From positions 1 through 64,000 of the forward strand of contig NZ_QUKD01000009.1 in assembly GCF_003480915.1 (NCBI RefSeq): a stretch of DNA of 64,000 nt, given 5' to 3'. The translations under genes and the position numbers were made by a program. Shown here piece by piece: positions 1 to 64,000 of this stretch. The stretch comes from Parabacteroides sp. TM07-1AC (GTDB taxonomy: Bacteria; Bacteroidota; Bacteroidia; Bacteroidales; Tannerellaceae). The notes beneath the pieces are model-generated. The model saw only the letters and a list, made by a program, of their open reading frames with translations. It searched no databases and was not told the DNA's origin. Each line of letters opens with the position of its first letter. Within the stretch, counting starts at the first letter, position 1.

Positions 1-6
1 TTGCCG

Positions 7-14
7 TACCTTTG
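7..14 (+). promoter_or_regulatory. Bacteroidetes -7 promoter box for the HU gene
   Basis: TACCTTTG matches the Bacteroidetes primary-sigma -7 consensus TAnnTTTG and lies 26 bases before the HU start codon, giving a short leader. The -33 element would fall outside the window. Confidence 0.6.
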
Positions 15-40
15 TTTCGTAATCATAAAAACAAAATGTT

Positions 41-493
41 ATGGCATTAAAGTATGTAGTAAAGAAAACAGTTTTCGGTTTCGATGAAACCAAGACAGCG
101 AAGTATGTAGCCCGTCCGTTGTTGGCAGGTAGTGTTGATTATTCCGCTCTGTGCGATCAGGTAACCAAGGTAGGATTGGTGCCGCGCGGTGTAGTAAAAA
201 TGGTTATCGATGGCGTGATAGATGCCCTCGAATGGAATCTGACCAATCACCTCTCGGTGAAATTGGGGGATTTCGGAACTTTTCGTCCTGCCTTCGGCTG
301 TAAATGCCAGGAAGAAGAAAAGGATGTAACGGCGGATGTACTGCGCCACCGTAAAATCATCTTCACCCCCGGCAGTCATTTCAAAGAGATGCTGCGCAAA
401 GTCAGCATCCAGAAGTTCGATATCCCGGAAACCGACGAAACAGGCGGTTCCGGTGGCGGCAACGGCGAAGACGACCGCCCCGTAATCGAATAG
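41..493 (+). CDS. HU family DNA-binding protein (HU-HIG type)
   Basis: This is a 150-residue nucleoid-associated protein. Residues 1 to about 125 have the layout of the Bacteroidetes HU-like (HU-HIG) family: an N-terminal strand with the extra KYVVKKTVFGFDETK segment, a helix pair, and the conserved LGDFGTFRP stretch where HU proteins read LPGFGTF. The C-terminus (about 130-150) is a glycine-rich acidic tail (GGSGGGNGEDD), common in this subgroup and probably disordered. The family binds and bends DNA; what this paralog does is unknown. It appears monocistronic, with its own promoter box and a hairpin terminator after the stop. The ATG at 41 is the only sensible start. Confidence 0.9.
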   Translation: MALKYVVKKTVFGFDETKTAKYVARPLLAGSVDYSALCDQVTKVGLVPRGVVKMVIDGVIDALEWNLTNHLSVKLGDFGTFRPAFGCKCQEEEKDVTADVLRHRKIIFTPGSHFKEMLRKVSIQKFDIPETDETGGSGGGNGEDDRPVIE

Positions 494-513
494 GCTTCCC
501 CGAATAAATGAAT

Positions 514-552
514 AAAGCAGGCACGGATCGTATATCGGTTCGTGCCTGTTTT
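514..552 (+). terminator. Rho-independent terminator after the HU gene
   Basis: Arms CAGGCACG (518-525) and CGTGCCTG (541-548) pair perfectly. The stem extends by A-U pairs and is followed by a short T-run. Confidence 0.75.
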
Positions 553-790
553 GGTTAGTTATAACAGGAATGTTTCGACATTTTCGGATTCTATTCCGAG
601 AAAGTCTGTATTTTTTCGGATTTTCACATTGGATAATCTTAGAAACGGTGATCAACTCGGACTATTTTTACTAGTATGGAAAGTCGGTGTTTCTATCCAG
701 GGTTGGTATTTCTATCAAAAACGGGAAATATGGTAGGATTACCCTATTAACTTGAAAGACTTGCCTATCGTTGGGGATTATCGGAATAAC

Positions 791-798
791 TACTTTTG
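791..798 (+). promoter_or_regulatory. Promoter box for the DUF3575/DUF3868 pair; note on the 553-866 gap
   Basis: TACTTTTG is an exact TAnnTTTG match about 70 bases before the DUF3575 start, with a weak TTG 17 bases upstream. The rest of the gap (553-790) holds no convincing gene. The only other thing seen is a short direct repeat, GGTGTTTCTATC (686-697) and GGTATTTCTATC (705-716), 19 bp apart. Confidence 0.5.
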
Positions 799-866
799 TA
801 AACGTTGAAAATCTTTCTTTTTATGTAGATTTACAGGGTAGAATGAATAATATAATAATAATGTAT

Positions 867-1421
867 ATGAAAAAAGTACTTTTCCTCTTTTTGCTTTTGG
901 CAGGTATGACGAATGTCTATGGACAGAAGTTTGCGGTAAAGTCAAATTTACTTTATGATGCGACTGCTACCATTAACCTGGGGGTAGAAGTGGGGTTGGC
1001 TCAGAAATGGTCGTTGGACCTGTCGGGTAATTATAACGGTTGGATGCTGGGAGATGAAGCCCGTTTTAAACATTGGCTGATTCAGCCCGAAGCCCGCTAT
1101 TGGCTGTGTGAAAAATTTAACGGCCATTTCTTTGGCGTACATGCCCATTATGCGGATTATAATGTGGGAGGAATGAAAATTCTGGGTAAGAGTATGGAGG
1201 ATAGTCGTTATCAGGGAAGCTTGTATGGTGCAGGTTTGTCATACGGATATCAGTGGCTGCTGGGTAGCCATTGGAGTATGGAAGCTGTGATAGGTATCGG
1301 CTGGGCACATCTCGATCAGGATAAATATCCTTGTGCTGTTTGCGGAGAACGGTATGATAAGTCAAAAGATTATTTCGGTGTGACGAAAGCGGCTCTTTCT
1401 TTTATCTATTTCTTTAAATAA
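867..1421 (+). CDS. DUF3575 family outer-membrane-type protein
   Basis: A 184-residue exported protein. The start is placed at ATG 867 because it opens a clear signal peptide (MKKVLFLFLLLAG..YGQ); in-frame ATGs at 843 and 861 only add an untypical leader. The mature part begins with KSNLLYDATATINLGVEVGL, the hallmark of DUF3575, followed by alternating aromatic strands (W, Y, F) that suggest a small beta-barrel and a C-terminal phenylalanine-rich end. A cysteine pair occurs near residues 158-161 (CAVC). In Bacteroidales this family commonly sits beside DUF3868 proteins at the head of fimbrial (Mfa-like) loci; here the DUF3868 gene follows after 8 bases. Exact function is unknown. Confidence 0.8.
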   Translation: MKKVLFLFLLLAGMTNVYGQKFAVKSNLLYDATATINLGVEVGLAQKWSLDLSGNYNGWMLGDEARFKHWLIQPEARYWLCEKFNGHFFGVHAHYADYNVGGMKILGKSMEDSRYQGSLYGAGLSYGYQWLLGSHWSMEAVIGIGWAHLDQDKYPCAVCGERYDKSKDYFGVTKAALSFIYFFK

Positions 1422-1429
1422 GCAGGACG

Positions 1430-2926
1430 ATGAATAAGAAAATGAAAAATATATATATACTGGCTGCAGCGTTGGCGGTGGTTTCTCCGGCTGCAATGGC
1501 ACAGAAAGATGCACTGTCCAATGCCGTGAAAGTGGTTTGTAATGATGCGGTGCAAAAAGGGGATTCGCTTTATCTGGATGCTGTCATTACAGTGAACAGT
1601 AGTGCTGTTAAATCGTGTAAGTCGCTTGAACTGACTCCGGTGGTGGAAGCAGGCGACCGGAAAGAAGGTTTTCTTTCTGTCTTGCGTAACGGACGTATCC
1701 GCCATAAGGTGTATACCCGCGAGATCAAATTGAATAACCTGGCGGAAATACCTCATTATAGTGTGGCGAAAGTGAACAAACAGCAACCGGAAGAGGTGAT
1801 CCTTTACCAGGCTGCTATCGGCTGGGAAGACTGGATGAAACATGCGAAGATTTCGCTGGCTGCCGATCTTTGCGGCTGCGGACAGGAAGATGCCAATAAA
1901 TTATTGGTGACTGATCATATTCGTCGTCGTCCGGATGCCCGTTATGAGGTTAAACCTGTGCTGGCGTATATAACACCGGTAGCGGAAACGGAAAAACATC
2001 GTGCAGAAGTGGGTACGGCTTATCTGGATTTCCAGGTGGGTAAATCTGAGATTTTGCCAGATTTCCGGAATAATGCTTCTGAACTGGATAAGATCAACAG
2101 TACGATCCGCTCGGTGACATCGGATAAAAATATCACTCCGAAAGGGATCCTGTTGAAAGGATACGCTTCTCCGGAAGGTTCATATGCATCGAACGACCGT
2201 CTGTCGGATAATCGTGTGAAAGCATTGCGCGAATATATACGTTCAAAGAACGATTTCCCGATGAGTTTCTTTACGTTGGAAAACGAACCGGAAGACTGGG
2301 CTGGATTCAAAGCACAGGCTGAAGCCGATCAGGATATGCCGGCACGCAATGAAGTGCTCGATATTATTAACAGCGATCTGCAGCCTGACCAGAAAGAAGC
2401 CAAACTGCGTGCGTTGAAAGGGGGAGCTGCTTTCAGTTATGTATTGAAAAATATTTTCCCGTCACTGCGTCGTTCGGAATACCGTATCGATTACACGGTT
2501 CGTGAGTTTACGGTGGAAGAAGGCCGTGAGATTATCAAGACCCGCCCGCAGCAGTTGAGTCTGAGTGAAATGTTCGCCGTAGCCAACAGCTATGAAACGG
2601 GAAGCAAGGATTATAATGATGTATTTGAAATTGCTGTGCGCATGTACAGTTCTGATCCGGTGGCAAATCTGAATGCTGCTAATATCTCTATAGGAAAAGG
2701 CGATTATGCTGCTGCTAAAAATTATCTGGCGAAAGCCGGTGATTCGGCAGAAGCGATTCATGCCCGTGGTGTTTTGAAATTGATTGAGGGTGACCTCGAC
2801 GGAGCTGAGGTGTTGTTGAAAAAGGCAAAAGATGCCGGTGTGATAGGAGCAGCAGACAATTTGAGAGAATTACAGCTGAAAAGAGAGGATAATGCTCTGT
2901 TTGATAGTTTCGACGCGCATAATTGA
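1430..2926 (+). CDS. DUF3868 protein with OmpA-like domain
   Basis: A 498-residue exported protein with signal peptide ending AMAQ; ATG 1430 or 1442 could both serve. Residues about 25-130 match the DUF3868 type. Residues about 196-290 are OmpA-like: LDFQVGKSEILPDFRNN, then GYASPEGSYASNDRLSDNRVK, the peptidoglycan-contacting motif with its conserved R-A-x-x-v positions. The last 110 residues look like TPR-type helical repeats (NLNAANISIGKGDYAAAKNYL, then EGDLDGAEVLLKKA). It forms a two-gene unit with the preceding DUF3575 gene. Such pairs usually accompany fimbrillin and tip-protein genes, but none follows here. The likely role is a periplasmic or outer-membrane anchor protein; this is inference. 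Confidence 0.8.
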   Translation: MNKKMKNIYILAAALAVVSPAAMAQKDALSNAVKVVCNDAVQKGDSLYLDAVITVNSSAVKSCKSLELTPVVEAGDRKEGFLSVLRNGRIRHKVYTREIKLNNLAEIPHYSVAKVNKQQPEEVILYQAAIGWEDWMKHAKISLAADLCGCGQEDANKLLVTDHIRRRPDARYEVKPVLAYITPVAETEKHRAEVGTAYLDFQVGKSEILPDFRNNASELDKINSTIRSVTSDKNITPKGILLKGYASPEGSYASNDRLSDNRVKALREYIRSKNDFPMSFFTLENEPEDWAGFKAQAEADQDMPARNEVLDIINSDLQPDQKEAKLRALKGGAAFSYVLKNIFPSLRRSEYRIDYTVREFTVEEGREIIKTRPQQLSLSEMFAVANSYETGSKDYNDVFEIAVRMYSSDPVANLNAANISIGKGDYAAAKNYLAKAGDSAEAIHARGVLKLIEGDLDGAEVLLKKAKDAGVIGAADNLRELQLKREDNALFDSFDAHN

Positions 2927-2961
2927 TACATATACCGCGTAGAATCATGATAAATAAAGTC

Positions 2962-2969
2962 TATTTTTG
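2962..2969 (+). promoter_or_regulatory. Promoter box for the small conserved gene
   Basis: TATTTTTG matches TAnnTTTG. Its position places transcription start near 2976, which favours ATG 3008 over ATG 2984 as the start of the next gene. Confidence 0.5.
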
Positions 2970-3007
2970 CATTGGAATGATTTATGAAAAAGCATAAAAA
3001 TAATAAT

Positions 3008-3352
3008 ATGGAACATGCTGCACAAGTTGAGAACGTTCTAGTGAACGAGATCGACAACCAGAACGGGGTTCATCTCTATCTGGAAGGAAATAAATGGTGC
3101 GCCTATGAACGTTCCGCTTATTATCTGGCACAGTTAAAAGTACCGGTTGTAATAAAGAAGGAAATAGTTCGTGACGGATACGACGTCGTTTTGTTAAAAG
3201 CTTTTTTTGAAGTGGATGACATGCGTCTGCCTCTAGCTCCGAAAACAGTGTTGAAATCGGTGGCTGATGATAAGTTACTATTCCAGTTGAACGATCAGAT
3301 TGACGGTTTTCCTGAATGGAAAGCTTGTCAGCTGAATAAATTACCAGCATAA
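3008..3352 (+). CDS. Conserved hypothetical protein
   Basis: About 114 residues from ATG 3008; an upstream in-frame ATG at 2984 adds eight residues (MKKHKNNN) and cannot be excluded. There is no signal peptide or membrane segment, so it is probably cytosolic. The sequence is mixed alpha/beta, with a central VVIKKEIVRDGYDVVLLKAFFEV segment split by charged residues. It resembles short proteins often seen in Bacteroidales, but I cannot assign a function. It has its own promoter box and terminator. Confidence 0.7.
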   Translation: MEHAAQVENVLVNEIDNQNGVHLYLEGNKWCAYERSAYYLAQLKVPVVIKKEIVRDGYDVVLLKAFFEVDDMRLPLAPKTVLKSVADDKLLFQLNDQIDGFPEWKACQLNKLPA

Positions 3353-3414
3353 AAGGTGAAGCCGTGAGGCTTTGGTTAAGTATACTAAGTTGTAAAATTG
3401 AGGGTGTATTAAGT

Positions 3415-3453
3415 CCCCGGAAGTGAGTGGTTATCCTTCCGGGGCATTTTTTT
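3415..3453 (+). terminator. Rho-independent terminator after the small conserved gene
   Basis: CCCCGGAAG (3415-3423) pairs with CTTCCGGGG (3436-3444) and is followed by a long T-run. The stem also faces the 3' end of the convergent thiamine pyrophosphokinase gene but has no T-run in that direction. Confidence 0.85.
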
Positions 3454-3484
3454 TAGTTGACAGTTGATAAGTGACGGTTGACAG

Positions 3485-4123
3485 TTAGAGGGAAGGGGTT
3501 TGGAAATAGACGATTACCCGGGCTTCCGGTGAGAGGGTGAGGGTGAACTCGTTTCCCAGGGCTTCGTTGAGGCTTCCTTGCCACCAGGCTGTCAGGCGAC
3601 GGCGGGTGATGGGCCAGCGGAGACCTTCGGTGGTTATTTCGCCACAGGGGTACATCGAGAAGATGGATATTTGCTGGCCGGGGGTACAAGCCAGGGGCAT
3701 TGTTTGTTGTACGGGGACGAAGTGTCCGTAGTCGGAGAGCATTTCCACCTGTTCGAATAACGGTGCGTAGTCCATCAGTAGGGAGATATTACCGAGCGTA
3801 TGGTCTTCACGAAGTCCGGTAGCTCCCAGGATCAACAGTTTCCGGTAACCTGCAGCGTGGGCAAAACGGACTGCTTTGGTCAAGTCATTTATCTCCTGAT
3901 CTTCCACGGTATGGATGCGGTCGGCATATAGCCGGAGCATTTCCTGTGGAATACTGTCCAGATCGCCGACAATGGCTGTCGGCTCCAGTCCCCGTTCGTG
4001 CAGATTTTGTACCGCTCCGTCACAGGCAATAATAGCCGGTGCAGATTTTAAAAGCTCCAACGGTCCGGCTGTTTGCGGAAAGCTTCCGTTAGCAACCACT
4101 ACACAATCATATATTGTTTCCAT
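3485..4123 (-). CDS. thiN: Thiamine pyrophosphokinase
   Basis: A 212-residue cytosolic enzyme that transfers pyrophosphate from ATP to thiamine, making TPP directly from salvaged vitamin. Family motifs visible are VVVANGSFP near the N-terminus, IIACDGA (about 32-38), the metal-binding AIVGDLDSIP (about 50-59), DLTKAVRFA and the GATGLREDHTLGN loop. It is the last gene of the thiamine operon; its start overlaps the end of the transporter gene by 17 bases, so the two are translationally coupled. TPP-riboswitch control of the operon supports the assignment. Bacteroides researchers also use the name tnr3 for this enzyme. Confidence 0.92.
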   Translation of the reverse strand: METIYDCVVVANGSFPQTAGPLELLKSAPAIIACDGAVQNLHERGLEPTAIVGDLDSIPQEMLRLYADRIHTVEDQEINDLTKAVRFAHAAGYRKLLILGATGLREDHTLGNISLLMDYAPLFEQVEMLSDYGHFVPVQQTMPLACTPGQQISIFSMYPCGEITTEGLRWPITRRRLTAWWQGSLNEALGNEFTLTLSPEARVIVYFQTPSL

Positions 4124-4706
4124 TTGTATTTATTCCTTTCTTTTTCCAGGTATAATATCCGACAATGGCTAAAATACCGTAGCAAATGTACAAAAACATG
4201 GTAGGATATAAGCCCCGCAGATAATAAAGATAGACAGATACGAAGTTGACGATAACCCAGAATATCCAGTGCTCGATGATACGGCGTGCCAGCATCCAGG
4301 TGGCAACGATTCCGACGGAGGTGGTGAAGGCATCGCCCATCGGGATGGGAGAGTCGGTGAAATTGTGAAGTACGTAATAGAGCAGGGCGTATGTAATGAG
4401 GATAGCCGATGCTATCCCCATGAATAAAGGCCAGGTAATATGACGGTAGAAAATTGTATCATCGGAGACTTTTTCTTCAGATACGTTTTTTTTCGCGCAG
4501 GTCCATTCTTTGAAACCGTAAATACTGATGGCAACATAGTAGATATTCAGTCCCATATCAGCATATATTTTGGCAAAGAAAAAAACAAAAACGTAGACCA
4601 GTGAGGTCAGAAAGCCTACCACCCACATCGCTTTATGTTGTCTGATCTCCAGCAACAGGTAAAGGATTCCTGTGATGACACCGAAATATTCCAAAAGATG
4701 CTCCAT
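4107..4706 (-). CDS. pnuT: PnuC-family thiamine transporter (PnuT-like)
   Basis: A 199-residue inner-membrane protein with about seven hydrophobic segments and the PnuC-family start (EYFGVITGILYLLLEIRQ). PnuC proteins carry nicotinamide riboside, but members placed under a TPP riboswitch beside thiamine pyrophosphokinase are regarded as thiamine transporters (PnuT). Here the gene lies 4 bases after the TonB receptor and overlaps the kinase. Substrate identity rests on context, not on binding-site residues. The transporter moves thiamine by facilitated diffusion, with phosphorylation by the downstream kinase trapping it (family knowledge). Confidence 0.88.
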   Translation of the reverse strand: MEHLLEYFGVITGILYLLLEIRQHKAMWVVGFLTSLVYVFVFFFAKIYADMGLNIYYVAISIYGFKEWTCAKKNVSEEKVSDDTIFYRHITWPLFMGIASAILITYALLYYVLHNFTDSPIPMGDAFTTSVGIVATWMLARRIIEHWIFWVIVNFVSVYLYYLRGLYPTMFLYICYGILAIVGYYTWKKKGINTNGNNI

Positions 4707-4710
4707 TTTC

Positions 4711-6909
4711 TTAGAATTTGAATGTTACTCTTGCCATGATATTCGTACCGGCTTGTGTAAAGTAGCCGTCGTCCTTGCTGACTTCACCTCCGCTTATGTA
4801 GGTGTAGACCCAGGCATTTGTTTCGTATTTTTCGTTGAAGATGTTGTTGACACTTACATCTACACCGAGTTCCTTGATGAATTTAGGTTTGAAGACATAT
4901 CCGACACGCAGGTTGTTCACGAAGTAAGGATCGATCGAACGGTCTTTGGTGGAGGTGTTGTCGATGTACTGGCGGCCTACGAACTGTGAGTTGAAGCTGG
5001 CAGAGAATCCTTTCAGGCTGAAATTGAACATGCTATTGGCGATGATGCCGGGGGAAAAGGCGATATCGGTCGTTCCCATATATTCACTTGCCTGGCCGCC
5101 GTTATCGTAATCATCCATATAATGGGTGTAGTTTTTTATTTTGTTGCGGCTCAGGGTTGCATTTCCGTTCCAGTCCAGCCAGCGGGTGATGCTTACGCCT
5201 CCGGTCAGTTCGATACCCATACGGTAGCTGTCTTTGATATTGCTGGTCAGTGCTTCACCTATCTCGCTGATTTTACCGCTAAGGATCAGCTGGTTGTTGT
5301 AATCCATAAAATAGAGGTTGGCACCGACACGGAAACGTTCGTTGCCGAAGCTATAACCGGCCTCGTAATCGTACAGGGTCTCATGTGCGGGCCGTTCATT
5401 GGCTGCAGCCTCCGTGAAGTTGTCCCGGTTCGGCTCCCGGTTGGCAACGGAAAAAGAGATAAAAGCGTTATGGCCGCCTTTTTGGAAATTGATACCCGCT
5501 TTCGGATTAAAGAAGTTCCAGTGTTTGTCTACATCGACGTTGTCGCCGCCTTTGTCGTCACTCCCTTTAATGGTATAATGGATACCGCGGTATTGCAGGT
5601 CGAGGTATCCGTTCAAATACGGGTGAAACCGGTAGTTGCCTTTTACATAAAAGTTATAATCCAGTTTGTTTCCTCTGTTACGGTAATATTCGTAGTCCGG
5701 TTGCGGAAGTGCTTCGCCGTTCTTCACCCACATGACACGCCCGAAATGATCGCCCACATATTTGTTGACTGCAGAACCGAAGCTCATCTGAAGACGTTCG
5801 GTACGGTAGTTGGCACTGTAGACAACACCGTAGAAATCGTTGTCCAGCCATTTACGACGGACGAGGTCTGACTTGCGGATGGTGTCGCCCTGTCCGTTTA
5901 TATAAGCAGGCAGCTTGTAACTGTTGAATTTTGCGTTCCCTTTATAATCTTCGTAATATCCTTCCCCGTGTGTGTAGTGGAGGGTCAGGTTCATATTCCA
6001 CAAATCTCCCAGGCGTTGGCTTGCCATCAGGTGGTAGTTTTGTTGCCAGTAGTTGTCTGTCTGGTTGTCATAAAACTTTTTGACACCGTTTTCTTCGTAT
6101 TCCCCACAGGGGTTATAGGTACGGTCGATTTTCAGGAGAGAGGAGGGAACGCCGGTCCATGCCTGATACGTTTTTTCTATATTTCCGAATGTCTGGAAGC
6201 GGACCAGGGTGTTGTCTCCGTAATAGGTGGCGGAACCGAAATACGAATGCATGTTGGCTGTCGCCCGGTCGATATATCCGTCGCTCTGAACATTGGAGTA
6301 GCGGGCATCGAACACAAAATGGTCGTGCAGCAATCCGGTTCCCATCTTGACCGAGTTTTTCACAGTCCCAAACGAACCTCCCGAAAACGTATATTCGGCG
6401 TAAGGTTTCAGATCAGGTTTCTGTGTCTGCATAGCTACGGTGGCACCGAAAGCGGCAGCTCCGTTGGTGGATGTTCCGGCACCTCGCTGTATCTGTATAT
6501 TATCGACGGAAGAGGCGAAGTCGGACATGTTCGCCCAAAAGACGGTATGCGATTCGGAGTCGTTGACCGGTACGCCGTTGACCGTGATGTTAATACGGTT
6601 GGCATCTGTTCCGCGGATACGGAAGCCGGAATAACCGATACCTGTCCCTGCATCCGAGGTCATGATGACGGACGGAGACTGTGAGATAAGATAGGGGATA
6701 CCCTGACCGTCGTTTTTACGGTTGAGTTCGTTTTTGGATAGTTCGCTGTAAGCAACCGGAGTTCCCTTGGCTACCCGGGTGGCTGTGACGACTACCTCGT
6801 CCAGTGATAAGTCGTGTGAGATTTTTAAAGAATCGGTGAGATCCGGCTTGTTTTCCGCTGTCGCCCATGTGGCCAGTGAACCGGCAATCAATAATAATAC
6901 ACTTTTCAT
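4711..6909 (-). CDS. TonB-dependent receptor for thiamine or a thiamine precursor
   Basis: A 732-residue outer-membrane receptor. The start is ATG 6909, which opens a signal peptide (MKSVLLLIAGSLATWATAEN); the reading frame continues upstream through the riboswitch, but that part is not protein. A TonB-box-like DEVVVTATRVAKG follows, then a plug domain (about residues 55-165) with FRIRGTDANRINITVNGVPV. The remainder is a 22-strand-type barrel ending in the aromatic strand MARVTFKF. There is no STN or CarboxypepD extension, so it is not a SusC protein. As first gene behind a TPP riboswitch and ahead of pnuT-thiN, it most likely imports thiamine; this role is inferred from context. Confidence 0.88.
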   Translation of the reverse strand: MKSVLLLIAGSLATWATAENKPDLTDSLKISHDLSLDEVVVTATRVAKGTPVAYSELSKNELNRKNDGQGIPYLISQSPSVIMTSDAGTGIGYSGFRIRGTDANRINITVNGVPVNDSESHTVFWANMSDFASSVDNIQIQRGAGTSTNGAAAFGATVAMQTQKPDLKPYAEYTFSGGSFGTVKNSVKMGTGLLHDHFVFDARYSNVQSDGYIDRATANMHSYFGSATYYGDNTLVRFQTFGNIEKTYQAWTGVPSSLLKIDRTYNPCGEYEENGVKKFYDNQTDNYWQQNYHLMASQRLGDLWNMNLTLHYTHGEGYYEDYKGNAKFNSYKLPAYINGQGDTIRKSDLVRRKWLDNDFYGVVYSANYRTERLQMSFGSAVNKYVGDHFGRVMWVKNGEALPQPDYEYYRNRGNKLDYNFYVKGNYRFHPYLNGYLDLQYRGIHYTIKGSDDKGGDNVDVDKHWNFFNPKAGINFQKGGHNAFISFSVANREPNRDNFTEAAANERPAHETLYDYEAGYSFGNERFRVGANLYFMDYNNQLILSGKISEIGEALTSNIKDSYRMGIELTGGVSITRWLDWNGNATLSRNKIKNYTHYMDDYDNGGQASEYMGTTDIAFSPGIIANSMFNFSLKGFSASFNSQFVGRQYIDNTSTKDRSIDPYFVNNLRVGYVFKPKFIKELGVDVSVNNIFNEKYETNAWVYTYISGGEVSKDDGYFTQAGTNIMARVTFKF

Positions 6910-6987
6910 CCTTTTTACCTTAATGTTTAAAACCTGATAAGTGAATAGGAGAGGTGTGTTGTGTGAAGAAATATACCATTGTTTTAC

Positions 6988-7083
6988 AATTCCCTTCGTC
7001 GGCATTATCCGTAGCAGGTAATATGGGTATAATCTCAGCCTGCGGCACGTACCTGTTTGGTACGCTGCAAGCACCCCTTTGTA
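6988..7083 (-). ncRNA. TPP (thiamine) riboswitch
   Basis: Read on the minus strand, the leader carries the conserved THI-element parts in order: a GGGGTGC entry strand (near 7077), GGCTGAGA (near 7038-7030), ACCC, ACCTGC, then GGATAATGCC and GAAGGGA (down to about 6991). It lies about 80 bases before the receptor start. The class binds thiamine pyrophosphate and represses the downstream genes. The expression platform is probably within 6910-6987, but I could not settle its fold by eye. Confidence 0.95.
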
Positions 7084-7092
7084 TTCGAGTGG

Positions 7093-7124
7093 CAAAGATA
7101 GGGAAAGTTCAGAGATTGCACAAA
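7093..7124 (-). promoter_or_regulatory. Promoter of the thiamine operon
   Basis: On the minus strand, TTTG (7124-7121) is followed after 20 bases by TATCTTTG (7100-7093). This matches the Bacteroidetes consensus TTTG-(19-21)-TAnnTTTG and sits directly upstream of the riboswitch. Confidence 0.75.
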
Positions 7125-7146
7125 TTGAAAAAAAAGATTACATATG

Positions 7147-7177
7147 TTTGAAAACTCACTGATTATTTGTATATTTG
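7147..7177 (+). promoter_or_regulatory. Promoter of the rimP-nusA-infB operon
   Basis: TTTG (7147-7150), a 19-base spacer, then TATATTTG (7170-7177): a full Bacteroidetes promoter, divergent from the thiamine promoter and about 60 bases before rimP. Confidence 0.8.
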
Positions 7178-7237
7178 CGGGCGATTAAGCGAAGATGAGG
7201 AGGGGGCGGGTAGTCCCCTTCTTTTGTTCTTAACTGT

Positions 7238-7711
7238 ATGTTTATGATTGAAAAGGGCGTAATAACTCAGTTGGTTGAAGAAAAATTGGCTTCTTCCGAC
7301 AATTATTTGGTTGACGTAGTGGTTAAACCGGGAAACCTTATTATTATTGAGATTGATAATGATGAGGGAGTTTGTATTGATGATTGTGCGGAGTTGAGCC
7401 GGTATGTGGAAGAACATCTGGACCGTGAGGTGGAAGACTTTGAATTGGAAGTCGGATCGGCCGGAGTTACTTCTCCTTTTAAAGTACTTCGTCAATATGT
7501 GAAGAATATAGGAAACGAAGTAGAAATACTGCTGAAAAGTGGTGTAAAACTGGCCGGAGTTTTGAAATCGGCAGATGAAAACGGGGTGGTAGTTACTGTT
7601 GAAAAACAAGTAAAACCCGACGGAGCCAAACGTAAAGTTACTGTCCAGGAAGATCAATCCTATACATTTGATGAAATAAAATATACAAAATACCTAATAA
7701 GATTCAAGTAA
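7238..7711 (+). CDS. rimP: Ribosome maturation factor RimP
   Basis: A 157-residue cytosolic protein (ATG 7238, or 7244 giving MIEKG). It has the two-domain RimP layout: an N-terminal alpha/beta domain with the DNDEGVCIDDCAELSRYVEEHLD segment and VGSAGVTSPF at the domain junction, then a C-terminal SH3-like barrel. RimP assists 30S subunit assembly. It is first in the classic order rimP-nusA-infB, 9 bases before nusA, and has a strong promoter upstream. Confidence 0.95.
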   Translation: MFMIEKGVITQLVEEKLASSDNYLVDVVVKPGNLIIIEIDNDEGVCIDDCAELSRYVEEHLDREVEDFELEVGSAGVTSPFKVLRQYVKNIGNEVEILLKSGVKLAGVLKSADENGVVVTVEKQVKPDGAKRKVTVQEDQSYTFDEIKYTKYLIRFK

Positions 7712-7720
7712 AGAAAGATT

Positions 7721-8998
7721 ATGGCCAAGAAAGAGGAAACAATCAGTATGATTGACACACTTGCGGAGTTCAAGGAGTTGAAGAATATAGATAAGGATAC
7801 GATGATCAGCGTGCTGGAAGATTCCTTCCGTAACGTAATCGCTAAAATGTTCGGTACGGATGAGAACTATGACGTAATTATCAACCCTGAAAAAGGTGAC
7901 TTCGAAATCTGGAGAAACCGTACGGTTGTGGCTGATGACGAACTGGAAGATCCGAATCTGCAGCTTACGTTGACCGAGGCCCGTAAGATCGATGCCGACT
8001 GTGAAGTTGGTGAAGAGGTGACCGACGAAGTGCATTTCGCTGATTTCGGACGTCGTGCCATTCTGAACCTGCGTCAGACGCTGGCTTCGAAGATACTTGA
8101 ATTGCAGAAAGATAGTTTGTATGCTAAATATAAAGATAAAATAGGTGGGATTGTAGCAGCTGATGTATATCAGGTGTGGAAAAAAGAGATCCTGTTGCTG
8201 GATGACGAGGGGAATGAATTGCTACTCCCGAAAACAGAGCAGATCCCTTCTGATTTCTACCGTAAAGGTGAAACTGTTCGTGCGGTTGTGCAGAAAGTGG
8301 ATAATTATAATAATAATCCGAAGATTATTCTGTCGCGTACAGATAAAATGTTCCTGCAGCGTTTGTTCGAACTGGAGGTCCCCGAAATTAATGACGGCCT
8401 GATCACGATCAAGGCTATCGCGCGTATCCCGGGTGAAAGAGCAAAAGTGGCAGTCGAGTCGTACGACGACCGTATCGACCCGGTAGGTGCTTGTGTGGGT
8501 ATGAAAGGTTCTCGTATTCATGGAATTGTTCGTGAATTGAGAAACGAGAACATTGATGTCATTAATTATACATCCAATGTATCACTGTTTATTCAGCGTG
8601 CATTAAGCCCGGCAAAAATTTCTTCTATACGAGTGAACGAAGAAGAACACAAGGCGGAGGTTTATCTTCGTCCTGAAGAAGTTTCATTGGCTATTGGCAA
8701 AGGCGGTTTGAATATTAAGCTGGCCTGTATGTTAACAGAATACACGATCGATGTATTCCGTGATGTGGAAGGTGCTGATGAGGAAGATATTTATCTGGAT
8801 GAATTTACAGATGAAATAGATGGCTGGGTGATTGAAGCGTTGAAGAATATAGGTGTCTATACGGCGAAGGGGGTTTTGGCAATGAGCCGTGAAGAAATTA
8901 TTGAACGTGCCGACCTTGAAGATACGACAGTTGACGAGGTACTAGCTATCTTATCTGCCGAATTTGAGGAAGAAAGTAAGGATGAAAGTCAGGAATAA
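7721..8998 (+). CDS. nusA: Transcription termination/antitermination factor NusA
   Basis: A 425-residue RNA polymerase-associated factor that modulates pausing, termination and antitermination. In order it shows the N-terminal polymerase-binding domain (1 to about 130), an S1 domain (about 135-205), and two KH domains with IARIPGERAKVAV and the GMKGSRIHGIVREL and AIGKGGLNIKLA loops. A C-terminal helix-hairpin-helix-like segment (IGVYTAKGVLAMSREEI) and acidic tail follow. Length and order are normal for Bacteroidetes. It lies between rimP and infB in the conserved operon. Confidence 0.96.
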   Translation: MAKKEETISMIDTLAEFKELKNIDKDTMISVLEDSFRNVIAKMFGTDENYDVIINPEKGDFEIWRNRTVVADDELEDPNLQLTLTEARKIDADCEVGEEVTDEVHFADFGRRAILNLRQTLASKILELQKDSLYAKYKDKIGGIVAADVYQVWKKEILLLDDEGNELLLPKTEQIPSDFYRKGETVRAVVQKVDNYNNNPKIILSRTDKMFLQRLFELEVPEINDGLITIKAIARIPGERAKVAVESYDDRIDPVGACVGMKGSRIHGIVRELRNENIDVINYTSNVSLFIQRALSPAKISSIRVNEEEHKAEVYLRPEEVSLAIGKGGLNIKLACMLTEYTIDVFRDVEGADEEDIYLDEFTDEIDGWVIEALKNIGVYTAKGVLAMSREEIIERADLEDTTVDEVLAILSAEFEEESKDESQE

Positions 8999-9019
8999 AG
9001 TATTACGACAAAGTTAGAT

Positions 9020-12000
9020 ATGCCTATAAAATTAATACAAGTACAAAGAAAATTAAACGTGGGAATCAACACGGTTGTTGAATTTCTGCATAAGAAAGGT
9101 AATCCTGTTGAGGAGAATGCAAATCCCAATACGAGGATCAGTGATGAACAGTATGCTTTGCTCGTAAAAGAGTTTGGAAAGGATCTGCCTGAAGGAGGCT
9201 TTGAACGTCCGCGGGTAGAACGTCCTCACAGAGAGAAAGAAGCTGCTTCTGTGAAAGAAGAGAAGGCTTCGGAAATTAAAACAGTGATCCCGGAAGAGTT
9301 CAGGCCTAAAATCGTTACGAAAGGCCGTATCGACCTGGAAGGACAACATAAAAAATCTCAGGAGGCTCCTGAAGTGAAAGAAGAGCCGGTAGCGAAACCG
9401 CAGCCAGAGGTAAAACCTCAGCCTGTAGTCGAACCGCAACCGGTAGTTAAAACTCAGCCCGTTGCCGAGCCGCAACCGGTTGTAGTCTCTGCTCCTGCTC
9501 CTGAAGAAAAACAGGTAGAAGCCCCTGCTAAACAGGAAAAACAGGTGACAGCTCCTGTAGAAAAACCTGTGGAGAAAAAAGAAGTAAAAGAGATAGTTGT
9601 GGAAAAAGAAAGAATCGAAGAGAAAAAACCGGAAGTTACAGTGAAGCCGGAAGCGACGAAAAGCTCTTCTGAAGAAGTGGACAAAACGGCCGCAGATGGT
9701 CAGCCTTCTGCAGAATCGGAAGACGATAACCTGTTCCGGTTGAATACTCCGAAGTTCGAGTCGAATATCAAGGTAACCGGTAAAATTGACCTGACTGCCT
9801 TGAACCAGTCTACCCGTCCTAAGAAGAAAACAAAGGAAGAGAGACGAAAAGAACGCGACGACAAACGCGAAAAGTTCAATAACAATAATAGACCGGGACA
9901 ACCGGGATTCCATAAGGGACCGAAAGATCCGAATGCTAAACCGGGTGCACCGGTAAAGCCGGGAGCTGTTGCCAAACCGGGTGCTCCTGTTAAACCGGGT
10001 GAAGTCGGTGCGGATGCGAAAAAGAAACGTAACCGTATCAAGAAGGATCGTGTGGATGTGAACAATACTCCGGGTACAAACTACAGCCGTCCGGCTAATC
10101 AGCGTGACGACCGTGGCAAACCGCGTTTGAAAAAGCCGGTTAAGGCTGAAGTAAGCGAGGAGGATGTACAGAAGCAGATCAAGGAAACGCTTGCCCGCCT
10201 GACCAATAAAGGCAACAAGAATAACAAAGGTGCCAAGTACCGTCGTGATAAACGTGATGCCGCCGTCAAACGTGAGCATGAATTGATGGAACTGGAGGAA
10301 CAGGAAAGCAAAGTATTGAAACTGACCGAATTCGTTACGGCAAACGACCTTGCCAACATGATGGATGTACCTGTGACAAAGGTTATCGCTACTTGTATGA
10401 GTATCGGTATCATGGTTTCCATCAACCAGCGCCTGGATGCGGAAACGATCAATATCGTAGCCGACGAATTTGGTTTCAAGACAGAATATGTCAGTGCAGA
10501 GGTGGTTGAAGCCATCAATGCTGATGAAGAAGATGATAATGAAGAAGACTGGGTTGCACGTCCGCCTATCGTAACTGTGATGGGACACGTAGACCACGGT
10601 AAAACTTCTTTGCTGGATAATATCCGTAAAGCAAACGTAATTGCCGGTGAAGCGGGTGGTATCACTCAGCATATCGGTGCTTATAATGTGAAACTGGCAA
10701 GCGGACGCCGCATTACTTTCCTGGATACGCCGGGGCATGAGGCATTTACCGCTATGCGTGCCCGTGGTGCCAAGGTAACGGATATTGCTATTATTATTGT
10801 AGCAGCTGACGATGCCGTCATGCCGCAGACTATTGAAGCGATCAATCATGCTTCGGCTGCCGGTGTTCCGATTGTATTCGCAATTAATAAGGTAGATAAG
10901 CCGCATGCGAACCCTGAGAAGATCAAGGAAGAGTTGGCTAATATGAATTATCTGGTGGAAGACTGGGGTGGTAAGTACCAGAGCCAGGATATTTCTGCCA
11001 AGAAAGGCATGGGTGTGGAAGAGCTGCTTGAAAAAGTATTGCTGGAAGCTGATCTTCTGGATTTGAAAGCTAATCCGCTGAAACGAGCAGTCGGTTCTAT
11101 CATCGAATCTTCTCTGGATAAGGGACGTGGATATGTTTCAACCGTATTGGTTGAAAACGGTACGCTGAAGATGGGAGATATCGTATTGGCAGGTACACAT
11201 TACGGACGTATCAAGGCTATGTTCAACGAACGTAACCAGCGCGTGGAAAAAGCCGGTCCTTCCGAACCTGTATTGATCCTCGGATTGAACGGAGCTCCTC
11301 AGGCTGGCGATACATTCAATGTCTTGGAAACAGAGCAGGAAGCACGTGAAATAGCAACACGTCGTGAACAGCTACAGCGTGAGTTGGGTATCCGTACACA
11401 GAAGATGCTGACGCTGGATGATATCGGTCGCCGTATCGCCGTGGGTAACTTCCAGGAATTGAATGTGATCGTGAAGGGTGACGTGGACGGTTCTGTAGAA
11501 GCATTGTCCGACTCTCTGATCCGTTTGTCTACGGAAGAGATCCAGGTGAATGTGATCCACAAGGCTGTCGGTCAGATCTCCGAATCGGATGTTGTACTGG
11601 CTGCTGCTTCGAATGCGATCATCATCGGGTTCCAGGTGCGTCCGTCTGTACAGGCTCGCCGTAATGCAGAGAAGGATGGTGTTGAAATCCGTCTGTACTC
11701 TATCATTTACGACGCGATCGAAGAAGTGAAGAGTGCTATGGAAGGTATGCTTTCACCGGAGATCAAGGAAGAAATTACCGCTTATGTGGAAGTACAGCAG
11801 GTATTCAAGATCACGAAAGTGGGTACGGTTGCCGGTTGTATGGTTAAGGAAGGTAAGATCAAGCGTACGAACAAGATCCGCCTGATCCGCGACGGTATTG
11901 TAATCTATGCCGGTGAGCTGGGATCGCTGAAACGTTTCAAGGATGACGTGAAGGAAGTGGTTGCCGGATTGGATTGCGGTTTGAATATTACGAACTTCAA

Positions 12001-12064
12001 TGATATCCAGGTTGGCGACGTAATTGAATCGTACGAAGAAACTGAAATAAAGAAAACTTTATAA
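9020..12064 (+). CDS. infB: Translation initiation factor IF-2
   Basis: A 1014-residue GTPase that places initiator tRNA on the 30S subunit. It has an N-terminal IF2_N helical domain (1 to about 50) and a long low-complexity linker with repeated PQPVV/KPQP and PGAPVKPG units (about 110-330). A second IF2_N-like domain (about 440-500) precedes the G domain from about 515, with GHVDHGKT (G1, about 522-529), DTPGHE (G3) and NKVD (G4). Beta-barrel domains II-IV complete the protein. The long N-terminal linker makes it longer than the E. coli protein, as usual in Bacteroidetes. A 617-residue reading frame on the opposite strand is a codon-bias shadow, not a gene. Confidence 0.97.
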
Positions 12065-12066
12065 AC

Positions 12067-12558
12067 ATGAACTGGTTAGACATTGTATTAGTATGTCTGG
12101 CAGGAATTGGATTTGCGAAGGGCCTGTTTGATGGAGTCATCAAACAGGTTGTTTCGCTTATAGCCCTGATGGCTGCGATATTTTTCTGTGCCAAAGCGGC
12201 AGCCTGGCTGAGGGGATATATACTGGCTTCGGGTTGGTTTCCGGAAGAGGGAGTGACTATACTTAGTTATATAGCCGGATTTATCCTGATACTGGGTGTG
12301 GTTATGCTGGCAGGAGAGATTGTTCACAGAGTGATCGGGGTGACGCCGCTCAGTATTCTGAACCATCTGGCTGGGGGCGTATTCGGGTTGTGCCTGACGG
12401 TTATATTCGTCAGTCTGCTGTTGAATATATTGGAGGCGGTCGACCGTGGGTCGGTATTGATACCCCGCGAATCGAAGATAGAATCACGCTTCTATAATTC
12501 TGTTAAAGAAATAGTTCCAACCATTTACCCCGGAAATTTGTTTTCATGGAAGGAATAG
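12067..12558 (+). CDS. CvpA family membrane protein
   Basis: A 163-residue inner-membrane protein with four hydrophobic segments, opening with MNWLDIVLVCLAGIGFAKGL. That is the CvpA/colicin V production family start: acidic residue in TM1, then GLFDGVIKQ. Homologs have been linked to colicin V export and envelope stress; no biochemical role is secure. It starts 2 bases after infB, so it is cotranscribed with the translation-factor operon. Confidence 0.85.
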   Translation: MNWLDIVLVCLAGIGFAKGLFDGVIKQVVSLIALMAAIFFCAKAAAWLRGYILASGWFPEEGVTILSYIAGFILILGVVMLAGEIVHRVIGVTPLSILNHLAGGVFGLCLTVIFVSLLLNILEAVDRGSVLIPRESKIESRFYNSVKEIVPTIYPGNLFSWKE

Positions 12559-12569
12559 TATAATAATTG

Positions 12570-12634
12570 AGAATTGAGAATTGAAAATTGAGAATTACCG
12601 GGGTGGATGTCTTTAATTTTCAATTCTCAATTCT
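12570..12634. repeat. Long inverted repeat between cvpA and sufB
   Basis: A perfect 20-bp inverted repeat (12570-12589 against 12615-12634) built from AATTGAGAATTGAAAATT-type units, with a 25-base loop containing CCGGGG. Neighbouring bases add more copies of ATTGAGA. The hairpin is long but A/T-rich and lacks a T-run, so it may be an mRNA processing or stability element or a dispersed intergenic repeat. Confidence 0.7.
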
Positions 12635-12654
12635 TAACTTTCAATTAATTAGAT

Positions 12655-14100
12655 ATGCAGGAGTCAAACGACATAATTAATGAGGTAACGAGTGGTGATT
12701 ATAAGTACGGTTTCGTTACCGATATCGATACGGAAATGATTCACCGTGGTCTCGATGAGGAGACTGTCCGTATCATTTCTGCCAAGAAGAATGAGCCGGA
12801 CTGGTTGTTGCAGTTCCGTCTGAAGGCTTTCCGCCACTGGCTGACACTGGAGATGCCCACATGGCCTCATCTGAACATTCCGCCGATTGATTATCAGGAT
12901 ATAATTTATTACGCTGCTCCGAAAAAGAAAGAGGGTCCGAAAAGTCTGGATGAAGTGGATCCGGAGTTGTTGAAGACATTCGACAAATTGGGTATTCCTT
13001 TACATGAGCGTGCTCAGTTGGCAGGTATGGCGGTAGACGCTGTCATGGATAGTGTTTCTGTTAAGACAACATTTAAAGAAACACTGGCAGAGAAGGGGAT
13101 TATCTTCTGTTCATTCAGTGAAGCGGTGCAACATCATCCGGACCTGGTACAGCAGTATCTGGGAAGTGTGGTCAGTTACCGGGATAATTTCTTTGCCGCT
13201 CTGAATTCGGCAGTTTTCTCTGACGGCTCGTTTGTTTATATACCGAAAGGAGTACGCTGTCCGATGGAACTTTCTACTTATTTTCGTATCAATGCTGCCA
13301 ATACGGGACAGTTCGAGCGTACGCTGATCGTCGCTGACGATGAGGCGTATGTCAGCTATCTGGAAGGATGTACGGCACCGATGCGTGACGAGAACCAATT
13401 ACATGCGGCGATCGTTGAGATCGTGGCCAAAGAGCGTGCCGAAGTGAAATATTCGACTGTTCAGAACTGGTATCCGGGTGATAAGGAGGGTAAAGGCGGT
13501 ATCTATAACTTTGTGACCAAGCGCGGTTTGTGCAAAGGAGAAGGAAGTAAGATATCCTGGACTCAGGTGGAGACTGGTTCAGCTATAACCTGGAAATATC
13601 CGAGCTGTATACTGGCTGGAGATAATTCAGTCGGCGAGTTCTATTCGGTTGCTGTTACCAACAATTACCAGCAGGCGGATACCGGAACGAAGATGATTCA
13701 TTTGGGGAAAAATACGAAAAGTACGATTGTCTCCAAAGGTATTTCTGCCGGGCATAGCCAAAATAGCTACCGTGGTCTGGTGAAAGTCTCTCCGCGTGCC
13801 GAGGGTGCCCGCAACCATAGCCAGTGCGACAGCTTGCTGTTGAGTTCGACCTGTGGTGCACATACGTTCCCTTATGCTGATATTCAGAATGAAACGGCTG
13901 TGGTAGAGCATGAAGCTACGACAAGTAAGATCAGTGAAGAACAATTGTTCTATTGCCAGCAACGCGGTATTTCCGTAGAGGAGGCGGTCGGCCTGATCGT
14001 AAACGGATATGCCCGTGAAGTAATGAACAAGCTGCCTATGGAATTTGCCGTGGAGGCTCAGAAATTACTGACTATTTCTCTGGAAGGAAGTGTAGGATAA
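12655..14100 (+). CDS. sufB: Fe-S cluster assembly scaffold SufB
   Basis: A 481-residue cytosolic protein, the normal SufB length. The C-terminal two thirds form the beta-helix of the SufBD family, with landmarks [29 protein letters not shown] (SufD-contacting region) and the closing [22 protein letters not shown]. SufB is the scaffold on which sulfur from SufS and iron are assembled, in a SufB-SufC2-SufD complex. It is first of sufBCD and follows cvpA after a 96-base gap with a large inverted repeat. Confidence 0.96.
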
Positions 14101-14124
14101 ATCAAATTGTCAATTCATAAAGTT

Positions 14125-14880
14125 ATGTTAGATATAAAGAACTTACATGCCAACGTAAATGGCAAAGAGATATTGAAAGGAATCGACCTTTCTGTAAAGG
14201 CTGGTGAGGTACATGCCATCATGGGACCGAACGGTTCGGGTAAAAGTACCCTGAGCAGTGTATTGGTTGGTAATCCGGCTTTCGAAGTGACTCAGGGTGA
14301 AGTTATTTTCAACGGAAAGAACCTGTTGGAACTGGAACCGGAAGATCGTAGCCGTGAAGGTATTTTCCTCAGCTTCCAGTATCCGGTAGAAATTCCGGGT
14401 GTAAGCATGGTGAATTTTATGCGTGCCGCACTGAACGAGCATCGTAAATATAAAGGGTTGGCTCCGGTTTCTGCCACCGATTTCCTGAAACTGATGCGCG
14501 AGAAGCGTGCCATCGTCGAACTGGATAACAAATTGGCAAGCCGTAGTGTGAACGAAGGCTTCTCCGGTGGTGAAAAGAAACGTAATGAAATATTCCAGAT
14601 GGCTATGCTGGAACCTAAACTGGCTATCCTGGACGAAACGGACAGTGGTCTGGATATCGATGCCCTCCGTATCGTGGCAAACGGTGTGAATCAATTGCGT
14701 ACGCCGGAAAATGCAGCGATCGTAATCACTCACTACCAACGTTTGTTGGATTACATCAAACCGGATGTTGTACATGTTTTGTACAAAGGACGTATCGTAA
14801 AAACTGCCGGTCCGGAACTGGCCCTCGAACTGGAAGAAAAAGGTTACGACTGGATCAAGAAAGAGATGGGGGATGAGTGA
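14125..14880 (+). CDS. sufC: Fe-S cluster assembly ATPase SufC
   Basis: A 251-residue ABC-type ATPase. ATG 14125 is chosen over the TTG at 14107 because MLDIKNLHANVNGKEIL aligns with the usual SufC N-terminus. Walker A is GPNGSGKST, the signature is FSGGEKKRNEI (the SufC variant with K-K-R), Walker B is LAILDETDSGLD, and a switch histidine lies in VITHYQR. SufC binds SufB and SufD, and ATP hydrolysis drives the rearrangement needed for cluster assembly. Its end overlaps the sufD start by 8 bases. Confidence 0.96.
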   Translation: MLDIKNLHANVNGKEILKGIDLSVKAGEVHAIMGPNGSGKSTLSSVLVGNPAFEVTQGEVIFNGKNLLELEPEDRSREGIFLSFQYPVEIPGVSMVNFMRAALNEHRKYKGLAPVSATDFLKLMREKRAIVELDNKLASRSVNEGFSGGEKKRNEIFQMAMLEPKLAILDETDSGLDIDALRIVANGVNQLRTPENAAIVITHYQRLLDYIKPDVVHVLYKGRIVKTAGPELALELEEKGYDWIKKEMGDE

Positions 14881-16225
14881 AATGAGAGCCGAACAACAAT
14901 ATATCGATCTTTTTACCCAATATGAAGACTTGGTGTGCCGGCATAGTACTGCGGTGATGAATGCTCCGCGTGCTGAGGCTTTAGCCGATTTCGACCGCCT
15001 GGGTTTTCCTTCGGTAAAGAGTGAAGATTATAAATATACAGATGTGGCGCAGGCTTTTGCTCCTGATTATGGAGTGAATATAAACCGCCTGGCTATTCCG
15101 GTCAATCCTTATGACGTATTTCGTTGTGATGTCCCGAACCTGAGTACTTCTTTGTATTTTGTCGTGAATGATACTTTTTACGACAAGATGATGCCGAAAG
15201 CGCATTTGCCTGAGGGTGTATACGCCGGTGGTTTGAAAAACTTTGCAGAGAAATATCCGGAAGTGGCTGCCCGCTATTACGGAAAAGCTGCTAAAAGTAG
15301 CCATGACGGTATAATCGCATTGAATACAATGCTGGCGCAGGATGGTTTCGTACTTTATGTGCCGGAAGGTGTAGCTGTGGAACGCCCTATCCAGCTGATC
15401 AATATATTCCGTAGTGATGTGGATGCGATGGCTAACCGCCGTATCCTGGTTATTATGGAACCGCGTTCGGAAGCTAAATTGCTGATCTGCGATCATAGTA
15501 TAGACGATGTGAAGTTCCTGGCAACCCAGGTCGTTGAGATATTTGCTGCTGAAGGAGCTTATTTCGATTATTACGATCTGGAGGAAAGTAGTATTTCCAC
15601 TTCCCGCTTTGCTTCCGTTCATGTGAAACAGGAAGCTTCCAGTAATGTCCTGGTTAATGGCATTACCTTGAATAACGGCCTTACACGTAACAACTATTAT
15701 ATCGAGCTGAACGGTGAATATGCAGAAACGACGCTTTGCGGTATGTCTGTTATGGACCGTGAACAGCAGGTGGATACATACAGCCATATTACGCACGCTG
15801 TCCCTAATTGTACAAGCAACGAGCTCTTCAAGAATGTACTGAACGATCATGCAGTCGGTGCTTTCAGCGGACGTATCCTGGTGAAGGAGAATGCCCAGAA
15901 AACGGCTGCTTTCCAGACAAACCGTAATCTCTGTGCTACCCGTGAAGCACGTATGTACAGTAAGCCGCAACTGGAAATCTATGCGGATGATGTAAAATGT
16001 TCACACGGTATGACAACCGGACAGCTGGACGAAAATGCATTGTTCTATATGCGTAGCCGTGGTATTCCATTGAATGAGGCACGTATGATGCTGAGTGTTG
16101 CTTTTACATCGGATGTGATCGATCATGTGCGTCTGGATGCGTTGAAAGACCGTCTGCATAAGTTGGTTGAAAAACGTTTTCGCGGAGAGCTGGCACGTTG
16201 TGCCGACTGCCGTATCTGTAAATAA
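14873..16225 (+). CDS. sufD: Fe-S cluster assembly protein SufD
   Basis: A 450-residue partner of SufB. It has the SufBD beta-helix fold with FQTNRNLCATREARMYSKP, LEIYADDVKCSHGMTTGQLD (conserved histidine of the SufB-SufD interface) and FYMRSRGIPLNEARMML near the end. The C-terminus carries a Cys-x2-Cys-x2-Cys cluster (CADCRIC), which is not part of the classic fold. Start ATG 14873 overlaps sufC; ATG 14882 is an alternative. A strong terminator follows, so the operon ends here and sufS is not adjacent; it lies at 62806. Confidence 0.95.
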   Translation: MSEMRAEQQYIDLFTQYEDLVCRHSTAVMNAPRAEALADFDRLGFPSVKSEDYKYTDVAQAFAPDYGVNINRLAIPVNPYDVFRCDVPNLSTSLYFVVNDTFYDKMMPKAHLPEGVYAGGLKNFAEKYPEVAARYYGKAAKSSHDGIIALNTMLAQDGFVLYVPEGVAVERPIQLINIFRSDVDAMANRRILVIMEPRSEAKLLICDHSIDDVKFLATQVVEIFAAEGAYFDYYDLEESSISTSRFASVHVKQEASSNVLVNGITLNNGLTRNNYYIELNGEYAETTLCGMSVMDREQQVDTYSHITHAVPNCTSNELFKNVLNDHAVGAFSGRILVKENAQKTAAFQTNRNLCATREARMYSKPQLEIYADDVKCSHGMTTGQLDENALFYMRSRGIPLNEARMMLSVAFTSDVIDHVRLDALKDRLHKLVEKRFRGELARCADCRICK

Positions 16226-16249
16226 GATATTATTCTGATCTTTATAAAG

Positions 16250-16284
16250 GCCCGGATAGATGTTATGTCTGTCCGGGCTTTTTT
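16250..16284 (+). terminator. Terminator of the rimP...sufD operon
   Basis: GCCCGGA (16250-16256) pairs with TCCGGGC (16272-16278). The stem is lengthened through G-U pairs toward the loop and followed by six T. Confidence 0.9.
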
Positions 16285-16287
16285 GCC

Positions 16288-16295
16288 TATCTTTG
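16288..16295 (+). promoter_or_regulatory. Promoter box for the VOC-GNAT pair
   Basis: TATCTTTG, an exact TAnnTTTG match, sits immediately after the sufD terminator and 25 bases before the VOC start. Confidence 0.6.
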
Positions 16296-16320
16296 TATTT
16301 CACCAATCATTTATTATCAT

Positions 16321-16701
16321 ATGCAATTGACTCATATAGCAATCTGGACGAATGAATTAGAACGTTCCCGCGAATTTTATACAACGTATTTTAATGGGAA
16401 AAGCAATGAAAAATACGTGAATCCCAGGAAAGGGTTTGCTTCTTATTTTGTGACTTTTGAGGGAGGTGCTTCCCTGGAAATTATGCAACGGACAGATGTT
16501 ACAGAAGAGAGGAATGGATTTTTTATAGGTCTTGCCCACTTTGCTTTCTCTGTCGGTTCAAAGGAAAAAGTAGATAGTATGATAGAACTGTTTCGTGAAA
16601 ATGGTTACACAGTTCTCGGTGAACCACGAATGACGGGAGATGGTTTTTATGAGGGATCCATTGCTGATCCTGACGGAAATATTGTAGAAATAATTGCCTG
16701 A
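16321..16701 (+). CDS. VOC (glyoxalase/bleomycin-resistance fold) family protein
   Basis: A 126-residue cytosolic protein with the two beta-alpha-beta-beta-beta modules of the vicinal-oxygen-chelate fold. Candidate metal ligands are H5 in QLTHIAIW, E54 in ASLEIMQRT, H76 in LAHFAFSVG and the glutamate of NIVEII near the C-terminus, the same pattern as small lactoylglutathione-lyase-like proteins. The substrate cannot be told from sequence. It is followed by a GNAT gene that starts at the stop codon, so the two are cotranscribed. Confidence 0.85.
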   Translation: MQLTHIAIWTNELERSREFYTTYFNGKSNEKYVNPRKGFASYFVTFEGGASLEIMQRTDVTEERNGFFIGLAHFAFSVGSKEKVDSMIELFRENGYTVLGEPRMTGDGFYEGSIADPDGNIVEIIA

Positions 16702-16702
16702 T

Positions 16703-17155
16703 ATGGAGATACGTATTGAACAAGCGATAGATTATCCTTATGATTTGCTTCTGTTGGCGGATCCGAACCGTGAGTTGGTAGATAGTTACCTGAAAACATC
16801 TGATTGTTTTGTCGCTTTGTATGAAGGGCAAGCCGTAGGAGTGATTGTCGTTCAGAAACAGTCTGTAAACGAGGCAGAAGTATTGAACGTTGCCGTAGAT
16901 GAGTCTTTCCAGCGGAGAGGTATTGCACGCCGTTTGCTTCGCTTTGTCTTTGATGAATGGGCGCGACCGAACCGGATCACTCTGTTGAAAGTCTGTACCG
17001 GTACTTCTGCTCCCGGTCCCATGATGTTGTACCAGCAGGAAGGTTTTGACCTGAAAGAGTTGGACCGTGATTATTTCGTACGTAATTATCCGGAACCGAT
17101 CTGGGAAAATGGCATTCAGTGCCGCCACCGGTTAATCCTCGAAAAAGAACTGTAA
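16703..17155 (+). CDS. GNAT family N-acetyltransferase
   Basis: A 150-residue acetyltransferase starting at ATG 16703 (a TTG at 16694 is in frame but less likely). It carries the GNAT core: strand 4 EVLNVAVDESFQRRGIARRLL with the acetyl-CoA-binding motif Q-R-R-G-I-A, and a C-terminal Y-x2-x-GF segment (MMLYQQEGFDLKE). The substrate is unknown. It sits with the VOC gene and ends 3 bases before the convergent ECF sigma gene, with no terminator visible between them. Confidence 0.87.
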   Translation: MEIRIEQAIDYPYDLLLLADPNRELVDSYLKTSDCFVALYEGQAVGVIVVQKQSVNEAEVLNVAVDESFQRRGIARRLLRFVFDEWARPNRITLLKVCTGTSAPGPMMLYQQEGFDLKELDRDYFVRNYPEPIWENGIQCRHRLILEKEL

Positions 17156-17158
17156 CAA

Positions 17159-17725
17159 CTAATTTATATAAAATAGATACAGGAAAACCGGATAATAATC
17201 TTTCAGGCTGGTATGTAGCTTTTTCAAGGCTTTGGAAATATGATACTCGACACCTTTAGTGGTTATTCCCAGCGTTTCCGCAATCGCTTTATGAGATTTG
17301 TTTTCGTAACGACTCATGATAAATACGATCCTGGTCTGTTCCGGTAAACCGGCCAGGGTTTTATTGACTATTTCCTGTGCTTCGGCAGTAAATAGTTCGC
17401 CGGGATCACAGGCCTCCAAAGTCGATATCCGGGTATTCAGTTCCCATTCGGCATGATTCAGTAAATGTTCATTTACATCTTCCCTTACCTGCAGGTGCTG
17501 CAAATAGTTCAGGCATTTGTTTTTAATAATGGTAAGGATATAAGCGGGAACATTCGAATTATCTTCCAGCGAATGGCGGTTCTCCCAATAATACATCAAA
17601 GCCTCGATCGTAAAGTCTTCAGCAACAGCTATATCTCTTACATACGTATTAGCAAAACGAATAAACCGGCCTTGATAATCCGTAAATAATTGATTGAATG
17701 CTTTTAAATCCGTTGTATTTTCCAT
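17159..17725 (-). CDS. ECF RNA polymerase sigma factor, orphan
   Basis: A 188-residue ECF sigma factor of the Bacteroidetes type. Start ATG 17725 (MENTTDLKAFNQLF) is chosen; the longer frame upstream is hydrophobic, AT-rich and not typical. Region 2 is visible as FTDYQGRFIRFANTYV, then EDFTIEALMYYWENR. Region 4 is LPEQTRIVFIMSRYENKSHKAIAETLG, then GVEYHISKALKKL. Most such factors are followed by a fecR-type anti-sigma gene; here nothing follows on the same strand before the convergent GNAT gene. Upstream lies a 680-base repeat-rich gap. Its target and anti-sigma partner are unknown. Confidence 0.9.
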   Translation of the reverse strand: MENTTDLKAFNQLFTDYQGRFIRFANTYVRDIAVAEDFTIEALMYYWENRHSLEDNSNVPAYILTIIKNKCLNYLQHLQVREDVNEHLLNHAEWELNTRISTLEACDPGELFTAEAQEIVNKTLAGLPEQTRIVFIMSRYENKSHKAIAETLGITTKGVEYHISKALKKLHTSLKDYYPVFLYLFYIN

Positions 17726-17847
17726 GACATATTCTATATCCGATGTAAATGTAATGAAAAATATTATAAAATACACATATGTTGATAGTATGATATAAAT
17801 ACATATATTATTAGCAGAAATAATACTATATGATATATATAACAACC

Positions 17848-18381
17848 ATCATACTATCATTGTTATATGTAAATAGCTGTATATTAATTGTATATATAAT
17901 GATAGTATCTCTTTTTAACTATCATTGAACCATCATCAACTATCATTTCCCTATCTTAAAACAAGATAGATGCCTATCTATTTTTACGAAGTATAGGTCT
18001 TATTATCAATTAGATAGTTACTTTAGTCGTTTGACACCCGGGTGTTGATAGTGTCGAGATCCGGGTGTCGGCATCGTTCAGATCCGGGTCTAAATACCGC
18101 TAAAATGGGGGTTTTGGCAACAAAAAGTCAGTATTCCGGTGAAGATAGGTCCTGTGTCTTCTCAAAAAAGGTAGTAAGTCACAGCAAAACAGCAACAGCA
18201 AGATGTAAGCCATAAAACAGTCACTTGGAGGCACTTTTAGAGAGGAAAAATGCGATTAAAGTGTTAAAATGGAGTTAAATAACAGTGTTATGATGGTTGA
18301 GTGATAGTAAAAAACAATAACTATCATACTATATATTATTGATATACAATTGATTATATCGAATAATGATAGTATGATAGT
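17848..18381. repeat. Noncoding element rich in ACTATCAT/ATGATAGT with terminal inverted repeats (gap 17726-18405)
   Basis: The 680-base gap holds no convincing gene. ATCATACTATCATT at 17848-17861 recurs inverted at 18365-18378, with looser similarity extending over about 60 bases at each end. Exact ACTATCAT or ATGATAGT octamers occur at 17853, 17899, 17918, 17939, 18320, 18366 and 18374, with near copies around 17784, 18046 and 18303. The middle contains three CCGGGT dyads (separate entry). It could be a non-autonomous mobile element, an invertible segment or a multi-site operator region upstream of the orphan sigma gene; sequence alone does not decide. Confidence 0.6.
18034..18090. repeat. 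Three CCGGGT dyads at 23-bp spacing
   Basis: The palindrome ACACCCGGGTGT (18034-18045) is followed by AGATCCGGGTGT and AGATCCGGGTCT. The CCGGGT cores begin at 18038, 18061 and 18084, exactly 23 bp apart. Confidence 0.6.
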
Positions 18382-18405
18382 TGATTTGTGAAAACAATGA
18401 ATTAT

Positions 18406-21400
18406 TTATAACCGGAAAGCCTCCTCGTTCATCAGTTTAGCCCATATATTTCCGGGATATAGTTCGATGGCCTGCTTGAATTCGGCGTTTGCTGCAGCCG
18501 GCTTATTTTCTAACAGATGTATCAACCCCGAATAATACAGGATATTACTTTGCTGTACGTTCTGATTCGCTTCTCCGAACTTGGCATACGAGTCCATCAG
18601 GTTTTCCTGCATACGTTCCAGGCTTTTTTGTATCTCCGACAGGGCTGCGTCTGCTTCTTTGTTCTTATTCAGCTTCCTGAGAGATTTCACTTTGTAGTAA
18701 TTCAAGTCTGTCAGACGATTCCTGAATTCTGTATCGGCTGATTTCTCAAAGCACTCCCGAGCCTTGTCTGCCTGATTCATAGCTTCGTAGGCTACTCCGG
18801 ACAAGTAATAAACTTTCGCTTCATATCCGCCTCCAGGTGAAGGAGCTACTTCGAGATTGACCGGATATTGGTTGGCCAGGTCGAATTCGCGGATAGCTTC
18901 TTTATAGCGTTTGCCTTTCAGGAGTTTCATACCTTTCAGCATATGCGAATCCACATAGATGTCGTGAACCTGTCCGCCGCCTTCCCACAGATGGAAATGC
19001 CGGTTGTCGAGAATCTTTATCGCTTTGTCGTACTGACCGGCTGCGTTGTATAATGTGAGCAGGCGCATGACGGCATCATCATGCTTCATGACTGTTTTCA
19101 GATGTGCTTCCAATCGTTTCAACCGTTGTGCTTCTGCGATGTTGGCTTGTTCACAGATTTTATCCGATTCTGTCAGCAGGAGAGGATCGTTCGGGTTCGC
19201 CTGGATTGCCAGGTCATAATATTTTATGGCATTATCCAGCTCGTTCAAACGTCCGTAACCGAATCCGACATTCCGGCAAGCAATGGCGAACGAGGGGTTG
19301 AGGTCTGCCGAAAGTTTCCAATGATCCAAACCGCTTTCTTTTTGCCCCAGATAGTAAAGTAAATTTCCTAAGTGATACTGAAGATACGGATCGTCCGGGC
19401 TTGTTTTCAACAAATCTTCAAACATACCGATCTCTTCCAGGCGGAAAGGATAATTATTCAGCGGGGAGAGCTGTTTAGCCTTTTCCATACAACTTGTAGC
19501 CTCTGCTTGATTGTTTTCTTTCTGCAGATTATAGGCTTTGTAATAATACATCAACGGATAAGAGGCATAAGGTTCGCCTATGGCAATGGCACCATCCAAC
19601 AATGCCAGGGCATCTTTGGTCGCTCCGATAGTCATGTAATTGGTTACTACCTCCAATAGCTCCTGAACGGCAATAATGCCTTTGCTATTGTGATTCGTTC
19701 CTGTTTTCAGGAAAGAAGCACCTTGTGAGGCGGACAAGCTGGCTTCGGCGGCACTCCAGTAATCCAGCGGGTCGATCTGCTGGATATAACGGATGGTTTC
19801 CTGCGCTTCGGCTTTCTTCCCCTGCATCCGGAGAATATAGGCCTTCAGGGTAAGTGCCTGCAGATCGCGTCCACCTACGTAAAGCGACTGGGTGATCATA
19901 TCCATTGCTCGTTTGTAATCCTTGTCTTTCACAGCCAGGACTGCCAGTTCATAGAAGGAACGATGTTTGTATTCGGGAGTCCAGGTAGCAGCCCAGTAAG
20001 CGTCGGTCGCTTTGCCTATATTGCCGGTCATCTGATATACATAACCGAGATAATAAAGTGCTTCCGTGTTTTTCACCGTTGTGTAGTCGTGCGACAGACG
20101 GGCCTGGGCGCGTAGCAGATGTTGTTCAGCCTTGTCCCATTTCCCCTGCCGGATATAATGTTTCCCGACTTCTATATTGACGCGTGCATCCATCGAGTCG
20201 CGCAACAGGGCTTCGTTGTAGAAGTCCGTATAATCCAGGCGGGCATTGTTGAACTGGTCGACACGGAGTCCGGCCAGGTAAAGCTCTTCGTTTGTCTTAT
20301 ATTCTTTGACCGGGCGGGTGCCGTCGATAACTTTCGGTAATGGTTTTTCTTCCTTCACGATCGGACGATAATCGACCAGCAGGTTGCCCTCGGTATCATA
20401 AAGAGCCGTGTACAGGGCTGACGGATCGGAAATATCGGGTACAGATACTTTATCCAGGAAGTAATTATCCGGGTCGATGTCGATCTGTTTGTCCATTAGT
20501 GTCTGATCTTTATATTTTACAATTACCCGTGCGTTCTTGTATGCGGTGGTCGCGCAATAACCGATCCGATAGTTATTACCCTGTTCCGGTTCAAAGTTGA
20601 CAGCTGCATCTTCCGTTGCATTCTTCACCCCTTTGATTCCTTTGATCGGGTACCATATCTGGTTGAATTCGCGGATTTCTCCCGGATTGATCCAGCTGTA
20701 ATCCGGTTGGTTGTCTGAGTAGCCACCTACCATCAGTTCCAGGTAATGGCCATCTTTATCAGATAATATTTTGTTCCACATTTCGCCGTTCGCGTTGTTT
20801 CCCCATAAGAAGAACTTCTTTCCGGGTACGACATGGCGGTTGGCTACATGTACTGTTCCTGCATCTTTTCCATAGTCGTAACCGGCAAGGAAAGACATTT
20901 CGCTTCCCCAGGCGAATATAGAGCGGGAGTTACCCGTGAAATTCTTCCACCAGGATAAATCGGCATTTTCTCCACTGCCGAGGTTTGCTTCTCCGACTGG
21001 CCAGTCGGTGAAATAGACTTTGTGGTGGTCGGCTCCGAATTGTACATCAGGCGGGAAGATGACCTGATACTGATCATTGCAATGTACGGATACATTAGCC
21101 CAGTACAACATCGACTGGATCATCGGGGTCGGGTTGATCACTTTGATTTTTGCTTCCACCCAGGAACGGTTGGGATATACCGATACACCTACCGACCATT
21201 TCAGCCGGTGACGTAATTCCGTCTCTCCCACCCAGATTGTCTTGCTTCCGTCTTCATTTTCTTTCATTGTCCAGTTGATAGGCATGTAACTGCTGGCACG
21301 GTGATGGTCGGGGATATTCCATTCGACACCTCCCGAAAGCCAGGCTCCTAACATGCCGATCAAGGCTGGTTTTACGCCCGTTTGTGTATAAAAGAAAGGA

Positions 21401-21720
21401 TAATCGTTGGTTTTGTCGGAGGCGGCAAAGATACGGCCACCGATTTCGGGAAGAATGGCGATGTCGACATACTGATTGTCCAGCCGGAGTACATTGTAGT
21501 CCTGCTCGACTTGCTTTTCCGTCAGGACATCGTAAAGGGGATAAGGATAAATATATCCTTCCGCTCCTTGATAAACACGACCGGTAAAGAAGATAGGATC
21601 GATTTCCGGGGCACCGATCTGGTAGGTCGGAATTTTCTCTGTTACAGACTTCATGTGAACCTCTTGGCCTAAAAGAGGAGTTGCACATAACAATAATGCT
21701 GATAGAAGTTTAGAATTCAT
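18406..21720 (-). CDS. Exported DUF5107 and TPR-repeat protein
   Basis: A 1104-residue exported protein. ATG 21720 is chosen because it begins a short signal peptide (MNSKLLSALLLCATPLLGQE); 40 upstream codons in the same frame lack one. Residues about 25-330 match the DUF5107 type (PLYDVLTEKQ, IGGRIFAASDKTNDYPFFY, GVEWNIPDHHRASSYMP), related to beta-sandwich domains of glycoside-processing proteins. From about 490 to the end it is TPR-like (KAEQHLLRAQARL, YYDLAIQANPNDP, FKQAIELYPGN). It follows susD after a hairpin and is probably the effector of this PUL. It may bind or cleave sugars, but no catalytic residues could be assigned. Confidence 0.82.
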   Translation of the reverse strand: MNSKLLSALLLCATPLLGQEVHMKSVTEKIPTYQIGAPEIDPIFFTGRVYQGAEGYIYPYPLYDVLTEKQVEQDYNVLRLDNQYVDIAILPEIGGRIFAASDKTNDYPFFYTQTGVKPALIGMLGAWLSGGVEWNIPDHHRASSYMPINWTMKENEDGSKTIWVGETELRHRLKWSVGVSVYPNRSWVEAKIKVINPTPMIQSMLYWANVSVHCNDQYQVIFPPDVQFGADHHKVYFTDWPVGEANLGSGENADLSWWKNFTGNSRSIFAWGSEMSFLAGYDYGKDAGTVHVANRHVVPGKKFFLWGNNANGEMWNKILSDKDGHYLELMVGGYSDNQPDYSWINPGEIREFNQIWYPIKGIKGVKNATEDAAVNFEPEQGNNYRIGYCATTAYKNARVIVKYKDQTLMDKQIDIDPDNYFLDKVSVPDISDPSALYTALYDTEGNLLVDYRPIVKEEKPLPKVIDGTRPVKEYKTNEELYLAGLRVDQFNNARLDYTDFYNEALLRDSMDARVNIEVGKHYIRQGKWDKAEQHLLRAQARLSHDYTTVKNTEALYYLGYVYQMTGNIGKATDAYWAATWTPEYKHRSFYELAVLAVKDKDYKRAMDMITQSLYVGGRDLQALTLKAYILRMQGKKAEAQETIRYIQQIDPLDYWSAAEASLSASQGASFLKTGTNHNSKGIIAVQELLEVVTNYMTIGATKDALALLDGAIAIGEPYASYPLMYYYKAYNLQKENNQAEATSCMEKAKQLSPLNNYPFRLEEIGMFEDLLKTSPDDPYLQYHLGNLLYYLGQKESGLDHWKLSADLNPSFAIACRNVGFGYGRLNELDNAIKYYDLAIQANPNDPLLLTESDKICEQANIAEAQRLKRLEAHLKTVMKHDDAVMRLLTLYNAAGQYDKAIKILDNRHFHLWEGGGQVHDIYVDSHMLKGMKLLKGKRYKEAIREFDLANQYPVNLEVAPSPGGGYEAKVYYLSGVAYEAMNQADKARECFEKSADTEFRNRLTDLNYYKVKSLRKLNKNKEADAALSEIQKSLERMQENLMDSYAKFGEANQNVQQSNILYYSGLIHLLENKPAAANAEFKQAIELYPGNIWAKLMNEEAFRL

Positions 21721-21782
21721 GGTATCGCAACTTTGATTTGTTATTAAGTATACTAAAAATAGAGTGAATTTGAGAGAGTAAA

Positions 21783-21813
21783 GAACTGTCCGGGATTGCT
21801 CCCGGGACAGTTC
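21783..21813 (-). terminator. Hairpin between susD and the DUF5107 gene
   Basis: GAACTGTCC-GGGA pairs with TCCCGGGACAGTTC with one bulged base. On the minus strand it is followed only by TTTACTC, so it may be an attenuator or mRNA-stability hairpin rather than a full terminator. Confidence 0.6.
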
Positions 21814-21873
21814 CCAACAAGGCATAAGCCTTAGAAACACACTTTTGACTAATACCTTATTTGAAGGAGCAAT

Positions 21874-23460
21874 TCATCGAGTCAGGTTCGAATTCAGCTG
21901 GGCATCGGATGCCGGATACGGCAGATAAATAGATTTTTCACCCTGCCAGATTAGAGAAGCCGGTAATTCCACCTTTTCTTTCCGCATAATACCCGGAGCA
22001 ACTTCGATAGCCGCATTGGCTTTACGTTCATTGAATGATTGTTCCAGCAATTCCATACGCATCTGATCATCGCGGCGTGTTACTAAAGCGACAAAGTAGC
22101 CGGCAACTTCCCAACCATGTTCTTTCAAGGCTGCATTGGCAAATGTTTCTCCATTCATACCTGATTGTAGTGGCTCCAGGCCAGCTCGTTCACGTACCTG
22201 GTTTATACATTCGTAAGCCATTGCGTTCGGTGCACCTTCAGCACGAGCCTGTGCTTCGGCATACCATAACAATACTTCCGAATAGCGGATCAGGCGATGG
22301 CGATGATCGTTGGTCATTAAAGAAGTATTGGCAGGCTTTGTATAATCGTAGTCTCCACCGTCTTCACTGATGGTAAATGCACAGAACATAGGCTGCTGTT
22401 CGGGTATACTTTCGTCCCACCAATCCAGCAACTTACCCCCTTCTTTATTCCCTTCCAGAATTTTCGGGTTATAGGTTGCATCTTTTCTCGGACCGGCAGG
22501 GAATTCTTTCCAGAATTTTATTTCGCCCAGTGCATCACCCCACCCGGTAAGTGATTCGAATAAGTGGCTATTTGTCATTTGTGAATCTTCAGACCATGTT
22601 CCTACTGCACTTGAGAAATTGATACCGACAACTGTTTCATTTGTATAATTATGGCTTGGAGCATATACATATTTATATTCCGGCTCCAGAATATATTCAT
22701 ACGCTCCGCTATTAACACCATCAATAACTGCTTTTGCCTGTTCTGCTGCCGAAGCATAATATTGTGTCTGTTTTAAAGGCCATCCTGCCATAGCCATATA
22801 GACGGCTGCTAGTGTAGCCTGAGCTGCCTGTTTGGTAATGAAGATGTTGGCTCCCTGGAATTTCTGGGGAGGTTTGGAATAGTCGGTCGGAAGTGTAGCA
22901 ACACAGTCTTGTAAATCTTTGACAATCTGGTCATATACATCTTGAATATTGGCTAAAGGACGTTCGTAGTTAACTTCGGTGTCCAAAATCAGAGGAATGG
23001 CTCCCCAACGACGAACCAACCAGAAATAATGTACTGCACGCCAATATTTGGCCTGACCTAATGCAATATTTATTTCCTCTTGTGTCGTAGGTGTTTTAGC
23101 CCCATTTTCGATGATATAATTGGCCGCCTTGATCACGACGTAAGAGGTAGACCATGCAGCTTCTACCCCCTTATTGGCGTCTGAGCCACGGAATGCGTCT
23201 ACTTCTGCATAAGCTTGTTTATTACTGCCGGGATTAGCGGTTACGTCGTCACCCAACCAGGAAGGAATTGTAGGGTTAGTGTTGGTCTGTGTCAGACAGA
23301 CATTCTTATACAATGCATAGGTTGCCATTGTTAGTTCCTCCTGTGTAGAGAAGAAAGTTCCCGGTGTCAGTTTACCTTTTGGATCTTCGTCGAGAAAATC
23401 ACTACATGAGCTTGACAACAAGGCTATGCCTAAAGTATATAATATATATTTCGCTTTCAT
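21874..23460 (-). CDS. SusD/RagB-family nutrient-binding lipoprotein
   Basis: A 528-residue surface lipoprotein. The lipobox cysteine is residue 19 (LLSSSCSDFLDEDP). It has the SusD helical (TPR-like) core with LGQAKYWRAVHYFWLVRRWGAIPL and the C-terminal RYSEVLLWYAEAQARAEGAP signature. SusD proteins cap the paired SusC transporter and bind the oligomeric substrate. It lies 22 bases after susC (23483) on the minus strand. Substrate unknown. Confidence 0.93.
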   Translation of the reverse strand: MKAKYILYTLGIALLSSSCSDFLDEDPKGKLTPGTFFSTQEELTMATYALYKNVCLTQTNTNPTIPSWLGDDVTANPGSNKQAYAEVDAFRGSDANKGVEAAWSTSYVVIKAANYIIENGAKTPTTQEEINIALGQAKYWRAVHYFWLVRRWGAIPLILDTEVNYERPLANIQDVYDQIVKDLQDCVATLPTDYSKPPQKFQGANIFITKQAAQATLAAVYMAMAGWPLKQTQYYASAAEQAKAVIDGVNSGAYEYILEPEYKYVYAPSHNYTNETVVGINFSSAVGTWSEDSQMTNSHLFESLTGWGDALGEIKFWKEFPAGPRKDATYNPKILEGNKEGGKLLDWWDESIPEQQPMFCAFTISEDGGDYDYTKPANTSLMTNDHRHRLIRYSEVLLWYAEAQARAEGAPNAMAYECINQVRERAGLEPLQSGMNGETFANAALKEHGWEVAGYFVALVTRRDDQMRMELLEQSFNERKANAAIEVAPGIMRKEKVELPASLIWQGEKSIYLPYPASDAQLNSNLTR

Positions 23461-23482
23461 GATAATTATTCTTTATTTAATA

Positions 23483-26400
23483 TTAGAAATTCATGCGAAC
23501 TCCGAATGTATATGAACGAGTCAACGGATAAGCCCCCAGGTCGATACCGTCGTTTACATCTACACTACCTGTACCTGTATCCACAAATGAAATACCGGCC
23601 GGATCCATTCCTTTATAACTGGTTATAGTGAATAAATTCTGACAACTGAATGTAAAACGAAGATCGGCAAATTTGGATACAGCTTTCGGTAGGTTGTACG
23701 ATAGGCTGATATTATCCAGACGGAAATAATTGGCTGATTCCAAATACTTGGTAGAGGTTGCCGCTGCCTGATAATTATTTCCTTTAACATTTACAGAAGG
23801 ATAGCGGGCCGATTGTCCTTTTGTATCGAAATTATCATTCAGATACTCTTTTAATGTGATGAAGGCAAAGTCGCCAGTCATGGATGTTCCGGTATAACGT
23901 ACCATATTGAAACGTTCTGCTCCGAATGAACCGGTAAAGAACACGTTCAAGTCCCAGTTTTTCCAATGCAAGCTGTTATTCCAGCCCAAAGTAAAGTCAG
24001 GAGTGGCTTTGCCGATAAAGGTACGATCTTTACTGTCGATTATACCATCCTTGTTCCGATCGACAAATGAATCATTACCTGCAGCATCCAATCCAGTCCA
24101 TTCATAGCCGTAGAATGCACCGATCGGTTGCCCTACTGTTATACGGGTAACGCCGTCTGTTGAAAACATTCCGCTAGCAATATTTGCTCCCTGGATAAAG
24201 TCCAGACCCGCCAGATCTTTTACTTCATTCTTTAGATAAGTGCCGTTGAAGGTCGTGTTCCAACTGAAATCCGAGCCTTCGAAAATATTTGCATTGATAG
24301 AAAAGTCAATACCTCGATTACTGATCTCTGCCGCATTCACCCAATAGGAACCTCCACCGTCATAATTCGGAATTGTCCGTTTTAACAGACCGTCTTTTGT
24401 TCGTTTGTCAAAATAGTCGAAAGAAACGTTCAATCTGCGATTCAAAATAGAAAAGTCCAAACCTAAGTCGAATTGGTGGGTTGTTTCCCACGACAGATCC
24501 GGAGTTGCGACAGTTTGTCCAATCCAATAGCCTGTGTAATAGGCATTTCCTCCGAATGCATACATGGCTTGAGACATCAGTCCCAATGTTTCATACGGGT
24601 CAATGGCCTGACTGCCGATTAAACCGTAGCTGGCTCGAATTTTGAGGTCTTGTATAATATTCTGATGTTGCATAAAGTCTTCATTACCCATTGACCAGGC
24701 GGCAGCAATAGAGGGAAACCAACCCCATTTGTCGTTAAAAAACTTTGATGAACCGTCCGCACGAATCGTTCCGGTCAGCATATAGCGGTCTTTATAGTTA
24801 TACATTACGCGGCCTACACCGGACATCAGCGCCCATTTTGAATAATCATTTTTCGCATTGCGGGTACCAGCCATTTCTGCGTTCCACCATCCGACACTTT
24901 CGGTCATCAGATTATTTCCACTGATATCCATATAACGGTATTCGGATTGTGTAGCTTCATAAACGGCTGTGGCAGTCAGAGCATGGTCACCCCATTTCCC
25001 ATTATAAGTCAGGTTGTTTGTCGTTTGTAAAGTCATACGATACGCATCATTGTTTCCCATACTGCTTGAACTGGACACCTTTGTTGTTGCGAAAGAGTAA
25101 TTTTTCACGTCGTTGTAATCGATACCATTACTGGTAGTAAAAGTCAGACCAGGAAGAATGTTGAATTTTAAATCGATATGAGCATTGACGATATCTCTCA
25201 TCGACTCTCCTATTTGTTCATTAAGCAGACCAACCGGATTTAACTGTGTAATAGCACTGTACGGGTCACGTATATAGGTACCGTCTTCATTCATGATGCC
25301 AAGTACCGGTGCATAATTCATTGCGATATTGACAATGTTACCTTTTGCTGCACTGAAATCTGCACTTTTCTTCACATTATGAGAAGCATTCACGTCGGCT
25401 GTCAGATGTAACCAGTCTGTCAGCTGCGAAGTGATATTGGCACGTGCCTGGTAGCGTTTGTTTGTATTTTCCTTTACGACACCTTCCTGACCGGCATAGT
25501 TACCGGAAACAATGTACTGGATTTTATCGCTACCTCCTGAAAGAGTCAGTTTATAATCCTGTGTGATACCATTTTGAAAGATTTCGTCCAGCCAATCTGT
25601 ACCGGCTGTTCCGTTTTGGAATGCAGACAACTGTTCCGGAGAGAATGTATCTTTCCGATATGTGTTATATAATGTAGCAAACTCATATGGACTGAGTGTT
25701 TCGTAACGTTTGGCTACGGTACCTATACCGATCTGTGCATCGAACATAATCTGACGGACATTCGCTTTACCGGTTTTTGTCGTGATCAGAACGACACCAT
25801 TTGCACCACGGGAACCGTAGATGGCAGTTGAAGACGCATCCTTTAAGATTTGCATAGACTGAATGTCTTCCGGATTCAATCCTGTCAGACCGCTTTCACG
25901 CACAATACCGTCGATTACATACAACGGATCATTGCTGCGATTAATAGAGCCGGAGCCGCGAACACGAATCTTAACGGTTCCTCCCGGCACGCCGCTGTTC
26001 TGTACCTGAACACCCGATACCCGACCCTGCAAAGCATCTGATACCTGGGTGATCGGTTGATCTTTAAATGCTTTATTATCCAAAACGGCTACGGAACCTG
26101 CTAAATCGGCTTTACGAACTGTACCGTAACCTACGACTACAACTTCGTCGAGTGACTGGCTGTCTTCTTTCAGCATGATATTATAGGAAGATTGGCTGCC
26201 GACTGTAATTTCTTGCGGAAGATAACCGATATAAGAAATTTGCAGGATAGCGTTTGCCGGAACATTTTCCAATGTAAACTTCCCATCCAGATCACTGATT
26301 GTTCCGTTTGTAGTTCCTTTGATAACGATATTAGCGCCGGTAACCGGTCCCATGTTATCTCTTACGGTACCTGAAATTGTACGAGTGTCTTTCTGTTTTG

Positions 26401-26782
26401 TTTCAGTGTTTACAGGTGTCTCTTTTCGGGAAATGATTATCTGACGGTCAGATATGGAGTAATTATTTTCCGTACCGAAAAATAATTGATTAAGGATAGT
26501 ATCTATTTTCTGATCTTTTACATTTATAGATACTTTACGGTTCAGATCAATTGACTTGTCTAGGTAAAAGAAGATAAACTCGCTGTTGTTTTCTATTTCA
26601 TTAATAACTTCTTTAACCGTTTTGTTTTCGTAGTTCATGGAGAATGATGTCTCTTGAGAATATATCTCTGAGGCAAAACATGATCCTGCTGTTAAAAACG
26701 CAAAAAGTAAAAAAAACTTCATGACACGTATTAGTCTTTTGGATTGGATTTTCCTTTGAGTAAACCTGGTGTTCTCATTCAT
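23483..26782 (-). CDS. SusC/RagA-family TonB-linked outer-membrane transporter with STN domain
   Basis: A 1099-residue transporter. An N-terminal extension is followed by a signal segment (about 21-38), then an STN domain (about 45-120) that signals to the FecR anti-sigma factor. A CarboxypepD-like domain (about 132-215) precedes the SusC signature DEVVVVGYGTVRKADLAGSV. Plug (RVSGVQVQNSGVPGGTVKIRVRGSGSI) and C-terminal barrel follow. The STN domain and the sigma-fecR genes upstream indicate trans-envelope autoregulation. It is paired with the SusD gene downstream. Substrate unknown. Confidence 0.94.
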   Translation of the reverse strand: MNENTRFTQRKIQSKRLIRVMKFFLLFAFLTAGSCFASEIYSQETSFSMNYENKTVKEVINEIENNSEFIFFYLDKSIDLNRKVSINVKDQKIDTILNQLFFGTENNYSISDRQIIISRKETPVNTETKQKDTRTISGTVRDNMGPVTGANIVIKGTTNGTISDLDGKFTLENVPANAILQISYIGYLPQEITVGSQSSYNIMLKEDSQSLDEVVVVGYGTVRKADLAGSVAVLDNKAFKDQPITQVSDALQGRVSGVQVQNSGVPGGTVKIRVRGSGSINRSNDPLYVIDGIVRESGLTGLNPEDIQSMQILKDASSTAIYGSRGANGVVLITTKTGKANVRQIMFDAQIGIGTVAKRYETLSPYEFATLYNTYRKDTFSPEQLSAFQNGTAGTDWLDEIFQNGITQDYKLTLSGGSDKIQYIVSGNYAGQEGVVKENTNKRYQARANITSQLTDWLHLTADVNASHNVKKSADFSAAKGNIVNIAMNYAPVLGIMNEDGTYIRDPYSAITQLNPVGLLNEQIGESMRDIVNAHIDLKFNILPGLTFTTSNGIDYNDVKNYSFATTKVSSSSSMGNNDAYRMTLQTTNNLTYNGKWGDHALTATAVYEATQSEYRYMDISGNNLMTESVGWWNAEMAGTRNAKNDYSKWALMSGVGRVMYNYKDRYMLTGTIRADGSSKFFNDKWGWFPSIAAAWSMGNEDFMQHQNIIQDLKIRASYGLIGSQAIDPYETLGLMSQAMYAFGGNAYYTGYWIGQTVATPDLSWETTHQFDLGLDFSILNRRLNVSFDYFDKRTKDGLLKRTIPNYDGGGSYWVNAAEISNRGIDFSINANIFEGSDFSWNTTFNGTYLKNEVKDLAGLDFIQGANIASGMFSTDGVTRITVGQPIGAFYGYEWTGLDAAGNDSFVDRNKDGIIDSKDRTFIGKATPDFTLGWNNSLHWKNWDLNVFFTGSFGAERFNMVRYTGTSMTGDFAFITLKEYLNDNFDTKGQSARYPSVNVKGNNYQAAATSTKYLESANYFRLDNISLSYNLPKAVSKFADLRFTFSCQNLFTITSYKGMDPAGISFVDTGTGSVDVNDGIDLGAYPLTRSYTFGVRMNF

Positions 26783-26837
26783 GTTGTGTAACGATTTAAG
26801 TTTATAATACGGTTTAATGCATGTAAATTACTAGTGA

Positions 26838-26862
26838 GGGGAAATTTCTAAAATTTTATCCC
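26838..26862 (-). promoter_or_regulatory. Candidate ECF-dependent promoter element before susC
   Basis: On the minus strand the segment starts GGGATAAAATTTT and ends with CCCC. A similar GGGGTAGAAATTTG..CCC element occurs between the two divergent fecR genes (36578-36600). The resemblance is by eye and the role is a guess. Confidence 0.3.
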
Positions 26863-26894
26863 TCTAAATCTAAGGTCCCATAATTTTGTGAGTT

Positions 26895-28109
26895 TTAATG
26901 TTTGACAATAATATAAATCTGTTCGCCTGTTTGCTCGACTTTGATCGGGGCGGCATTCTGAAGTGCACTGAGTACTTTCTCGGGTGTTTCCTTCAAATCC
27001 AGTTTTCCGCTACAAGTGAGTTCACTGACTTTTTCGTCCCAATGGATTTTAATCCCATAGTATTTGCAGAGCTTCTCAAGAACAATATCCAGCTTCTGGT
27101 GATTGAACTGATAATATCCGTCTTTCCAGGCAACATAATCTTGTGTATTTACGTGGTACACGGATTCTTCATCACTCTTGTTGTCATATAGGAACAACTG
27201 ATTAGGACTTAATGTATTTTTCCTTTTTCCTTTTGTTTCTATTTCAACTTTTCCTTTTACCAATACAACATGACTGCTTGTTTCATTATCGTAGGCAGAG
27301 ACACAAAACTGGGTTCCCAGGTCTCTGACCTCCATTTTTTTGGTTTTTACGATAAAAGGTCTTTTTTCATCGTGTACAATGTCCAGATAGATTTCTCCCT
27401 CTACGAATATTTCCCGGCTGTCGGCAGTAAATTGAGCGGGATAAATCACTTTTGAGCCAGCGTTTACCCACATTTTACTTCCATCTGTGAATGTAATGGA
27501 AGAACGTTTTCCTATCGGGACAATTAATTGATTGAATGATTGAACTTTTTCTTCTTTTATGTCTTCTTTTTCAATGTTTACTTCTTCCGAGTTTACGTTG
27601 ATATTTCCTTCCTTTGTATATTCCAATTGGGTGTCTTTCCCTTCAATAGATATCTTTTTTTCTTTTGAAAGGATCAGTTGAACGTTTTCCGACGGATTGT
27701 CGGTTTGCGGAATGGAACTTATCATGGCTTCATAATCGATCGCTTGTTCCTGATTGTATAAAGTATGCCATCCATAAGCGGAGATTATCAGCAAGGAGGC
27801 TGCTACAGAAACCGCTATTTTCAGGAAATGAATCTTCTTTTTGTGTCTATCGTATAACGTATTGGCTGTTTGTATGCGTTTCCATAATTCTTTTTCATCG
27901 TTGATCGATAGAGTTGAATTACAGGATGTCCTTTTTATACTTTTTAAGAAAAAACGAGCAGATTCGATCTCTTCGGCAAGAGCGTTGTCAGCTTGCTGAA
28001 GTTTATGCCAGAACTTTCGGTCTTTTTCTGTCGGATATAATTCCGATTGCAGGAAATAATCGTCGTTCAGTAACTCGTCTGCTTTATATTTTGTATAATC
28101 TTTTCTCAT
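26895..28109 (-). CDS. FecR-family anti-sigma factor (DUF4974)
   Basis: A 404-residue inner-membrane regulator. A long cytosolic N-terminus (1-92) binds the sigma factor; one transmembrane segment (about 93-113, LKIAVSVAASLLIISAYGW) follows. The periplasmic FecR domain (about 195-295) contains LIVPIGKRSSITFTDGSKMWVN, then FVEGEIYLDI and RPFIVKTKKMEVRDLGTQF. The C-terminal DUF4974 domain (about 335-403) contacts the STN domain of SusC. It is longer than usual because of a charged insert (about 150-190). It lies between the sigma gene and susC. Confidence 0.93.
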   Translation of the reverse strand: MRKDYTKYKADELLNDDYFLQSELYPTEKDRKFWHKLQQADNALAEEIESARFFLKSIKRTSCNSTLSINDEKELWKRIQTANTLYDRHKKKIHFLKIAVSVAASLLIISAYGWHTLYNQEQAIDYEAMISSIPQTDNPSENVQLILSKEKKISIEGKDTQLEYTKEGNINVNSEEVNIEKEDIKEEKVQSFNQLIVPIGKRSSITFTDGSKMWVNAGSKVIYPAQFTADSREIFVEGEIYLDIVHDEKRPFIVKTKKMEVRDLGTQFCVSAYDNETSSHVVLVKGKVEIETKGKRKNTLSPNQLFLYDNKSDEESVYHVNTQDYVAWKDGYYQFNHQKLDIVLEKLCKYYGIKIHWDEKVSELTCSGKLDLKETPEKVLSALQNAAPIKVEQTGEQIYIIVKH

Positions 28110-28202
28110 TTATATAAAGAAGGATTTTATATAAGGAGACGTTGTTGCCTATTTTATACTCACTAAAGAGTATTTTTTTTGAAAGAGTCGTTTTTTGTTG
28201 TA

Positions 28203-28787
28203 CTATTTCATTGATAGGTAAAGTAATAAAAGGAATAATCCTGTATCGCTATAATTTTGTCTGATTTTTTTCAATGATCGTTGTATCAGGTTTTGTGCAG
28301 ACTGATAATTCATATCCATTAATATACATATCTCTTCCATACTCATTTCTTGAATAAACCGATAGTATATGATCTCTTTTTGACGGGGAGTCAGTATGGA
28401 GAGAATCTCTTTGACTTTCTTTTGTTGATTATTGTATTGTTCATTATTGATGAACTCATCCTCCACTGTGGGTTCGAGTAAGAACGGAACTTGTTCCATC
28501 GTACTTCTTTCGTAGATTGATTCTTTATAAAGAGCACGTAATACACAGTTTTTTATGGTAACAAACAAATATACTTTAATATTATCGGGAACGATGAGAC
28601 GCTCTCTGTTTTTATACAGTTGAGTAAAAACTTCCTGTATGCAATCTTTTATTAGTTCAGGGTTTGAGGTAAAACGAAAGCTGTACTGATATAAGGTTTG
28701 TACATATTTATTATACAACCAACTATACGAGTCGTTATCCCCTGCGATAAACTGGCGCCATTTTATTTTAGTCTCATTATCCTGCAT
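28203..28787 (-). CDS. ECF RNA polymerase sigma factor
   Basis: A 194-residue ECF sigma factor. Region 2: DSYSWLYNKYVQTLYQYSFRF, then LIKDCIQEVFTQLYKNR. Region 4: ILTPRQKEIIYYRFIQEMSMEEICILM, then SAQNLIQRSLKKIR. A fecR gene follows after 93 bases, then susC and susD, the standard sigma/anti-sigma/SusCD order. A full Bacteroidetes promoter lies upstream, so basal expression is from the primary sigma factor. Confidence 0.93.
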   Translation of the reverse strand: MQDNETKIKWRQFIAGDNDSYSWLYNKYVQTLYQYSFRFTSNPELIKDCIQEVFTQLYKNRERLIVPDNIKVYLFVTIKNCVLRALYKESIYERSTMEQVPFLLEPTVEDEFINNEQYNNQQKKVKEILSILTPRQKEIIYYRFIQEMSMEEICILMDMNYQSAQNLIQRSLKKIRQNYSDTGLFLLLLYLSMK

Positions 28788-28804
28788 ATTGCTGTTTTGA
28801 TATA

Positions 28805-28834
28805 CAAATATAAAACAAATAATATATAATCAAA
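28805..28834 (-). promoter_or_regulatory. Promoter of the ECF sigma gene
   Basis: On the minus strand, TTTG (28834-28831), an 18-base spacer, then TATATTTG (28812-28805), ending 17 bases before the start codon. Confidence 0.7.
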
Positions 28835-28894
28835 ACGTTTGATTTATGGATAAGTCAGCTTCTTTTCTAAAATTCGTCCTATCCTTATTTTAAA

Positions 28895-28930
28895 TAGAGG
28901 TAGGTGTAAATTAATTTACACCTACCTCTA
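28895..28930. repeat. Perfect 36-bp palindrome upstream of the sigma gene
   Basis: The left arm (28895-28912, TAGAGGTAGGTGTAAATT) is the exact reverse complement of the right arm (28913-28930), with no loop. A partial copy of the outer part (GTACCTCTA) recurs just downstream near 28944. It lies 60 bases upstream of the sigma promoter and after the fucosidase gene, and has no T-run. It could be an operator for a dimeric regulator or a stable bidirectional hairpin. Confidence 0.75.
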
Positions 28931-28960
28931 ATTTCAATTAGACGTACCTCTATTGGTAAA

Positions 28961-28987
28961 GACATTTCGATGAAGTCGGGAAATGTC
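28961..28987 (-). terminator. Hairpin after the fucosidase gene
   Basis: GACATTTC and GAAATGTC pair over 8 bp around an 11-base loop. On the minus strand a short TTT follows. It is a weak terminator candidate for the GH29 transcript. Confidence 0.45.
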
Positions 28988-29009
28988 CGTTACTTTCCGG
29001 ATAGGTCGT

Positions 29010-30374
29010 TCAGATAGTTTCAAAAACTGAAAAGTTCATGATTTGGGGATCAGCTTTTGATTCGTCTACAACTAATTTGATTGCGTCGAGCGTTTGAGGT
29101 TCGAAACGGTCGATGTGCTTATGTCCGATGCATGATCCGGAAGCAAGGTCGATCCATTCGTTATTCTTTTTTCCTTTCAGGGAATATTTTAAGATACGTT
29201 CCCCTTTGGCGATGTCCTCCTGCAGGATGACGCGGTTGATGCTGGTCGGTTTATCAAACGACAGGATATACTCTGAGCCGGTTCCGGATGTTTGCTGAAA
29301 CGGAGTTCCGTATTGGCGGACAATCTCTTTGCCTAGCATTTCCACCTGGCGGACATCGGCTTCGGGGATGAGGCCCTTGTTATCGATAACCAGACCCAGC
29401 AGCATATTGGTATTCCTGCCTACACTGGTTTCGTATTTGGTAAGCAGTTCGGGAATCGTGAACATCATGCTGTCCTGTCCGGCTGTCCAGAACCATCCGC
29501 CTTGGAAAGAGCGGTTCCAGCGCAGGGTGAAGTCTGATTCTCCCGGACACCAGAACGGGGCAGAAGGATCGCCGTTCAGACCGTTGATCACACGAGTTCC
29601 GTCGGCATTCGTAGTCGAGTCGGCTGTAGCCCAGCACGGATAAGGTGCGACACCTTCCTCATTACCAACCCATCTGACCAGGTTAGGGTGTCCGTACGGA
29701 CCCTGAAAAGCAATTGCATTCGGTTGTAGTTTCTGTACAAGTGATAATACATCGGCACCTCCCTGTTCTTTAGACAATACACCCCCATCGAACCATATTT
29801 CAAACAGTTCGCCGTAATTACTCCATAACTCGGTTAATTGCTGGGTTACGATTTTATTGTATTCTTCCTGGCTGACAGGGCCTCCTCCCTGCACAACTCC
29901 CGGATTATCAACATATAGATAGCCGTTTGCCGTTGTGCTGGCATAAATGCCCGGTTTGATATTATATTTTTTACAGGAAGCGATAAAGTCGGCAACGATA
30001 TCACCTTCACCGTTTTTCCAGGGAGATTGTTTGATGCTGTAGTCATGTGCCTCTGTAGGCCACAGGCTGAATCCGCTGCAATGCTTGGCTACGAGGACGG
30101 CATATTTGGCTCCCAGTTTATGCGCGGTTTCCAGCCATTGGTCGGTATTCAATTCTGTCGGATTAAAGATTGAAGCATCCGGGTGCGTACCCCAATTCCT
30201 GAAGTTATAATCCGGTTGGTAAACCGGCATGTCAAAATGGATCAATACACCCATTTCTGCATCTGCCCAGGCCAGCTGGCGGGCATTCGGGGTAACAATT
30301 GTTGTTGTTTCGTTTGAAGAACAGGATATAAGAACCGACAGGGCTGCCAGTAATCCTGCAAATGTTTTTTTCAT
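29010..30374 (-). CDS. Alpha-L-fucosidase lipoprotein, GH29
   Basis: A 454-residue exported enzyme removing alpha-linked fucose from glycans. The lipobox cysteine is residue 18 (VLISC). The GH29 (alpha/beta)8 barrel shows MGVLIHFDMP, AKYAVLVAKHCSGFSLWP (substrate-binding His-Cys/His region) and EIWFDGG, where D196 is the expected nucleophile. The C-terminal part (about 350-454) is a beta-sandwich beginning YILSFDKPTSINRVILQEDI, as in discoidin-like domains of GH29. It is downstream of the left susC-susD but separated by a strong terminator, with a near-consensus promoter box (TATACTTG, 30404-30397 on the minus strand). Confidence 0.93.
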   Translation of the reverse strand: MKKTFAGLLAALSVLISCSSNETTTIVTPNARQLAWADAEMGVLIHFDMPVYQPDYNFRNWGTHPDASIFNPTELNTDQWLETAHKLGAKYAVLVAKHCSGFSLWPTEAHDYSIKQSPWKNGEGDIVADFIASCKKYNIKPGIYASTTANGYLYVDNPGVVQGGGPVSQEEYNKIVTQQLTELWSNYGELFEIWFDGGVLSKEQGGADVLSLVQKLQPNAIAFQGPYGHPNLVRWVGNEEGVAPYPCWATADSTTNADGTRVINGLNGDPSAPFWCPGESDFTLRWNRSFQGGWFWTAGQDSMMFTIPELLTKYETSVGRNTNMLLGLVIDNKGLIPEADVRQVEMLGKEIVRQYGTPFQQTSGTGSEYILSFDKPTSINRVILQEDIAKGERILKYSLKGKKNNEWIDLASGSCIGHKHIDRFEPQTLDAIKLVVDESKADPQIMNFSVFETI

Positions 30375-30404
30375 GATGAACTTATATTTTACGATGCAAG
30401 TATA

Positions 30405-30445
30405 ATAAAAAAAGATGTAGGAGCGAAATATTTCTCGCTCCTACA
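30405..30445 (-). terminator. Rho-independent terminator after the left susD
   Basis: TGTAGGAGCGA and TCGCTCCTACA form a perfect 11-bp stem. On the minus strand it is followed by TCTTTTTTT. It separates susC-susD from the fucosidase gene and would limit read-through. Confidence 0.88.
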
Positions 30446-30457
30446 AATGAGGTCATT

Positions 30458-32086
30458 TTAATTTGCCCAACCCGGATTTTGAGGTAATAAGTTCGGATTG
30501 TAAGTAAACTCGTCTGTTGGTATCGGATACAAGTACAAACGATCGTACCAGGTACGTGTCATACCTGGATAAAGGACACGGTATTCACCTGTTGCCGGAT
30601 CACGCGGACCTAAATAAGTCTTTTGGTTTTCCAGTAATTTACCGGCTTTCCATCTGCATAAATCATTCCAGCGAAGACCTTCACAAGCCAGTTCCACACG
30701 ACGTTCACGGCGTATTTCATTCAGCAGCGGAGAGATGGCAACTTCCCATTTCGGCCAGTTCGGATCGGTGAATCCTACATTTACCGTCAGGTGTTTCATA
30801 CCGACACGGTCACGCAGTTTATTGATCGTTTTGTCCAAAACCGTTTGGTCGCATTCTCCCAGTTCGGCTTTTGCTTCTGCGTAGTTCAGCAGAACTTCAC
30901 CGTACCGGTAGATCAGGTCGTCCAGCGTACATTTAATATATTCGTTATCCTCTGCTAACGGAGAATACATCTTGTACAAGCGGTAGCCGGTGAATGTCAG
31001 GTTATTGAAGACCGGAGAGTTTTCATATTCTTCCGAACCGTCAGCCAATATGGCGATAGGACGGTCGGGAGTGTAAACGCATTGTTTCAAACGCGGGTCA
31101 CGGTTTTCAAACTCATCCATGAACTTGGCATCTCCTTTATAAAGATTGCTCAATGCAATAGGTTTACCGTCGTTACATAAGAATGATTCTACAAAATCTT
31201 TAGTCATACCTGTTCCAGCTTCACGAACAGTACGGGGACGATTGTTCATACGTTTATCCGTCACATAGGCGGCAAAGAATATGGCTTCTTTATTATTCGT
31301 ATAATCCTGTTGGTTGAACAGCGCATGATAATCGTCTTCAATATTACCGGTAGAGTAGATATCGAAATTACCGCTGTTCATGATTTTTTCAGCAGCTTCC
31401 GCACTCATACGAAGATATTTATCCGCATTTTCAAGATTTCTATATTTTCTCCAGGTTCCTTCAAACAGACAAACTCTGGATTTTAACAGCAACGCCGCGT
31501 ATTTGCTAAGGCGTGAGTCGTTCATCGTTTCCGGCAACCATGCACTGGCTTTATCCAGGCTGGCACAAATAGAATCGATAACTACCCCGCGGTCATTTCG
31601 CGGATTATACAATTCTTCTGAAGAAGTGGTCAGGTCTGTCGTCAACCAGGGCACGTCACCGAAACGAAGCACTTTCTCATAATAAAATTTAGCTTTAAAG
31701 AAATAAATCTCACCGACATACCTATTAATATTTTCCTGAATACCTTCTACCGTATGATAACGATTCAGAAAATAATTACAGCTCCGGATATTAGCCCAAT
31801 CGCTTTTTGCCCAGCCACCTCCGGCTGTAGGAATGGTATAATCGCTCCAGATAAAAGCATCTTTTGTCTGATGTGCCTGGTTGTCGGAAGCATTGTCGTT
31901 GCCGTAAGCACCGGTATTATCCAGTGTAGTATAGAACTGATTGGCAAAGTTTTTCAGGTCATTTTCTGTTTTCCAATAGGTCTCGTCGTTGATCTTATCT
32001 TCCGGATATAAGTCCATAAAATCATTATTACATGCAGAGAATCCAAGTAATAAAGACAAGCTTGCTATATAATATACTTTTTTCAT
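30458..32086 (-). CDS. SusD/RagB-family nutrient-binding lipoprotein (left divergent locus)
   Basis: A 542-residue surface lipoprotein with lipobox cysteine at 19 (LGFSACNNDFMDLYPED). It has the SusD core with YFFKAKFYYEKVLRFGDVPWL and YRYGEVLLNYAEAKAELGECD, and the C-terminal RRERRVELACEGLRWNDLCRW motif typical of the family. It pairs with the susC at 32123. Substrate unknown, but a fucosidase gene lies directly downstream. Confidence 0.94.
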   Translation of the reverse strand: MKKVYYIASLSLLLGFSACNNDFMDLYPEDKINDETYWKTENDLKNFANQFYTTLDNTGAYGNDNASDNQAHQTKDAFIWSDYTIPTAGGGWAKSDWANIRSCNYFLNRYHTVEGIQENINRYVGEIYFFKAKFYYEKVLRFGDVPWLTTDLTTSSEELYNPRNDRGVVIDSICASLDKASAWLPETMNDSRLSKYAALLLKSRVCLFEGTWRKYRNLENADKYLRMSAEAAEKIMNSGNFDIYSTGNIEDDYHALFNQQDYTNNKEAIFFAAYVTDKRMNNRPRTVREAGTGMTKDFVESFLCNDGKPIALSNLYKGDAKFMDEFENRDPRLKQCVYTPDRPIAILADGSEEYENSPVFNNLTFTGYRLYKMYSPLAEDNEYIKCTLDDLIYRYGEVLLNYAEAKAELGECDQTVLDKTINKLRDRVGMKHLTVNVGFTDPNWPKWEVAISPLLNEIRRERRVELACEGLRWNDLCRWKAGKLLENQKTYLGPRDPATGEYRVLYPGMTRTWYDRLYLYPIPTDEFTYNPNLLPQNPGWAN

Positions 32087-32122
32087 TCTGTTTTTAATTT
32101 ATTTATTCTACAATGTACCATC

Positions 32123-35100
32123 TTAGAATGTCAGGTTTGCACCGAATGAGAATGATCTGATAAATGGATAAGCGTTTACTGTAGCCAATTCAGGATCGAA
32201 AGTGTCGGGCATTCCGGAGAATTCAAACAAGTTGTCTGCATTAAAGTAAACTCTCAGCTTGGATATTTTTGCTTTTTCCGTGATAAACTTGGGAATCGTA
32301 TAACCTAAAGCTAATTGTTTACAACGAATGTAAGCACCATTCAGCATGAAGCGTGTTTGATTCTGATTGACAGCATCAGCATTGAAACGTGCACGTGGGA
32401 AGAATGCATTTGGATTGTCTTCTCTCCAATAGTCATAATTCATTTTCTGAGGAACAGACCATTGAGAACCATAATGTGACAGGTAGAATGTCTTAGATGG
32501 AATGATATCACGTTTCATGGTTCCCTGGAAGAACAATGTGAAATCAAAGCCTTTATATTCAGCCGTACCACGGATACCAAAGTTATAACGCGGCGTTTCA
32601 TTACCGATAACCTTCATGTCTCCCGAGTTATTTGCAGTGTTTTCACCTTTGGTGATTTTACCGTCACCATCCAGGTCTGCGAACTTTATATCACCTGCAT
32701 ATTGGGTATAACCGACAACTTTCGACTGATCCCATGCTGATGCTTCTTCATTTGACTGGAACAAACCTTCTGTGACGAATCCCCAAATTTCTCCTAACTT
32801 TTTCCCTTCATAATAACTGTCGGACAAGTTTTTTGTCGGATTATCATATTTGGTGATTTCTGCCTGATAGTCCGATAAAGACACGGTTGCACTATAGGCA
32901 AGGCCGTTTTGTAATGCCGATTTCCAGGTTAAAGCAACTTCCCAGCCTTTTGTTCTCAGGTCGGCTGCATTCATTTGAGGTTCTGATACGCCCAGGATAG
33001 AAGGTAATGTTTTTGATTTGGTCAACATATCTTCCGTTGTACGAACATAATAGTCAAATTCACCGGTCAGCTTGCTGTCAAACATAGAGAAGTTGAAACC
33101 TAAGTCCCATTGCTTCACTGTTTCCCAGGTTAGCTGGTCGCTCACCAATCCCGGAGCATATACACCCATCTGTTTCTCTCCGTTGAACAGGTAACCTACT
33201 TCGCCTGTAGAATAGGTGGAAATATACGGATAATAAGAAGCGTAACCGCCCTGGCTTAATACCTGGTTTCCTAACGCACCGTAAGAACCTCTGATCTTGA
33301 AATCATTCACGATATGGGAGATCGGTTTCCAGAATTTCTCCTGTGATAGTCTCCATCCTAATGAGAATGTAGGGAAGAACGCGAAACGATCGTCTTTCGG
33401 GAAATGGGAAGAACCGTCGTAACGTCCGTTTACCTGTACCAGGTATTTATCGTCGTAAGCATAGAACAGACGGAAGAAAGCACCGCGTATAGCCCACTGA
33501 TTCATATAATCGCTGGTCGAACGGTCACCGGTTGCCAGATTCAGGAATGGGATATCATTGGCAATCAGATTGTTTCTGCTCAGTCCAACGCCTTTATAAG
33601 TGGCATTTTCCTGGTTGAAACCGATCATTCCCTCGAAGGCATGTACAGCGTTGATTTTCTTTTTATAAGTGGCATATGCATTGAACACGTCATATTGTGA
33701 TTCATTTTTGGTATACGATACTTGGTTCGGTGAAGTATGCGGGAAGATAGACCCCGGATTTCCATCCGCATCATAATCGATGTATTCGCGAACATGATTC
33801 TTGAAAGAGTAGTTGTAATAATTATATGTATAGTCCACATTGATCTCCAGACCTTCGAACGGGTTCAGTTTTGCAAAGGCCGTTGCATACATATTATTAT
33901 TTCTCATTTCGGCATTACCACCTTGCGACAACCAGGCAGCCTGATTAGTGAAATAACCGTCGCCGCAATAACCGGCAAAGTGTCCGTCCGGATGAGTAAT
34001 AGGCATCAGAGGACGGCTATCGCCCGGGATCGTAGCTCCCAAAGAGTTATTGCCGTATTTATTCTGCGGACCAGTATTCATTTTTACCATTGACAGGGTC
34101 GCTCTCAATCCTAACTGCAACCAGTTATTCACCTTGTAATTCACATGCTGCAATACATTGAAGCGTTTATAATCCTCATCCGTCCATTTGGAAATACCAT
34201 CCTGCTGGAACATACCCGCTGAAGTCATGTATTTAGCAGTTTCGCTACCGCCCTGTATGCTGATATTGTACTGCTGCATCGGATAGCTTTTCTTATTCAA
34301 TGCTTCATACCAGTCTGTATTACCGGCATAACGGTATTTGCTGGGAGAATCGTCCGGATGATGGAATACCGGAGAATTATTGACCGGATCATTGTAATAG
34401 TTTCTGACATGCTGCATCGTGATGTCATCGAAATAGTTACTACCGTTACTGGTCGTATTGGCATCGTTCATCCACTGGGTATACTCCAACGAGTTCATAT
34501 AATTGGCATGAACGGTCGGGACATTTATAGAGTAGTTGGCGCTTAAAGAAACGACCGGCTTTTGTGAAACGAAACCTGTTTTAGTCGTGATCAGGATCAC
34601 ACCGAACGCTGCACGTGCTCCGTAAATAGAAGCCGATGCGGCATCTTTCAAAACGGTAACGTCTTTTACATCCTGTGGATTAATCAGGTTCGGGTCCATT
34701 TCGATACCGTCGACCAGGATCAGCGGACCACCGCCCGATAAGTTGGTTGTACCGCGAATATTGAATGATGTACCTGTTCCCGGTGCACCGTTGGACGATG
34801 TGATGTTCAGGTTGGCAATGGCACCCTGCAGACCGGCTCCCAGGTTGGTCAGCGGACGGTCTTCGATGACTTCCGAACCGACAGTTGCTACGGAACCTGT
34901 CAAGTCGGCTTTTTTCATTGTACCGTATCCTACAACAACCACCTCTTCCAGTGTCTCTGCATCTTCCTGCAGGATAATTTCCATTCTCCTGTTAGGATTC
35001 GCCTTTACCTCCTGTTTAACATAGCCGATAAACGTGATTACCAGTGTGGAGCCTGACCGGGCATTGATCGAGAAGAGTCCGTCTACATCTGTCGTAGTAC

Positions 35101-35572
35101 CATTGGTCGTTCCTTTTTCAACGATGTTGGCACCGATAACGACATCACCATTCGTATCGATAACTTTCCCTTTGATAGTACTGTTTTGTTGCGGAGCAGC
35201 AGCCATATTCTGTTTACCAAGTACGATATGGTTTCCTTCTACAGAATATGTGATACCCGAATCAGCTAACAACTCTTTCAGAACTTCTGCAACTGGTTGA
35301 TTTTTGGCTTTTAAAGATACCTTTTTGTTTACATTTACCTGGTTGTTATAGATGAACAGATAATCAGTCTGATGTTCTATCTCGTTCAGGACTTTTTCCA
35401 GTTGAACATTTTTTTGGTTGATACTGACTCTTGCATTTTGTGAAAAAGTATTATCCGCATAACTGTTAAGTATGCAGACCAAAAGCAGGAACGTCGTGAT
35501 TCTCATAATTCTGAAAATTTTTAAGGGTCGCGGTGCCCGATATTTGCACCTCGACAAAGTGTTTCTTTTCAT
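32123..35572 (-). CDS. SusC/RagA-family transporter with STN domain (left divergent locus)
   Basis: A 1149-residue TonB-linked transporter. A basic leader precedes the signal segment (MRITTFLLLVCILNSYA), then an STN domain (about 45-115, VSINQKNVQLEKVLNEIEHQ). A CarboxypepD-like domain (about 130-215), the signature EEVVVVGYGTMKKADLTGSV, a plug and the barrel follow. Its N-terminus is closely similar to the susC at 37905 on the other strand, so the two divergent loci are paralogous. Upstream on the same strand is the 5'-truncated fecR, with a conserved hairpin in the spacer. Confidence 0.95.
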   Translation of the reverse strand: MKRNTLSRCKYRAPRPLKIFRIMRITTFLLLVCILNSYADNTFSQNARVSINQKNVQLEKVLNEIEHQTDYLFIYNNQVNVNKKVSLKAKNQPVAEVLKELLADSGITYSVEGNHIVLGKQNMAAAPQQNSTIKGKVIDTNGDVVIGANIVEKGTTNGTTTDVDGLFSINARSGSTLVITFIGYVKQEVKANPNRRMEIILQEDAETLEEVVVVGYGTMKKADLTGSVATVGSEVIEDRPLTNLGAGLQGAIANLNITSSNGAPGTGTSFNIRGTTNLSGGGPLILVDGIEMDPNLINPQDVKDVTVLKDAASASIYGARAAFGVILITTKTGFVSQKPVVSLSANYSINVPTVHANYMNSLEYTQWMNDANTTSNGSNYFDDITMQHVRNYYNDPVNNSPVFHHPDDSPSKYRYAGNTDWYEALNKKSYPMQQYNISIQGGSETAKYMTSAGMFQQDGISKWTDEDYKRFNVLQHVNYKVNNWLQLGLRATLSMVKMNTGPQNKYGNNSLGATIPGDSRPLMPITHPDGHFAGYCGDGYFTNQAAWLSQGGNAEMRNNNMYATAFAKLNPFEGLEINVDYTYNYYNYSFKNHVREYIDYDADGNPGSIFPHTSPNQVSYTKNESQYDVFNAYATYKKKINAVHAFEGMIGFNQENATYKGVGLSRNNLIANDIPFLNLATGDRSTSDYMNQWAIRGAFFRLFYAYDDKYLVQVNGRYDGSSHFPKDDRFAFFPTFSLGWRLSQEKFWKPISHIVNDFKIRGSYGALGNQVLSQGGYASYYPYISTYSTGEVGYLFNGEKQMGVYAPGLVSDQLTWETVKQWDLGFNFSMFDSKLTGEFDYYVRTTEDMLTKSKTLPSILGVSEPQMNAADLRTKGWEVALTWKSALQNGLAYSATVSLSDYQAEITKYDNPTKNLSDSYYEGKKLGEIWGFVTEGLFQSNEEASAWDQSKVVGYTQYAGDIKFADLDGDGKITKGENTANNSGDMKVIGNETPRYNFGIRGTAEYKGFDFTLFFQGTMKRDIIPSKTFYLSHYGSQWSVPQKMNYDYWREDNPNAFFPRARFNADAVNQNQTRFMLNGAYIRCKQLALGYTIPKFITEKAKISKLRVYFNADNLFEFSGMPDTFDPELATVNAYPFIRSFSFGANLTF

Positions 35573-35626
35573 ACTTTCTTTGATTTGAAATTAATAAATT
35601 AATAATTCGTTTGTGTCAATTGATAC

Positions 35627-35660
35627 CTGCCGGCTATTGCCCCCCAGCGTTTACCGGCAG
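35627..35660 (-). other. Conserved hairpin in the left fecR-susC spacer
   Basis: CTGCCGG pairs with CCGGCAG around a loop that on the minus strand reads TAAACGCTGGGGGGCAATAG. The same structure occurs in the right locus at 37815-37850, with 27 of 31 bases shared. Likely an mRNA element; function unknown. Confidence 0.6.
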
Positions 35661-35713
35661 TACGGTTAACAGGTTTATCCCATAAGCATTTAATTTTAGG
35701 TGAAACATAGTGT

Positions 35714-36382
35714 TTATTTGATATAAATAATGTGATTTTCGTCATCCCGTTCATAAGTAAACTTTATATCTTTCTGCAAGACTCTCAGTGCATAATCCAC
35801 ACCGTCTGTCTGGCGGAACTTTCCGGTATACAGATATTTCTGAACCTGTTGGTTTGTGATATAGATGTTTATCCCATAATATTTTTCAAAATCTTTCATG
35901 ATCGAAGCGAATGTTTCGTTCTTGAAACAGATCAATCCTTCTCTCCAACGATAAGGAGAATAGTCGTCGACCGGTTTTATCCTTAACTTCCCATTATACA
36001 GATAGGCTTTGTTGTGGGGCGTGAGCAGCAGGTTCTCCGCAGCATCCGTCAGCGATGAAATCTTGACACTTCCTTCCATCAAGGTTGTTTCGAATATCTC
36101 GGTTTCCGAATAAGAGTCGACGTCGAATTTAGTTCCCAATACTTCTACGTTATATTTATTCGTTTGCACGATGAATGGTTTGTCTTTATCTTTTGCTACG
36201 TCGAAATAGGCCTCACCGTCCAGTTTTACCAAACGCTCTTTGGCGTTGAAGCTGACAGGATACTGGATCGTGGTACGCGCATTCAGCCAGACATTCGTTC
36301 CGTCTGCCAAAGTGATATTGATCCGCTGGCCTGCCGGAACGGAGATTGTCTGTAAGGCTACGGGGGTCTCTTCCGTTTGCAT
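35714..36382 (-). pseudogene. FecR-family anti-sigma factor lacking its 5' part (silent copy of an invertible fecR)
   Basis: An open frame of 222 residues from the only available ATG (36382). It covers the FecR domain (TISVPAGQRINITLADGTNVWLN..) and DUF4974 (to the end), about three quarters identical by eye to the intact copy at 36806. Homology continues in frame upstream of the ATG to 36464 and encodes LSSLRTEVIKIASIIVLTLG, the membrane segment, but there is no start codon. It stops exactly at the inverted repeat shared with the other copy. The cytosolic sigma-binding domain (65 residues) is missing, so as oriented it should not work. Inverting 36465-36999 would restore a 314-residue protein (35714-36658). 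Annotated as broken in this orientation; possibly a real gene in the other. Confidence 0.85.
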
Positions 36383-36437
36383 TTCCTGGTAGATAAAACT
36401 CCCTCCAAGCGTTAGGACGATAATCGATGCAATTTTG

Positions 36438-36464
36438 ATAACCTCAGTCCTAAGAGAACTAAGG
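36438..36464 (-). repeat. Left inverted repeat of the fecR switch
   Basis: On the minus strand it reads CCTTAGTTCTCTTAG, then G, then ACTGAG. The right copy (37000-37026) differs only by A for G within 22 bp. The unit is itself an imperfect dyad (CTTAGTTCT-CTT-AGRACTGAG), like a tyrosine-recombinase crossover site. Confidence 0.8.
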
Positions 36465-36999
36465 TGATAAAATTCTTTCCGAAAGAAATTTAATTTTCAT
36501 TCGGAAGAAATCGAAAATACTCCCGAGAGAATAAAAAAACATACAAAATGTAAAATATCATTTTGCTAGTACTATAGCGGGTAAATCAAATTTCTACCCC
36601 ATGTAAATTGAATTAGTATACCGGGTAATATTTTTTAACGTATCAGTATGCTGAAGAAATAATCCTTTTTGTATCACTCTGGCAAAGTGGAAATAATCTG
36701 TTCAAAAAGAGAAATTGATTTAATTGTATTTTTTTTATTATTTTACTAGGGATATTCAATTGTGAACTGCTATTAGTTATAGAAGGGACATTCTAAACAA
36801 CGGAAATGGATAAAGATACATTATATAATTTTTTTGAAGGCAACGCATCTTTAGATGAGGAAATGGCTGTAAGACAGTGGATGGAAGAGTCCGCTGAAAA
36901 CCGTCAGGCTTTTCTGAAAGAGCGAAAACTATTTGATGCGATGTTACTTTTAGGAAATGAAAAAGTAATAAAAGCCGGAAAGAAAAGATTCAGAATAGA
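36465..36999. other. Predicted invertible segment between the two fecR copies
   Basis: 535 bp bounded by inverted repeats. It carries the noncoding stretch 36465-36805 and codons 1-64 plus part of codon 65 of the intact right fecR. The third base of the junction codon is the first base of both repeats (c36464 and c37000), so inversion keeps frame on both sides. No exact TAnnTTTG promoter box is visible on either strand of 36465-36805; a GGGGTA..CCC dyad at 36578-36600 may be the promoter element. A 13-codon frame (start near 36496, minus strand) that ends in the repeat is probably meaningless. Confidence 0.7.
36578..36600. promoter_or_regulatory. Near-palindromic CGGGTA..TACCCC element in the switch segment
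   Basis: CGGGTAAATC on the plus strand faces GGGGTAGAAATTTG on the minus strand. It resembles the element before the sigma-regulated susC (26838-26862) and could serve either direction. Low certainty. Confidence 0.3.
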
Positions 37000-37750
37000 C
37001 CTTAGTTCTCTTAGAACTGAGTTAATCAAAATAGCAGCTGTCATAGCGGTCACTTTGGGAGGCAGCTATCTGTTCCACCAGTACGCATTGGAAAAAGAAC
37101 TGATGGCGATGCATACAATTAGGGTTCCTGCCGGACAGCGGATTAATATTACTTTGACTGACGGTACGAATGTCTGGTTAAATGCCAGGACTTCACTTAC
37201 ATATCCGGTAAAGTTCGGTAAAAAGAATCGCCGGGTGGTATTGGATGGAGAGGCTTATTTCGATGTGGCGAAAGACAAAGACAAGCCTTTTATCGTACAA
37301 ACGGATCAATATAACGTAGAAGTGTTGGGGACTAAATTCGATGTGGATGCCTATGCTGAAACGGGAGAGTTTGAAACAACGTTAATGTCAGGTAGCGTAC
37401 GGGTAGCTTCCACGAGTGATCCGGAGCAGAAATTAACGTTGAAACCGAACAATAAGGTCTATTTGCAGGATGGTAAATTGCATGTGACTACTGTAGACGA
37501 TTTCAATCCTTACAGGTGGAAGGAGGGCTTGATCTGCTTTAAAAATGAATCGTTTACATCTATTATGGCAGATTTTGAGAAGTATTACGGATTGTCGATC
37601 CGGGTACGGAATATGGAAGTGCTTAAATACGCTTACACCGGTAAATTCCGTCAGACAGACGGTATAGATTATGCACTGAGGGTGCTACAGAAGGATATAA
37701 AGTTTACTTATCAGCGAGATGATGAAAATCAAATAATCTATATAGAGTAA
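36806..37750 (+). CDS. FecR-family anti-sigma factor, intact copy of the switch
   Basis: A 314-residue inner-membrane anti-sigma factor. Residues 1-65 form the cytosolic sigma-binding part (MDKDTLYNFFEGNASLDEE..). One membrane segment lies at about 73-91 (LIKIAAVIAVTLGGSYLF). The FecR domain (about 103-200) has RINITLTDGTNVWLN and FIVQTDQYNVEVLGTKFDV; DUF4974 occupies about 245-313. Codon 66 (CTT, 37001) is where similarity to the left copy begins, inside the inverted repeat. No sigma gene is adjacent, unusual for the family. susC follows after 154 bases with a hairpin between. Confidence 0.94.
   Translation: MDKDTLYNFFEGNASLDEEMAVRQWMEESAENRQAFLKERKLFDAMLLLGNEKVIKAGKKRFRIDLSSLRTELIKIAAVIAVTLGGSYLFHQYALEKELMAMHTIRVPAGQRINITLTDGTNVWLNARTSLTYPVKFGKKNRRVVLDGEAYFDVAKDKDKPFIVQTDQYNVEVLGTKFDVDAYAETGEFETTLMSGSVRVASTSDPEQKLTLKPNNKVYLQDGKLHVTTVDDFNPYRWKEGLICFKNESFTSIMADFEKYYGLSIRVRNMEVLKYAYTGKFRQTDGIDYALRVLQKDIKFTYQRDDENQIIYIE
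37000..37026 (+). repeat. Right inverted repeat of the fecR switch, inside the intact fecR
   Basis: CCTTAGTTCTCTTAG, then A, then ACTGAG: inverted match to 36438-36464 with one mismatch in 22 bp, and 31 of 35 bases if extended. It overlaps codons 65-74 of the intact fecR. Confidence 0.8.
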
Positions 37751-37814
37751 GAGACTGTAATAACATATTTATTAACCTTAAAAAGTTGCTTATGGAATAT
37801 ACATGAAAACGAAA

Positions 37815-37850
37815 AATGCCGGCAAGCGCTGGGGGGCAATTACCGGCATT
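37815..37850 (+). other. Conserved hairpin in the right fecR-susC spacer
   Basis: AATGCCGG (37815-37822) pairs with CCGGCATT (37843-37850) around the loop CAAGCGCTGGGGGGCAATTA. It matches the element at 35627-35660 in the left locus. No T-run follows, so it is not a typical terminator; attenuation, processing or an sRNA target are possible. Confidence 0.6.
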
Positions 37851-37904
37851 CAATCAACACAATTCAATTAAAAACTGTATTAACTTCAAATCATCAACAA
37901 AGGT

Positions 37905-40900
37905 ATGAAAAAAAACTCTTTGTCGGGTAGGTATTATCCTAAATCCCCGCAACTTAAACAAATCTTTAGAATTATGCGAATCACCACATTCCTGTTATTA
38001 GTTTGTGTTTTTTGCTCTTTCGCGGAAAATACACATTCTCAGAATGCCCGGGTAAGCATTAGTAAGAGTAATGCTAGACTGGACAATGTATTAAGTGAGA
38101 TAGAAAGTCAGACAGATTATTTGTTTATTTATAATAATCAGGTAGATGTTAATCGGAAAGTTTCTGTAAAAGTAAAAAATAAACCTGTATCCTCTGTTTT
38201 GGATGATCTGTTCAAAAATACAGGAATCAGATACGCAATGGAAGGGACACATATCGTTCTGACTAAAAATGCAGAAAATGCTAATCCTACGCAACAGCAA
38301 ACGAGACATATAACAGGTACTGTCATTGATGTGAATGATGAACCTGTTATTGGTGCTAATGTTGTTGTAAAAGGTACGACTAACGGGACAATTACAGATT
38401 TGGACGGCCGTTTTACCATCGAAGCTGATTCTAAATCTGTATTGAATGTATCTTATATTGGGTATCTGACGAAAGAAATTACTGTCGGGAATCAACAATC
38501 GATCCGTATCATATTATTGGAGGATACGAAAACACTGGACGAAGTTGTGGTAATCGGTTATGGAACACAGAAAAAAGCGGACTTGACAGGCTCGGTGGCC
38601 AATGTCAATACGGACGATCTGAACACACAAAGTAATACGACGATCGGACAGGCTCTGCAAGGAAAGATTGCCGGTGTAGATATTGTCTCTCAAGGCGGAA
38701 CACCTGGTGGAAGTACACGTATTATGGTTCGTGGTATCGGTACGTTGAACAATTCAGCTCCTTTATATATTGTCGATGGTATGTATATGACTGGGATAGA
38801 CCATATCAATCCGAACGATATTGCCAGTATCGACGTATTGAAAGACGCTTCTTCAGCAGCTATTTATGGTTCTCGTGCAGCCAATGGTGTGATCATCGTG
38901 ACTACAAAAGAAGGATCAAATACGGAGGGCAAACCTATTATTGACCTTTCGGCCAATATCGGTGTCAGTGCACCATCCAAATATTTGAATCTGCTAAATG
39001 CTGCTGGATGGGCTGAGGTTACAACTGTTTCCCGAAGGGCCGCAGGGTTGGAGCCTCTTGATATGGCTCTTGATTTGTCATCCAAACCAGACAATGATTG
39101 GCAGGATATTATGTTTGGTCCGGCATTAATGCAGAACTATGCTCTTTCCGTAAAAGGGGGAGGAAAATACTCCACTTATTATAACAGTGTCGGTTATACG
39201 AATCAAGACGGTGTGATGAAAGGTACCAACTATCAGCGTTATACATTGCAGAGCAAGCAGGATTTTAAAAAGGGTATTTTTACAGCCGGAACGAATGTGG
39301 TTTTGACTTACGATCAGAGTGATCCGTTGTATGGAGCTATCCGAGGCGGTATGGTTGGGCACACTTTGCAGTCAATTCCGACTTTGGAAAAATATGATTC
39401 AAGCAATGAAGGGGGCTACGGTAGCTTGTATGGTGATGTGGTGAATTTGCAACACCCTATGGGAATGGTTGATGACGCGTTGGAAAACCGGTATAGTGAT
39501 AATGTAAAGATCTATGCGAATGCCTATGTATCCGTGGAGCCGATAAAAGGATTAAAATATAAGCTGAATGTTGCTCCGGACTTCCAGTTCTATCGTTATA
39601 ATGATTATGAAGGATTGTATAGTTATGGTTTGGCAAAGAATGAAGTGACACAGGTGACGGAGCAACAGACAAGAACACGTAATGTGTTGGTTGAAAATCT
39701 GCTTTCTTACGACCAGACATTTGGCGAACATAAGGTATCATTGTTGGCCGGTTATACTTATCAAGATTCCCGCTATCGTTTCTTGCAAGGTTCTGGTCAG
39801 GGAATGCCCGTTGGAATTATGGAAATTGATGCTGCGGCCGGTGGTTTGGCTGTAAGTGGTAATTCTACTCGTAGTGTGTTGACGTCTATTTTAGGCCGTG
39901 CTTTCTATTCTTATAAGAATCGTTATTTGATTACGGCTACAATTCGCCGTGACGGTTCTTCCAAATTCGGATCGAATCATCGCTATGGCAATTTCCCTTC
40001 TATTTCTGCTGGTTGGAATATTGCAGAAGAAGGTTTTGTGAAGAATAATGTGTCCTGGCTGGATCAGTTGAAATTGAGAGCCGGTTATGGGGTATTAGGT
40101 AATCAGGAGATTTCCAATTATCAGTTTGTGTCAGTTGTGTCGACAGGTATTAACTATCCAAATGGTAATGGTGGTCTGATACAGGGAGCTTTTCCGAAAA
40201 CATTTGCAAATCCGGATATCAAGTGGGAAGAAACAGCCATGACGAATGTCGGAATCGACTTTATGGCTTTGCGAAACCGACTGACATTGACGGCTGACTG
40301 GTACGTGAAAAACACAAAGGATATTCTATTGAATGTCCCTATTCCTATATCAACCGGAGGTTCTAATGATCCGATCCGCAACGCCGGGAAAATCCGTAAT
40401 CAAGGAGTTGAGTTTAATATCGGTTGGAATGAAACATTGAATAAAGACTTTTCTTATGGCGTAAATTTCCTGGGGACATATAATAAGAATGAAGTGGTGG
40501 AAATGGGAGCTGAGTCACAGGCTATCACCGGTGGAACAATACATGGTGGAACTTACACAAGCAAGACGTTGGCTGGCTATCCGATCGGAGGGTTTTGGTT
40601 GATTCCGACCGATGGCTATTTCAATAGTGAAGCCGAAGTGAATGCCCATCAAAAGGATGGCAACTTAATCCAGCCAAGTGCAGAACCGGGTGATATTCGC
40701 TTCAAGGATACGAACAATGATGGAACAATCAACGATGACGACCGGGTATATTGTGGTAGCCCATTCCCGAAATTCACTTACTCAATCAATGGTAATATTA
40801 CGTATAAAAAATGGGATTTTTCAATTGGATTCCAGGGAGTTACGGGTAATAAAATTTATAACGCGACGAATCTGGAACTGACAGATGTCACACGAGGTAC

Positions 40901-41261
40901 AAATTATTTGGCAAGTACCTTGGATTATTGGACTCCAGATAATCAAAATGCAGCCAGCCCTCGTTTGATTTGGACAGATCCGAACCGGAATGCCCGTTCC
41001 GAGTCTGATCGTTATTTGGAAAGTGGCTCTTATTTCCGTTTGAGAAACCTGCAGGTTGGTTATACATTGCCTCTTGCATGGTGTCGTGGTCTGGTGCAGA
41101 AAGCACGTGTGTATGTGAATGCGGAAAATCTCTTTACGATTACGTCCTATTCCGGATATACGCCGGATGTGAATTCCTCTGATGTCTATTCTCGTGGTTT
41201 CGATGAGTTTATATATCCATCCAACCGTACCTTTATGGTTGGTTTGAATGTTACATTTTAA
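37905..41261 (+). CDS. SusC/RagA-family transporter with STN domain (right divergent locus)
   Basis: A 1118-residue TonB-linked outer-membrane transporter. Leader and signal segment (MRITTFLLLVCVFCSFA, about 24-40) precede an STN domain (about 47-117) and a CarboxypepD-like domain (about 130-210). The signature DEVVVIGYGTQKKADLTGSV, the plug with RIMVRGIGTLNNSAPLYIVDG and the barrel follow. The STN domain and fecR upstream imply regulation by an ECF sigma factor. It is paired with susD 12 bases downstream. The linked GH2/GH20 genes suggest import of galactose- and N-acetylhexosamine-containing oligosaccharides. Confidence 0.95.
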   Translation: MKKNSLSGRYYPKSPQLKQIFRIMRITTFLLLVCVFCSFAENTHSQNARVSISKSNARLDNVLSEIESQTDYLFIYNNQVDVNRKVSVKVKNKPVSSVLDDLFKNTGIRYAMEGTHIVLTKNAENANPTQQQTRHITGTVIDVNDEPVIGANVVVKGTTNGTITDLDGRFTIEADSKSVLNVSYIGYLTKEITVGNQQSIRIILLEDTKTLDEVVVIGYGTQKKADLTGSVANVNTDDLNTQSNTTIGQALQGKIAGVDIVSQGGTPGGSTRIMVRGIGTLNNSAPLYIVDGMYMTGIDHINPNDIASIDVLKDASSAAIYGSRAANGVIIVTTKEGSNTEGKPIIDLSANIGVSAPSKYLNLLNAAGWAEVTTVSRRAAGLEPLDMALDLSSKPDNDWQDIMFGPALMQNYALSVKGGGKYSTYYNSVGYTNQDGVMKGTNYQRYTLQSKQDFKKGIFTAGTNVVLTYDQSDPLYGAIRGGMVGHTLQSIPTLEKYDSSNEGGYGSLYGDVVNLQHPMGMVDDALENRYSDNVKIYANAYVSVEPIKGLKYKLNVAPDFQFYRYNDYEGLYSYGLAKNEVTQVTEQQTRTRNVLVENLLSYDQTFGEHKVSLLAGYTYQDSRYRFLQGSGQGMPVGIMEIDAAAGGLAVSGNSTRSVLTSILGRAFYSYKNRYLITATIRRDGSSKFGSNHRYGNFPSISAGWNIAEEGFVKNNVSWLDQLKLRAGYGVLGNQEISNYQFVSVVSTGINYPNGNGGLIQGAFPKTFANPDIKWEETAMTNVGIDFMALRNRLTLTADWYVKNTKDILLNVPIPISTGGSNDPIRNAGKIRNQGVEFNIGWNETLNKDFSYGVNFLGTYNKNEVVEMGAESQAITGGTIHGGTYTSKTLAGYPIGGFWLIPTDGYFNSEAEVNAHQKDGNLIQPSAEPGDIRFKDTNNDGTINDDDRVYCGSPFPKFTYSINGNITYKKWDFSIGFQGVTGNKIYNATNLELTDVTRGTNYLASTLDYWTPDNQNAASPRLIWTDPNRNARSESDRYLESGSYFRLRNLQVGYTLPLAWCRGLVQKARVYVNAENLFTITSYSGYTPDVNSSDVYSRGFDEFIYPSNRTFMVGLNVTF

Positions 41262-41273
41262 ATAGATAATTAT

Positions 41274-42824
41274 ATGAAGCGAATATATTTATATTTTATG
41301 TTTTGTGCTGCAGCCGTTTTGGGTTTGAGTACATCCTGTGACTCTCAATTGGATCAGATAAATCCAAATAAAGCGACAGAAGATACGTTTTGGGAGAGTA
41401 AGGCGGATTTTGAACTGGCTTTGACTTCTTGTTATACTCCATTGAAAAATGCTTTGAATGGCGGTTATTATGGAACACGAGGGGTGATGATGCGTATCGC
41501 ACGTGCCGATGAGGTAGAATTCAGGAATGATATTAGCGATGTATTCCAAGCTTGCTATTTTACGAATACAAATGGTAATTCTCTTTCTCAAGGAATGTTT
41601 TATCAGTTTTATAATGCTTTGTATCGAACCAATTCCATTATGCAGAAACTGGAAGAAAAAGGAGGAGAGTTTGAATCTGAATTTGTGGATAAGGTAAAAG
41701 GCGAATGTTTATTTATTCGAGGTTTCTATCTGTTTCAGTTGGGTAAAGAATTTAAGAATGCTCCGTTGCGTATGACGGCTTCGCAGTCTCCTTCCACTTT
41801 CCCTTTGGAAAAAGCGACTCAGGCAGAGATTTGGGCACAGGCCGAACAGGATTTGATGACGGCTGCTTCTTTGTTGCCGGTAGTAAACGATGTGATAGGA
41901 AAACCAACCCGAGGAGCTGCTTATGCAATGTTGGGTAAGCTGTATGTGTATGCGGAAAGTTTTGATAAGGCTATCCAGGTGCTGGAACCACTGACCAAGT
42001 CGCCTTATACCTATAGCCTGGTAGATGATTTTGCATGGAATTTTGATGAAGCACATGAAAACAACTCGGAAAGCATTTTCGAATTGTTGATGGAGCCGGT
42101 TGGTGGTACAGATATTTGGGGAGACGGAGAAAACCTCAACTCGACGCAAACCAATACTCGTCCGAAAGAATATGCCGCCCCCGAAGCTGGAGGCTGGTAT
42201 GAAGCACAACCGACCCAACAGATGATGGATATGTTTTGGGCTGAAAAAGATAAGGATGGCAATTCGGATTATCGGGCACGCGCTTCTGTGGCTTGGGACT
42301 ATGAAGGTTGTATGTATTATTTGAAGCCTTTCCGTGAAAAGTTCGGGTCAGACAAGTGGAATTCTTATTGGATATTGAAATACCAGAATTGGAATACGGC
42401 AGAATCTGAGGCCTCACCTCCTATGTCTTGTATCAATGAGCGTGCTATCCGTTATGCAGATGTCATTTTACTATTGGCAGAATCTTATCTGCGTGGTTCG
42501 CAGGATTTATCAAAAGCAATTGTTTATTTGAACCAAATCCGTGAACGGGCAAACTTGAATCCTTATAGTGGAGCACAGACATACGAGGCTGTTTTTAATG
42601 ATTTGGAACGTCAGCGTGCTATTGAGTTCTTTGTAGAAGGCGAACGTTTCTACGATCTGCGTCGTTGGGGATTGTTGGAAAAGCGTATGGAAACTTGTAA
42701 TTCTGTTCGCTATAAGCAGCTAATGACAGGAAAAGTTGGAGACACGAATCGTTATTATTACTATCCTATACCTTCGAAGGAATTGGAAACGAATACGTTA
42801 TGTACACCTAATGAGGGTTGGTAG
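41274..42824 (+). CDS. SusD/RagB-family nutrient-binding lipoprotein (right divergent locus)
   Basis: A 516-residue surface lipoprotein with lipobox cysteine near 22 (LGLSTSCDSQLDQINPN). It has KGECLFIRGFYLFQLGKEFKNAPL and RYADVILLLAESYLRGSQD, then LERQRAIEFFVEGERFYDLRRWG, the SusD C-terminal signature. It is coupled to the preceding susC. A terminator-like hairpin follows before the enzyme genes. Confidence 0.94.
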   Translation: MKRIYLYFMFCAAAVLGLSTSCDSQLDQINPNKATEDTFWESKADFELALTSCYTPLKNALNGGYYGTRGVMMRIARADEVEFRNDISDVFQACYFTNTNGNSLSQGMFYQFYNALYRTNSIMQKLEEKGGEFESEFVDKVKGECLFIRGFYLFQLGKEFKNAPLRMTASQSPSTFPLEKATQAEIWAQAEQDLMTAASLLPVVNDVIGKPTRGAAYAMLGKLYVYAESFDKAIQVLEPLTKSPYTYSLVDDFAWNFDEAHENNSESIFELLMEPVGGTDIWGDGENLNSTQTNTRPKEYAAPEAGGWYEAQPTQQMMDMFWAEKDKDGNSDYRARASVAWDYEGCMYYLKPFREKFGSDKWNSYWILKYQNWNTAESEASPPMSCINERAIRYADVILLLAESYLRGSQDLSKAIVYLNQIRERANLNPYSGAQTYEAVFNDLERQRAIEFFVEGERFYDLRRWGLLEKRMETCNSVRYKQLMTGKVGDTNRYYYYPIPSKELETNTLCTPNEGW

Positions 42825-42851
42825 TCTGCACTGGTCTTGATGGATGATTTT

Positions 42852-42897
42852 AATGTCGGCTATAAGTATTTACTATATTATAGTCGGCATTCTTTTT
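42852..42897 (+). terminator. Hairpin after the right susD
   Basis: AATGTCGGCTATA (42852-42864) pairs with TATAGTCGGCATT (42879-42891) using two G-U pairs, followed by CTTTTT. It probably lowers read-through into the GH2 gene. Confidence 0.75.
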
Positions 42898-42945
42898 CTG
42901 TGATAATTGATATGATGTATGAATGTATTTTAAAGAATTGATTCT

Positions 42946-45399
42946 ATGAAATATATAAGTCAATGGAAATGGATTCTCTCCTTGTTGCTTTGCTGTTTTT
43001 TTCATGCGGAAGCTGCGGAGGTTATTCGTTTTGATTTGGGTTGGAAATTCAGTTTGAATGATGTGGGGGAGGAGGCTGTCTTTCCCGGTTATAATGATTC
43101 TGCCTGGCGGACATTAAATTTGCCTCACGATTGGAGTATAGAGGGGACATATGAGCAAACGGCCAACGGGACAGACTGGCAAAGCGGTTTTTTGCCGGCA
43201 GGAATAGGATGGTATCGTAAAACGTTTGCTTATGATCCTGCATGGGCTACTAAAAAAGTCCGTATCCGGTTTGATGGAATTTATCTGAATAGTGAAGTTT
43301 GGATTAATGGTCATTCTTTAGGTAAACGGCCGAATGGCTATATCGGTTTTGAATATGATCTGACTCCTTATTTGAGAAAGGGGAATAATTGTATTGCGGT
43401 GAAAGTCGACCAGTCTAAACCTCTCACCGGGCGTTGGTATACAGGTTCTGGTATATATCGGCATGTTCATCTGATCATATCTTCTCCGGTACATATTTCC
43501 TATTCGGGTGTTTATTTTAAAGTAGATACCTTTTTGCCAGAGAAGGCGCTGTGTTCAGTTGAGGTTTCCGTTGTAAATCCGGAAAAGGAGAAAGTACGGA
43601 TCGTTTCCTGCTTACAGGATAGGAATGGGATAATCGTAGCTGAAAGTTTTGGAACAGAAGATCTTTTTGGGCAAGATAAAATGCGGATGACTGTTGTATC
43701 TCCGAAGCGCTGGTCTCCTGAGAATCCGATTGTTTATACGTTGATATGCCGGTTGGAAAAGTCTGGGAAGTTATTGGATGAGGTTCGACAATTGGTTGGT
43801 TTTCGCTCTTTGGAATTTAGTCCGGAATTTGGCTTTAAGCTGAATGGAGAGGTTACAAAGTTAAAAGGGGTATGTGATCATCATACGGCAGGAGCTGTTG
43901 GTGCCGCTGTGCCGGAAGATATTTTGTATTATCGATTGAAGTTGCTGAAAGAAATGGGGTGTAATGCGATTCGTACTTCTCATAATCCTTTTTCTCCGGA
44001 GTTTTATACGATGTGTGATACAATGGGATTAATGGTTTTGAATGAAGGGTTGGATGGCTGGAATATCCCGAAAGCAGTAGATGATTATGGAAACTATTTT
44101 GACGAATGGTGGGAAAAAGATATGACAGACTTTATCAAGCGTGATCGTAATCATCCGTCTGTTATTATGTGGAGCATTGGAAATGAGGTGAATGGTGCAT
44201 CACAAGAGATACAACGTAATTTGGTGGATTTGTTTCATTCGCTAGACGTGCGTCCGGTAACACAAGGTGGGGCTGATCCTACTCGCGGAATGTCTGTAGA
44301 CTATAAAAAGAATTTTGGAATGCTTGATATTGTCGGTTTCAATGGTAATGGGGAGGAAATCGGTGAACTGGAGAAATTTAGGGATAAATATCCGTCTGTA
44401 TGTGCTGTTGCGACGGAAGTACCCCATACTTACCAAACGCGTGGTGTTTACAGGACAAAAACTCAGTGGAGAAGGAGAGACTTCCCAGCTCCTTGGGAAA
44501 AGAAAAATCCGATTAAATGGGATTTGTTTGAGAAGCGGGTGTTCCCAATCCCCGACCTTGCTGCGGAAGAGTTTTTTCCGGAAGAGGAGATTCATCCATA
44601 TTATCAATCATCGTATGACAATGCTTCGGTACGTATCAGTGTTCGCAGAGCCTGGCAAAGGACCTGTGCATTCCCTTGGTTGATGGGCGAGTTTCGCTGG
44701 GGTAGTTTTGATTATTTGGGAGAAGCTGAGTGGCCGCAACGTTGTGGTAATTTCGGTATTATTGATGTGGCTGCCATGCCTAAAGATGCTTATTATCTGT
44801 ATCAGAGTCTGTGGACTGATAAACCGATGGTACATTTGCTGCCTCATTGGACTCACATGGGAAAAGAAGGGAAAATAGTACCGGTTGTCGTATATACGAA
44901 TTGTGATTCTGTTGAATTGTTATTAAATAATGTATCTTTGGGCACTCAACCTTATAAAGGAGAACAATTGGTTTGGAATATACCTTATGAATCAGGCCGT
45001 ATTGAGGCAAAGGCGAAGAACGGGAATAGAATAGTGGCAACAGATATGCAACAAACAGCATCGTTAGCCTATACGGTCAGCTGCTCTGCAAACAAATTGG
45101 AGTTACAGGCTGGTTCTGCTGAGGTGGCAAGGCTTGAGTTCTCAGTAGTCGACCGGAATGGTGTTTTATGTCCGTATGCGTCAGATGAACTGTCATTCGA
45201 TTTGGATGGACCTATTCGCTTGTTAGGAGTGGATAATGGAGATCCGGTTGATATGTTCCCATACAAACAGCCCCGCTGCAGGAGTTTTAGGGGAAAATGT
45301 GTTTTATTGATACAGGCTGCCGATATACCAGGGAAAGCGGCCGTAACTGTACGTTCAGAGAAGTTGACTGAAAAGAAAATAATGTTGGAAATAAAATGA
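42946..45399 (+). CDS. Glycoside hydrolase family 2, beta-galactosidase-like
   Basis: An 817-residue exported enzyme; the signal peptide ends near HAEAA. The GH2 order is a jelly-roll domain (about 25-190, with LPHDWSIEG and GTGIYR-like SGIYRHVHL), an immunoglobulin-like domain, then the TIM barrel from about 300 (GVCDHHTAGAVGAA). E414 in WSIGNEVNG is the expected acid/base and E582 in LMGEFRWG the nucleophile. A C-terminal beta-sandwich (about 630-817) follows. Likely activity is beta-galactosidase, with other beta-glycosidases possible. It overlaps the GH20 start. Confidence 0.9.
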   Translation: MKYISQWKWILSLLLCCFFHAEAAEVIRFDLGWKFSLNDVGEEAVFPGYNDSAWRTLNLPHDWSIEGTYEQTANGTDWQSGFLPAGIGWYRKTFAYDPAWATKKVRIRFDGIYLNSEVWINGHSLGKRPNGYIGFEYDLTPYLRKGNNCIAVKVDQSKPLTGRWYTGSGIYRHVHLIISSPVHISYSGVYFKVDTFLPEKALCSVEVSVVNPEKEKVRIVSCLQDRNGIIVAESFGTEDLFGQDKMRMTVVSPKRWSPENPIVYTLICRLEKSGKLLDEVRQLVGFRSLEFSPEFGFKLNGEVTKLKGVCDHHTAGAVGAAVPEDILYYRLKLLKEMGCNAIRTSHNPFSPEFYTMCDTMGLMVLNEGLDGWNIPKAVDDYGNYFDEWWEKDMTDFIKRDRNHPSVIMWSIGNEVNGASQEIQRNLVDLFHSLDVRPVTQGGADPTRGMSVDYKKNFGMLDIVGFNGNGEEIGELEKFRDKYPSVCAVATEVPHTYQTRGVYRTKTQWRRRDFPAPWEKKNPIKWDLFEKRVFPIPDLAAEEFFPEEEIHPYYQSSYDNASVRISVRRAWQRTCAFPWLMGEFRWGSFDYLGEAEWPQRCGNFGIIDVAAMPKDAYYLYQSLWTDKPMVHLLPHWTHMGKEGKIVPVVVYTNCDSVELLLNNVSLGTQPYKGEQLVWNIPYESGRIEAKAKNGNRIVATDMQQTASLAYTVSCSANKLELQAGSAEVARLEFSVVDRNGVLCPYASDELSFDLDGPIRLLGVDNGDPVDMFPYKQPRCRSFRGKCVLLIQAADIPGKAAVTVRSEKLTEKKIMLEIK

Positions 45400-47459
45400 C
45401 AATACATATGAAAACAACTCTATTTGCTTGTTTATTATTCGTTACGGGTAGTTTGTTTGCCCGTAACCAGGATAAAACATTCCAGCTATTACCACAACCG
45501 CAATCGGTAGAAGTCCTTTCCGGTAAAGGATTGAGCTTTGGTGAATTGTCGTATGTATCGTCGGCTGAGGGCACATCGATCCCAGTACTGGGTGAAATTG
45601 TAGATGGATTGCCTCAAAGTAAACGTAACGGTAAAGGTGTCCGGTTTCAATTGTCGACGACAAATGTACCTGACTCTCCCGAAGGATATGTGCTTGAAAT
45701 ATCTGATAAAGGGGTAATCGTTACATCGAGAGATAATGCCGGGCTTTTTTACGGTGCACAGACCTTGGAACAGTTGCTGGAAGACAGCCGGGATTTTAAG
45801 AAGGAAATACCTTCGATGAAGATAACGGATTATCCGGCCATCGCTTATCGTGCTGTCCATCTGGATACCAAGCATCATCTGGATCGGATGGAGTACTATT
45901 ACCGTATGGTGGATAAGCTGGCCCGTTATAAAGTGAATGCAATAATCTGGGAACTGGAAGATAAGTTGCGTTTCACTCGTCGCCCTGAAGCCGGTGCTCC
46001 GAATGCAATCAGCAAACAGGAGATGCAGGCTTTATGCCGGTATGCGAAGGAGCGGAATGTAGAGATCAGTCCGTTGGTACAAGGTCTGGGACATGCCGGA
46101 TTTATTCTGAAACATCATTGGGAATTGCGGGAGAATCCGGCAAGCGACTGGGAATTCTGTCCGTCCGATCCCCGTACCTACGAGGTGCAGTTCGATCTGT
46201 ATCTGGATGCGCTCGAAGCAATGCCTTACGGGAGATACCTGCATGTGGGCGGGGATGAGATAACAGCTATCGGTATCGATGACCGTTGTAAGGCTACCGG
46301 AAAGTCTGCATTCGAGTTGCAGATGGTATGGTTGAAAAAGGTTTGCCAGTTTGCTGTCGATCATGGTCGTATTCCTATATTTTGGGATGACATGCCGCTT
46401 AAATATGCAGACCTGTGGGAACTGGCTTTGAGCGATAAGACGGAAGAGGAAGTGGCAAAGGAATGGAATACCGAAAAGCTGGATAAAGCGATCGGTCTCT
46501 TTCCGAAAGAATGTGTGTATATGCGTTGGAAATATGAAGATGCGACCACTCCGGCACATCGTAAGCTATTGAAATGGTATAGCGATAAAGGGCTGAAAGT
46601 AATGGGTGCTACTGCTGCGTCAGCCGGCGATTCTCCTTTCCTGCCACGCAATAACACACGGGCGGGATATGTGAAAGGTTTCAGTCAGCTTGTTGCGGAA
46701 AATCATCTGGAAGGGATTCTGGCAACAGCTTGGGATGACGGTTCTCCACATCTGGAAACAGTTTGGCGCGGTTATATCGCGCAAGGCGAGTTCGGCTGGA
46801 ATCCGACAGCACGGGATATAGAAACTTTCAAGGAGGTTCATGCCCAGCGTGAATATGGTTTCCGTCCGGAAGAGAACCGGATGCAATTTCTCGACGAACT
46901 GGAAAAAGCGATCTTCTTCTTTGATGGGGCATTAGTCACTTCCGGACGGAGAAATCCGGCCTGGGGAACAACGGACTTTACTCTGATGGAATTGCCGGAT
47001 AAAGCAAATCCGGGCACATGGAGCGAAACATATAAAGAGAAAATAACGAAAGCCAAAGAAGAAGCGAAACGCTATGAACTTATTGCCAGTGGAGTTCGTA
47101 CGGCTGAAAAGAATGCTTTGCGTAACCGTTATACCCTGGAGGTGTATGAGCAAACGAATAATCTGCAAAACTATCCGACCCGTTTGATATTGGCATTGAA
47201 TGAGTATGACACGGCGAAAGATGCTGCTGCCCGCAAAGCCGCTTTGGATAAAGTTGTCGGAGTTTGTAATTATTTCAAAGAAATGCGTTCAAACCTGGAA
47301 GCCGTTTATTCGGAAACCCGCTTTATGCAGCAACCGGTAGGTTTTATTGCCGATATGAATCACCATAACCATTTGTCATCGAAAACAGAAAATAGCGACT
47401 GGCTCTATCTGTATGAAATCCCGATGATAAAGAAGGTGCTTCAATGGGCTGATCAATAA
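45396..47459 (+). CDS. Glycoside hydrolase family 20, beta-N-acetylhexosaminidase
   Basis: A 687-residue exported enzyme that removes terminal beta-GlcNAc or GalNAc. It starts in the stop codon of the GH2 gene (ATGA at 45396); ATG 45408 opens the signal peptide directly and is an equally good start. The GH20b domain (about 25-150) precedes the barrel, with AVHLDTKHHLDRMEYYYRMVDKLARYKVN and the catalytic Asp-Glu pair in HVGGDEITAIG (D287, E288 counted from 45396). A helical C-terminal part (about 530-687) is longer than in minimal GH20 enzymes. It lies between two GH2 genes. Confidence 0.92.
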   Translation: MTIHMKTTLFACLLFVTGSLFARNQDKTFQLLPQPQSVEVLSGKGLSFGELSYVSSAEGTSIPVLGEIVDGLPQSKRNGKGVRFQLSTTNVPDSPEGYVLEISDKGVIVTSRDNAGLFYGAQTLEQLLEDSRDFKKEIPSMKITDYPAIAYRAVHLDTKHHLDRMEYYYRMVDKLARYKVNAIIWELEDKLRFTRRPEAGAPNAISKQEMQALCRYAKERNVEISPLVQGLGHAGFILKHHWELRENPASDWEFCPSDPRTYEVQFDLYLDALEAMPYGRYLHVGGDEITAIGIDDRCKATGKSAFELQMVWLKKVCQFAVDHGRIPIFWDDMPLKYADLWELALSDKTEEEVAKEWNTEKLDKAIGLFPKECVYMRWKYEDATTPAHRKLLKWYSDKGLKVMGATAASAGDSPFLPRNNTRAGYVKGFSQLVAENHLEGILATAWDDGSPHLETVWRGYIAQGEFGWNPTARDIETFKEVHAQREYGFRPEENRMQFLDELEKAIFFFDGALVTSGRRNPAWGTTDFTLMELPDKANPGTWSETYKEKITKAKEEAKRYELIASGVRTAEKNALRNRYTLEVYEQTNNLQNYPTRLILALNEYDTAKDAAARKAALDKVVGVCNYFKEMRSNLEAVYSETRFMQQPVGFIADMNHHNHLSSKTENSDWLYLYEIPMIKKVLQWADQ

Positions 47460-47493
47460 TAGACTTAATTTATAACATACAAATTATTTGACC

Positions 47494-50160
47494 ATGAAGA
47501 AAATAACATTGACAATGTTGATATGTTTGCTGTGTCTCCCCTTATGGGCGGCACATCAACCGGAATTTTCTACTGCCGGTTTCTTTCAGCTGGAAAATAC
47601 CGGACGTGATGTTTACTCCATGAATCCGGCCTGGCGTTTCTATAAGGGAGCTGCGCAGGGAGCTGATGCAAAAGAGTTTAATGATAAAGACTGGATGGTC
47701 GTTTCCCTGCCACATGGCATTGAATACCTGCCGACTGAGGCCAGTGGCTGCATTAACTATCAGGGGGAAGTGTGGTATCGCAAGCATTTTACACCCGATG
47801 CCGCTTTGAAAGGAAAGAAACTATTCCTGCATTTCGAAGCAATTATGGGGAAAAGCAAGGTGTTTGTAAACGGTAAACAACTGACCGAACATTTCGGAGG
47901 TTATCTTCCTGTTGTGGTGGATGTAACGGACGTACTCGACTGGAATGGCGATAATGTGATTGCCGTATGGACAGACAATAGCGACGATCCGTCCTATCCT
48001 CCCGGAAAAGCCCAGGATGTATTGGACTATACCTATTTCGGAGGTATTTACCGCGACTGCTGGCTGATTGCCCATAACAATATCTTTATCACCGATCCGA
48101 ATTATGCGGATGAGGTGGCCGGAGGCGGATTATTTGTGGCTTTCGATAAGGTGTCGGATAACTCTGCTGAGGTTTTGTTGAAATTGCAGGTACGTAACGA
48201 GACGAAGAAAGCGTTTACTGGTGTAGTAGAATATGAATTGCAGCAACCGGATGGCAAACAGGTCGCTTTTCTGAATGATAAGGTGAAGATTAGAGCGGGT
48301 AAAGCTGTAAATAGTTCTGATAAATTGTTAGTAAAGAACCCGTTGTTGTGGAGTCCGTCTTCACCTACATTGTATAATCTGTTGGTACGTATCTGTGATG
48401 AACAAGGGAATGTGATCGACGGTTATCGTCGCCGTATCGGTATCCGTAGTATCGAGTTTAAAGGGAAAGACGGTTTCTGGTTGAACGGTAAACGGTATGA
48501 GAAGCCGTTGATCGGAGCAAACCGCCATCAGGATTTTGCCGTTGTCGGTAATGCGGTGGCTAACAGCATCCACTGGCGTGATGCGAAAAAGCTGAAAGAT
48601 GTAGGTATGGAAGTGATCCGTAACGCCCATTGTCCGCAAGATCCCGCCTTTATGGATGCCTGCGACGAACTGGGACTGTTCGTGATCGTCAATACTCCCG
48701 GCTGGCAGTTTTGGAACGATGCTCCCGAATTTGCCCAGCGTGTGTACAGCGATATCCGTCACCTGGTACGTCGCGACCGTAACCATCCTTCGGTCTGGCT
48801 GTGGGAACCGATCCTGAACGAAACCTGGTATCCGGCAGACTTTGCCAAGAACACAAACGATATCGTACATGCTGAATATCCTTACCCGTCCTGCTATTGC
48901 GGTAGTGACAGTGAAGCACGTGGTCATGAAGTCTTTCCGGTACTTTTTGCTCATCCTCAGAATGCAGATAAGGAATGGGCGATAAAAGAATTAGATCCGT
49001 CGAAAACCTATTTTACCCGCGAATGGGGAGATAATGTGGATGACTGGAATTCGCATAACTCCCCTAGTCGTGTTGCCCGTAACTGGGGTGAACAGGCGAT
49101 GTTGATACAGGCGCAGCATTATGCTTCACCTTCCTATCCTTATACCAGTTATGATGCGTTGTTTCAGACTTCCCGTCAGCATGTAGGCGGTTGCCTTTGG
49201 CATTCGTTCGACCATCAACGCGGTTATCACCCCGATCCTTTTTACGGAGGTATCATGGATGTATTCCGTCAGCCCAAGTTTTCATACTATATGTTCAAAG
49301 CCCAGCGTCCGCCTGTTAAGAGCGACTTGATTGCAGAAACGGGGCCGATGGTGTTTATTGCCAATGAAATGACTCCATTCTCCGGTAAAGATGTCGTTGT
49401 CTATTCCAATTGTGATGAGGTACGTCTGACTTTTAATAAAGATGGAAAGACATCTACTTATAAGAAAGACAAAAACCGGAAAGGAATGCCGTCACCGGTA
49501 ATTACTTTCCCCGGTATGTATGATTTTATGGTAGACAAGGCTCTGTCGAGAGACAGGAAACAGGAGGATGTCTATTTACTGGCAGAAGGTCTGATAGATG
49601 GAAAAGTGGTTGCTACCCATAAAGTAACGCCTGCCCGGCGCCCGGAGAAACTGTTGCTTTGGGTAGATAACGAGGATACGAACCTGGAGGCAAACGGCTC
49701 TGACTTTGTAACAGTAGTTGCAGCTATTGCCGATAAACAAGGTAACATTAAGCGTTTGAACAATTATTTCATCAAGTTCCATATCGAAGGTGAAGGACGT
49801 ATCTTGGGAAGTGCCGATATTATGGCGAATCCGGCTCCGGTGAAATGGGGAACTGCCCCGGTACTGGTACAGTCTACCTTGAAACCCGGGAAGATCAAAG
49901 TGATGGCCAGTGTTTTGATGGAAGGCTCCCAGATGCCGATCAGCGCAGAGCTTGAACTGGAAAGTACTCCGGCTGTTTATCCGTTAGTCTATAATCAATC
50001 GGAAGCCGTTCTTATACCTCTGACTGTAACCGGTAAAACAGATGTACAAATGAGCAAATCATCAGCCGAACGTGAAGTAGAACGTCTTCAGAAAGAACTG
50101 AATGCCCTGAAACTGAAGGAGGTCGAAAGACAGCAGACCGAATTTGGAGAACAACGGTAG
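47494..50160 (+). CDS. Glycoside hydrolase family 2 protein with C-terminal coiled-coil
   Basis: An 888-residue exported enzyme starting at ATG 47494 (a TTG at 47488 is in frame). Signal peptide ends LWAAHQ. The GH2 sugar-binding domain (about 35-190) carries YFGGIYRDCWLI. The barrel has ANRHQDFAVVG, acid/base E443 in EPILNETWYP and candidate nucleophile E510 in TREWGD. The last 35 residues (EREVERLQKELNALKLKEVE) form a heptad-like coiled coil unusual for GH2, perhaps for oligomerisation. It is last gene of the right locus before a clear terminator. Substrate probably a beta-galactoside; uncertain. Confidence 0.87.
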   Translation: MKKITLTMLICLLCLPLWAAHQPEFSTAGFFQLENTGRDVYSMNPAWRFYKGAAQGADAKEFNDKDWMVVSLPHGIEYLPTEASGCINYQGEVWYRKHFTPDAALKGKKLFLHFEAIMGKSKVFVNGKQLTEHFGGYLPVVVDVTDVLDWNGDNVIAVWTDNSDDPSYPPGKAQDVLDYTYFGGIYRDCWLIAHNNIFITDPNYADEVAGGGLFVAFDKVSDNSAEVLLKLQVRNETKKAFTGVVEYELQQPDGKQVAFLNDKVKIRAGKAVNSSDKLLVKNPLLWSPSSPTLYNLLVRICDEQGNVIDGYRRRIGIRSIEFKGKDGFWLNGKRYEKPLIGANRHQDFAVVGNAVANSIHWRDAKKLKDVGMEVIRNAHCPQDPAFMDACDELGLFVIVNTPGWQFWNDAPEFAQRVYSDIRHLVRRDRNHPSVWLWEPILNETWYPADFAKNTNDIVHAEYPYPSCYCGSDSEARGHEVFPVLFAHPQNADKEWAIKELDPSKTYFTREWGDNVDDWNSHNSPSRVARNWGEQAMLIQAQHYASPSYPYTSYDALFQTSRQHVGGCLWHSFDHQRGYHPDPFYGGIMDVFRQPKFSYYMFKAQRPPVKSDLIAETGPMVFIANEMTPFSGKDVVVYSNCDEVRLTFNKDGKTSTYKKDKNRKGMPSPVITFPGMYDFMVDKALSRDRKQEDVYLLAEGLIDGKVVATHKVTPARRPEKLLLWVDNEDTNLEANGSDFVTVVAAIADKQGNIKRLNNYFIKFHIEGEGRILGSADIMANPAPVKWGTAPVLVQSTLKPGKIKVMASVLMEGSQMPISAELELESTPAVYPLVYNQSEAVLIPLTVTGKTDVQMSKSSAEREVERLQKELNALKLKEVERQQTEFGEQR

Positions 50161-50184
50161 TTCTGTCCATTTATTATTAAGTAA

Positions 50185-50223
50185 AAGAGTCTTGAATTTC
50201 CATAAAAAATCAAGGCTCTTTTT
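50185..50223 (+). terminator. Terminator of the right glycan locus
   Basis: AGAGTCTTGA (50186-50195) pairs with TCAAGGCTCT (50210-50219), followed by a T-run. Confidence 0.85.
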
Positions 50224-50331
50224 GTGTGTGTTTATATTTGAACTTACATTTTGTAGGGTTTATTTGCTTGTATAATTGTCATTTGGACCTATTTTCTTAA
50301 TAAAATAGTGCAATTTATCAAATGTTTACTT

Positions 50332-50339
50332 TATTTTTG
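50332..50339 (+). promoter_or_regulatory. Promoter box for the susC-...-GH16 operon
   Basis: TATTTTTG, a TAnnTTTG match 58 bases before the susC start, with no good -33 element. A second match (TATATTTG, 50233-50240) lies further upstream. No sigma/fecR pair is linked to this operon. Confidence 0.45.
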
Positions 50340-50397
50340 TGGCTTTAGTTCAGGGAGATTGAGTGAATGTTTATGAATTTAGCACAAATTTAGGATT

Positions 50398-53300
50398 ATG
50401 AGGAAAGGAGTCAGGAATTTATTGTGCACCCCCCTGAATCGTTATTGTTGTTGTTTGTTATTGGGAGTGTTATCTCAGAATACGTTTGCGACAACAACTG
50501 CTGAAAAGGATGCTTTTTATTCTGTCTGGCAGAAAACAACGGTTTCAGGAACAGTGGTGGATGAGAGTGGATTGCCTGTTATTGGTGCAACAATTGTTGC
50601 GGAAAAGGTAGAAGGGGGTACGATTACCGATGATAACGGCAGATTTGATCTGGCTGTTCCCGAGGGAGTGAAGAAAGTAAAACTGAGAATCAGTTTTATA
50701 GGTATGACAACACAAGAGGTTACGGTTACCGCCGGTATGCCGGTTACTATTACTTTGCGCGAAGATGTAACGATGCTGTCTGATGTTGTTGTTATTGGCT
50801 ACGGAACGGAGAAAAAGAAAAATATAGCGGGTGCCGTATCCAATATTACCAGCGAGGAACTGACCAAGACTTCGGTTGAAAGTGTCCAGAAAGCACTTCA
50901 GGGAAAAGTGTCCGGTGTTCAGATTATTACGGCGAACGGAACACCTGGTGGTGCTGTATCGGTAAATATCCGCGGACGAAGTACGTTCAGTGGCGGTACA
51001 GCTCCTTTATATATTATCGATGGGGTTCAGATGGTGACGGGAGACCAGTCGACCGGTATTGTAAAAAGTACGGATGTTCTTTCTACTTTGAATCCGGATG
51101 AAATCGAATCGATCGATATACTGAAAGACGGTGCTTCTGCTTCTATCTACGGAGCTCAGGCCGCCAATGGTGTTGTTTTGATTACGACCAAGAAAGGAAA
51201 GGAAGGAAAAACTAAGATATCGGTCAAATTATCAGGCGGTATGCAGAAGATCAGCAATAAACTGGATCTACTGACGGCTTCGCAGGTGGCAGAACTGGAT
51301 TTGCTGGCGATGAAGAATCGTTATGGGGAAACCAGTTCCGAATATCTAGGGCGATTGAGTCAGTATCAGGGTTTTGGCTGGGGAGACGATGGTTTCTCAA
51401 AGGCTCAGACGACAGACTGGTATGATATGATTTACCGTACGGCTTATACTTCGGATGCTCAGATCAGTGCAACAGGGGGAACGGCTAAAACAAAATATTT
51501 TCTTTCTGCTGCTTATAATAAAACGGATGGAATTGTAAAAGAAACCGGATTTCAGCGCGGTGCTTTCCGTGTGAATCTGACACAGGAGTTACTGCCCTGG
51601 TTGAGTATCTCTACTAATAACAATTACAGTGTGATGGATCAGGATCAGTATAGTGGCGTACGTGCAGCTAACCCAAGCCGTGTTGCTGTGCTGGTACACC
51701 CAGCTAACTCGCCTTATGGCAAAAATGGAGAGTTTGTGCGTGACCTGCCTTATGGTTATTATCAGCATAATTCATTGCAAATGCTGAACCTGAATGAATA
51801 TAGCGGACGGACAAGCAAACTGATTACTGCAAACTCGCTGGATTTTAAAATACTGGAGGGACTGACTTTTAAATCGAGTTATAATGCGGACCTGACAACT
51901 ATCGAAGAACATAGTTTCATTGATCCCCGTACCCGTGAAGGTGCAAAGGAAAATGGATCGGTTACCTCAATGACCGGTAAATTGATTAATTTTCAGACAG
52001 AACAAGTTGCTTCCTATAATAATGTATTTAATGAAATACATCGTATTTCGGCAGTTGCTGGTTTTTCTTACCGTCATGAACAATATAAGCGTCACGGAGC
52101 AACCGGAACGGGAGTATCCGATCCTTCATTACATTTGTTGGGAACGACAGCTGTTGCCAAAGAAGTATCCGGAACTTTCTCTGAATGGAAGATGGCCAGT
52201 TTATTCGCCCGTGTAAATTATACGTTGAAAGATCGTTATATACTGACCGGAACAATCCGCCGTGATGGCTCTTCCCGTTTCGGTGAAAATAATAAATGGG
52301 GAATTTTTCCGTCTGTATCGGCTGCTTGGCGGATTATTGAAGAACCTTTTATGGAACCGGTGAAAAGTTGGTTGAGCGATCTGAAATTACGTGGAAGCTA
52401 TGGTATTACCGGTAATTCGGACATAGGGGATTATACGGCACGCCGTTGGTATTCAAGTGGAGGCGCATATGATAACTCTTCTGCAATCATACCTACTTAT
52501 ATAGGTAACCCTTATCTGACATGGGAAAAGAATCATTCCCGTAATATCGGTATTACTACAGGTTTTCTGGATGACAGGATCACATTGGAAACTGATTTCT
52601 ATCTGAATGATACGAAAGACCTGCTTTATAACCGTACGATCCCTGCCACAACCGGCTTTACCGTTATCCCGTCCAATATGGGGGGCGTGCGTAATAAAGG
52701 TGTTGATATTATGCTGAATACTGTAAATGTACGGGCTGGAGGTTTTGAATGGCGTTCTGCACTGAACTTATCGTTTACAAAAAATGAGATAACGGAGTTA
52801 CAGGATGGTCTGGATGTATTGGGAGACTATAAGGTGGGGCAGTCGATCTCTTCCTTGCCTACTTATCAGTGGGCGGGTGTGAACTCAGCCGACGGGCGCC
52901 CGATGTATTATGACAAAGACGGGTATATAACCTATGTTCCGAAAGATGAGGATCGTATTTGGACAAAACCGGCTGATCCTACTTTCTATGGAGGATTCAA
53001 TAATGATTTTACCTGGAAAGGGTTTACGTTGTCCGTATTTTTCCAGTTCCAGCGTGGTGCTGTCAGTCTTTGGAATGACAAACTGGTACTTGCCTCTTAT
53101 GAAGGTGATACCAATTTGCTGAGTGATATGTATTATAAACATTGGAGTCAGCCTGGCGATATGACCTGGGTTCCGAAGCCATCTTACCAGAGTGCTTATC
53201 CGGGCAATCCGCGCCAGATATCGGAATATTCTACTTTATGTTATGAAAAAACCGATTATATCAAACTGAAGAATGTTAGTCTGAGTTATGACTTCCCGGC

Positions 53301-53469
53301 CAAATGGCTGAAAGGATTGTATATCTCGAACCTGCAATTGTACGTGTCCGGCTATAACTTGTGGACAACAACTACTTATCCCGGACATGATCCTGAATTT
53401 ACCGGTGGTGATCTGGGTACTTACCCGCAGTCACGTAGCTATACGGTTGGATTGAAGGTAGATTTCTAA
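50398..53469 (+). CDS. SusC/RagA-family transporter without STN domain
   Basis: A 1023-residue TonB-linked transporter. A signal-like segment (about 15-32) leads directly to a CarboxypepD-like domain (about 48-130, VSGTVVDESGLPVIGATI), the signature SDVVVIGYGTEKKKNIAGAV, the plug (KVSGVQIITANGTPGGAVSVNIRG) and the barrel. The STN domain of the other three SusC proteins is absent, fitting the lack of a sigma/FecR pair. It heads a run of nine same-strand genes to 62236 and pairs with susD 20 bases downstream. Substrate unknown; the peptidase-like neighbours hint at peptides. Confidence 0.95.
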   Translation: MRKGVRNLLCTPLNRYCCCLLLGVLSQNTFATTTAEKDAFYSVWQKTTVSGTVVDESGLPVIGATIVAEKVEGGTITDDNGRFDLAVPEGVKKVKLRISFIGMTTQEVTVTAGMPVTITLREDVTMLSDVVVIGYGTEKKKNIAGAVSNITSEELTKTSVESVQKALQGKVSGVQIITANGTPGGAVSVNIRGRSTFSGGTAPLYIIDGVQMVTGDQSTGIVKSTDVLSTLNPDEIESIDILKDGASASIYGAQAANGVVLITTKKGKEGKTKISVKLSGGMQKISNKLDLLTASQVAELDLLAMKNRYGETSSEYLGRLSQYQGFGWGDDGFSKAQTTDWYDMIYRTAYTSDAQISATGGTAKTKYFLSAAYNKTDGIVKETGFQRGAFRVNLTQELLPWLSISTNNNYSVMDQDQYSGVRAANPSRVAVLVHPANSPYGKNGEFVRDLPYGYYQHNSLQMLNLNEYSGRTSKLITANSLDFKILEGLTFKSSYNADLTTIEEHSFIDPRTREGAKENGSVTSMTGKLINFQTEQVASYNNVFNEIHRISAVAGFSYRHEQYKRHGATGTGVSDPSLHLLGTTAVAKEVSGTFSEWKMASLFARVNYTLKDRYILTGTIRRDGSSRFGENNKWGIFPSVSAAWRIIEEPFMEPVKSWLSDLKLRGSYGITGNSDIGDYTARRWYSSGGAYDNSSAIIPTYIGNPYLTWEKNHSRNIGITTGFLDDRITLETDFYLNDTKDLLYNRTIPATTGFTVIPSNMGGVRNKGVDIMLNTVNVRAGGFEWRSALNLSFTKNEITELQDGLDVLGDYKVGQSISSLPTYQWAGVNSADGRPMYYDKDGYITYVPKDEDRIWTKPADPTFYGGFNNDFTWKGFTLSVFFQFQRGAVSLWNDKLVLASYEGDTNLLSDMYYKHWSQPGDMTWVPKPSYQSAYPGNPRQISEYSTLCYEKTDYIKLKNVSLSYDFPAKWLKGLYISNLQLYVSGYNLWTTTTYPGHDPEFTGGDLGTYPQSRSYTVGLKVDF

Positions 53470-53489
53470 TGTAAACAGATAATCAGAAA

Positions 53490-54923
53490 ATGAAAAAAGA
53501 CAGAATATATACAATCTTGGTACTTTCGTGCCTGCTGTTTGTAACAGGGTGCGACAAGATGTTGGAAACAAAATCGCAAACCTTGCTTCCCCAGGATAAA
53601 TTGCAGACGGAAGCCGGATGCGAAGCCATGTTGTATGGAGTTTATGACCTGATGCAGGAAACAGCATTTTATGGTCGTGACATATTGACTGTACCGGAAG
53701 TTCTAGCGGACAACTCCCGTCTTTCTCCGCTTGCCTCCCGTTATAAAGGACAAGCAGATAACCGTATCGGTTCCCATCTTGATATTTGGGTGGAATCATA
53801 TGAGATAATTGCTTTACTGAATGAAGTGATCGAGTATGCGGAGAAGCTACCTGAAACTCCGAAAGCAAAAGCGATCTGGGGGGAAGCATTAGCACTTCGC
53901 GGATTGACTTATTTTAATCTGGCACGTGTCTATGGACGTGAACCGGGACATCTGGTAGATAATTTCGATTTGTGCGTGCCGTTGATTCTGAAGGCATTTT
54001 TCTATGATGGCGGTCCGATGGGCGAAGAAGTGTATCCGGCTCGTGCGACAGTGGCTGAAGTGTGGGGGCAGATAGAAAAAGATCTGACCGAGGGTTTTTC
54101 TTTGTTGAAAGGAAACGACGACGGTTTGATGCCGAAACGAATGGGTTCGCTGGCTACGCAGGCGATACTTTCCCGTGTGTATCTTTATGAAGGAAAATGG
54201 AAGGAGTGTGTGGAAGCATCCGATTATGTAACAGCTAATGCTCCGTTTGATCTATATGGAGGTACCTATACGGATATTTTCTCCAAAGGAGAAGAAACGA
54301 TATTTTATTTGTACTTTACCAATTCTGAAAACTGGGGTTCAAGTTCATTGCAATCGATCAATGGGATGATGGAATCTGAACTTGACAGTGAAGGATACGA
54401 TATTGGTAAAGGAGTAGGAGATGCCGACCTGTGTGTTGCTGAAGAGTTAATCGCTCTGTTCGATCAGAAAAATGATCTCCGTTTCAAAGCTTTCCGGAAG
54501 GCAAAAATCAATGGGGAAAAAGTTTGGTGGACGAAAAAGTTCAGCGGTTGGCAGGGAGCGTTCGGTTTGGATAATGTGCCTGTTATCCGTTTGTCGGAAG
54601 TGGTATTGAATCGGGCAGAAGCACAGGCTGAATTAAAAAAGGATACAGAGGCTTTGGCTGATGTGAACGAACTTCGTACAAAACGCGGACTGGACGCCGT
54701 GTCCTTTTCCGGAGCAGAACTATTGAATGAAATTTTGTTGCAGCGTCGTTTGGAACTGGCCCAGGAAGGTCATCGTTTCTTCGATCTGAAACGTAGGGGT
54801 GAAACAATCTCGAAACCGGCCGGACGTACTCCTGTCTCTTATGAGGATTTCCGAGTAGTGGCACGTATTTCCGAGACGCAGATGGATGCGAACAAGAACC
54901 TGAAAAACAACCCGGGATATTAA
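53490..54923 (+). CDS. SusD/RagB-family nutrient-binding lipoprotein
   Basis: A 477-residue surface lipoprotein; lipobox cysteine at 21 (LLFVTGCDKML). It has ALALRGLTYFNLARVYGREPG, a cue to the SusD TPR core, and RLSEVVLNRAEAQAELKKD, then LLQRRLELAQEGHRFFDLKRRG at the C-terminus. It lies between susC and two choice-of-anchor J lipoproteins, which may act as accessory surface binding proteins. Confidence 0.94.
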   Translation: MKKDRIYTILVLSCLLFVTGCDKMLETKSQTLLPQDKLQTEAGCEAMLYGVYDLMQETAFYGRDILTVPEVLADNSRLSPLASRYKGQADNRIGSHLDIWVESYEIIALLNEVIEYAEKLPETPKAKAIWGEALALRGLTYFNLARVYGREPGHLVDNFDLCVPLILKAFFYDGGPMGEEVYPARATVAEVWGQIEKDLTEGFSLLKGNDDGLMPKRMGSLATQAILSRVYLYEGKWKECVEASDYVTANAPFDLYGGTYTDIFSKGEETIFYLYFTNSENWGSSSLQSINGMMESELDSEGYDIGKGVGDADLCVAEELIALFDQKNDLRFKAFRKAKINGEKVWWTKKFSGWQGAFGLDNVPVIRLSEVVLNRAEAQAELKKDTEALADVNELRTKRGLDAVSFSGAELLNEILLQRRLELAQEGHRFFDLKRRGETISKPAGRTPVSYEDFRVVARISETQMDANKNLKNNPGY

Positions 54924-54940
54924 TTAACAAGGAGAATAAT

Positions 54941-56005
54941 ATGATGAAAAAATATATTAATTTAATGGGTGGAATATGTTTCCTGGTAATCTTATTCCTC
55001 TTTTCTTCTTGCGAGAAAGAAGATCGTACCTATCAGGGCCCCCTCTTTTATGAATTTAGTCCGTCCGAATGCGGGCAGTCGGTTTTGTCTAATATATTTG
55101 TAAAGGAAGCCGGCAAGAATGGGGAGGATCGGTTGTGTGTTCAATTGATTAAACCGGCTGACGGCGCAGTTCGTGTAAATTTCCGTTTGGCGGACCAGCT
55201 TTTTTATATCAAAAGCACGACCGAATATCTGACGGAATTGCCTGACGGATATACTTCTGATCAGTATATTGTTTATACCGGAACAACCACTTACGGGAAA
55301 GATTTTGAATTTGGTACCGGAAGTAATATCGAATATGATGCTAAATATCAGACTGGAACGATTACAATTCCTGCCGGGGAAATGTTCGGGTATATCCCTT
55401 TGAATATTCTCCAGCGGAAAGGTGGTTCTGCCTATATTATTCTGGAAGATTCAGAGGATGCGCGTGCCAATCGTCCGACTTCGATTCTGAACCTGAAGTT
55501 GACTGCTGAAAAAACATTCTATTTCGAAGAGTCGCTGACCAAAGAACTCCCGTCGACCTGGAGCTTACTAGACAAAGATGGTGACGGACTGGGTTGGTAT
55601 TATTATGCTAAATGGGGACTGGTTATTTCCGATTCATATGATTATGATACAGAGAGTGCGCTGAGTCCGGAAAATTATCTGATCACTCCGGCTATTGCTA
55701 TTCCGGCCGATGCTACTGCTCCCGAACTAATGTTCGATCTGGCAGCTTCTGCAACGAATGCTTATCAAGAAAAATATAAGATCATTGCATCTGAATCACC
55801 TCTTACACTTGATAATTGCCGGGATGCGGATGTGTTACGTGATTATACGGAATTGACTTCTGCCTATAGTAAACAAACCTTCCAGACAGAACATATCGAT
55901 CTTTCGAAATATGTGGGTAAAACGATCTATATCGGCTTTGTTCATGGCGATTGTGTGGATATGGAATCGCTGATATTAAAGAATGTTGTAGTTTACGGAT
56001 ATTAA
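54941..56005 (+). CDS. Lipoprotein with choice-of-anchor J domain
   Basis: A 354-residue surface lipoprotein (lipobox LFSSCEKED, cysteine about 24). Residues about 25-180 form a beta-rich domain I cannot name with certainty; the position right after susD and the sequence resemble SusE-like or DUF4843-type proteins. Residues about 185-354 are a choice-of-anchor J domain: LPSTWSLLDKDGDGLGWYYY, then SPENYLITPAI and GKTIYIGFVHGDCVDMESL. The DKDGDG loop may bind calcium. The C-terminal domain is closely repeated at the end of the next protein. Probably a substrate-binding accessory of the SusCD pair. Confidence 0.8.
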   Translation: MMKKYINLMGGICFLVILFLFSSCEKEDRTYQGPLFYEFSPSECGQSVLSNIFVKEAGKNGEDRLCVQLIKPADGAVRVNFRLADQLFYIKSTTEYLTELPDGYTSDQYIVYTGTTTYGKDFEFGTGSNIEYDAKYQTGTITIPAGEMFGYIPLNILQRKGGSAYIILEDSEDARANRPTSILNLKLTAEKTFYFEESLTKELPSTWSLLDKDGDGLGWYYYAKWGLVISDSYDYDTESALSPENYLITPAIAIPADATAPELMFDLAASATNAYQEKYKIIASESPLTLDNCRDADVLRDYTELTSAYSKQTFQTEHIDLSKYVGKTIYIGFVHGDCVDMESLILKNVVVYGY

Positions 56006-56016
56006 AAAGAAAGAAT

Positions 56017-57687
56017 ATGAAAAGATTATCTATATGGTCCGGTATACTCTTTATTCTGTCTGCATTGTTTTCCGGGTGCAGCGATGACGATCAGGTCTTA
56101 CCACTTCAATTGCGTACATCTGTAGTGACTGATATTACAGAGACTTCGGCCACGCTGGGAGGTAAGGTGGAAGGTGTACTGGATGGAGTTACGGAAACCG
56201 GTATCTGCTGGTCTGTACAACCCGAGGCGGAGGTGCAGTATGTTCCTTCTTCTTCTGTTTCTGCTGAGTTTACAGTCAGCCTGACCGGACTTCGGTCGGG
56301 TACCCGGTATTTTGCCCGTTCTTATGCGAAAAGAGGAAATGAAGTTGTGTTGGGTGATTTACGTAATTTTACTTGCCAGGGGCAGTTGGCGATGGTATTG
56401 CCGTTTAACGAACGTTTCCGTGGAGACGTCTTTCCACCGCAGTACTGGAATATCATCGATAAAGATGGTGACGGCTATAACTGGGAAGCTTATAACAATC
56501 GCTTTTTTGCTGCTTTGTCTGATTCGTACCGTAGTAAACAGGACCTGACGCCGGAGAACTATCTGGTAACTCCCAAGATAACGGTTAGTGCCGGTAAACC
56601 GGTCCTTAAATGGTCGGTTGGAGTAATGGACGATGAGTTTTATATGGAACATTATAAAGTAGTGATTTCTGAAACTCCGTTTACAGAAGAAAACTGTCAG
56701 ACTAACGGAACAGTTCTTTTCGAGGAATCACTGCCGGCTGAGGCTTACCGTACTCTATTATATCGCAGTGTCAGCCTGGACAGCTATAAAGATAAGGATG
56801 TTTATATAGCTTGGGTACATTATAGATCTACCGGTTTGTATTGTATGTATGTCACCGATATACAGATCGAAGGTGAAGGTGCCGCTTTGAATGTTACGAT
56901 TCCCCAGGTTGTAATGGGTGAATTGGAAAATCTGTCGCGTACCTCTGTCGATGTAAAAGCCGATATACCGGAAGACGGCGGGGCGTCTGTGATACGTAAA
57001 GGCTTTTGTTTTGGAACAGCTCCTTCTCCTACGATAGATAACAGGGTGGAGACGGTAGACCCTCATCAGACATTGGCTGTCACATTGAAAGACCTTCAAC
57101 CCGGAGCAACATATTATGTGCGTGCCTTTGCCGAAAACAGTGCAGGGCTGAGTTATTCGGAAGAACAGAAATTCTCTACTCCGGAAGTTATTATGACGAC
57201 TTTGCTGAATGAGCCGTTGACAGGGGAGGTTCCGGCTTCGTGGACTGTGATTGATAAGGATGGAGATGGGCATGGATGGGAGTATTATGAAGGTTACGGA
57301 ACTGTATGTTCTGACTCTTATCTGTCGGCAGAAGGCGCTCTGACACCGGAAAACTATCTGGTAACCCCCGCCATATCCATTCCGGAAGATGCAAACAGTG
57401 CGGATATCTCTTTCGAGATGGCTGCATCTGCTAAAAACGCATATAAGGAAAAATATAAAGTCGTTGTATCTTTGCAGCCGATCACTATCGATAATTGCCG
57501 GGATGCGGAGACTTTAAAGGAGTATACAGAACTGACCGAAGAGTATAAACAGAAAAACTTTGTTAATCAGACAATCGATCTTTCTGCTTACATCGGTAAA
57601 ACGGTTTATATCGGGTTCGTTCATGGCGATTGTACGGATATGGAATCTCTGTTGCTGAAAAACGTAATAATAAACAGTTATGAATAA
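56017..57687 (+). CDS. Lipoprotein with repeated FN3-like and choice-of-anchor J domains
   Basis: A 556-residue surface lipoprotein. ATG 56017 is chosen for its lipoprotein signal (ALFSGCSDDD); a longer frame from 55951 reaches into the preceding gene. Architecture: FN3-like (about 30-115), choice-of-anchor J (about 120-280, NIIDKDGDGYNWEAY), FN3-like (about 285-385), choice-of-anchor J (about 390-556, VIDKDGDGHGWEYY and TVYIGFVHGDCTDMESL). The last domain closely resembles that of the previous protein. It probably binds an extracellular substrate. Its end overlaps the M20 peptidase start by 8 bases. Confidence 0.82.
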   Translation: MKRLSIWSGILFILSALFSGCSDDDQVLPLQLRTSVVTDITETSATLGGKVEGVLDGVTETGICWSVQPEAEVQYVPSSSVSAEFTVSLTGLRSGTRYFARSYAKRGNEVVLGDLRNFTCQGQLAMVLPFNERFRGDVFPPQYWNIIDKDGDGYNWEAYNNRFFAALSDSYRSKQDLTPENYLVTPKITVSAGKPVLKWSVGVMDDEFYMEHYKVVISETPFTEENCQTNGTVLFEESLPAEAYRTLLYRSVSLDSYKDKDVYIAWVHYRSTGLYCMYVTDIQIEGEGAALNVTIPQVVMGELENLSRTSVDVKADIPEDGGASVIRKGFCFGTAPSPTIDNRVETVDPHQTLAVTLKDLQPGATYYVRAFAENSAGLSYSEEQKFSTPEVIMTTLLNEPLTGEVPASWTVIDKDGDGHGWEYYEGYGTVCSDSYLSAEGALTPENYLVTPAISIPEDANSADISFEMAASAKNAYKEKYKVVVSLQPITIDNCRDAETLKEYTELTEEYKQKNFVNQTIDLSAYIGKTVYIGFVHGDCTDMESLLLKNVIINSYE

Positions 57688-58783
57688 CAAAATACATCCG
57701 GATTTGCAACGTCTGTTTCTCGATTTGATTCAGATCGATGCTGTTTCCGGTAAAGAACAACCTGTGGCCGATTTTATCCGGTCGGTCACAGCTTCCTTGG
57801 GTTTTCCTGCACAGGAAGACGGAGCAGTATCCCTTTCCGGGGGAAACAGCGGGAATATCATTGTACCAGTAAACGGGGGAGGTGATTTCCTGTTGATGGC
57901 ACATATGGATACCCCCCGTTCTACCAAAGGGGTAAAGCCACAGTTACTGGCTGACCGGATAACTTCGGACGGTACGACGATTTTAGGCGTGGATGACCGG
58001 GGAGGAATATCAGCTATTCTTTGGGCATTGAGACAGGCTGTAGAGCAAAAGAAAGCAATAAAACCTTGTACTCTGCTTTTCAGCGTATGCGAAGAAACGA
58101 CTTTGGCCGGTTCGATGTTTTATCAACCATCGGCACAAATGACACATGGTTTTGTTTTCGATTCACATCTTTCTCCCGGTAAATTTGTATCGGAAACCTG
58201 TGGTGCTATCGCTTTCAAAATGAAGGTGAAAGGACGTGCTTCACATGCCGGTGTTGCTCCTGAAAAGGGAGTGAATGCCATACAGATAGCTGCCGAGGGA
58301 ATGCGAAATTTCCCTTTTGGCAGGATCGATGCCTGTACTACTGCCAACATCGGTATTATCGGAGGTGGGACAGCAACCAATGTGGTGCCTGATACAGTAG
58401 AGCTTGAGGGTGAGATTCGTACCGATTATCTGGATCAGGGTGAGCAGATGATGCAAGCTGTTATTGCTGATTTTGAGGCTGCTGCAATCCGGTTGAACGG
58501 GAGTGTGGAGTGTGCCTGGCACTGGGATTTCAAACCTTACCGTGTTTCTCCTGATAATACGCCTTATAAACGTATGGAAGCATTATGCCGCCATCTTTCT
58601 CTGGAAATGGAAGGTGTAAAGTCGATGGGAGGTAGCGACGCTAATAATATGAATGCAAAAGGACTGCCGACGATCAATTTGGGAGTCGGGGCACAGAACC
58701 CACATGGGACAGATGAGTTTATCCTTTATGACGACTTACAGATGTCTGCGGATATGGCTTTGGCATTGTTGACGGAAATATAG
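57680..58783 (+). CDS. M20 family metallopeptidase (PepT-like)
   Basis: A 367-residue cytosolic zinc peptidase with no signal peptide. Metal-site motifs: AHMDTP (H75, D77), GVDDRGG (D105, bridging), CEETT (E138 catalytic, E139), DSH (D161) and the late PHGTDEF histidine. The dimerisation/lid domain (about 180-290) carries KGRASHAGVAPEKGVNAI. Closest in feel to tripeptidase T-like M20 proteins. Translationally coupled to the lipoprotein upstream. With the exported S51 protein and the transporter downstream it suggests use of peptides or isopeptides. Exact substrate unknown. Confidence 0.9.
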   Translation: MNNKIHPDLQRLFLDLIQIDAVSGKEQPVADFIRSVTASLGFPAQEDGAVSLSGGNSGNIIVPVNGGGDFLLMAHMDTPRSTKGVKPQLLADRITSDGTTILGVDDRGGISAILWALRQAVEQKKAIKPCTLLFSVCEETTLAGSMFYQPSAQMTHGFVFDSHLSPGKFVSETCGAIAFKMKVKGRASHAGVAPEKGVNAIQIAAEGMRNFPFGRIDACTTANIGIIGGGTATNVVPDTVELEGEIRTDYLDQGEQMMQAVIADFEAAAIRLNGSVECAWHWDFKPYRVSPDNTPYKRMEALCRHLSLEMEGVKSMGGSDANNMNAKGLPTINLGVGAQNPHGTDEFILYDDLQMSADMALALLTEI

Positions 58784-58799
58784 AAAAGATGAACCGGTT

Positions 58800-58906
58800 T
58801 TCCGATGACTGGAATAACGTTGTTCCGATGATTGGAAGTGTACTGTTCCACTCGATGGAAGAGCGTTATTCCAGCCATCAGAAGAGTACTGTTCCGGTGA
58901 GTGGAA
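58800..58906. repeat. Five TTCC-N7-GGAA dyads at exact 23-bp spacing
   Basis: Dyads start at 58800, 58823, 58846, 58869 and 58892. Four match TTCC-N7-GGAA exactly; the fourth ends AGAA. The spacers are 8 bases, and the first spacer plus flanks is itself a near-palindrome (GGAATAACGTTGTTCC). The array fills the only sizeable gap (58784-58927) in the operon. A 44-codon frame (58789-58923) runs across it, but a 23-base period does not keep frame, so coding is unlikely. No terminator T-run is present. Confidence 0.85.
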
Positions 58907-58927
58907 TAAACAAGTATAAATAAGATT

Positions 58928-59806
58928 ATGATGAAAAAATACAGATATATAATGTTTTTACTGTTGGCAGTTTTTGTGGCCACCAGTTGTTTTAGCGAAG
59001 ATAAACAGGCTGATAATAATGAAGAAACGCCTGAACTGAAAGAAGGTCACCTCTTTATTATTGGAGGTGGCGACCGTCCTGATTCTCTGATGACCCAATA
59101 TCTGGCATTGGGAGGTGGCAGTAAGGCTCGTGTGCTGATTGTACCCTTCGCCAGTAGTGATATCGAAGATACGGGTAGTTACCAGCAGGAACAGTTCGCC
59201 CGTTTGGGATGTGCCTCTTCGGAGTATGTCAATAGCCCGAAGAAACTGATCGACTCGGAAGAAAGTCTGGCGAAACTGGATGGCGTAACGGCTGTATTCT
59301 TTTCCGGAGGCGATCAGAACCGGTTGACGGATTATCTGCAGGGTACAAAGTTCCTTGCAAAGATTCGTGAAATCTATAAAAATGGCGGCGTGATTGGCGG
59401 AACCAGTGCCGGTGCGGCTGTAATGAGTAAAATCATGCTGACCGGTGAGGAAGAGAATGTTCCTGATAAATATAAGGGTGACTTTTCTTATATCAAACAA
59501 GGAAATGTACAGACGGCGGAAGGTTTTGGATTTATTGATTCGGCAATCATTGACCAGCATTTCATCATCCGCAAACGACAGAACCGTCTGATCAGCCTGG
59601 TGCTTGAACGTCGGATGAAAGGTGTCGGCATTGATGAGGCAACTGCCATTATTGTCAAGCCGGACGGTTCATTCCGTGTAGCCGGACAAAGCCAGGTGAT
59701 GGTATTTGAACCGGAAGCACAGCCGACAATCAGTCCGACCGGCTATCTGAAAACAAATTCATTGAATGTCCGGATATTGACAGCCGGCGATACCTATCAA
59801 CTTTGA
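58928..59806 (+). CDS. Cyanophycinase-like S51 peptidase, lipoprotein
   Basis: A 292-residue exported lipoprotein (lipobox VATSC, cysteine 21). The S51 catalytic nucleophile is S160 in GGTSAGAAVM. The flanking FIIGGGDRPD, FFSGGDQNRL and IDQHFIIRKRQNRL match the cyanophycinase branch (Q-H-F, R-x2-R-L), which cleaves beta-aspartyl-arginine polymers to beta-Asp-Arg dipeptides; other members of the family cut isoaspartyl or alpha-aspartyl peptides. Surface or periplasmic location and the SusCD pair suggest extracellular polymer use. Whether the substrate is cyanophycin is inference. It follows the 23-bp dyad array. Confidence 0.88.
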   Translation: MMKKYRYIMFLLLAVFVATSCFSEDKQADNNEETPELKEGHLFIIGGGDRPDSLMTQYLALGGGSKARVLIVPFASSDIEDTGSYQQEQFARLGCASSEYVNSPKKLIDSEESLAKLDGVTAVFFSGGDQNRLTDYLQGTKFLAKIREIYKNGGVIGGTSAGAAVMSKIMLTGEEENVPDKYKGDFSYIKQGNVQTAEGFGFIDSAIIDQHFIIRKRQNRLISLVLERRMKGVGIDEATAIIVKPDGSFRVAGQSQVMVFEPEAQPTISPTGYLKTNSLNVRILTAGDTYQL

Positions 59807-59819
59807 TCCGAGAGAACGA

Positions 59820-61421
59820 ATGAAACTGAATAAGATTCCGCATACTTATACAATTATATCTGTTGTAATCCTGATATGTGCCGCCCTTTCCTGGATTATT
59901 CCTGCCGGTGAATACTCCCGGGAAATACGGGTGGTGAACGGTACGGAGCGTACGGTTATTGTGGATAACTCTTTCCATGCAGTCGATGCTGCCCCGCAAA
60001 GCTGGCAGGTTTTCGGTGTGTTACTGGAGGGATTCGAGAAACAGGCGGGTATTATTGCTTTCCTGCTGATCATTGGCGGTGCTTTTCAGATCATGAACAG
60101 TAGCCGGGCAATCGACACCGGCATATTGTCTTTTCTTCATAATGCCGGGCGGATAGAGCGATATAGCCTGTTCCGGAAGATAGGGGTGAATAACGTGGTG
60201 ATCTCCCTGATCATTGTTTTGTTCAGCTTGTTCGGGGCCGTCTTCGGGATGAGTGAAGAAACATTGGCGTTCGTGATTATCATCGTTCCGCTGGCTATAC
60301 GGATGGGATATGATTCCATTACGGGACTTTGTATGGTCTATGTGGCGGCACACGTCGGTTTTTCCGGAGCTATCCTGAATCCGTTTACGATCGGGATCGC
60401 ACAAGGATTGTCGGATCTGCCACTGTTCTCCGGTTTCGGTTATCGGCTGTTTTGCTGGGTAGTATTGACGGCGATACTGATCGTGATTGTGCTCCGCTAT
60501 GCAGCAAAGATAAAGAAGCATCCGGAACGGTCTCCTATGTATCAGGCTGATGCCTATTGGCGGGAAAAAGGTGAAGTGGCGGCGGAGGAAGTGCTGGAAG
60601 CGAAGACAAGCCGTTCCGCCTGGGCCGTTTATCTGTTGTTATTGGTTTCCCTGATCGCTTTTTCCGTTTACTACCCGTCTACGACCTTTGAAGTGGGGGA
60701 GAGCGCCGTGCATTTTCCGGCAGTACCGGTGTTTACCGGACTTTATGCGCTGACCGGCTGGCTGGGACTGCGTAAGTCGAACCAGTTTTTTATCCTGAAC
60801 TTACTGGGATATACGATCGTCTTTCTGATAATCGGTGTAATGGGGTATGGCTGGTATCTGACGGAGATATCCGCTATTTTCCTGGCTATGGGAATTTTAT
60901 CCGGCTTTGCTAATAGTGAAGGAGCCGACGGGATCATTTCCCAGTTCCTGGCCGGTGCCAAAGATATGCTTTCGGCTGCCCTGGTAGTCGGATTGGCGGG
61001 CGGGATCATTCAGATATTGCAGGATGGCCGTATCATCGATCCGATTCTGCATGGTATGGCAGCCCTGATGGGGGAAGCGGGGAAGATCGCTTCTCTCGGA
61101 GTGATGTACCTGATCCAGACGACGATCAATATCATTATCCCTTCCGGTTCGGCAAAGGCTGCGTTGACCATGCCGATCATGGCTCCTTTCTCCGATGTGA
61201 TCGGTATTTCCCGGCAGGCGACCGTACTGGCGTTTCAGTTCGGGGATGGTTTTACCAATATGATCACACCTACTTCCGGTGTCCTGATGGGAGCGCTCGG
61301 ATTAGCACATATTCCTTATGAGGTATGGGTAAAGTGGTTTTTCCGCATCCTTATCTTTTTTATTTTACTTGGAATGTTATTGTTAATTCCTACAGTTTTA
61401 ATACCTTTGGACGGATTCTGA
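59820..61421 (+). CDS. YfcC/ArcD-like membrane transporter
   Basis: A 533-residue inner-membrane protein with about 12 hydrophobic segments. It has the YfcC family traits IPHTYTIISVVILICAALSWIIPAGEY at the start, then VFGMSEETLAFVIIIVPLA, GYDSITGLCMVYVAAHVGFSGAILNPFTIGIAQ and NIIIPSGSAKAALTMPIMAPFSDV. The family (with AbgT and ArcD relatives) is linked to amino acids or small peptides, including basic amino acids. It lies 13 bases after the cyanophycinase gene, so it may import the released dipeptides; substrate not proven. Confidence 0.85.
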   Translation: MKLNKIPHTYTIISVVILICAALSWIIPAGEYSREIRVVNGTERTVIVDNSFHAVDAAPQSWQVFGVLLEGFEKQAGIIAFLLIIGGAFQIMNSSRAIDTGILSFLHNAGRIERYSLFRKIGVNNVVISLIIVLFSLFGAVFGMSEETLAFVIIIVPLAIRMGYDSITGLCMVYVAAHVGFSGAILNPFTIGIAQGLSDLPLFSGFGYRLFCWVVLTAILIVIVLRYAAKIKKHPERSPMYQADAYWREKGEVAAEEVLEAKTSRSAWAVYLLLLVSLIAFSVYYPSTTFEVGESAVHFPAVPVFTGLYALTGWLGLRKSNQFFILNLLGYTIVFLIIGVMGYGWYLTEISAIFLAMGILSGFANSEGADGIISQFLAGAKDMLSAALVVGLAGGIIQILQDGRIIDPILHGMAALMGEAGKIASLGVMYLIQTTINIIIPSGSAKAALTMPIMAPFSDVIGISRQATVLAFQFGDGFTNMITPTSGVLMGALGLAHIPYEVWVKWFFRILIFFILLGMLLLIPTVLIPLDGF

Positions 61422-61447
61422 TACACTATATTCTAAAATACTGTCAT

Positions 61448-62236
61448 ATGAAAAAAAACATTTTCGGCTTATTAGCCTGCCTGGCGATGATGGTGATCCT
61501 GCTTAGTTGTAAACCCTCGCCTGCTGAATGGAAATTGGTTTGGGAAGATAATTTCGACCAGACCGGTAGTTTCGATCCTGCCTCCTGGAGTAAGATTCCC
61601 CGGGGTACTTCCGATTGGAATAATTATATGTCCGATTTTGACTCTTGCTATGCGATGCGCGATGGCAAGCTGGTATTGCGCGGGCTGGTCAATTATAGCC
61701 TGCCGACTGATACGGCACCTTATGTGACCGGCGGTGTTTATACGAAAGACAAAGTCGGATTCAATAACGGTCGCCTCGAAATTCATGCCAAACTGAATGG
61801 AGCAACCGGTGCATGGCCGGCCTTCTGGTTGTTGCCGCAGGGTGCCAAATGGCCCGGAGGCGGTGAGATAGATATCATGGAGCGGTTGAATAATGACAGT
61901 ATTGCTTATCAGACAGTCCATTCTCATTATACATTCGACCTGGGGATCAAAGATAATCCGAAACAGGGTAGTACCGGACTTATAAACCCGGATGATTTTA
62001 ATACCTATACGGTAGAAATGTATCCCGACAGTCTGGTGTTTTTTATCAATGATACCCGTACATTTGCTTATCCGCGAATCGAGACGGATAAGGAAGGACA
62101 ATACCCGTTTAACGACAGCCAGTTCTATCTGTTGCTGGATATGCAGCTTGGTGGAAGTTGGGTTGGTGCCGTCGATCCGGAAGACCTGCCGGTAGAAATG
62201 GAGATAGACTGGGTTCGTTTCTACCAGAAACAGTGA
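61448..62236 (+). CDS. Glycoside hydrolase family 16 lipoprotein (beta-glucanase-like)
   Basis: A 262-residue exported lipoprotein (lipobox ILLSC, cysteine 21). ATG 61448 is chosen; the upstream frame overlaps the transporter gene. The GH16 jelly roll shows WKLVWEDNFDQTGSFD, GRLEIHAKLNGATGAWPAFWLLP and the catalytic EIDIMER with E140 nucleophile, D142 and E145 acid/base, then QLGGSWVG. The spaced E-I-D-I-M-E form with the extra methionine is typical of laminarinases and related beta-1,3/1,4-glucanases. It does not fit a pure peptide operon and may be an add-on gene; 26 bases separate it from the transporter stop. Confidence 0.9.
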   Translation: MKKNIFGLLACLAMMVILLSCKPSPAEWKLVWEDNFDQTGSFDPASWSKIPRGTSDWNNYMSDFDSCYAMRDGKLVLRGLVNYSLPTDTAPYVTGGVYTKDKVGFNNGRLEIHAKLNGATGAWPAFWLLPQGAKWPGGGEIDIMERLNNDSIAYQTVHSHYTFDLGIKDNPKQGSTGLINPDDFNTYTVEMYPDSLVFFINDTRTFAYPRIETDKEGQYPFNDSQFYLLLDMQLGGSWVGAVDPEDLPVEMEIDWVRFYQKQ

Positions 62237-62323
62237 AAATTTATGAACGAATATAACAAAGTTGTAGTTTAAAAGGTTTATCTTTAGGTCGTAAATAATA
62301 TTAAATATCTAAATCTAACTGTA

Positions 62324-62659
62324 ATGATCGGATCAATTATTCAATTGGCTTTAAGCATACTGACAATCGTCAGCATGTGGAAGATTTTTGAAACTTTCGG
62401 CCAAAAGGGATGGGCTTGTCTTATTCCGTTCTACAACATCATCGTGATGTTGCGTATTGTAAAGTGGGAACCTGTGAAATTCTAGTTTTTCCTGATTCCT
62501 ATCTATAACATCTATCTTTGCTTCTTGCTGTACAGAGATATAGCTGCGAAGTATGGAAAAGGTGACAATGCGTATGCGGTAGGTCTGCTTTTGTTGCCGT
62601 TTATTTTCTTCCCGTTGTTGGCGTTCAAAGAAACTCCGATTGCGGAAACCGTAGAGTAA
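62324..62659 (+). pseudogene. DUF5684-like small membrane protein interrupted by an in-frame TAG
   Basis: The frame from ATG 62324 to TAA 62659 would encode a 111-position membrane protein, but codon 54 is TAG (62483-62485). The first half (SIIQLALSILTIVSMWKIF, then KKGWACLIPFYNIIV-type motif) and the second half (FFLIPIYNIYLCFLLYRDIA, KYGKGDNAYAVGLLLLPFIFFPLLAF) keep the same frame and together give the DUF5684 pattern of P-F-Y-N / P-I-Y-N repeats. A single-base change from TGG, TAT or TAC would explain it. It may be a pseudogene, a sequencing error or, least likely, read-through. Promoter-like TATCTTTA is near 62280. Confidence 0.75.
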
Positions 62660-62678
62660 ATTAGTATTGAGGGAACAG

Positions 62679-62713
62679 AAAAGCCTTTCGTCTGAGATGA
62701 AAGGCTTTTTTTA
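62679..62713 (+). terminator. Terminator after the DUF5684-like gene
   Basis: AAAGCCTTTC pairs with GAAAGGCTTT, followed by a T-run. Confidence 0.85.
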
Positions 62714-62765
62714 TATTCTTATATCTGTATAAATGAATAAATCATCGTTGTTAAAATAAACATCG

Positions 62766-62773
62766 TATCTTTG
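62766..62773 (+). promoter_or_regulatory. Promoter box for sufS
   Basis: TATCTTTG, an exact TAnnTTTG match 32 bases before the sufS start. It indicates that sufS is transcribed separately from sufBCD. Confidence 0.55.
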
Positions 62774-62805
62774 GCGTTTGTTATACGACTAAAGATACAA
62801 TTGCT

Positions 62806-64000
62806 ATGTTAGATATACAGTCTATCCGGAAAGATTTTCCTATACTGGAGCATAAAATATACGATAAGCCGCTTATTTACTTCGATAACGGTGCAACAAC
62901 ACAGAAGCCCCGCCAGGTGGTAGAAAAGATAGAGAGCGGTTATTATAATGTAAATGCCAATATTCATCGGGGCGTGCATTTTTTAAGTCAGGCGGCTACT
63001 GAAGCGCATGAGGACGCGCGTAAAACCGTCCAGTCTTTTCTGAACGCCCGTTCGTCCAACGAGATTATTTTTACACGCGGGACAACAGAGGCAATCAATC
63101 TGATCGCTTCCAGCTTTACCGACGAATGTATGTCGGCGGGTGATGAGGTGATCGTTTCCGTGATGGAGCATCATTCCAATATTGTACCTTGGCAGATACA
63201 AGCGGCGCGAAAAGGGATCGCCTTGAAGGTCATTCCGATGAATGAAAAGGGTGAACTGGATATGGATGCGTTTCGCGGATTGTTTTCGGAGCGTACGAAG
63301 CTGGTTTCTGTAACCCATGTGTCGAATGTGTTGGGAACCATTAATCCGGTGAAAGAAATTATTGAGGAAGCACATAACCGTGATGTCCCGGTCCTGATCG
63401 ACGGGGCACAGGCAGTTCCGCATTTGGCAGTCGATGTACAGGATTTGGATGCTGAGTTTTATGTTTTCTCCGGACATAAGGTTTATGGTCCGACAGGGAT
63501 AGGCGTATTGTATGGAAAAGAAGAATGGCTGGATAAGTTGCCTCCTTACCAGGGTGGTGGCGAGATGATTGCGACAGTATCGTTCGAGAAGACTACATTT
63601 AACGAGTTACCGTTCAAGTTCGAAGCGGGTACTCCCGATTATATAGGTAGTACGGCTTTGGCAGAAGCATTGCGCTATGTCGATCGGCTGGGTATGCAGA
63701 ATATAGCTGCTTATGAAGACGAGCTATTGCGTTATGCAACGGAGAAACTGAACAATATAGAAGGTATGCGTATCTTCGGGCAGGCGGATCATAAGGGAGC
63801 AGTCCTTTCTTTCCTGGTGGGAAATATTCATCATTATGATATGGGAATGTTACTCGACCGTTTAGGAATTGCTGTCCGGACCGGCCATCATTGTGCACAA
63901 CCGTTGATGCAGGCTTTGGGTATCGAAGGTACTGTGCGTGCTTCTTTCTCTTTCTATAATACGAAAGAAGAGATCGATACGTTTGTTGCCGGAATAGAAC
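62806..64000 (+). CDS. sufS: Cysteine desulfurase SufS (partial, cut by window end)
   Basis: 398 residues are visible; the family is about 405 long, so only a few C-terminal residues are missing. The start MLDIQSIRKDFPIL is normal for SufS. The PLP lysine is K225 in FSGHKVYGPTG. YFDNGATTQKP, MEHHSNIVPWQ and SVTHVSNVLGT are the cofactor and substrate loops. The catalytic cysteine is C363 in RTGHHCAQPLM, with RASFSFYNT following. It removes sulfur from cysteine and supplies it to SufB. In many Bacteroidales sufS is near sufBCD; here about 46 kb of other genes lies between. Confidence 0.95.
   Translation, partial: MLDIQSIRKDFPILEHKIYDKPLIYFDNGATTQKPRQVVEKIESGYYNVNANIHRGVHFLSQAATEAHEDARKTVQSFLNARSSNEIIFTRGTTEAINLIASSFTDECMSAGDEVIVSVMEHHSNIVPWQIQAARKGIALKVIPMNEKGELDMDAFRGLFSERTKLVSVTHVSNVLGTINPVKEIIEEAHNRDVPVLIDGAQAVPHLAVDVQDLDAEFYVFSGHKVYGPTGIGVLYGKEEWLDKLPPYQGGGEMIATVSFEKTTFNELPFKFEAGTPDYIGSTALAEALRYVDRLGMQNIAAYEDELLRYATEKLNNIEGMRIFGQADHKGAVLSFLVGNIHHYDMGMLLDRLGIAVRTGHHCAQPLMQALGIEGTVRASFSFYNTKEEIDTFVAGIE

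Follow-up and report, generated by a model that had tools for sequence, protein, structure and literature searches.

Inversions at hsdS and phage tail-fibre loci join a constant part to alternative variable parts, and it is the variable parts that move. In the available part of a study of B. fragilis (PMC4747536), Tsr0667 inverts DNA at SusC/SusD clusters in the manner of a shufflon, Tsr19 flips promoters, and the consensus of the TAnnTTTG box is quoted there. The available part of a review of gut Bacteroidales (PMC12632263) lists promoter, cassette, and within-gene inversions, and a genome-wide screen reports inversions in P. distasonis (PMC5903667). The term FecR does not occur in the main text of that screen, and neither FecR nor anti-sigma occurs in the main text of an inverton survey of a defined gut community (PMC11892184). 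No inverting anti-sigma factor was found in the titles and abstracts of the literature searched, a coverage that leaves out most subscription journals and to which the novelty claimed here is therefore limited. In the FecI/FecR/FecA, PupI/PupR/PupB (6ovk), and FoxR/FoxA (available part of PMC11637429) systems, an anti-sigma head and a membrane helix are followed by a periplasmic tail for the signalling domain of a receptor. The STN domains of SusCs act in anti-sigma signalling, as reported in the available part of PMC7782687.

We analyzed a 64-kb stretch of Parabacteroides DNA (the window), in which a site-specific recombinase likely inverts a 535-bp segment; a single anti-sigma head could then be fused to either of two FecR tails, and the sensor for one sigma factor would thereby be chosen. 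Like the hsdS and tail-fibre inversions, this would join a constant part to alternative variable parts; unlike them, the constant head and its upstream DNA would move, and the variable tails would stay beside their own receptor genes. The predicted arrangement resembles known promoter inversions in having a promoter-bearing segment between inverted repeats (there, one recombinase serves both local and distant sites), but those are described without a change of protein. As in the Tsr0667 system of B. fragilis, to the extent covered by the available part of PMC4747536, short site-specific inversions would take place at SusC/SusD genes, and the Parabacteroides core sequence also occurs beside SusC genes. 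That system shuffles SusC/SusD expression, whereas here susC and susD would stay in place and the head of a signalling protein would move. An inversion within a reading frame would alter the product, as in the within-gene inversions listed in the available part of PMC12632263; unlike those, a single head would be shared by the two facing genes, each of which would yield a complete anti-sigma factor. The head, membrane helix, and periplasmic tail follow the plan of the FecR, PupR, and FoxR proteins, for which the sources, as far as available, describe a fixed tail, but the tail here would be switchable.

Two SusC/SusD loci point outwards in the window, and two facing fecR copies sit between them. 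The left locus (all on the minus strand) includes an alpha-L-fucosidase-like gene (29010-30374), SusD (30458-32086), and a SusC with an STN signalling domain (32123-35572; Pfam STN, NCBIfam SusC/RagA). On the right (all on the plus strand) are a SusC with an STN signalling domain (37905-41261), SusD (41274-42824), and three glycosidases of GH2, GH20, and GH2 (42946-50160). FecR and FecR_C domains are present in both fecR copies (Pfam). The left fecR is a headless ORF of 222 amino acids (35714-36382, minus strand) that consists of the FecR and FecR_C sensor tail, and the membrane-helix codons next to it (36383-36460, minus strand) are conserved at the protein level and have no start codon upstream in the window. 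The right fecR is an ORF of 314 amino acids (36806-37750, plus strand) and is the only one of the two facing copies with a start and a head. This head (codons 1-65, 36806-37000, plus strand) is a three-helix anti-sigma-like domain predicted to be cytosolic, and it is followed by the linker, membrane helix, and FecR/FecR_C sensor tail (37001-37750, plus strand; Pfam and a PupR-like fold). The predicted invertible segment (36465-36999, 535 bp) comprises the upstream region and the 65-codon head. It contains no susC or susD sequence, so susC/susD cassettes are not what would move. Direct repeats ACTATAGCGGGTAA and AGTATACCGGGTAA within the segment (36571-36628, plus strand) are conserved in the five-genome alignment and represent a putative operator. 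Elsewhere in the window, a TPP riboswitch (6973-7088, minus strand) precedes genes for a TonB receptor, an NMN-transporter-like protein, and a thiamin pyrophosphokinase (3485-7095), likely a thiamine uptake operon.

The segment is bound by two predicted recombination sites. The right arm, CCTTAGTTCTCTTAGAACTGAG (37000-37021, plus strand), and the left arm (36443-36464, minus strand) match over 22 bp with one mismatch. The core, AGTTCTCTTAGAACT, occupies 37004-37018 on the right, and its left counterpart 36446-36460. The left site marks the position where the left fecR loses its head, and the right site is in frame and codes for LSSLRTE, residues 66-72 of the right fecR. The larger alignable block spans 36387-36465 and 36999-37077; inside the arms, towards the centre, no similarity remains, and outward it runs on into the homologous tails. 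In the window, the left homologous frame is open through the repeat and for 12 codons further, and its first possible start codon (ATG, GTG, or TTG) is the ATG at tail codon 27. Inverting 36465-36999 in silico produced an open left fecR of 314 amino acids. These results agree with the preliminary description, which had placed an inverted repeat where the left copy loses its start, had seen similarity stop at once towards the centre, had described the left frame as open but startless, and had predicted a 314-residue left FecR after the flip. The 22-bp repeat is not decisive by itself because the homologous gene bodies give another inverted 22-mer match (at most one mismatch) at 36135/37308; dinucleotide shuffles of the window gave an inverted 22-mer match in 0 of 20. 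The site rises above paralogy because site and design are conserved in five genomes, heads are common to both tails, and the same core occurs elsewhere in the genus.

The junction falls between the three-helix head and the membrane helix, and because the site lies there, both fusions would be normal 314-residue FecR proteins. A Foldseek search with the head model returned seven matches up to E 10 (seven chains from four entries), all of them anti-sigma domains and all weak (E 2.2-5.6). When the head sequence was compared with solved structures, the best match had an E-value of 0.21. The NCBIfam FecR model aligns from residue 14 with 65 bits, below its cut-off of 385. The fold of the tail model resembles the PupR signalling domain (6ovk) and 4m0h. 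Two FecRs outside the switch have linker residues like those of the site (SSLGTE in L070 and SSLRTE in L072).

In the proposed mechanism, the head-bearing segment lies between inverted repeats that are each joined in frame to a different FecR tail, and a site-specific recombinase would flip 36465-36999, moving the head from the right tail to the left tail. As oriented in the window, the head belongs to the right tail, and the left frame first offers a start at tail codon 27; the flip is predicted to reverse this exactly. Because each tail adjoins its own STN-bearing SusC, the flip would change the receptor heard by the single anti-sigma factor. The head and one sigma factor would report via the right SusC in one phase and via the left SusC in the other, and the unheaded tail would be silent for want of a head.

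The design of a headed right and a headless left copy, together with the core, was found in five Parabacteroides genomes (the window, P. faecis L001, P. gordonii L002/G001, G015, and G040). All five are in one orientation, with the right copy headed. The core is conserved among them with one change in the left arm of the window, the inner ends of the two cores are 541-545 bp apart, and the reading frame is kept across the site in every case. In none of the five do both fecR copies have a head. Among 38 genomes of the genus, a FecR is matched at E ≤ 1e-60 in 25, and the fecR site pair is present in 3. Genomes G004, G014, and G017 have a headed right FecR and its SusC, with similar neighbours, and are without the whole left module between. 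This module was therefore probably gained as a unit, or lost as one in these three. A scan of viral contigs for the site joined to a tail in a flipped junction gave no matches.

Values of dN/dS, which are rough because synonymous sites are near saturation, were 0.032-0.082 for the headless left tails (10/10 genome pairs) versus 0.050-0.073 for the headed right tails (10 pairs). Tail codons 7-26, the 20 membrane-helix codons after the site, gave a pN of 0.097 and a pS of 0.589 on the left (10 genome pairs) and 0.083 and 0.655 on the right. By these substitution rates, purifying selection acts on the headless left tail as strongly as on the headed right tail, and constraint on a silent copy is what a switch predicts. 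Like the window, G040 has no start codon upstream of the membrane-helix codons in the left frame. The other three genomes each have one possible alternative start there (TTG in P. faecis and P. gordonii, ATG in G015), from which the left membrane-helix codons could be translated headless, and this slightly lowers our confidence in the switch. The left fecR of G015 (L051) has its ATG six codons before the site core, so this genome could make a FecR that is anchored in the membrane but lacks a head, possibly as a decoy; P0020 is a 254-residue form of it in the database. Arm homogenisation in P. faecis and P. gordonii was seen by eye and is not used as evidence because left/right identity of the first block averages 0.77 within genomes and is 0.78 between them. 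Three apparently headless fecR genes (G015:C11, G035:C138, and G023:C42) were rejected as second head switches. No such repeat surrounds the gene in G015 or G035; the G015:C11 gene has a sigma gene directly upstream and a 5' part that is diverged or frame-shifted, and the G023:C42 match starts 171 bases from a contig end.

Both predicted fusions were identified as proteins. The headless left tail was used to query a protein database, and the best 120 cluster representatives of 7923 matches were listed. These 120 include 73 proteins with a head and a right tail, 5 with a head and a left tail, 14 headless proteins with a left tail (15 counting P0018, headless by eye), and 3 headless proteins with a right tail (P0057, P0072, and P0089, of which P0072 and P0089 have the same 1.94-Mb longest contig and may be one gene). 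Four right-tailed proteins have partial or odd starts, and at most 20 have mixed or unassignable tails (13 headed, 7 headless). The mixed class was defined by ungapped comparison starting at the C-terminus, and its count is an upper bound because it takes in a frame-shifted fragment of left type (P0068) and a more distantly related FecR (P0067). Left/right mosaic tails were observed in P0015, P0017, P0022-P0024, P0026, P0029-P0032, P0034, and P0036, mostly from short contigs (P0032 is on 61 kb and P0036 on 19 kb), and reflect either homologous recombination or chimeric assembly.

P0001 is identical to the simulated flipped left FecR at 312 of 314 residues; its head matches the right head of the window at 64 of 65 residues, and over the C-terminal 222 residues it is fully identical to the left tail (222/222). 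For P. gordonii, the simulated flipped left protein matches P0012 and the present right protein matches P0054, each at 312/314. Three heads occur exactly (65/65 residues) on both left and right tails among the matches listed, pairing P0003 with P0041 and others, P0013 and P0016 with P0042, and P0012 with P0054. In all five headed-left proteins, left-type sequence starts just past site codons 66-72, from residue 73 in P0001, 78 in P0012, and 82 in the other three.

In the preliminary description, a fixed orientation in all relatives, together with no flipped reads in deep populations, would count against the switch. Each of the five assembled genomes has the orientation of the window, which argues against an even mix of orientations, and headed-left forms are a minority among the matches listed. 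Because five headed-left and three headless-right proteins occur among the best 120 of 7923, orientation nonetheless does not look fixed in nature. The headed-left proteins do not have the unrelated 5' end that the same description set against a switch; they carry the head of the right proteins (65/65 residues for three heads, 64/65 for that of the window). Its proposal that the moving part is the head of an anti-sigma factor gains support from the heads common to both tails and from the head model, which matches only anti-sigma domains, each weakly.

Related sites occur elsewhere in the genus. The core pattern AGTTCTYTTAGAACT has 35 occurrences in 10 of 38 genomes, compared to 4 in 3 other genomes for a reversed-pattern control. 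Twenty-two of the 35 form 11 inverted pairs less than 600 bp apart, all of one polarity, in 6 of the 38 genomes; three pairs are at fecR (559-560 bp) and eight are elsewhere (358-423 bp). The start of a SusC-like gene adjoins at least one site in all eight pairs outside fecR. The SusC of the P. gordonii L010 pair was checked with Pfam, and the genes at the other seven pairs are 26-92% identical to it. Inverted core pairs of constant polarity beside SusC genes point to site-specific inversion. Given these pairs and the TAnnTTTG-like boxes seen by eye inside several of them, the fecR pair seems to be served by the recombination machinery that inverts SusC promoters at other loci, here taking the anti-sigma head along as extra cargo. 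Sites of the same family were observed upstream of SusC genes at L010, L011, and L012 in P. gordonii and at L046 and L047. At the last two, SusC-like genes diverge from both sides of one pair, which suggests invertible promoters that act both ways. In P. gordonii, contigs C2 and C3 start less than 100 bases from sites of this family. An order-wide scan with a 21-base pattern (at most two mismatches) matched 9 of 393 genomes, mostly as background; P. gordonii had 6 matches and its control 0, and outside P. gordonii there was no excess over the reversed control.

Two recombinases were profiled, and neither proved diagnostic. A conserved XerD-like tyrosine recombinase (L065, E ≤ 1e-60) is found in 9 of the 10 site-bearing genomes and is a candidate only, since 16 of the 28 genomes without the site have it too. 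In genome G016, a tyrosine recombinase gene (L044:5622-6851) is located ~0.4 kb from an inverted pair of the same family; it was not found in P. gordonii at E ≤ 1e-80.

There is no sigma gene between the two fecR copies of the window. A scan of assembled contigs yielded nine loci, two with the site and seven without it at up to four mismatches (the non-switch loci); the usual adjacent cognate ECF sigma gene is missing beside the switched fecR and adjacent in six of the seven non-switch loci. The sigma factor at 28203-28787 has its own fecR (26895-28109). The nearest unpaired sigma factor in the window, 19 kb off, is an ECF sigma without an adjacent fecR (17159-17845, minus strand; Sigma70_r2/r4, TIGR02985), the ORF start of which is probably over-called. 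Its homologue lies directly upstream of fecR in six of the seven non-switch loci (none was found in L006) and keeps its place beside suf genes in G001, G015, and G040. Being unpaired, with a homologue upstream of fecR in those six loci and in the same place in three genomes, this orphan is the likely partner of the switched FecR and so probably the sigma factor of the switch. Hairpin-like leaders separate fecR from susC on the left (35628-35659, minus strand) and on the right (37817-37848), and are 88% alike; with near-identical leaders on both sides, the two susCD operons may share control. The leader is kept on the right side in the four other genomes, and neither leader has an Rfam match at gathering cut-offs.

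On comparative sequence evidence, the locus is very likely a real switch. It is very improbable that the left fecR is a decaying paralogue with a lost 5' end and that the repeat is conserved coding sequence of facing paralogues. The second inverted 22-mer in the gene bodies, the site-like linkers of L070 and L072, and the same headless side in all five genomes fit such decay, but headed left proteins carry the head of the right gene, the headless tail is constrained as strongly as the headed one, and the core forms inverted pairs elsewhere in the genus. Both fusions could also arise with no inversion, if some strains had a head on each fecR and gene conversion kept these heads alike. We give this very little credence: flipped forms are known from proteins alone and recent conversion could give identical heads, yet two heads occur in 0/5 genomes, and headless right tails are found as well, as inversion predicts. 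Inversion by homologous recombination between the facing fecR copies, with no dedicated recombinase, is unlikely. All five headed-left proteins turn to left-type sequence at residue 73-82, immediately past the site, SusC genes in the same genus have matching core sites of fixed polarity next to them, and frequent exchange would not be expected from short, imperfect arms. Conserved blocks common to both tails fit such recombination, and so do mixed-tail FecRs (up to 20 among the best 120 of 7923, including P0032 on a 61-kb and P0036 on a 19-kb contig); these mixed tails need a further process, or chimeric assembly, beyond the switch.

A further alternative overlaps with site-specific inversion as proposed here, accepting the inversion and disputing sensor rewiring alone. 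It holds that the main effect is promoter switching, which would decide the locus that is transcribed, with the head carried along downstream of the promoter. Sites of the same family lie on either side of segments that carry TAnnTTTG-like boxes upstream of SusC genes, and the fecR segment has conserved direct repeats, which make this a possible reading; we still consider it rather doubtful, because the break lies inside a reading frame at a domain boundary, with the frame kept in 5/5 genomes, and a hairpin-like leader stands between fecR and susC on either side. We infer that inversion gives rise to both fusions and that it is site-specific, and likewise which sigma factor is the partner and what follows for signalling. 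On balance, we favor the view that inversion rewires the pathway and does not turn it on or off, connecting one head and sigma regulon to either periplasmic sensor, so that sister cells would answer different glycans with the same programme.

The Bacteroidales inversions known from the papers cited here mostly alter the surface molecule that is made. If the proposed switch is true, the input of the cell would be switched and the output sigma factor kept, a heritable and reversible choice of input. The recombination core would be written in the codons of a protein linker, and the switch would explain the conservation of a seemingly broken fecR gene. Phase variation of signal transduction would become directly testable, and the switch would be a natural scaffold for altering the input of a FecR pathway.
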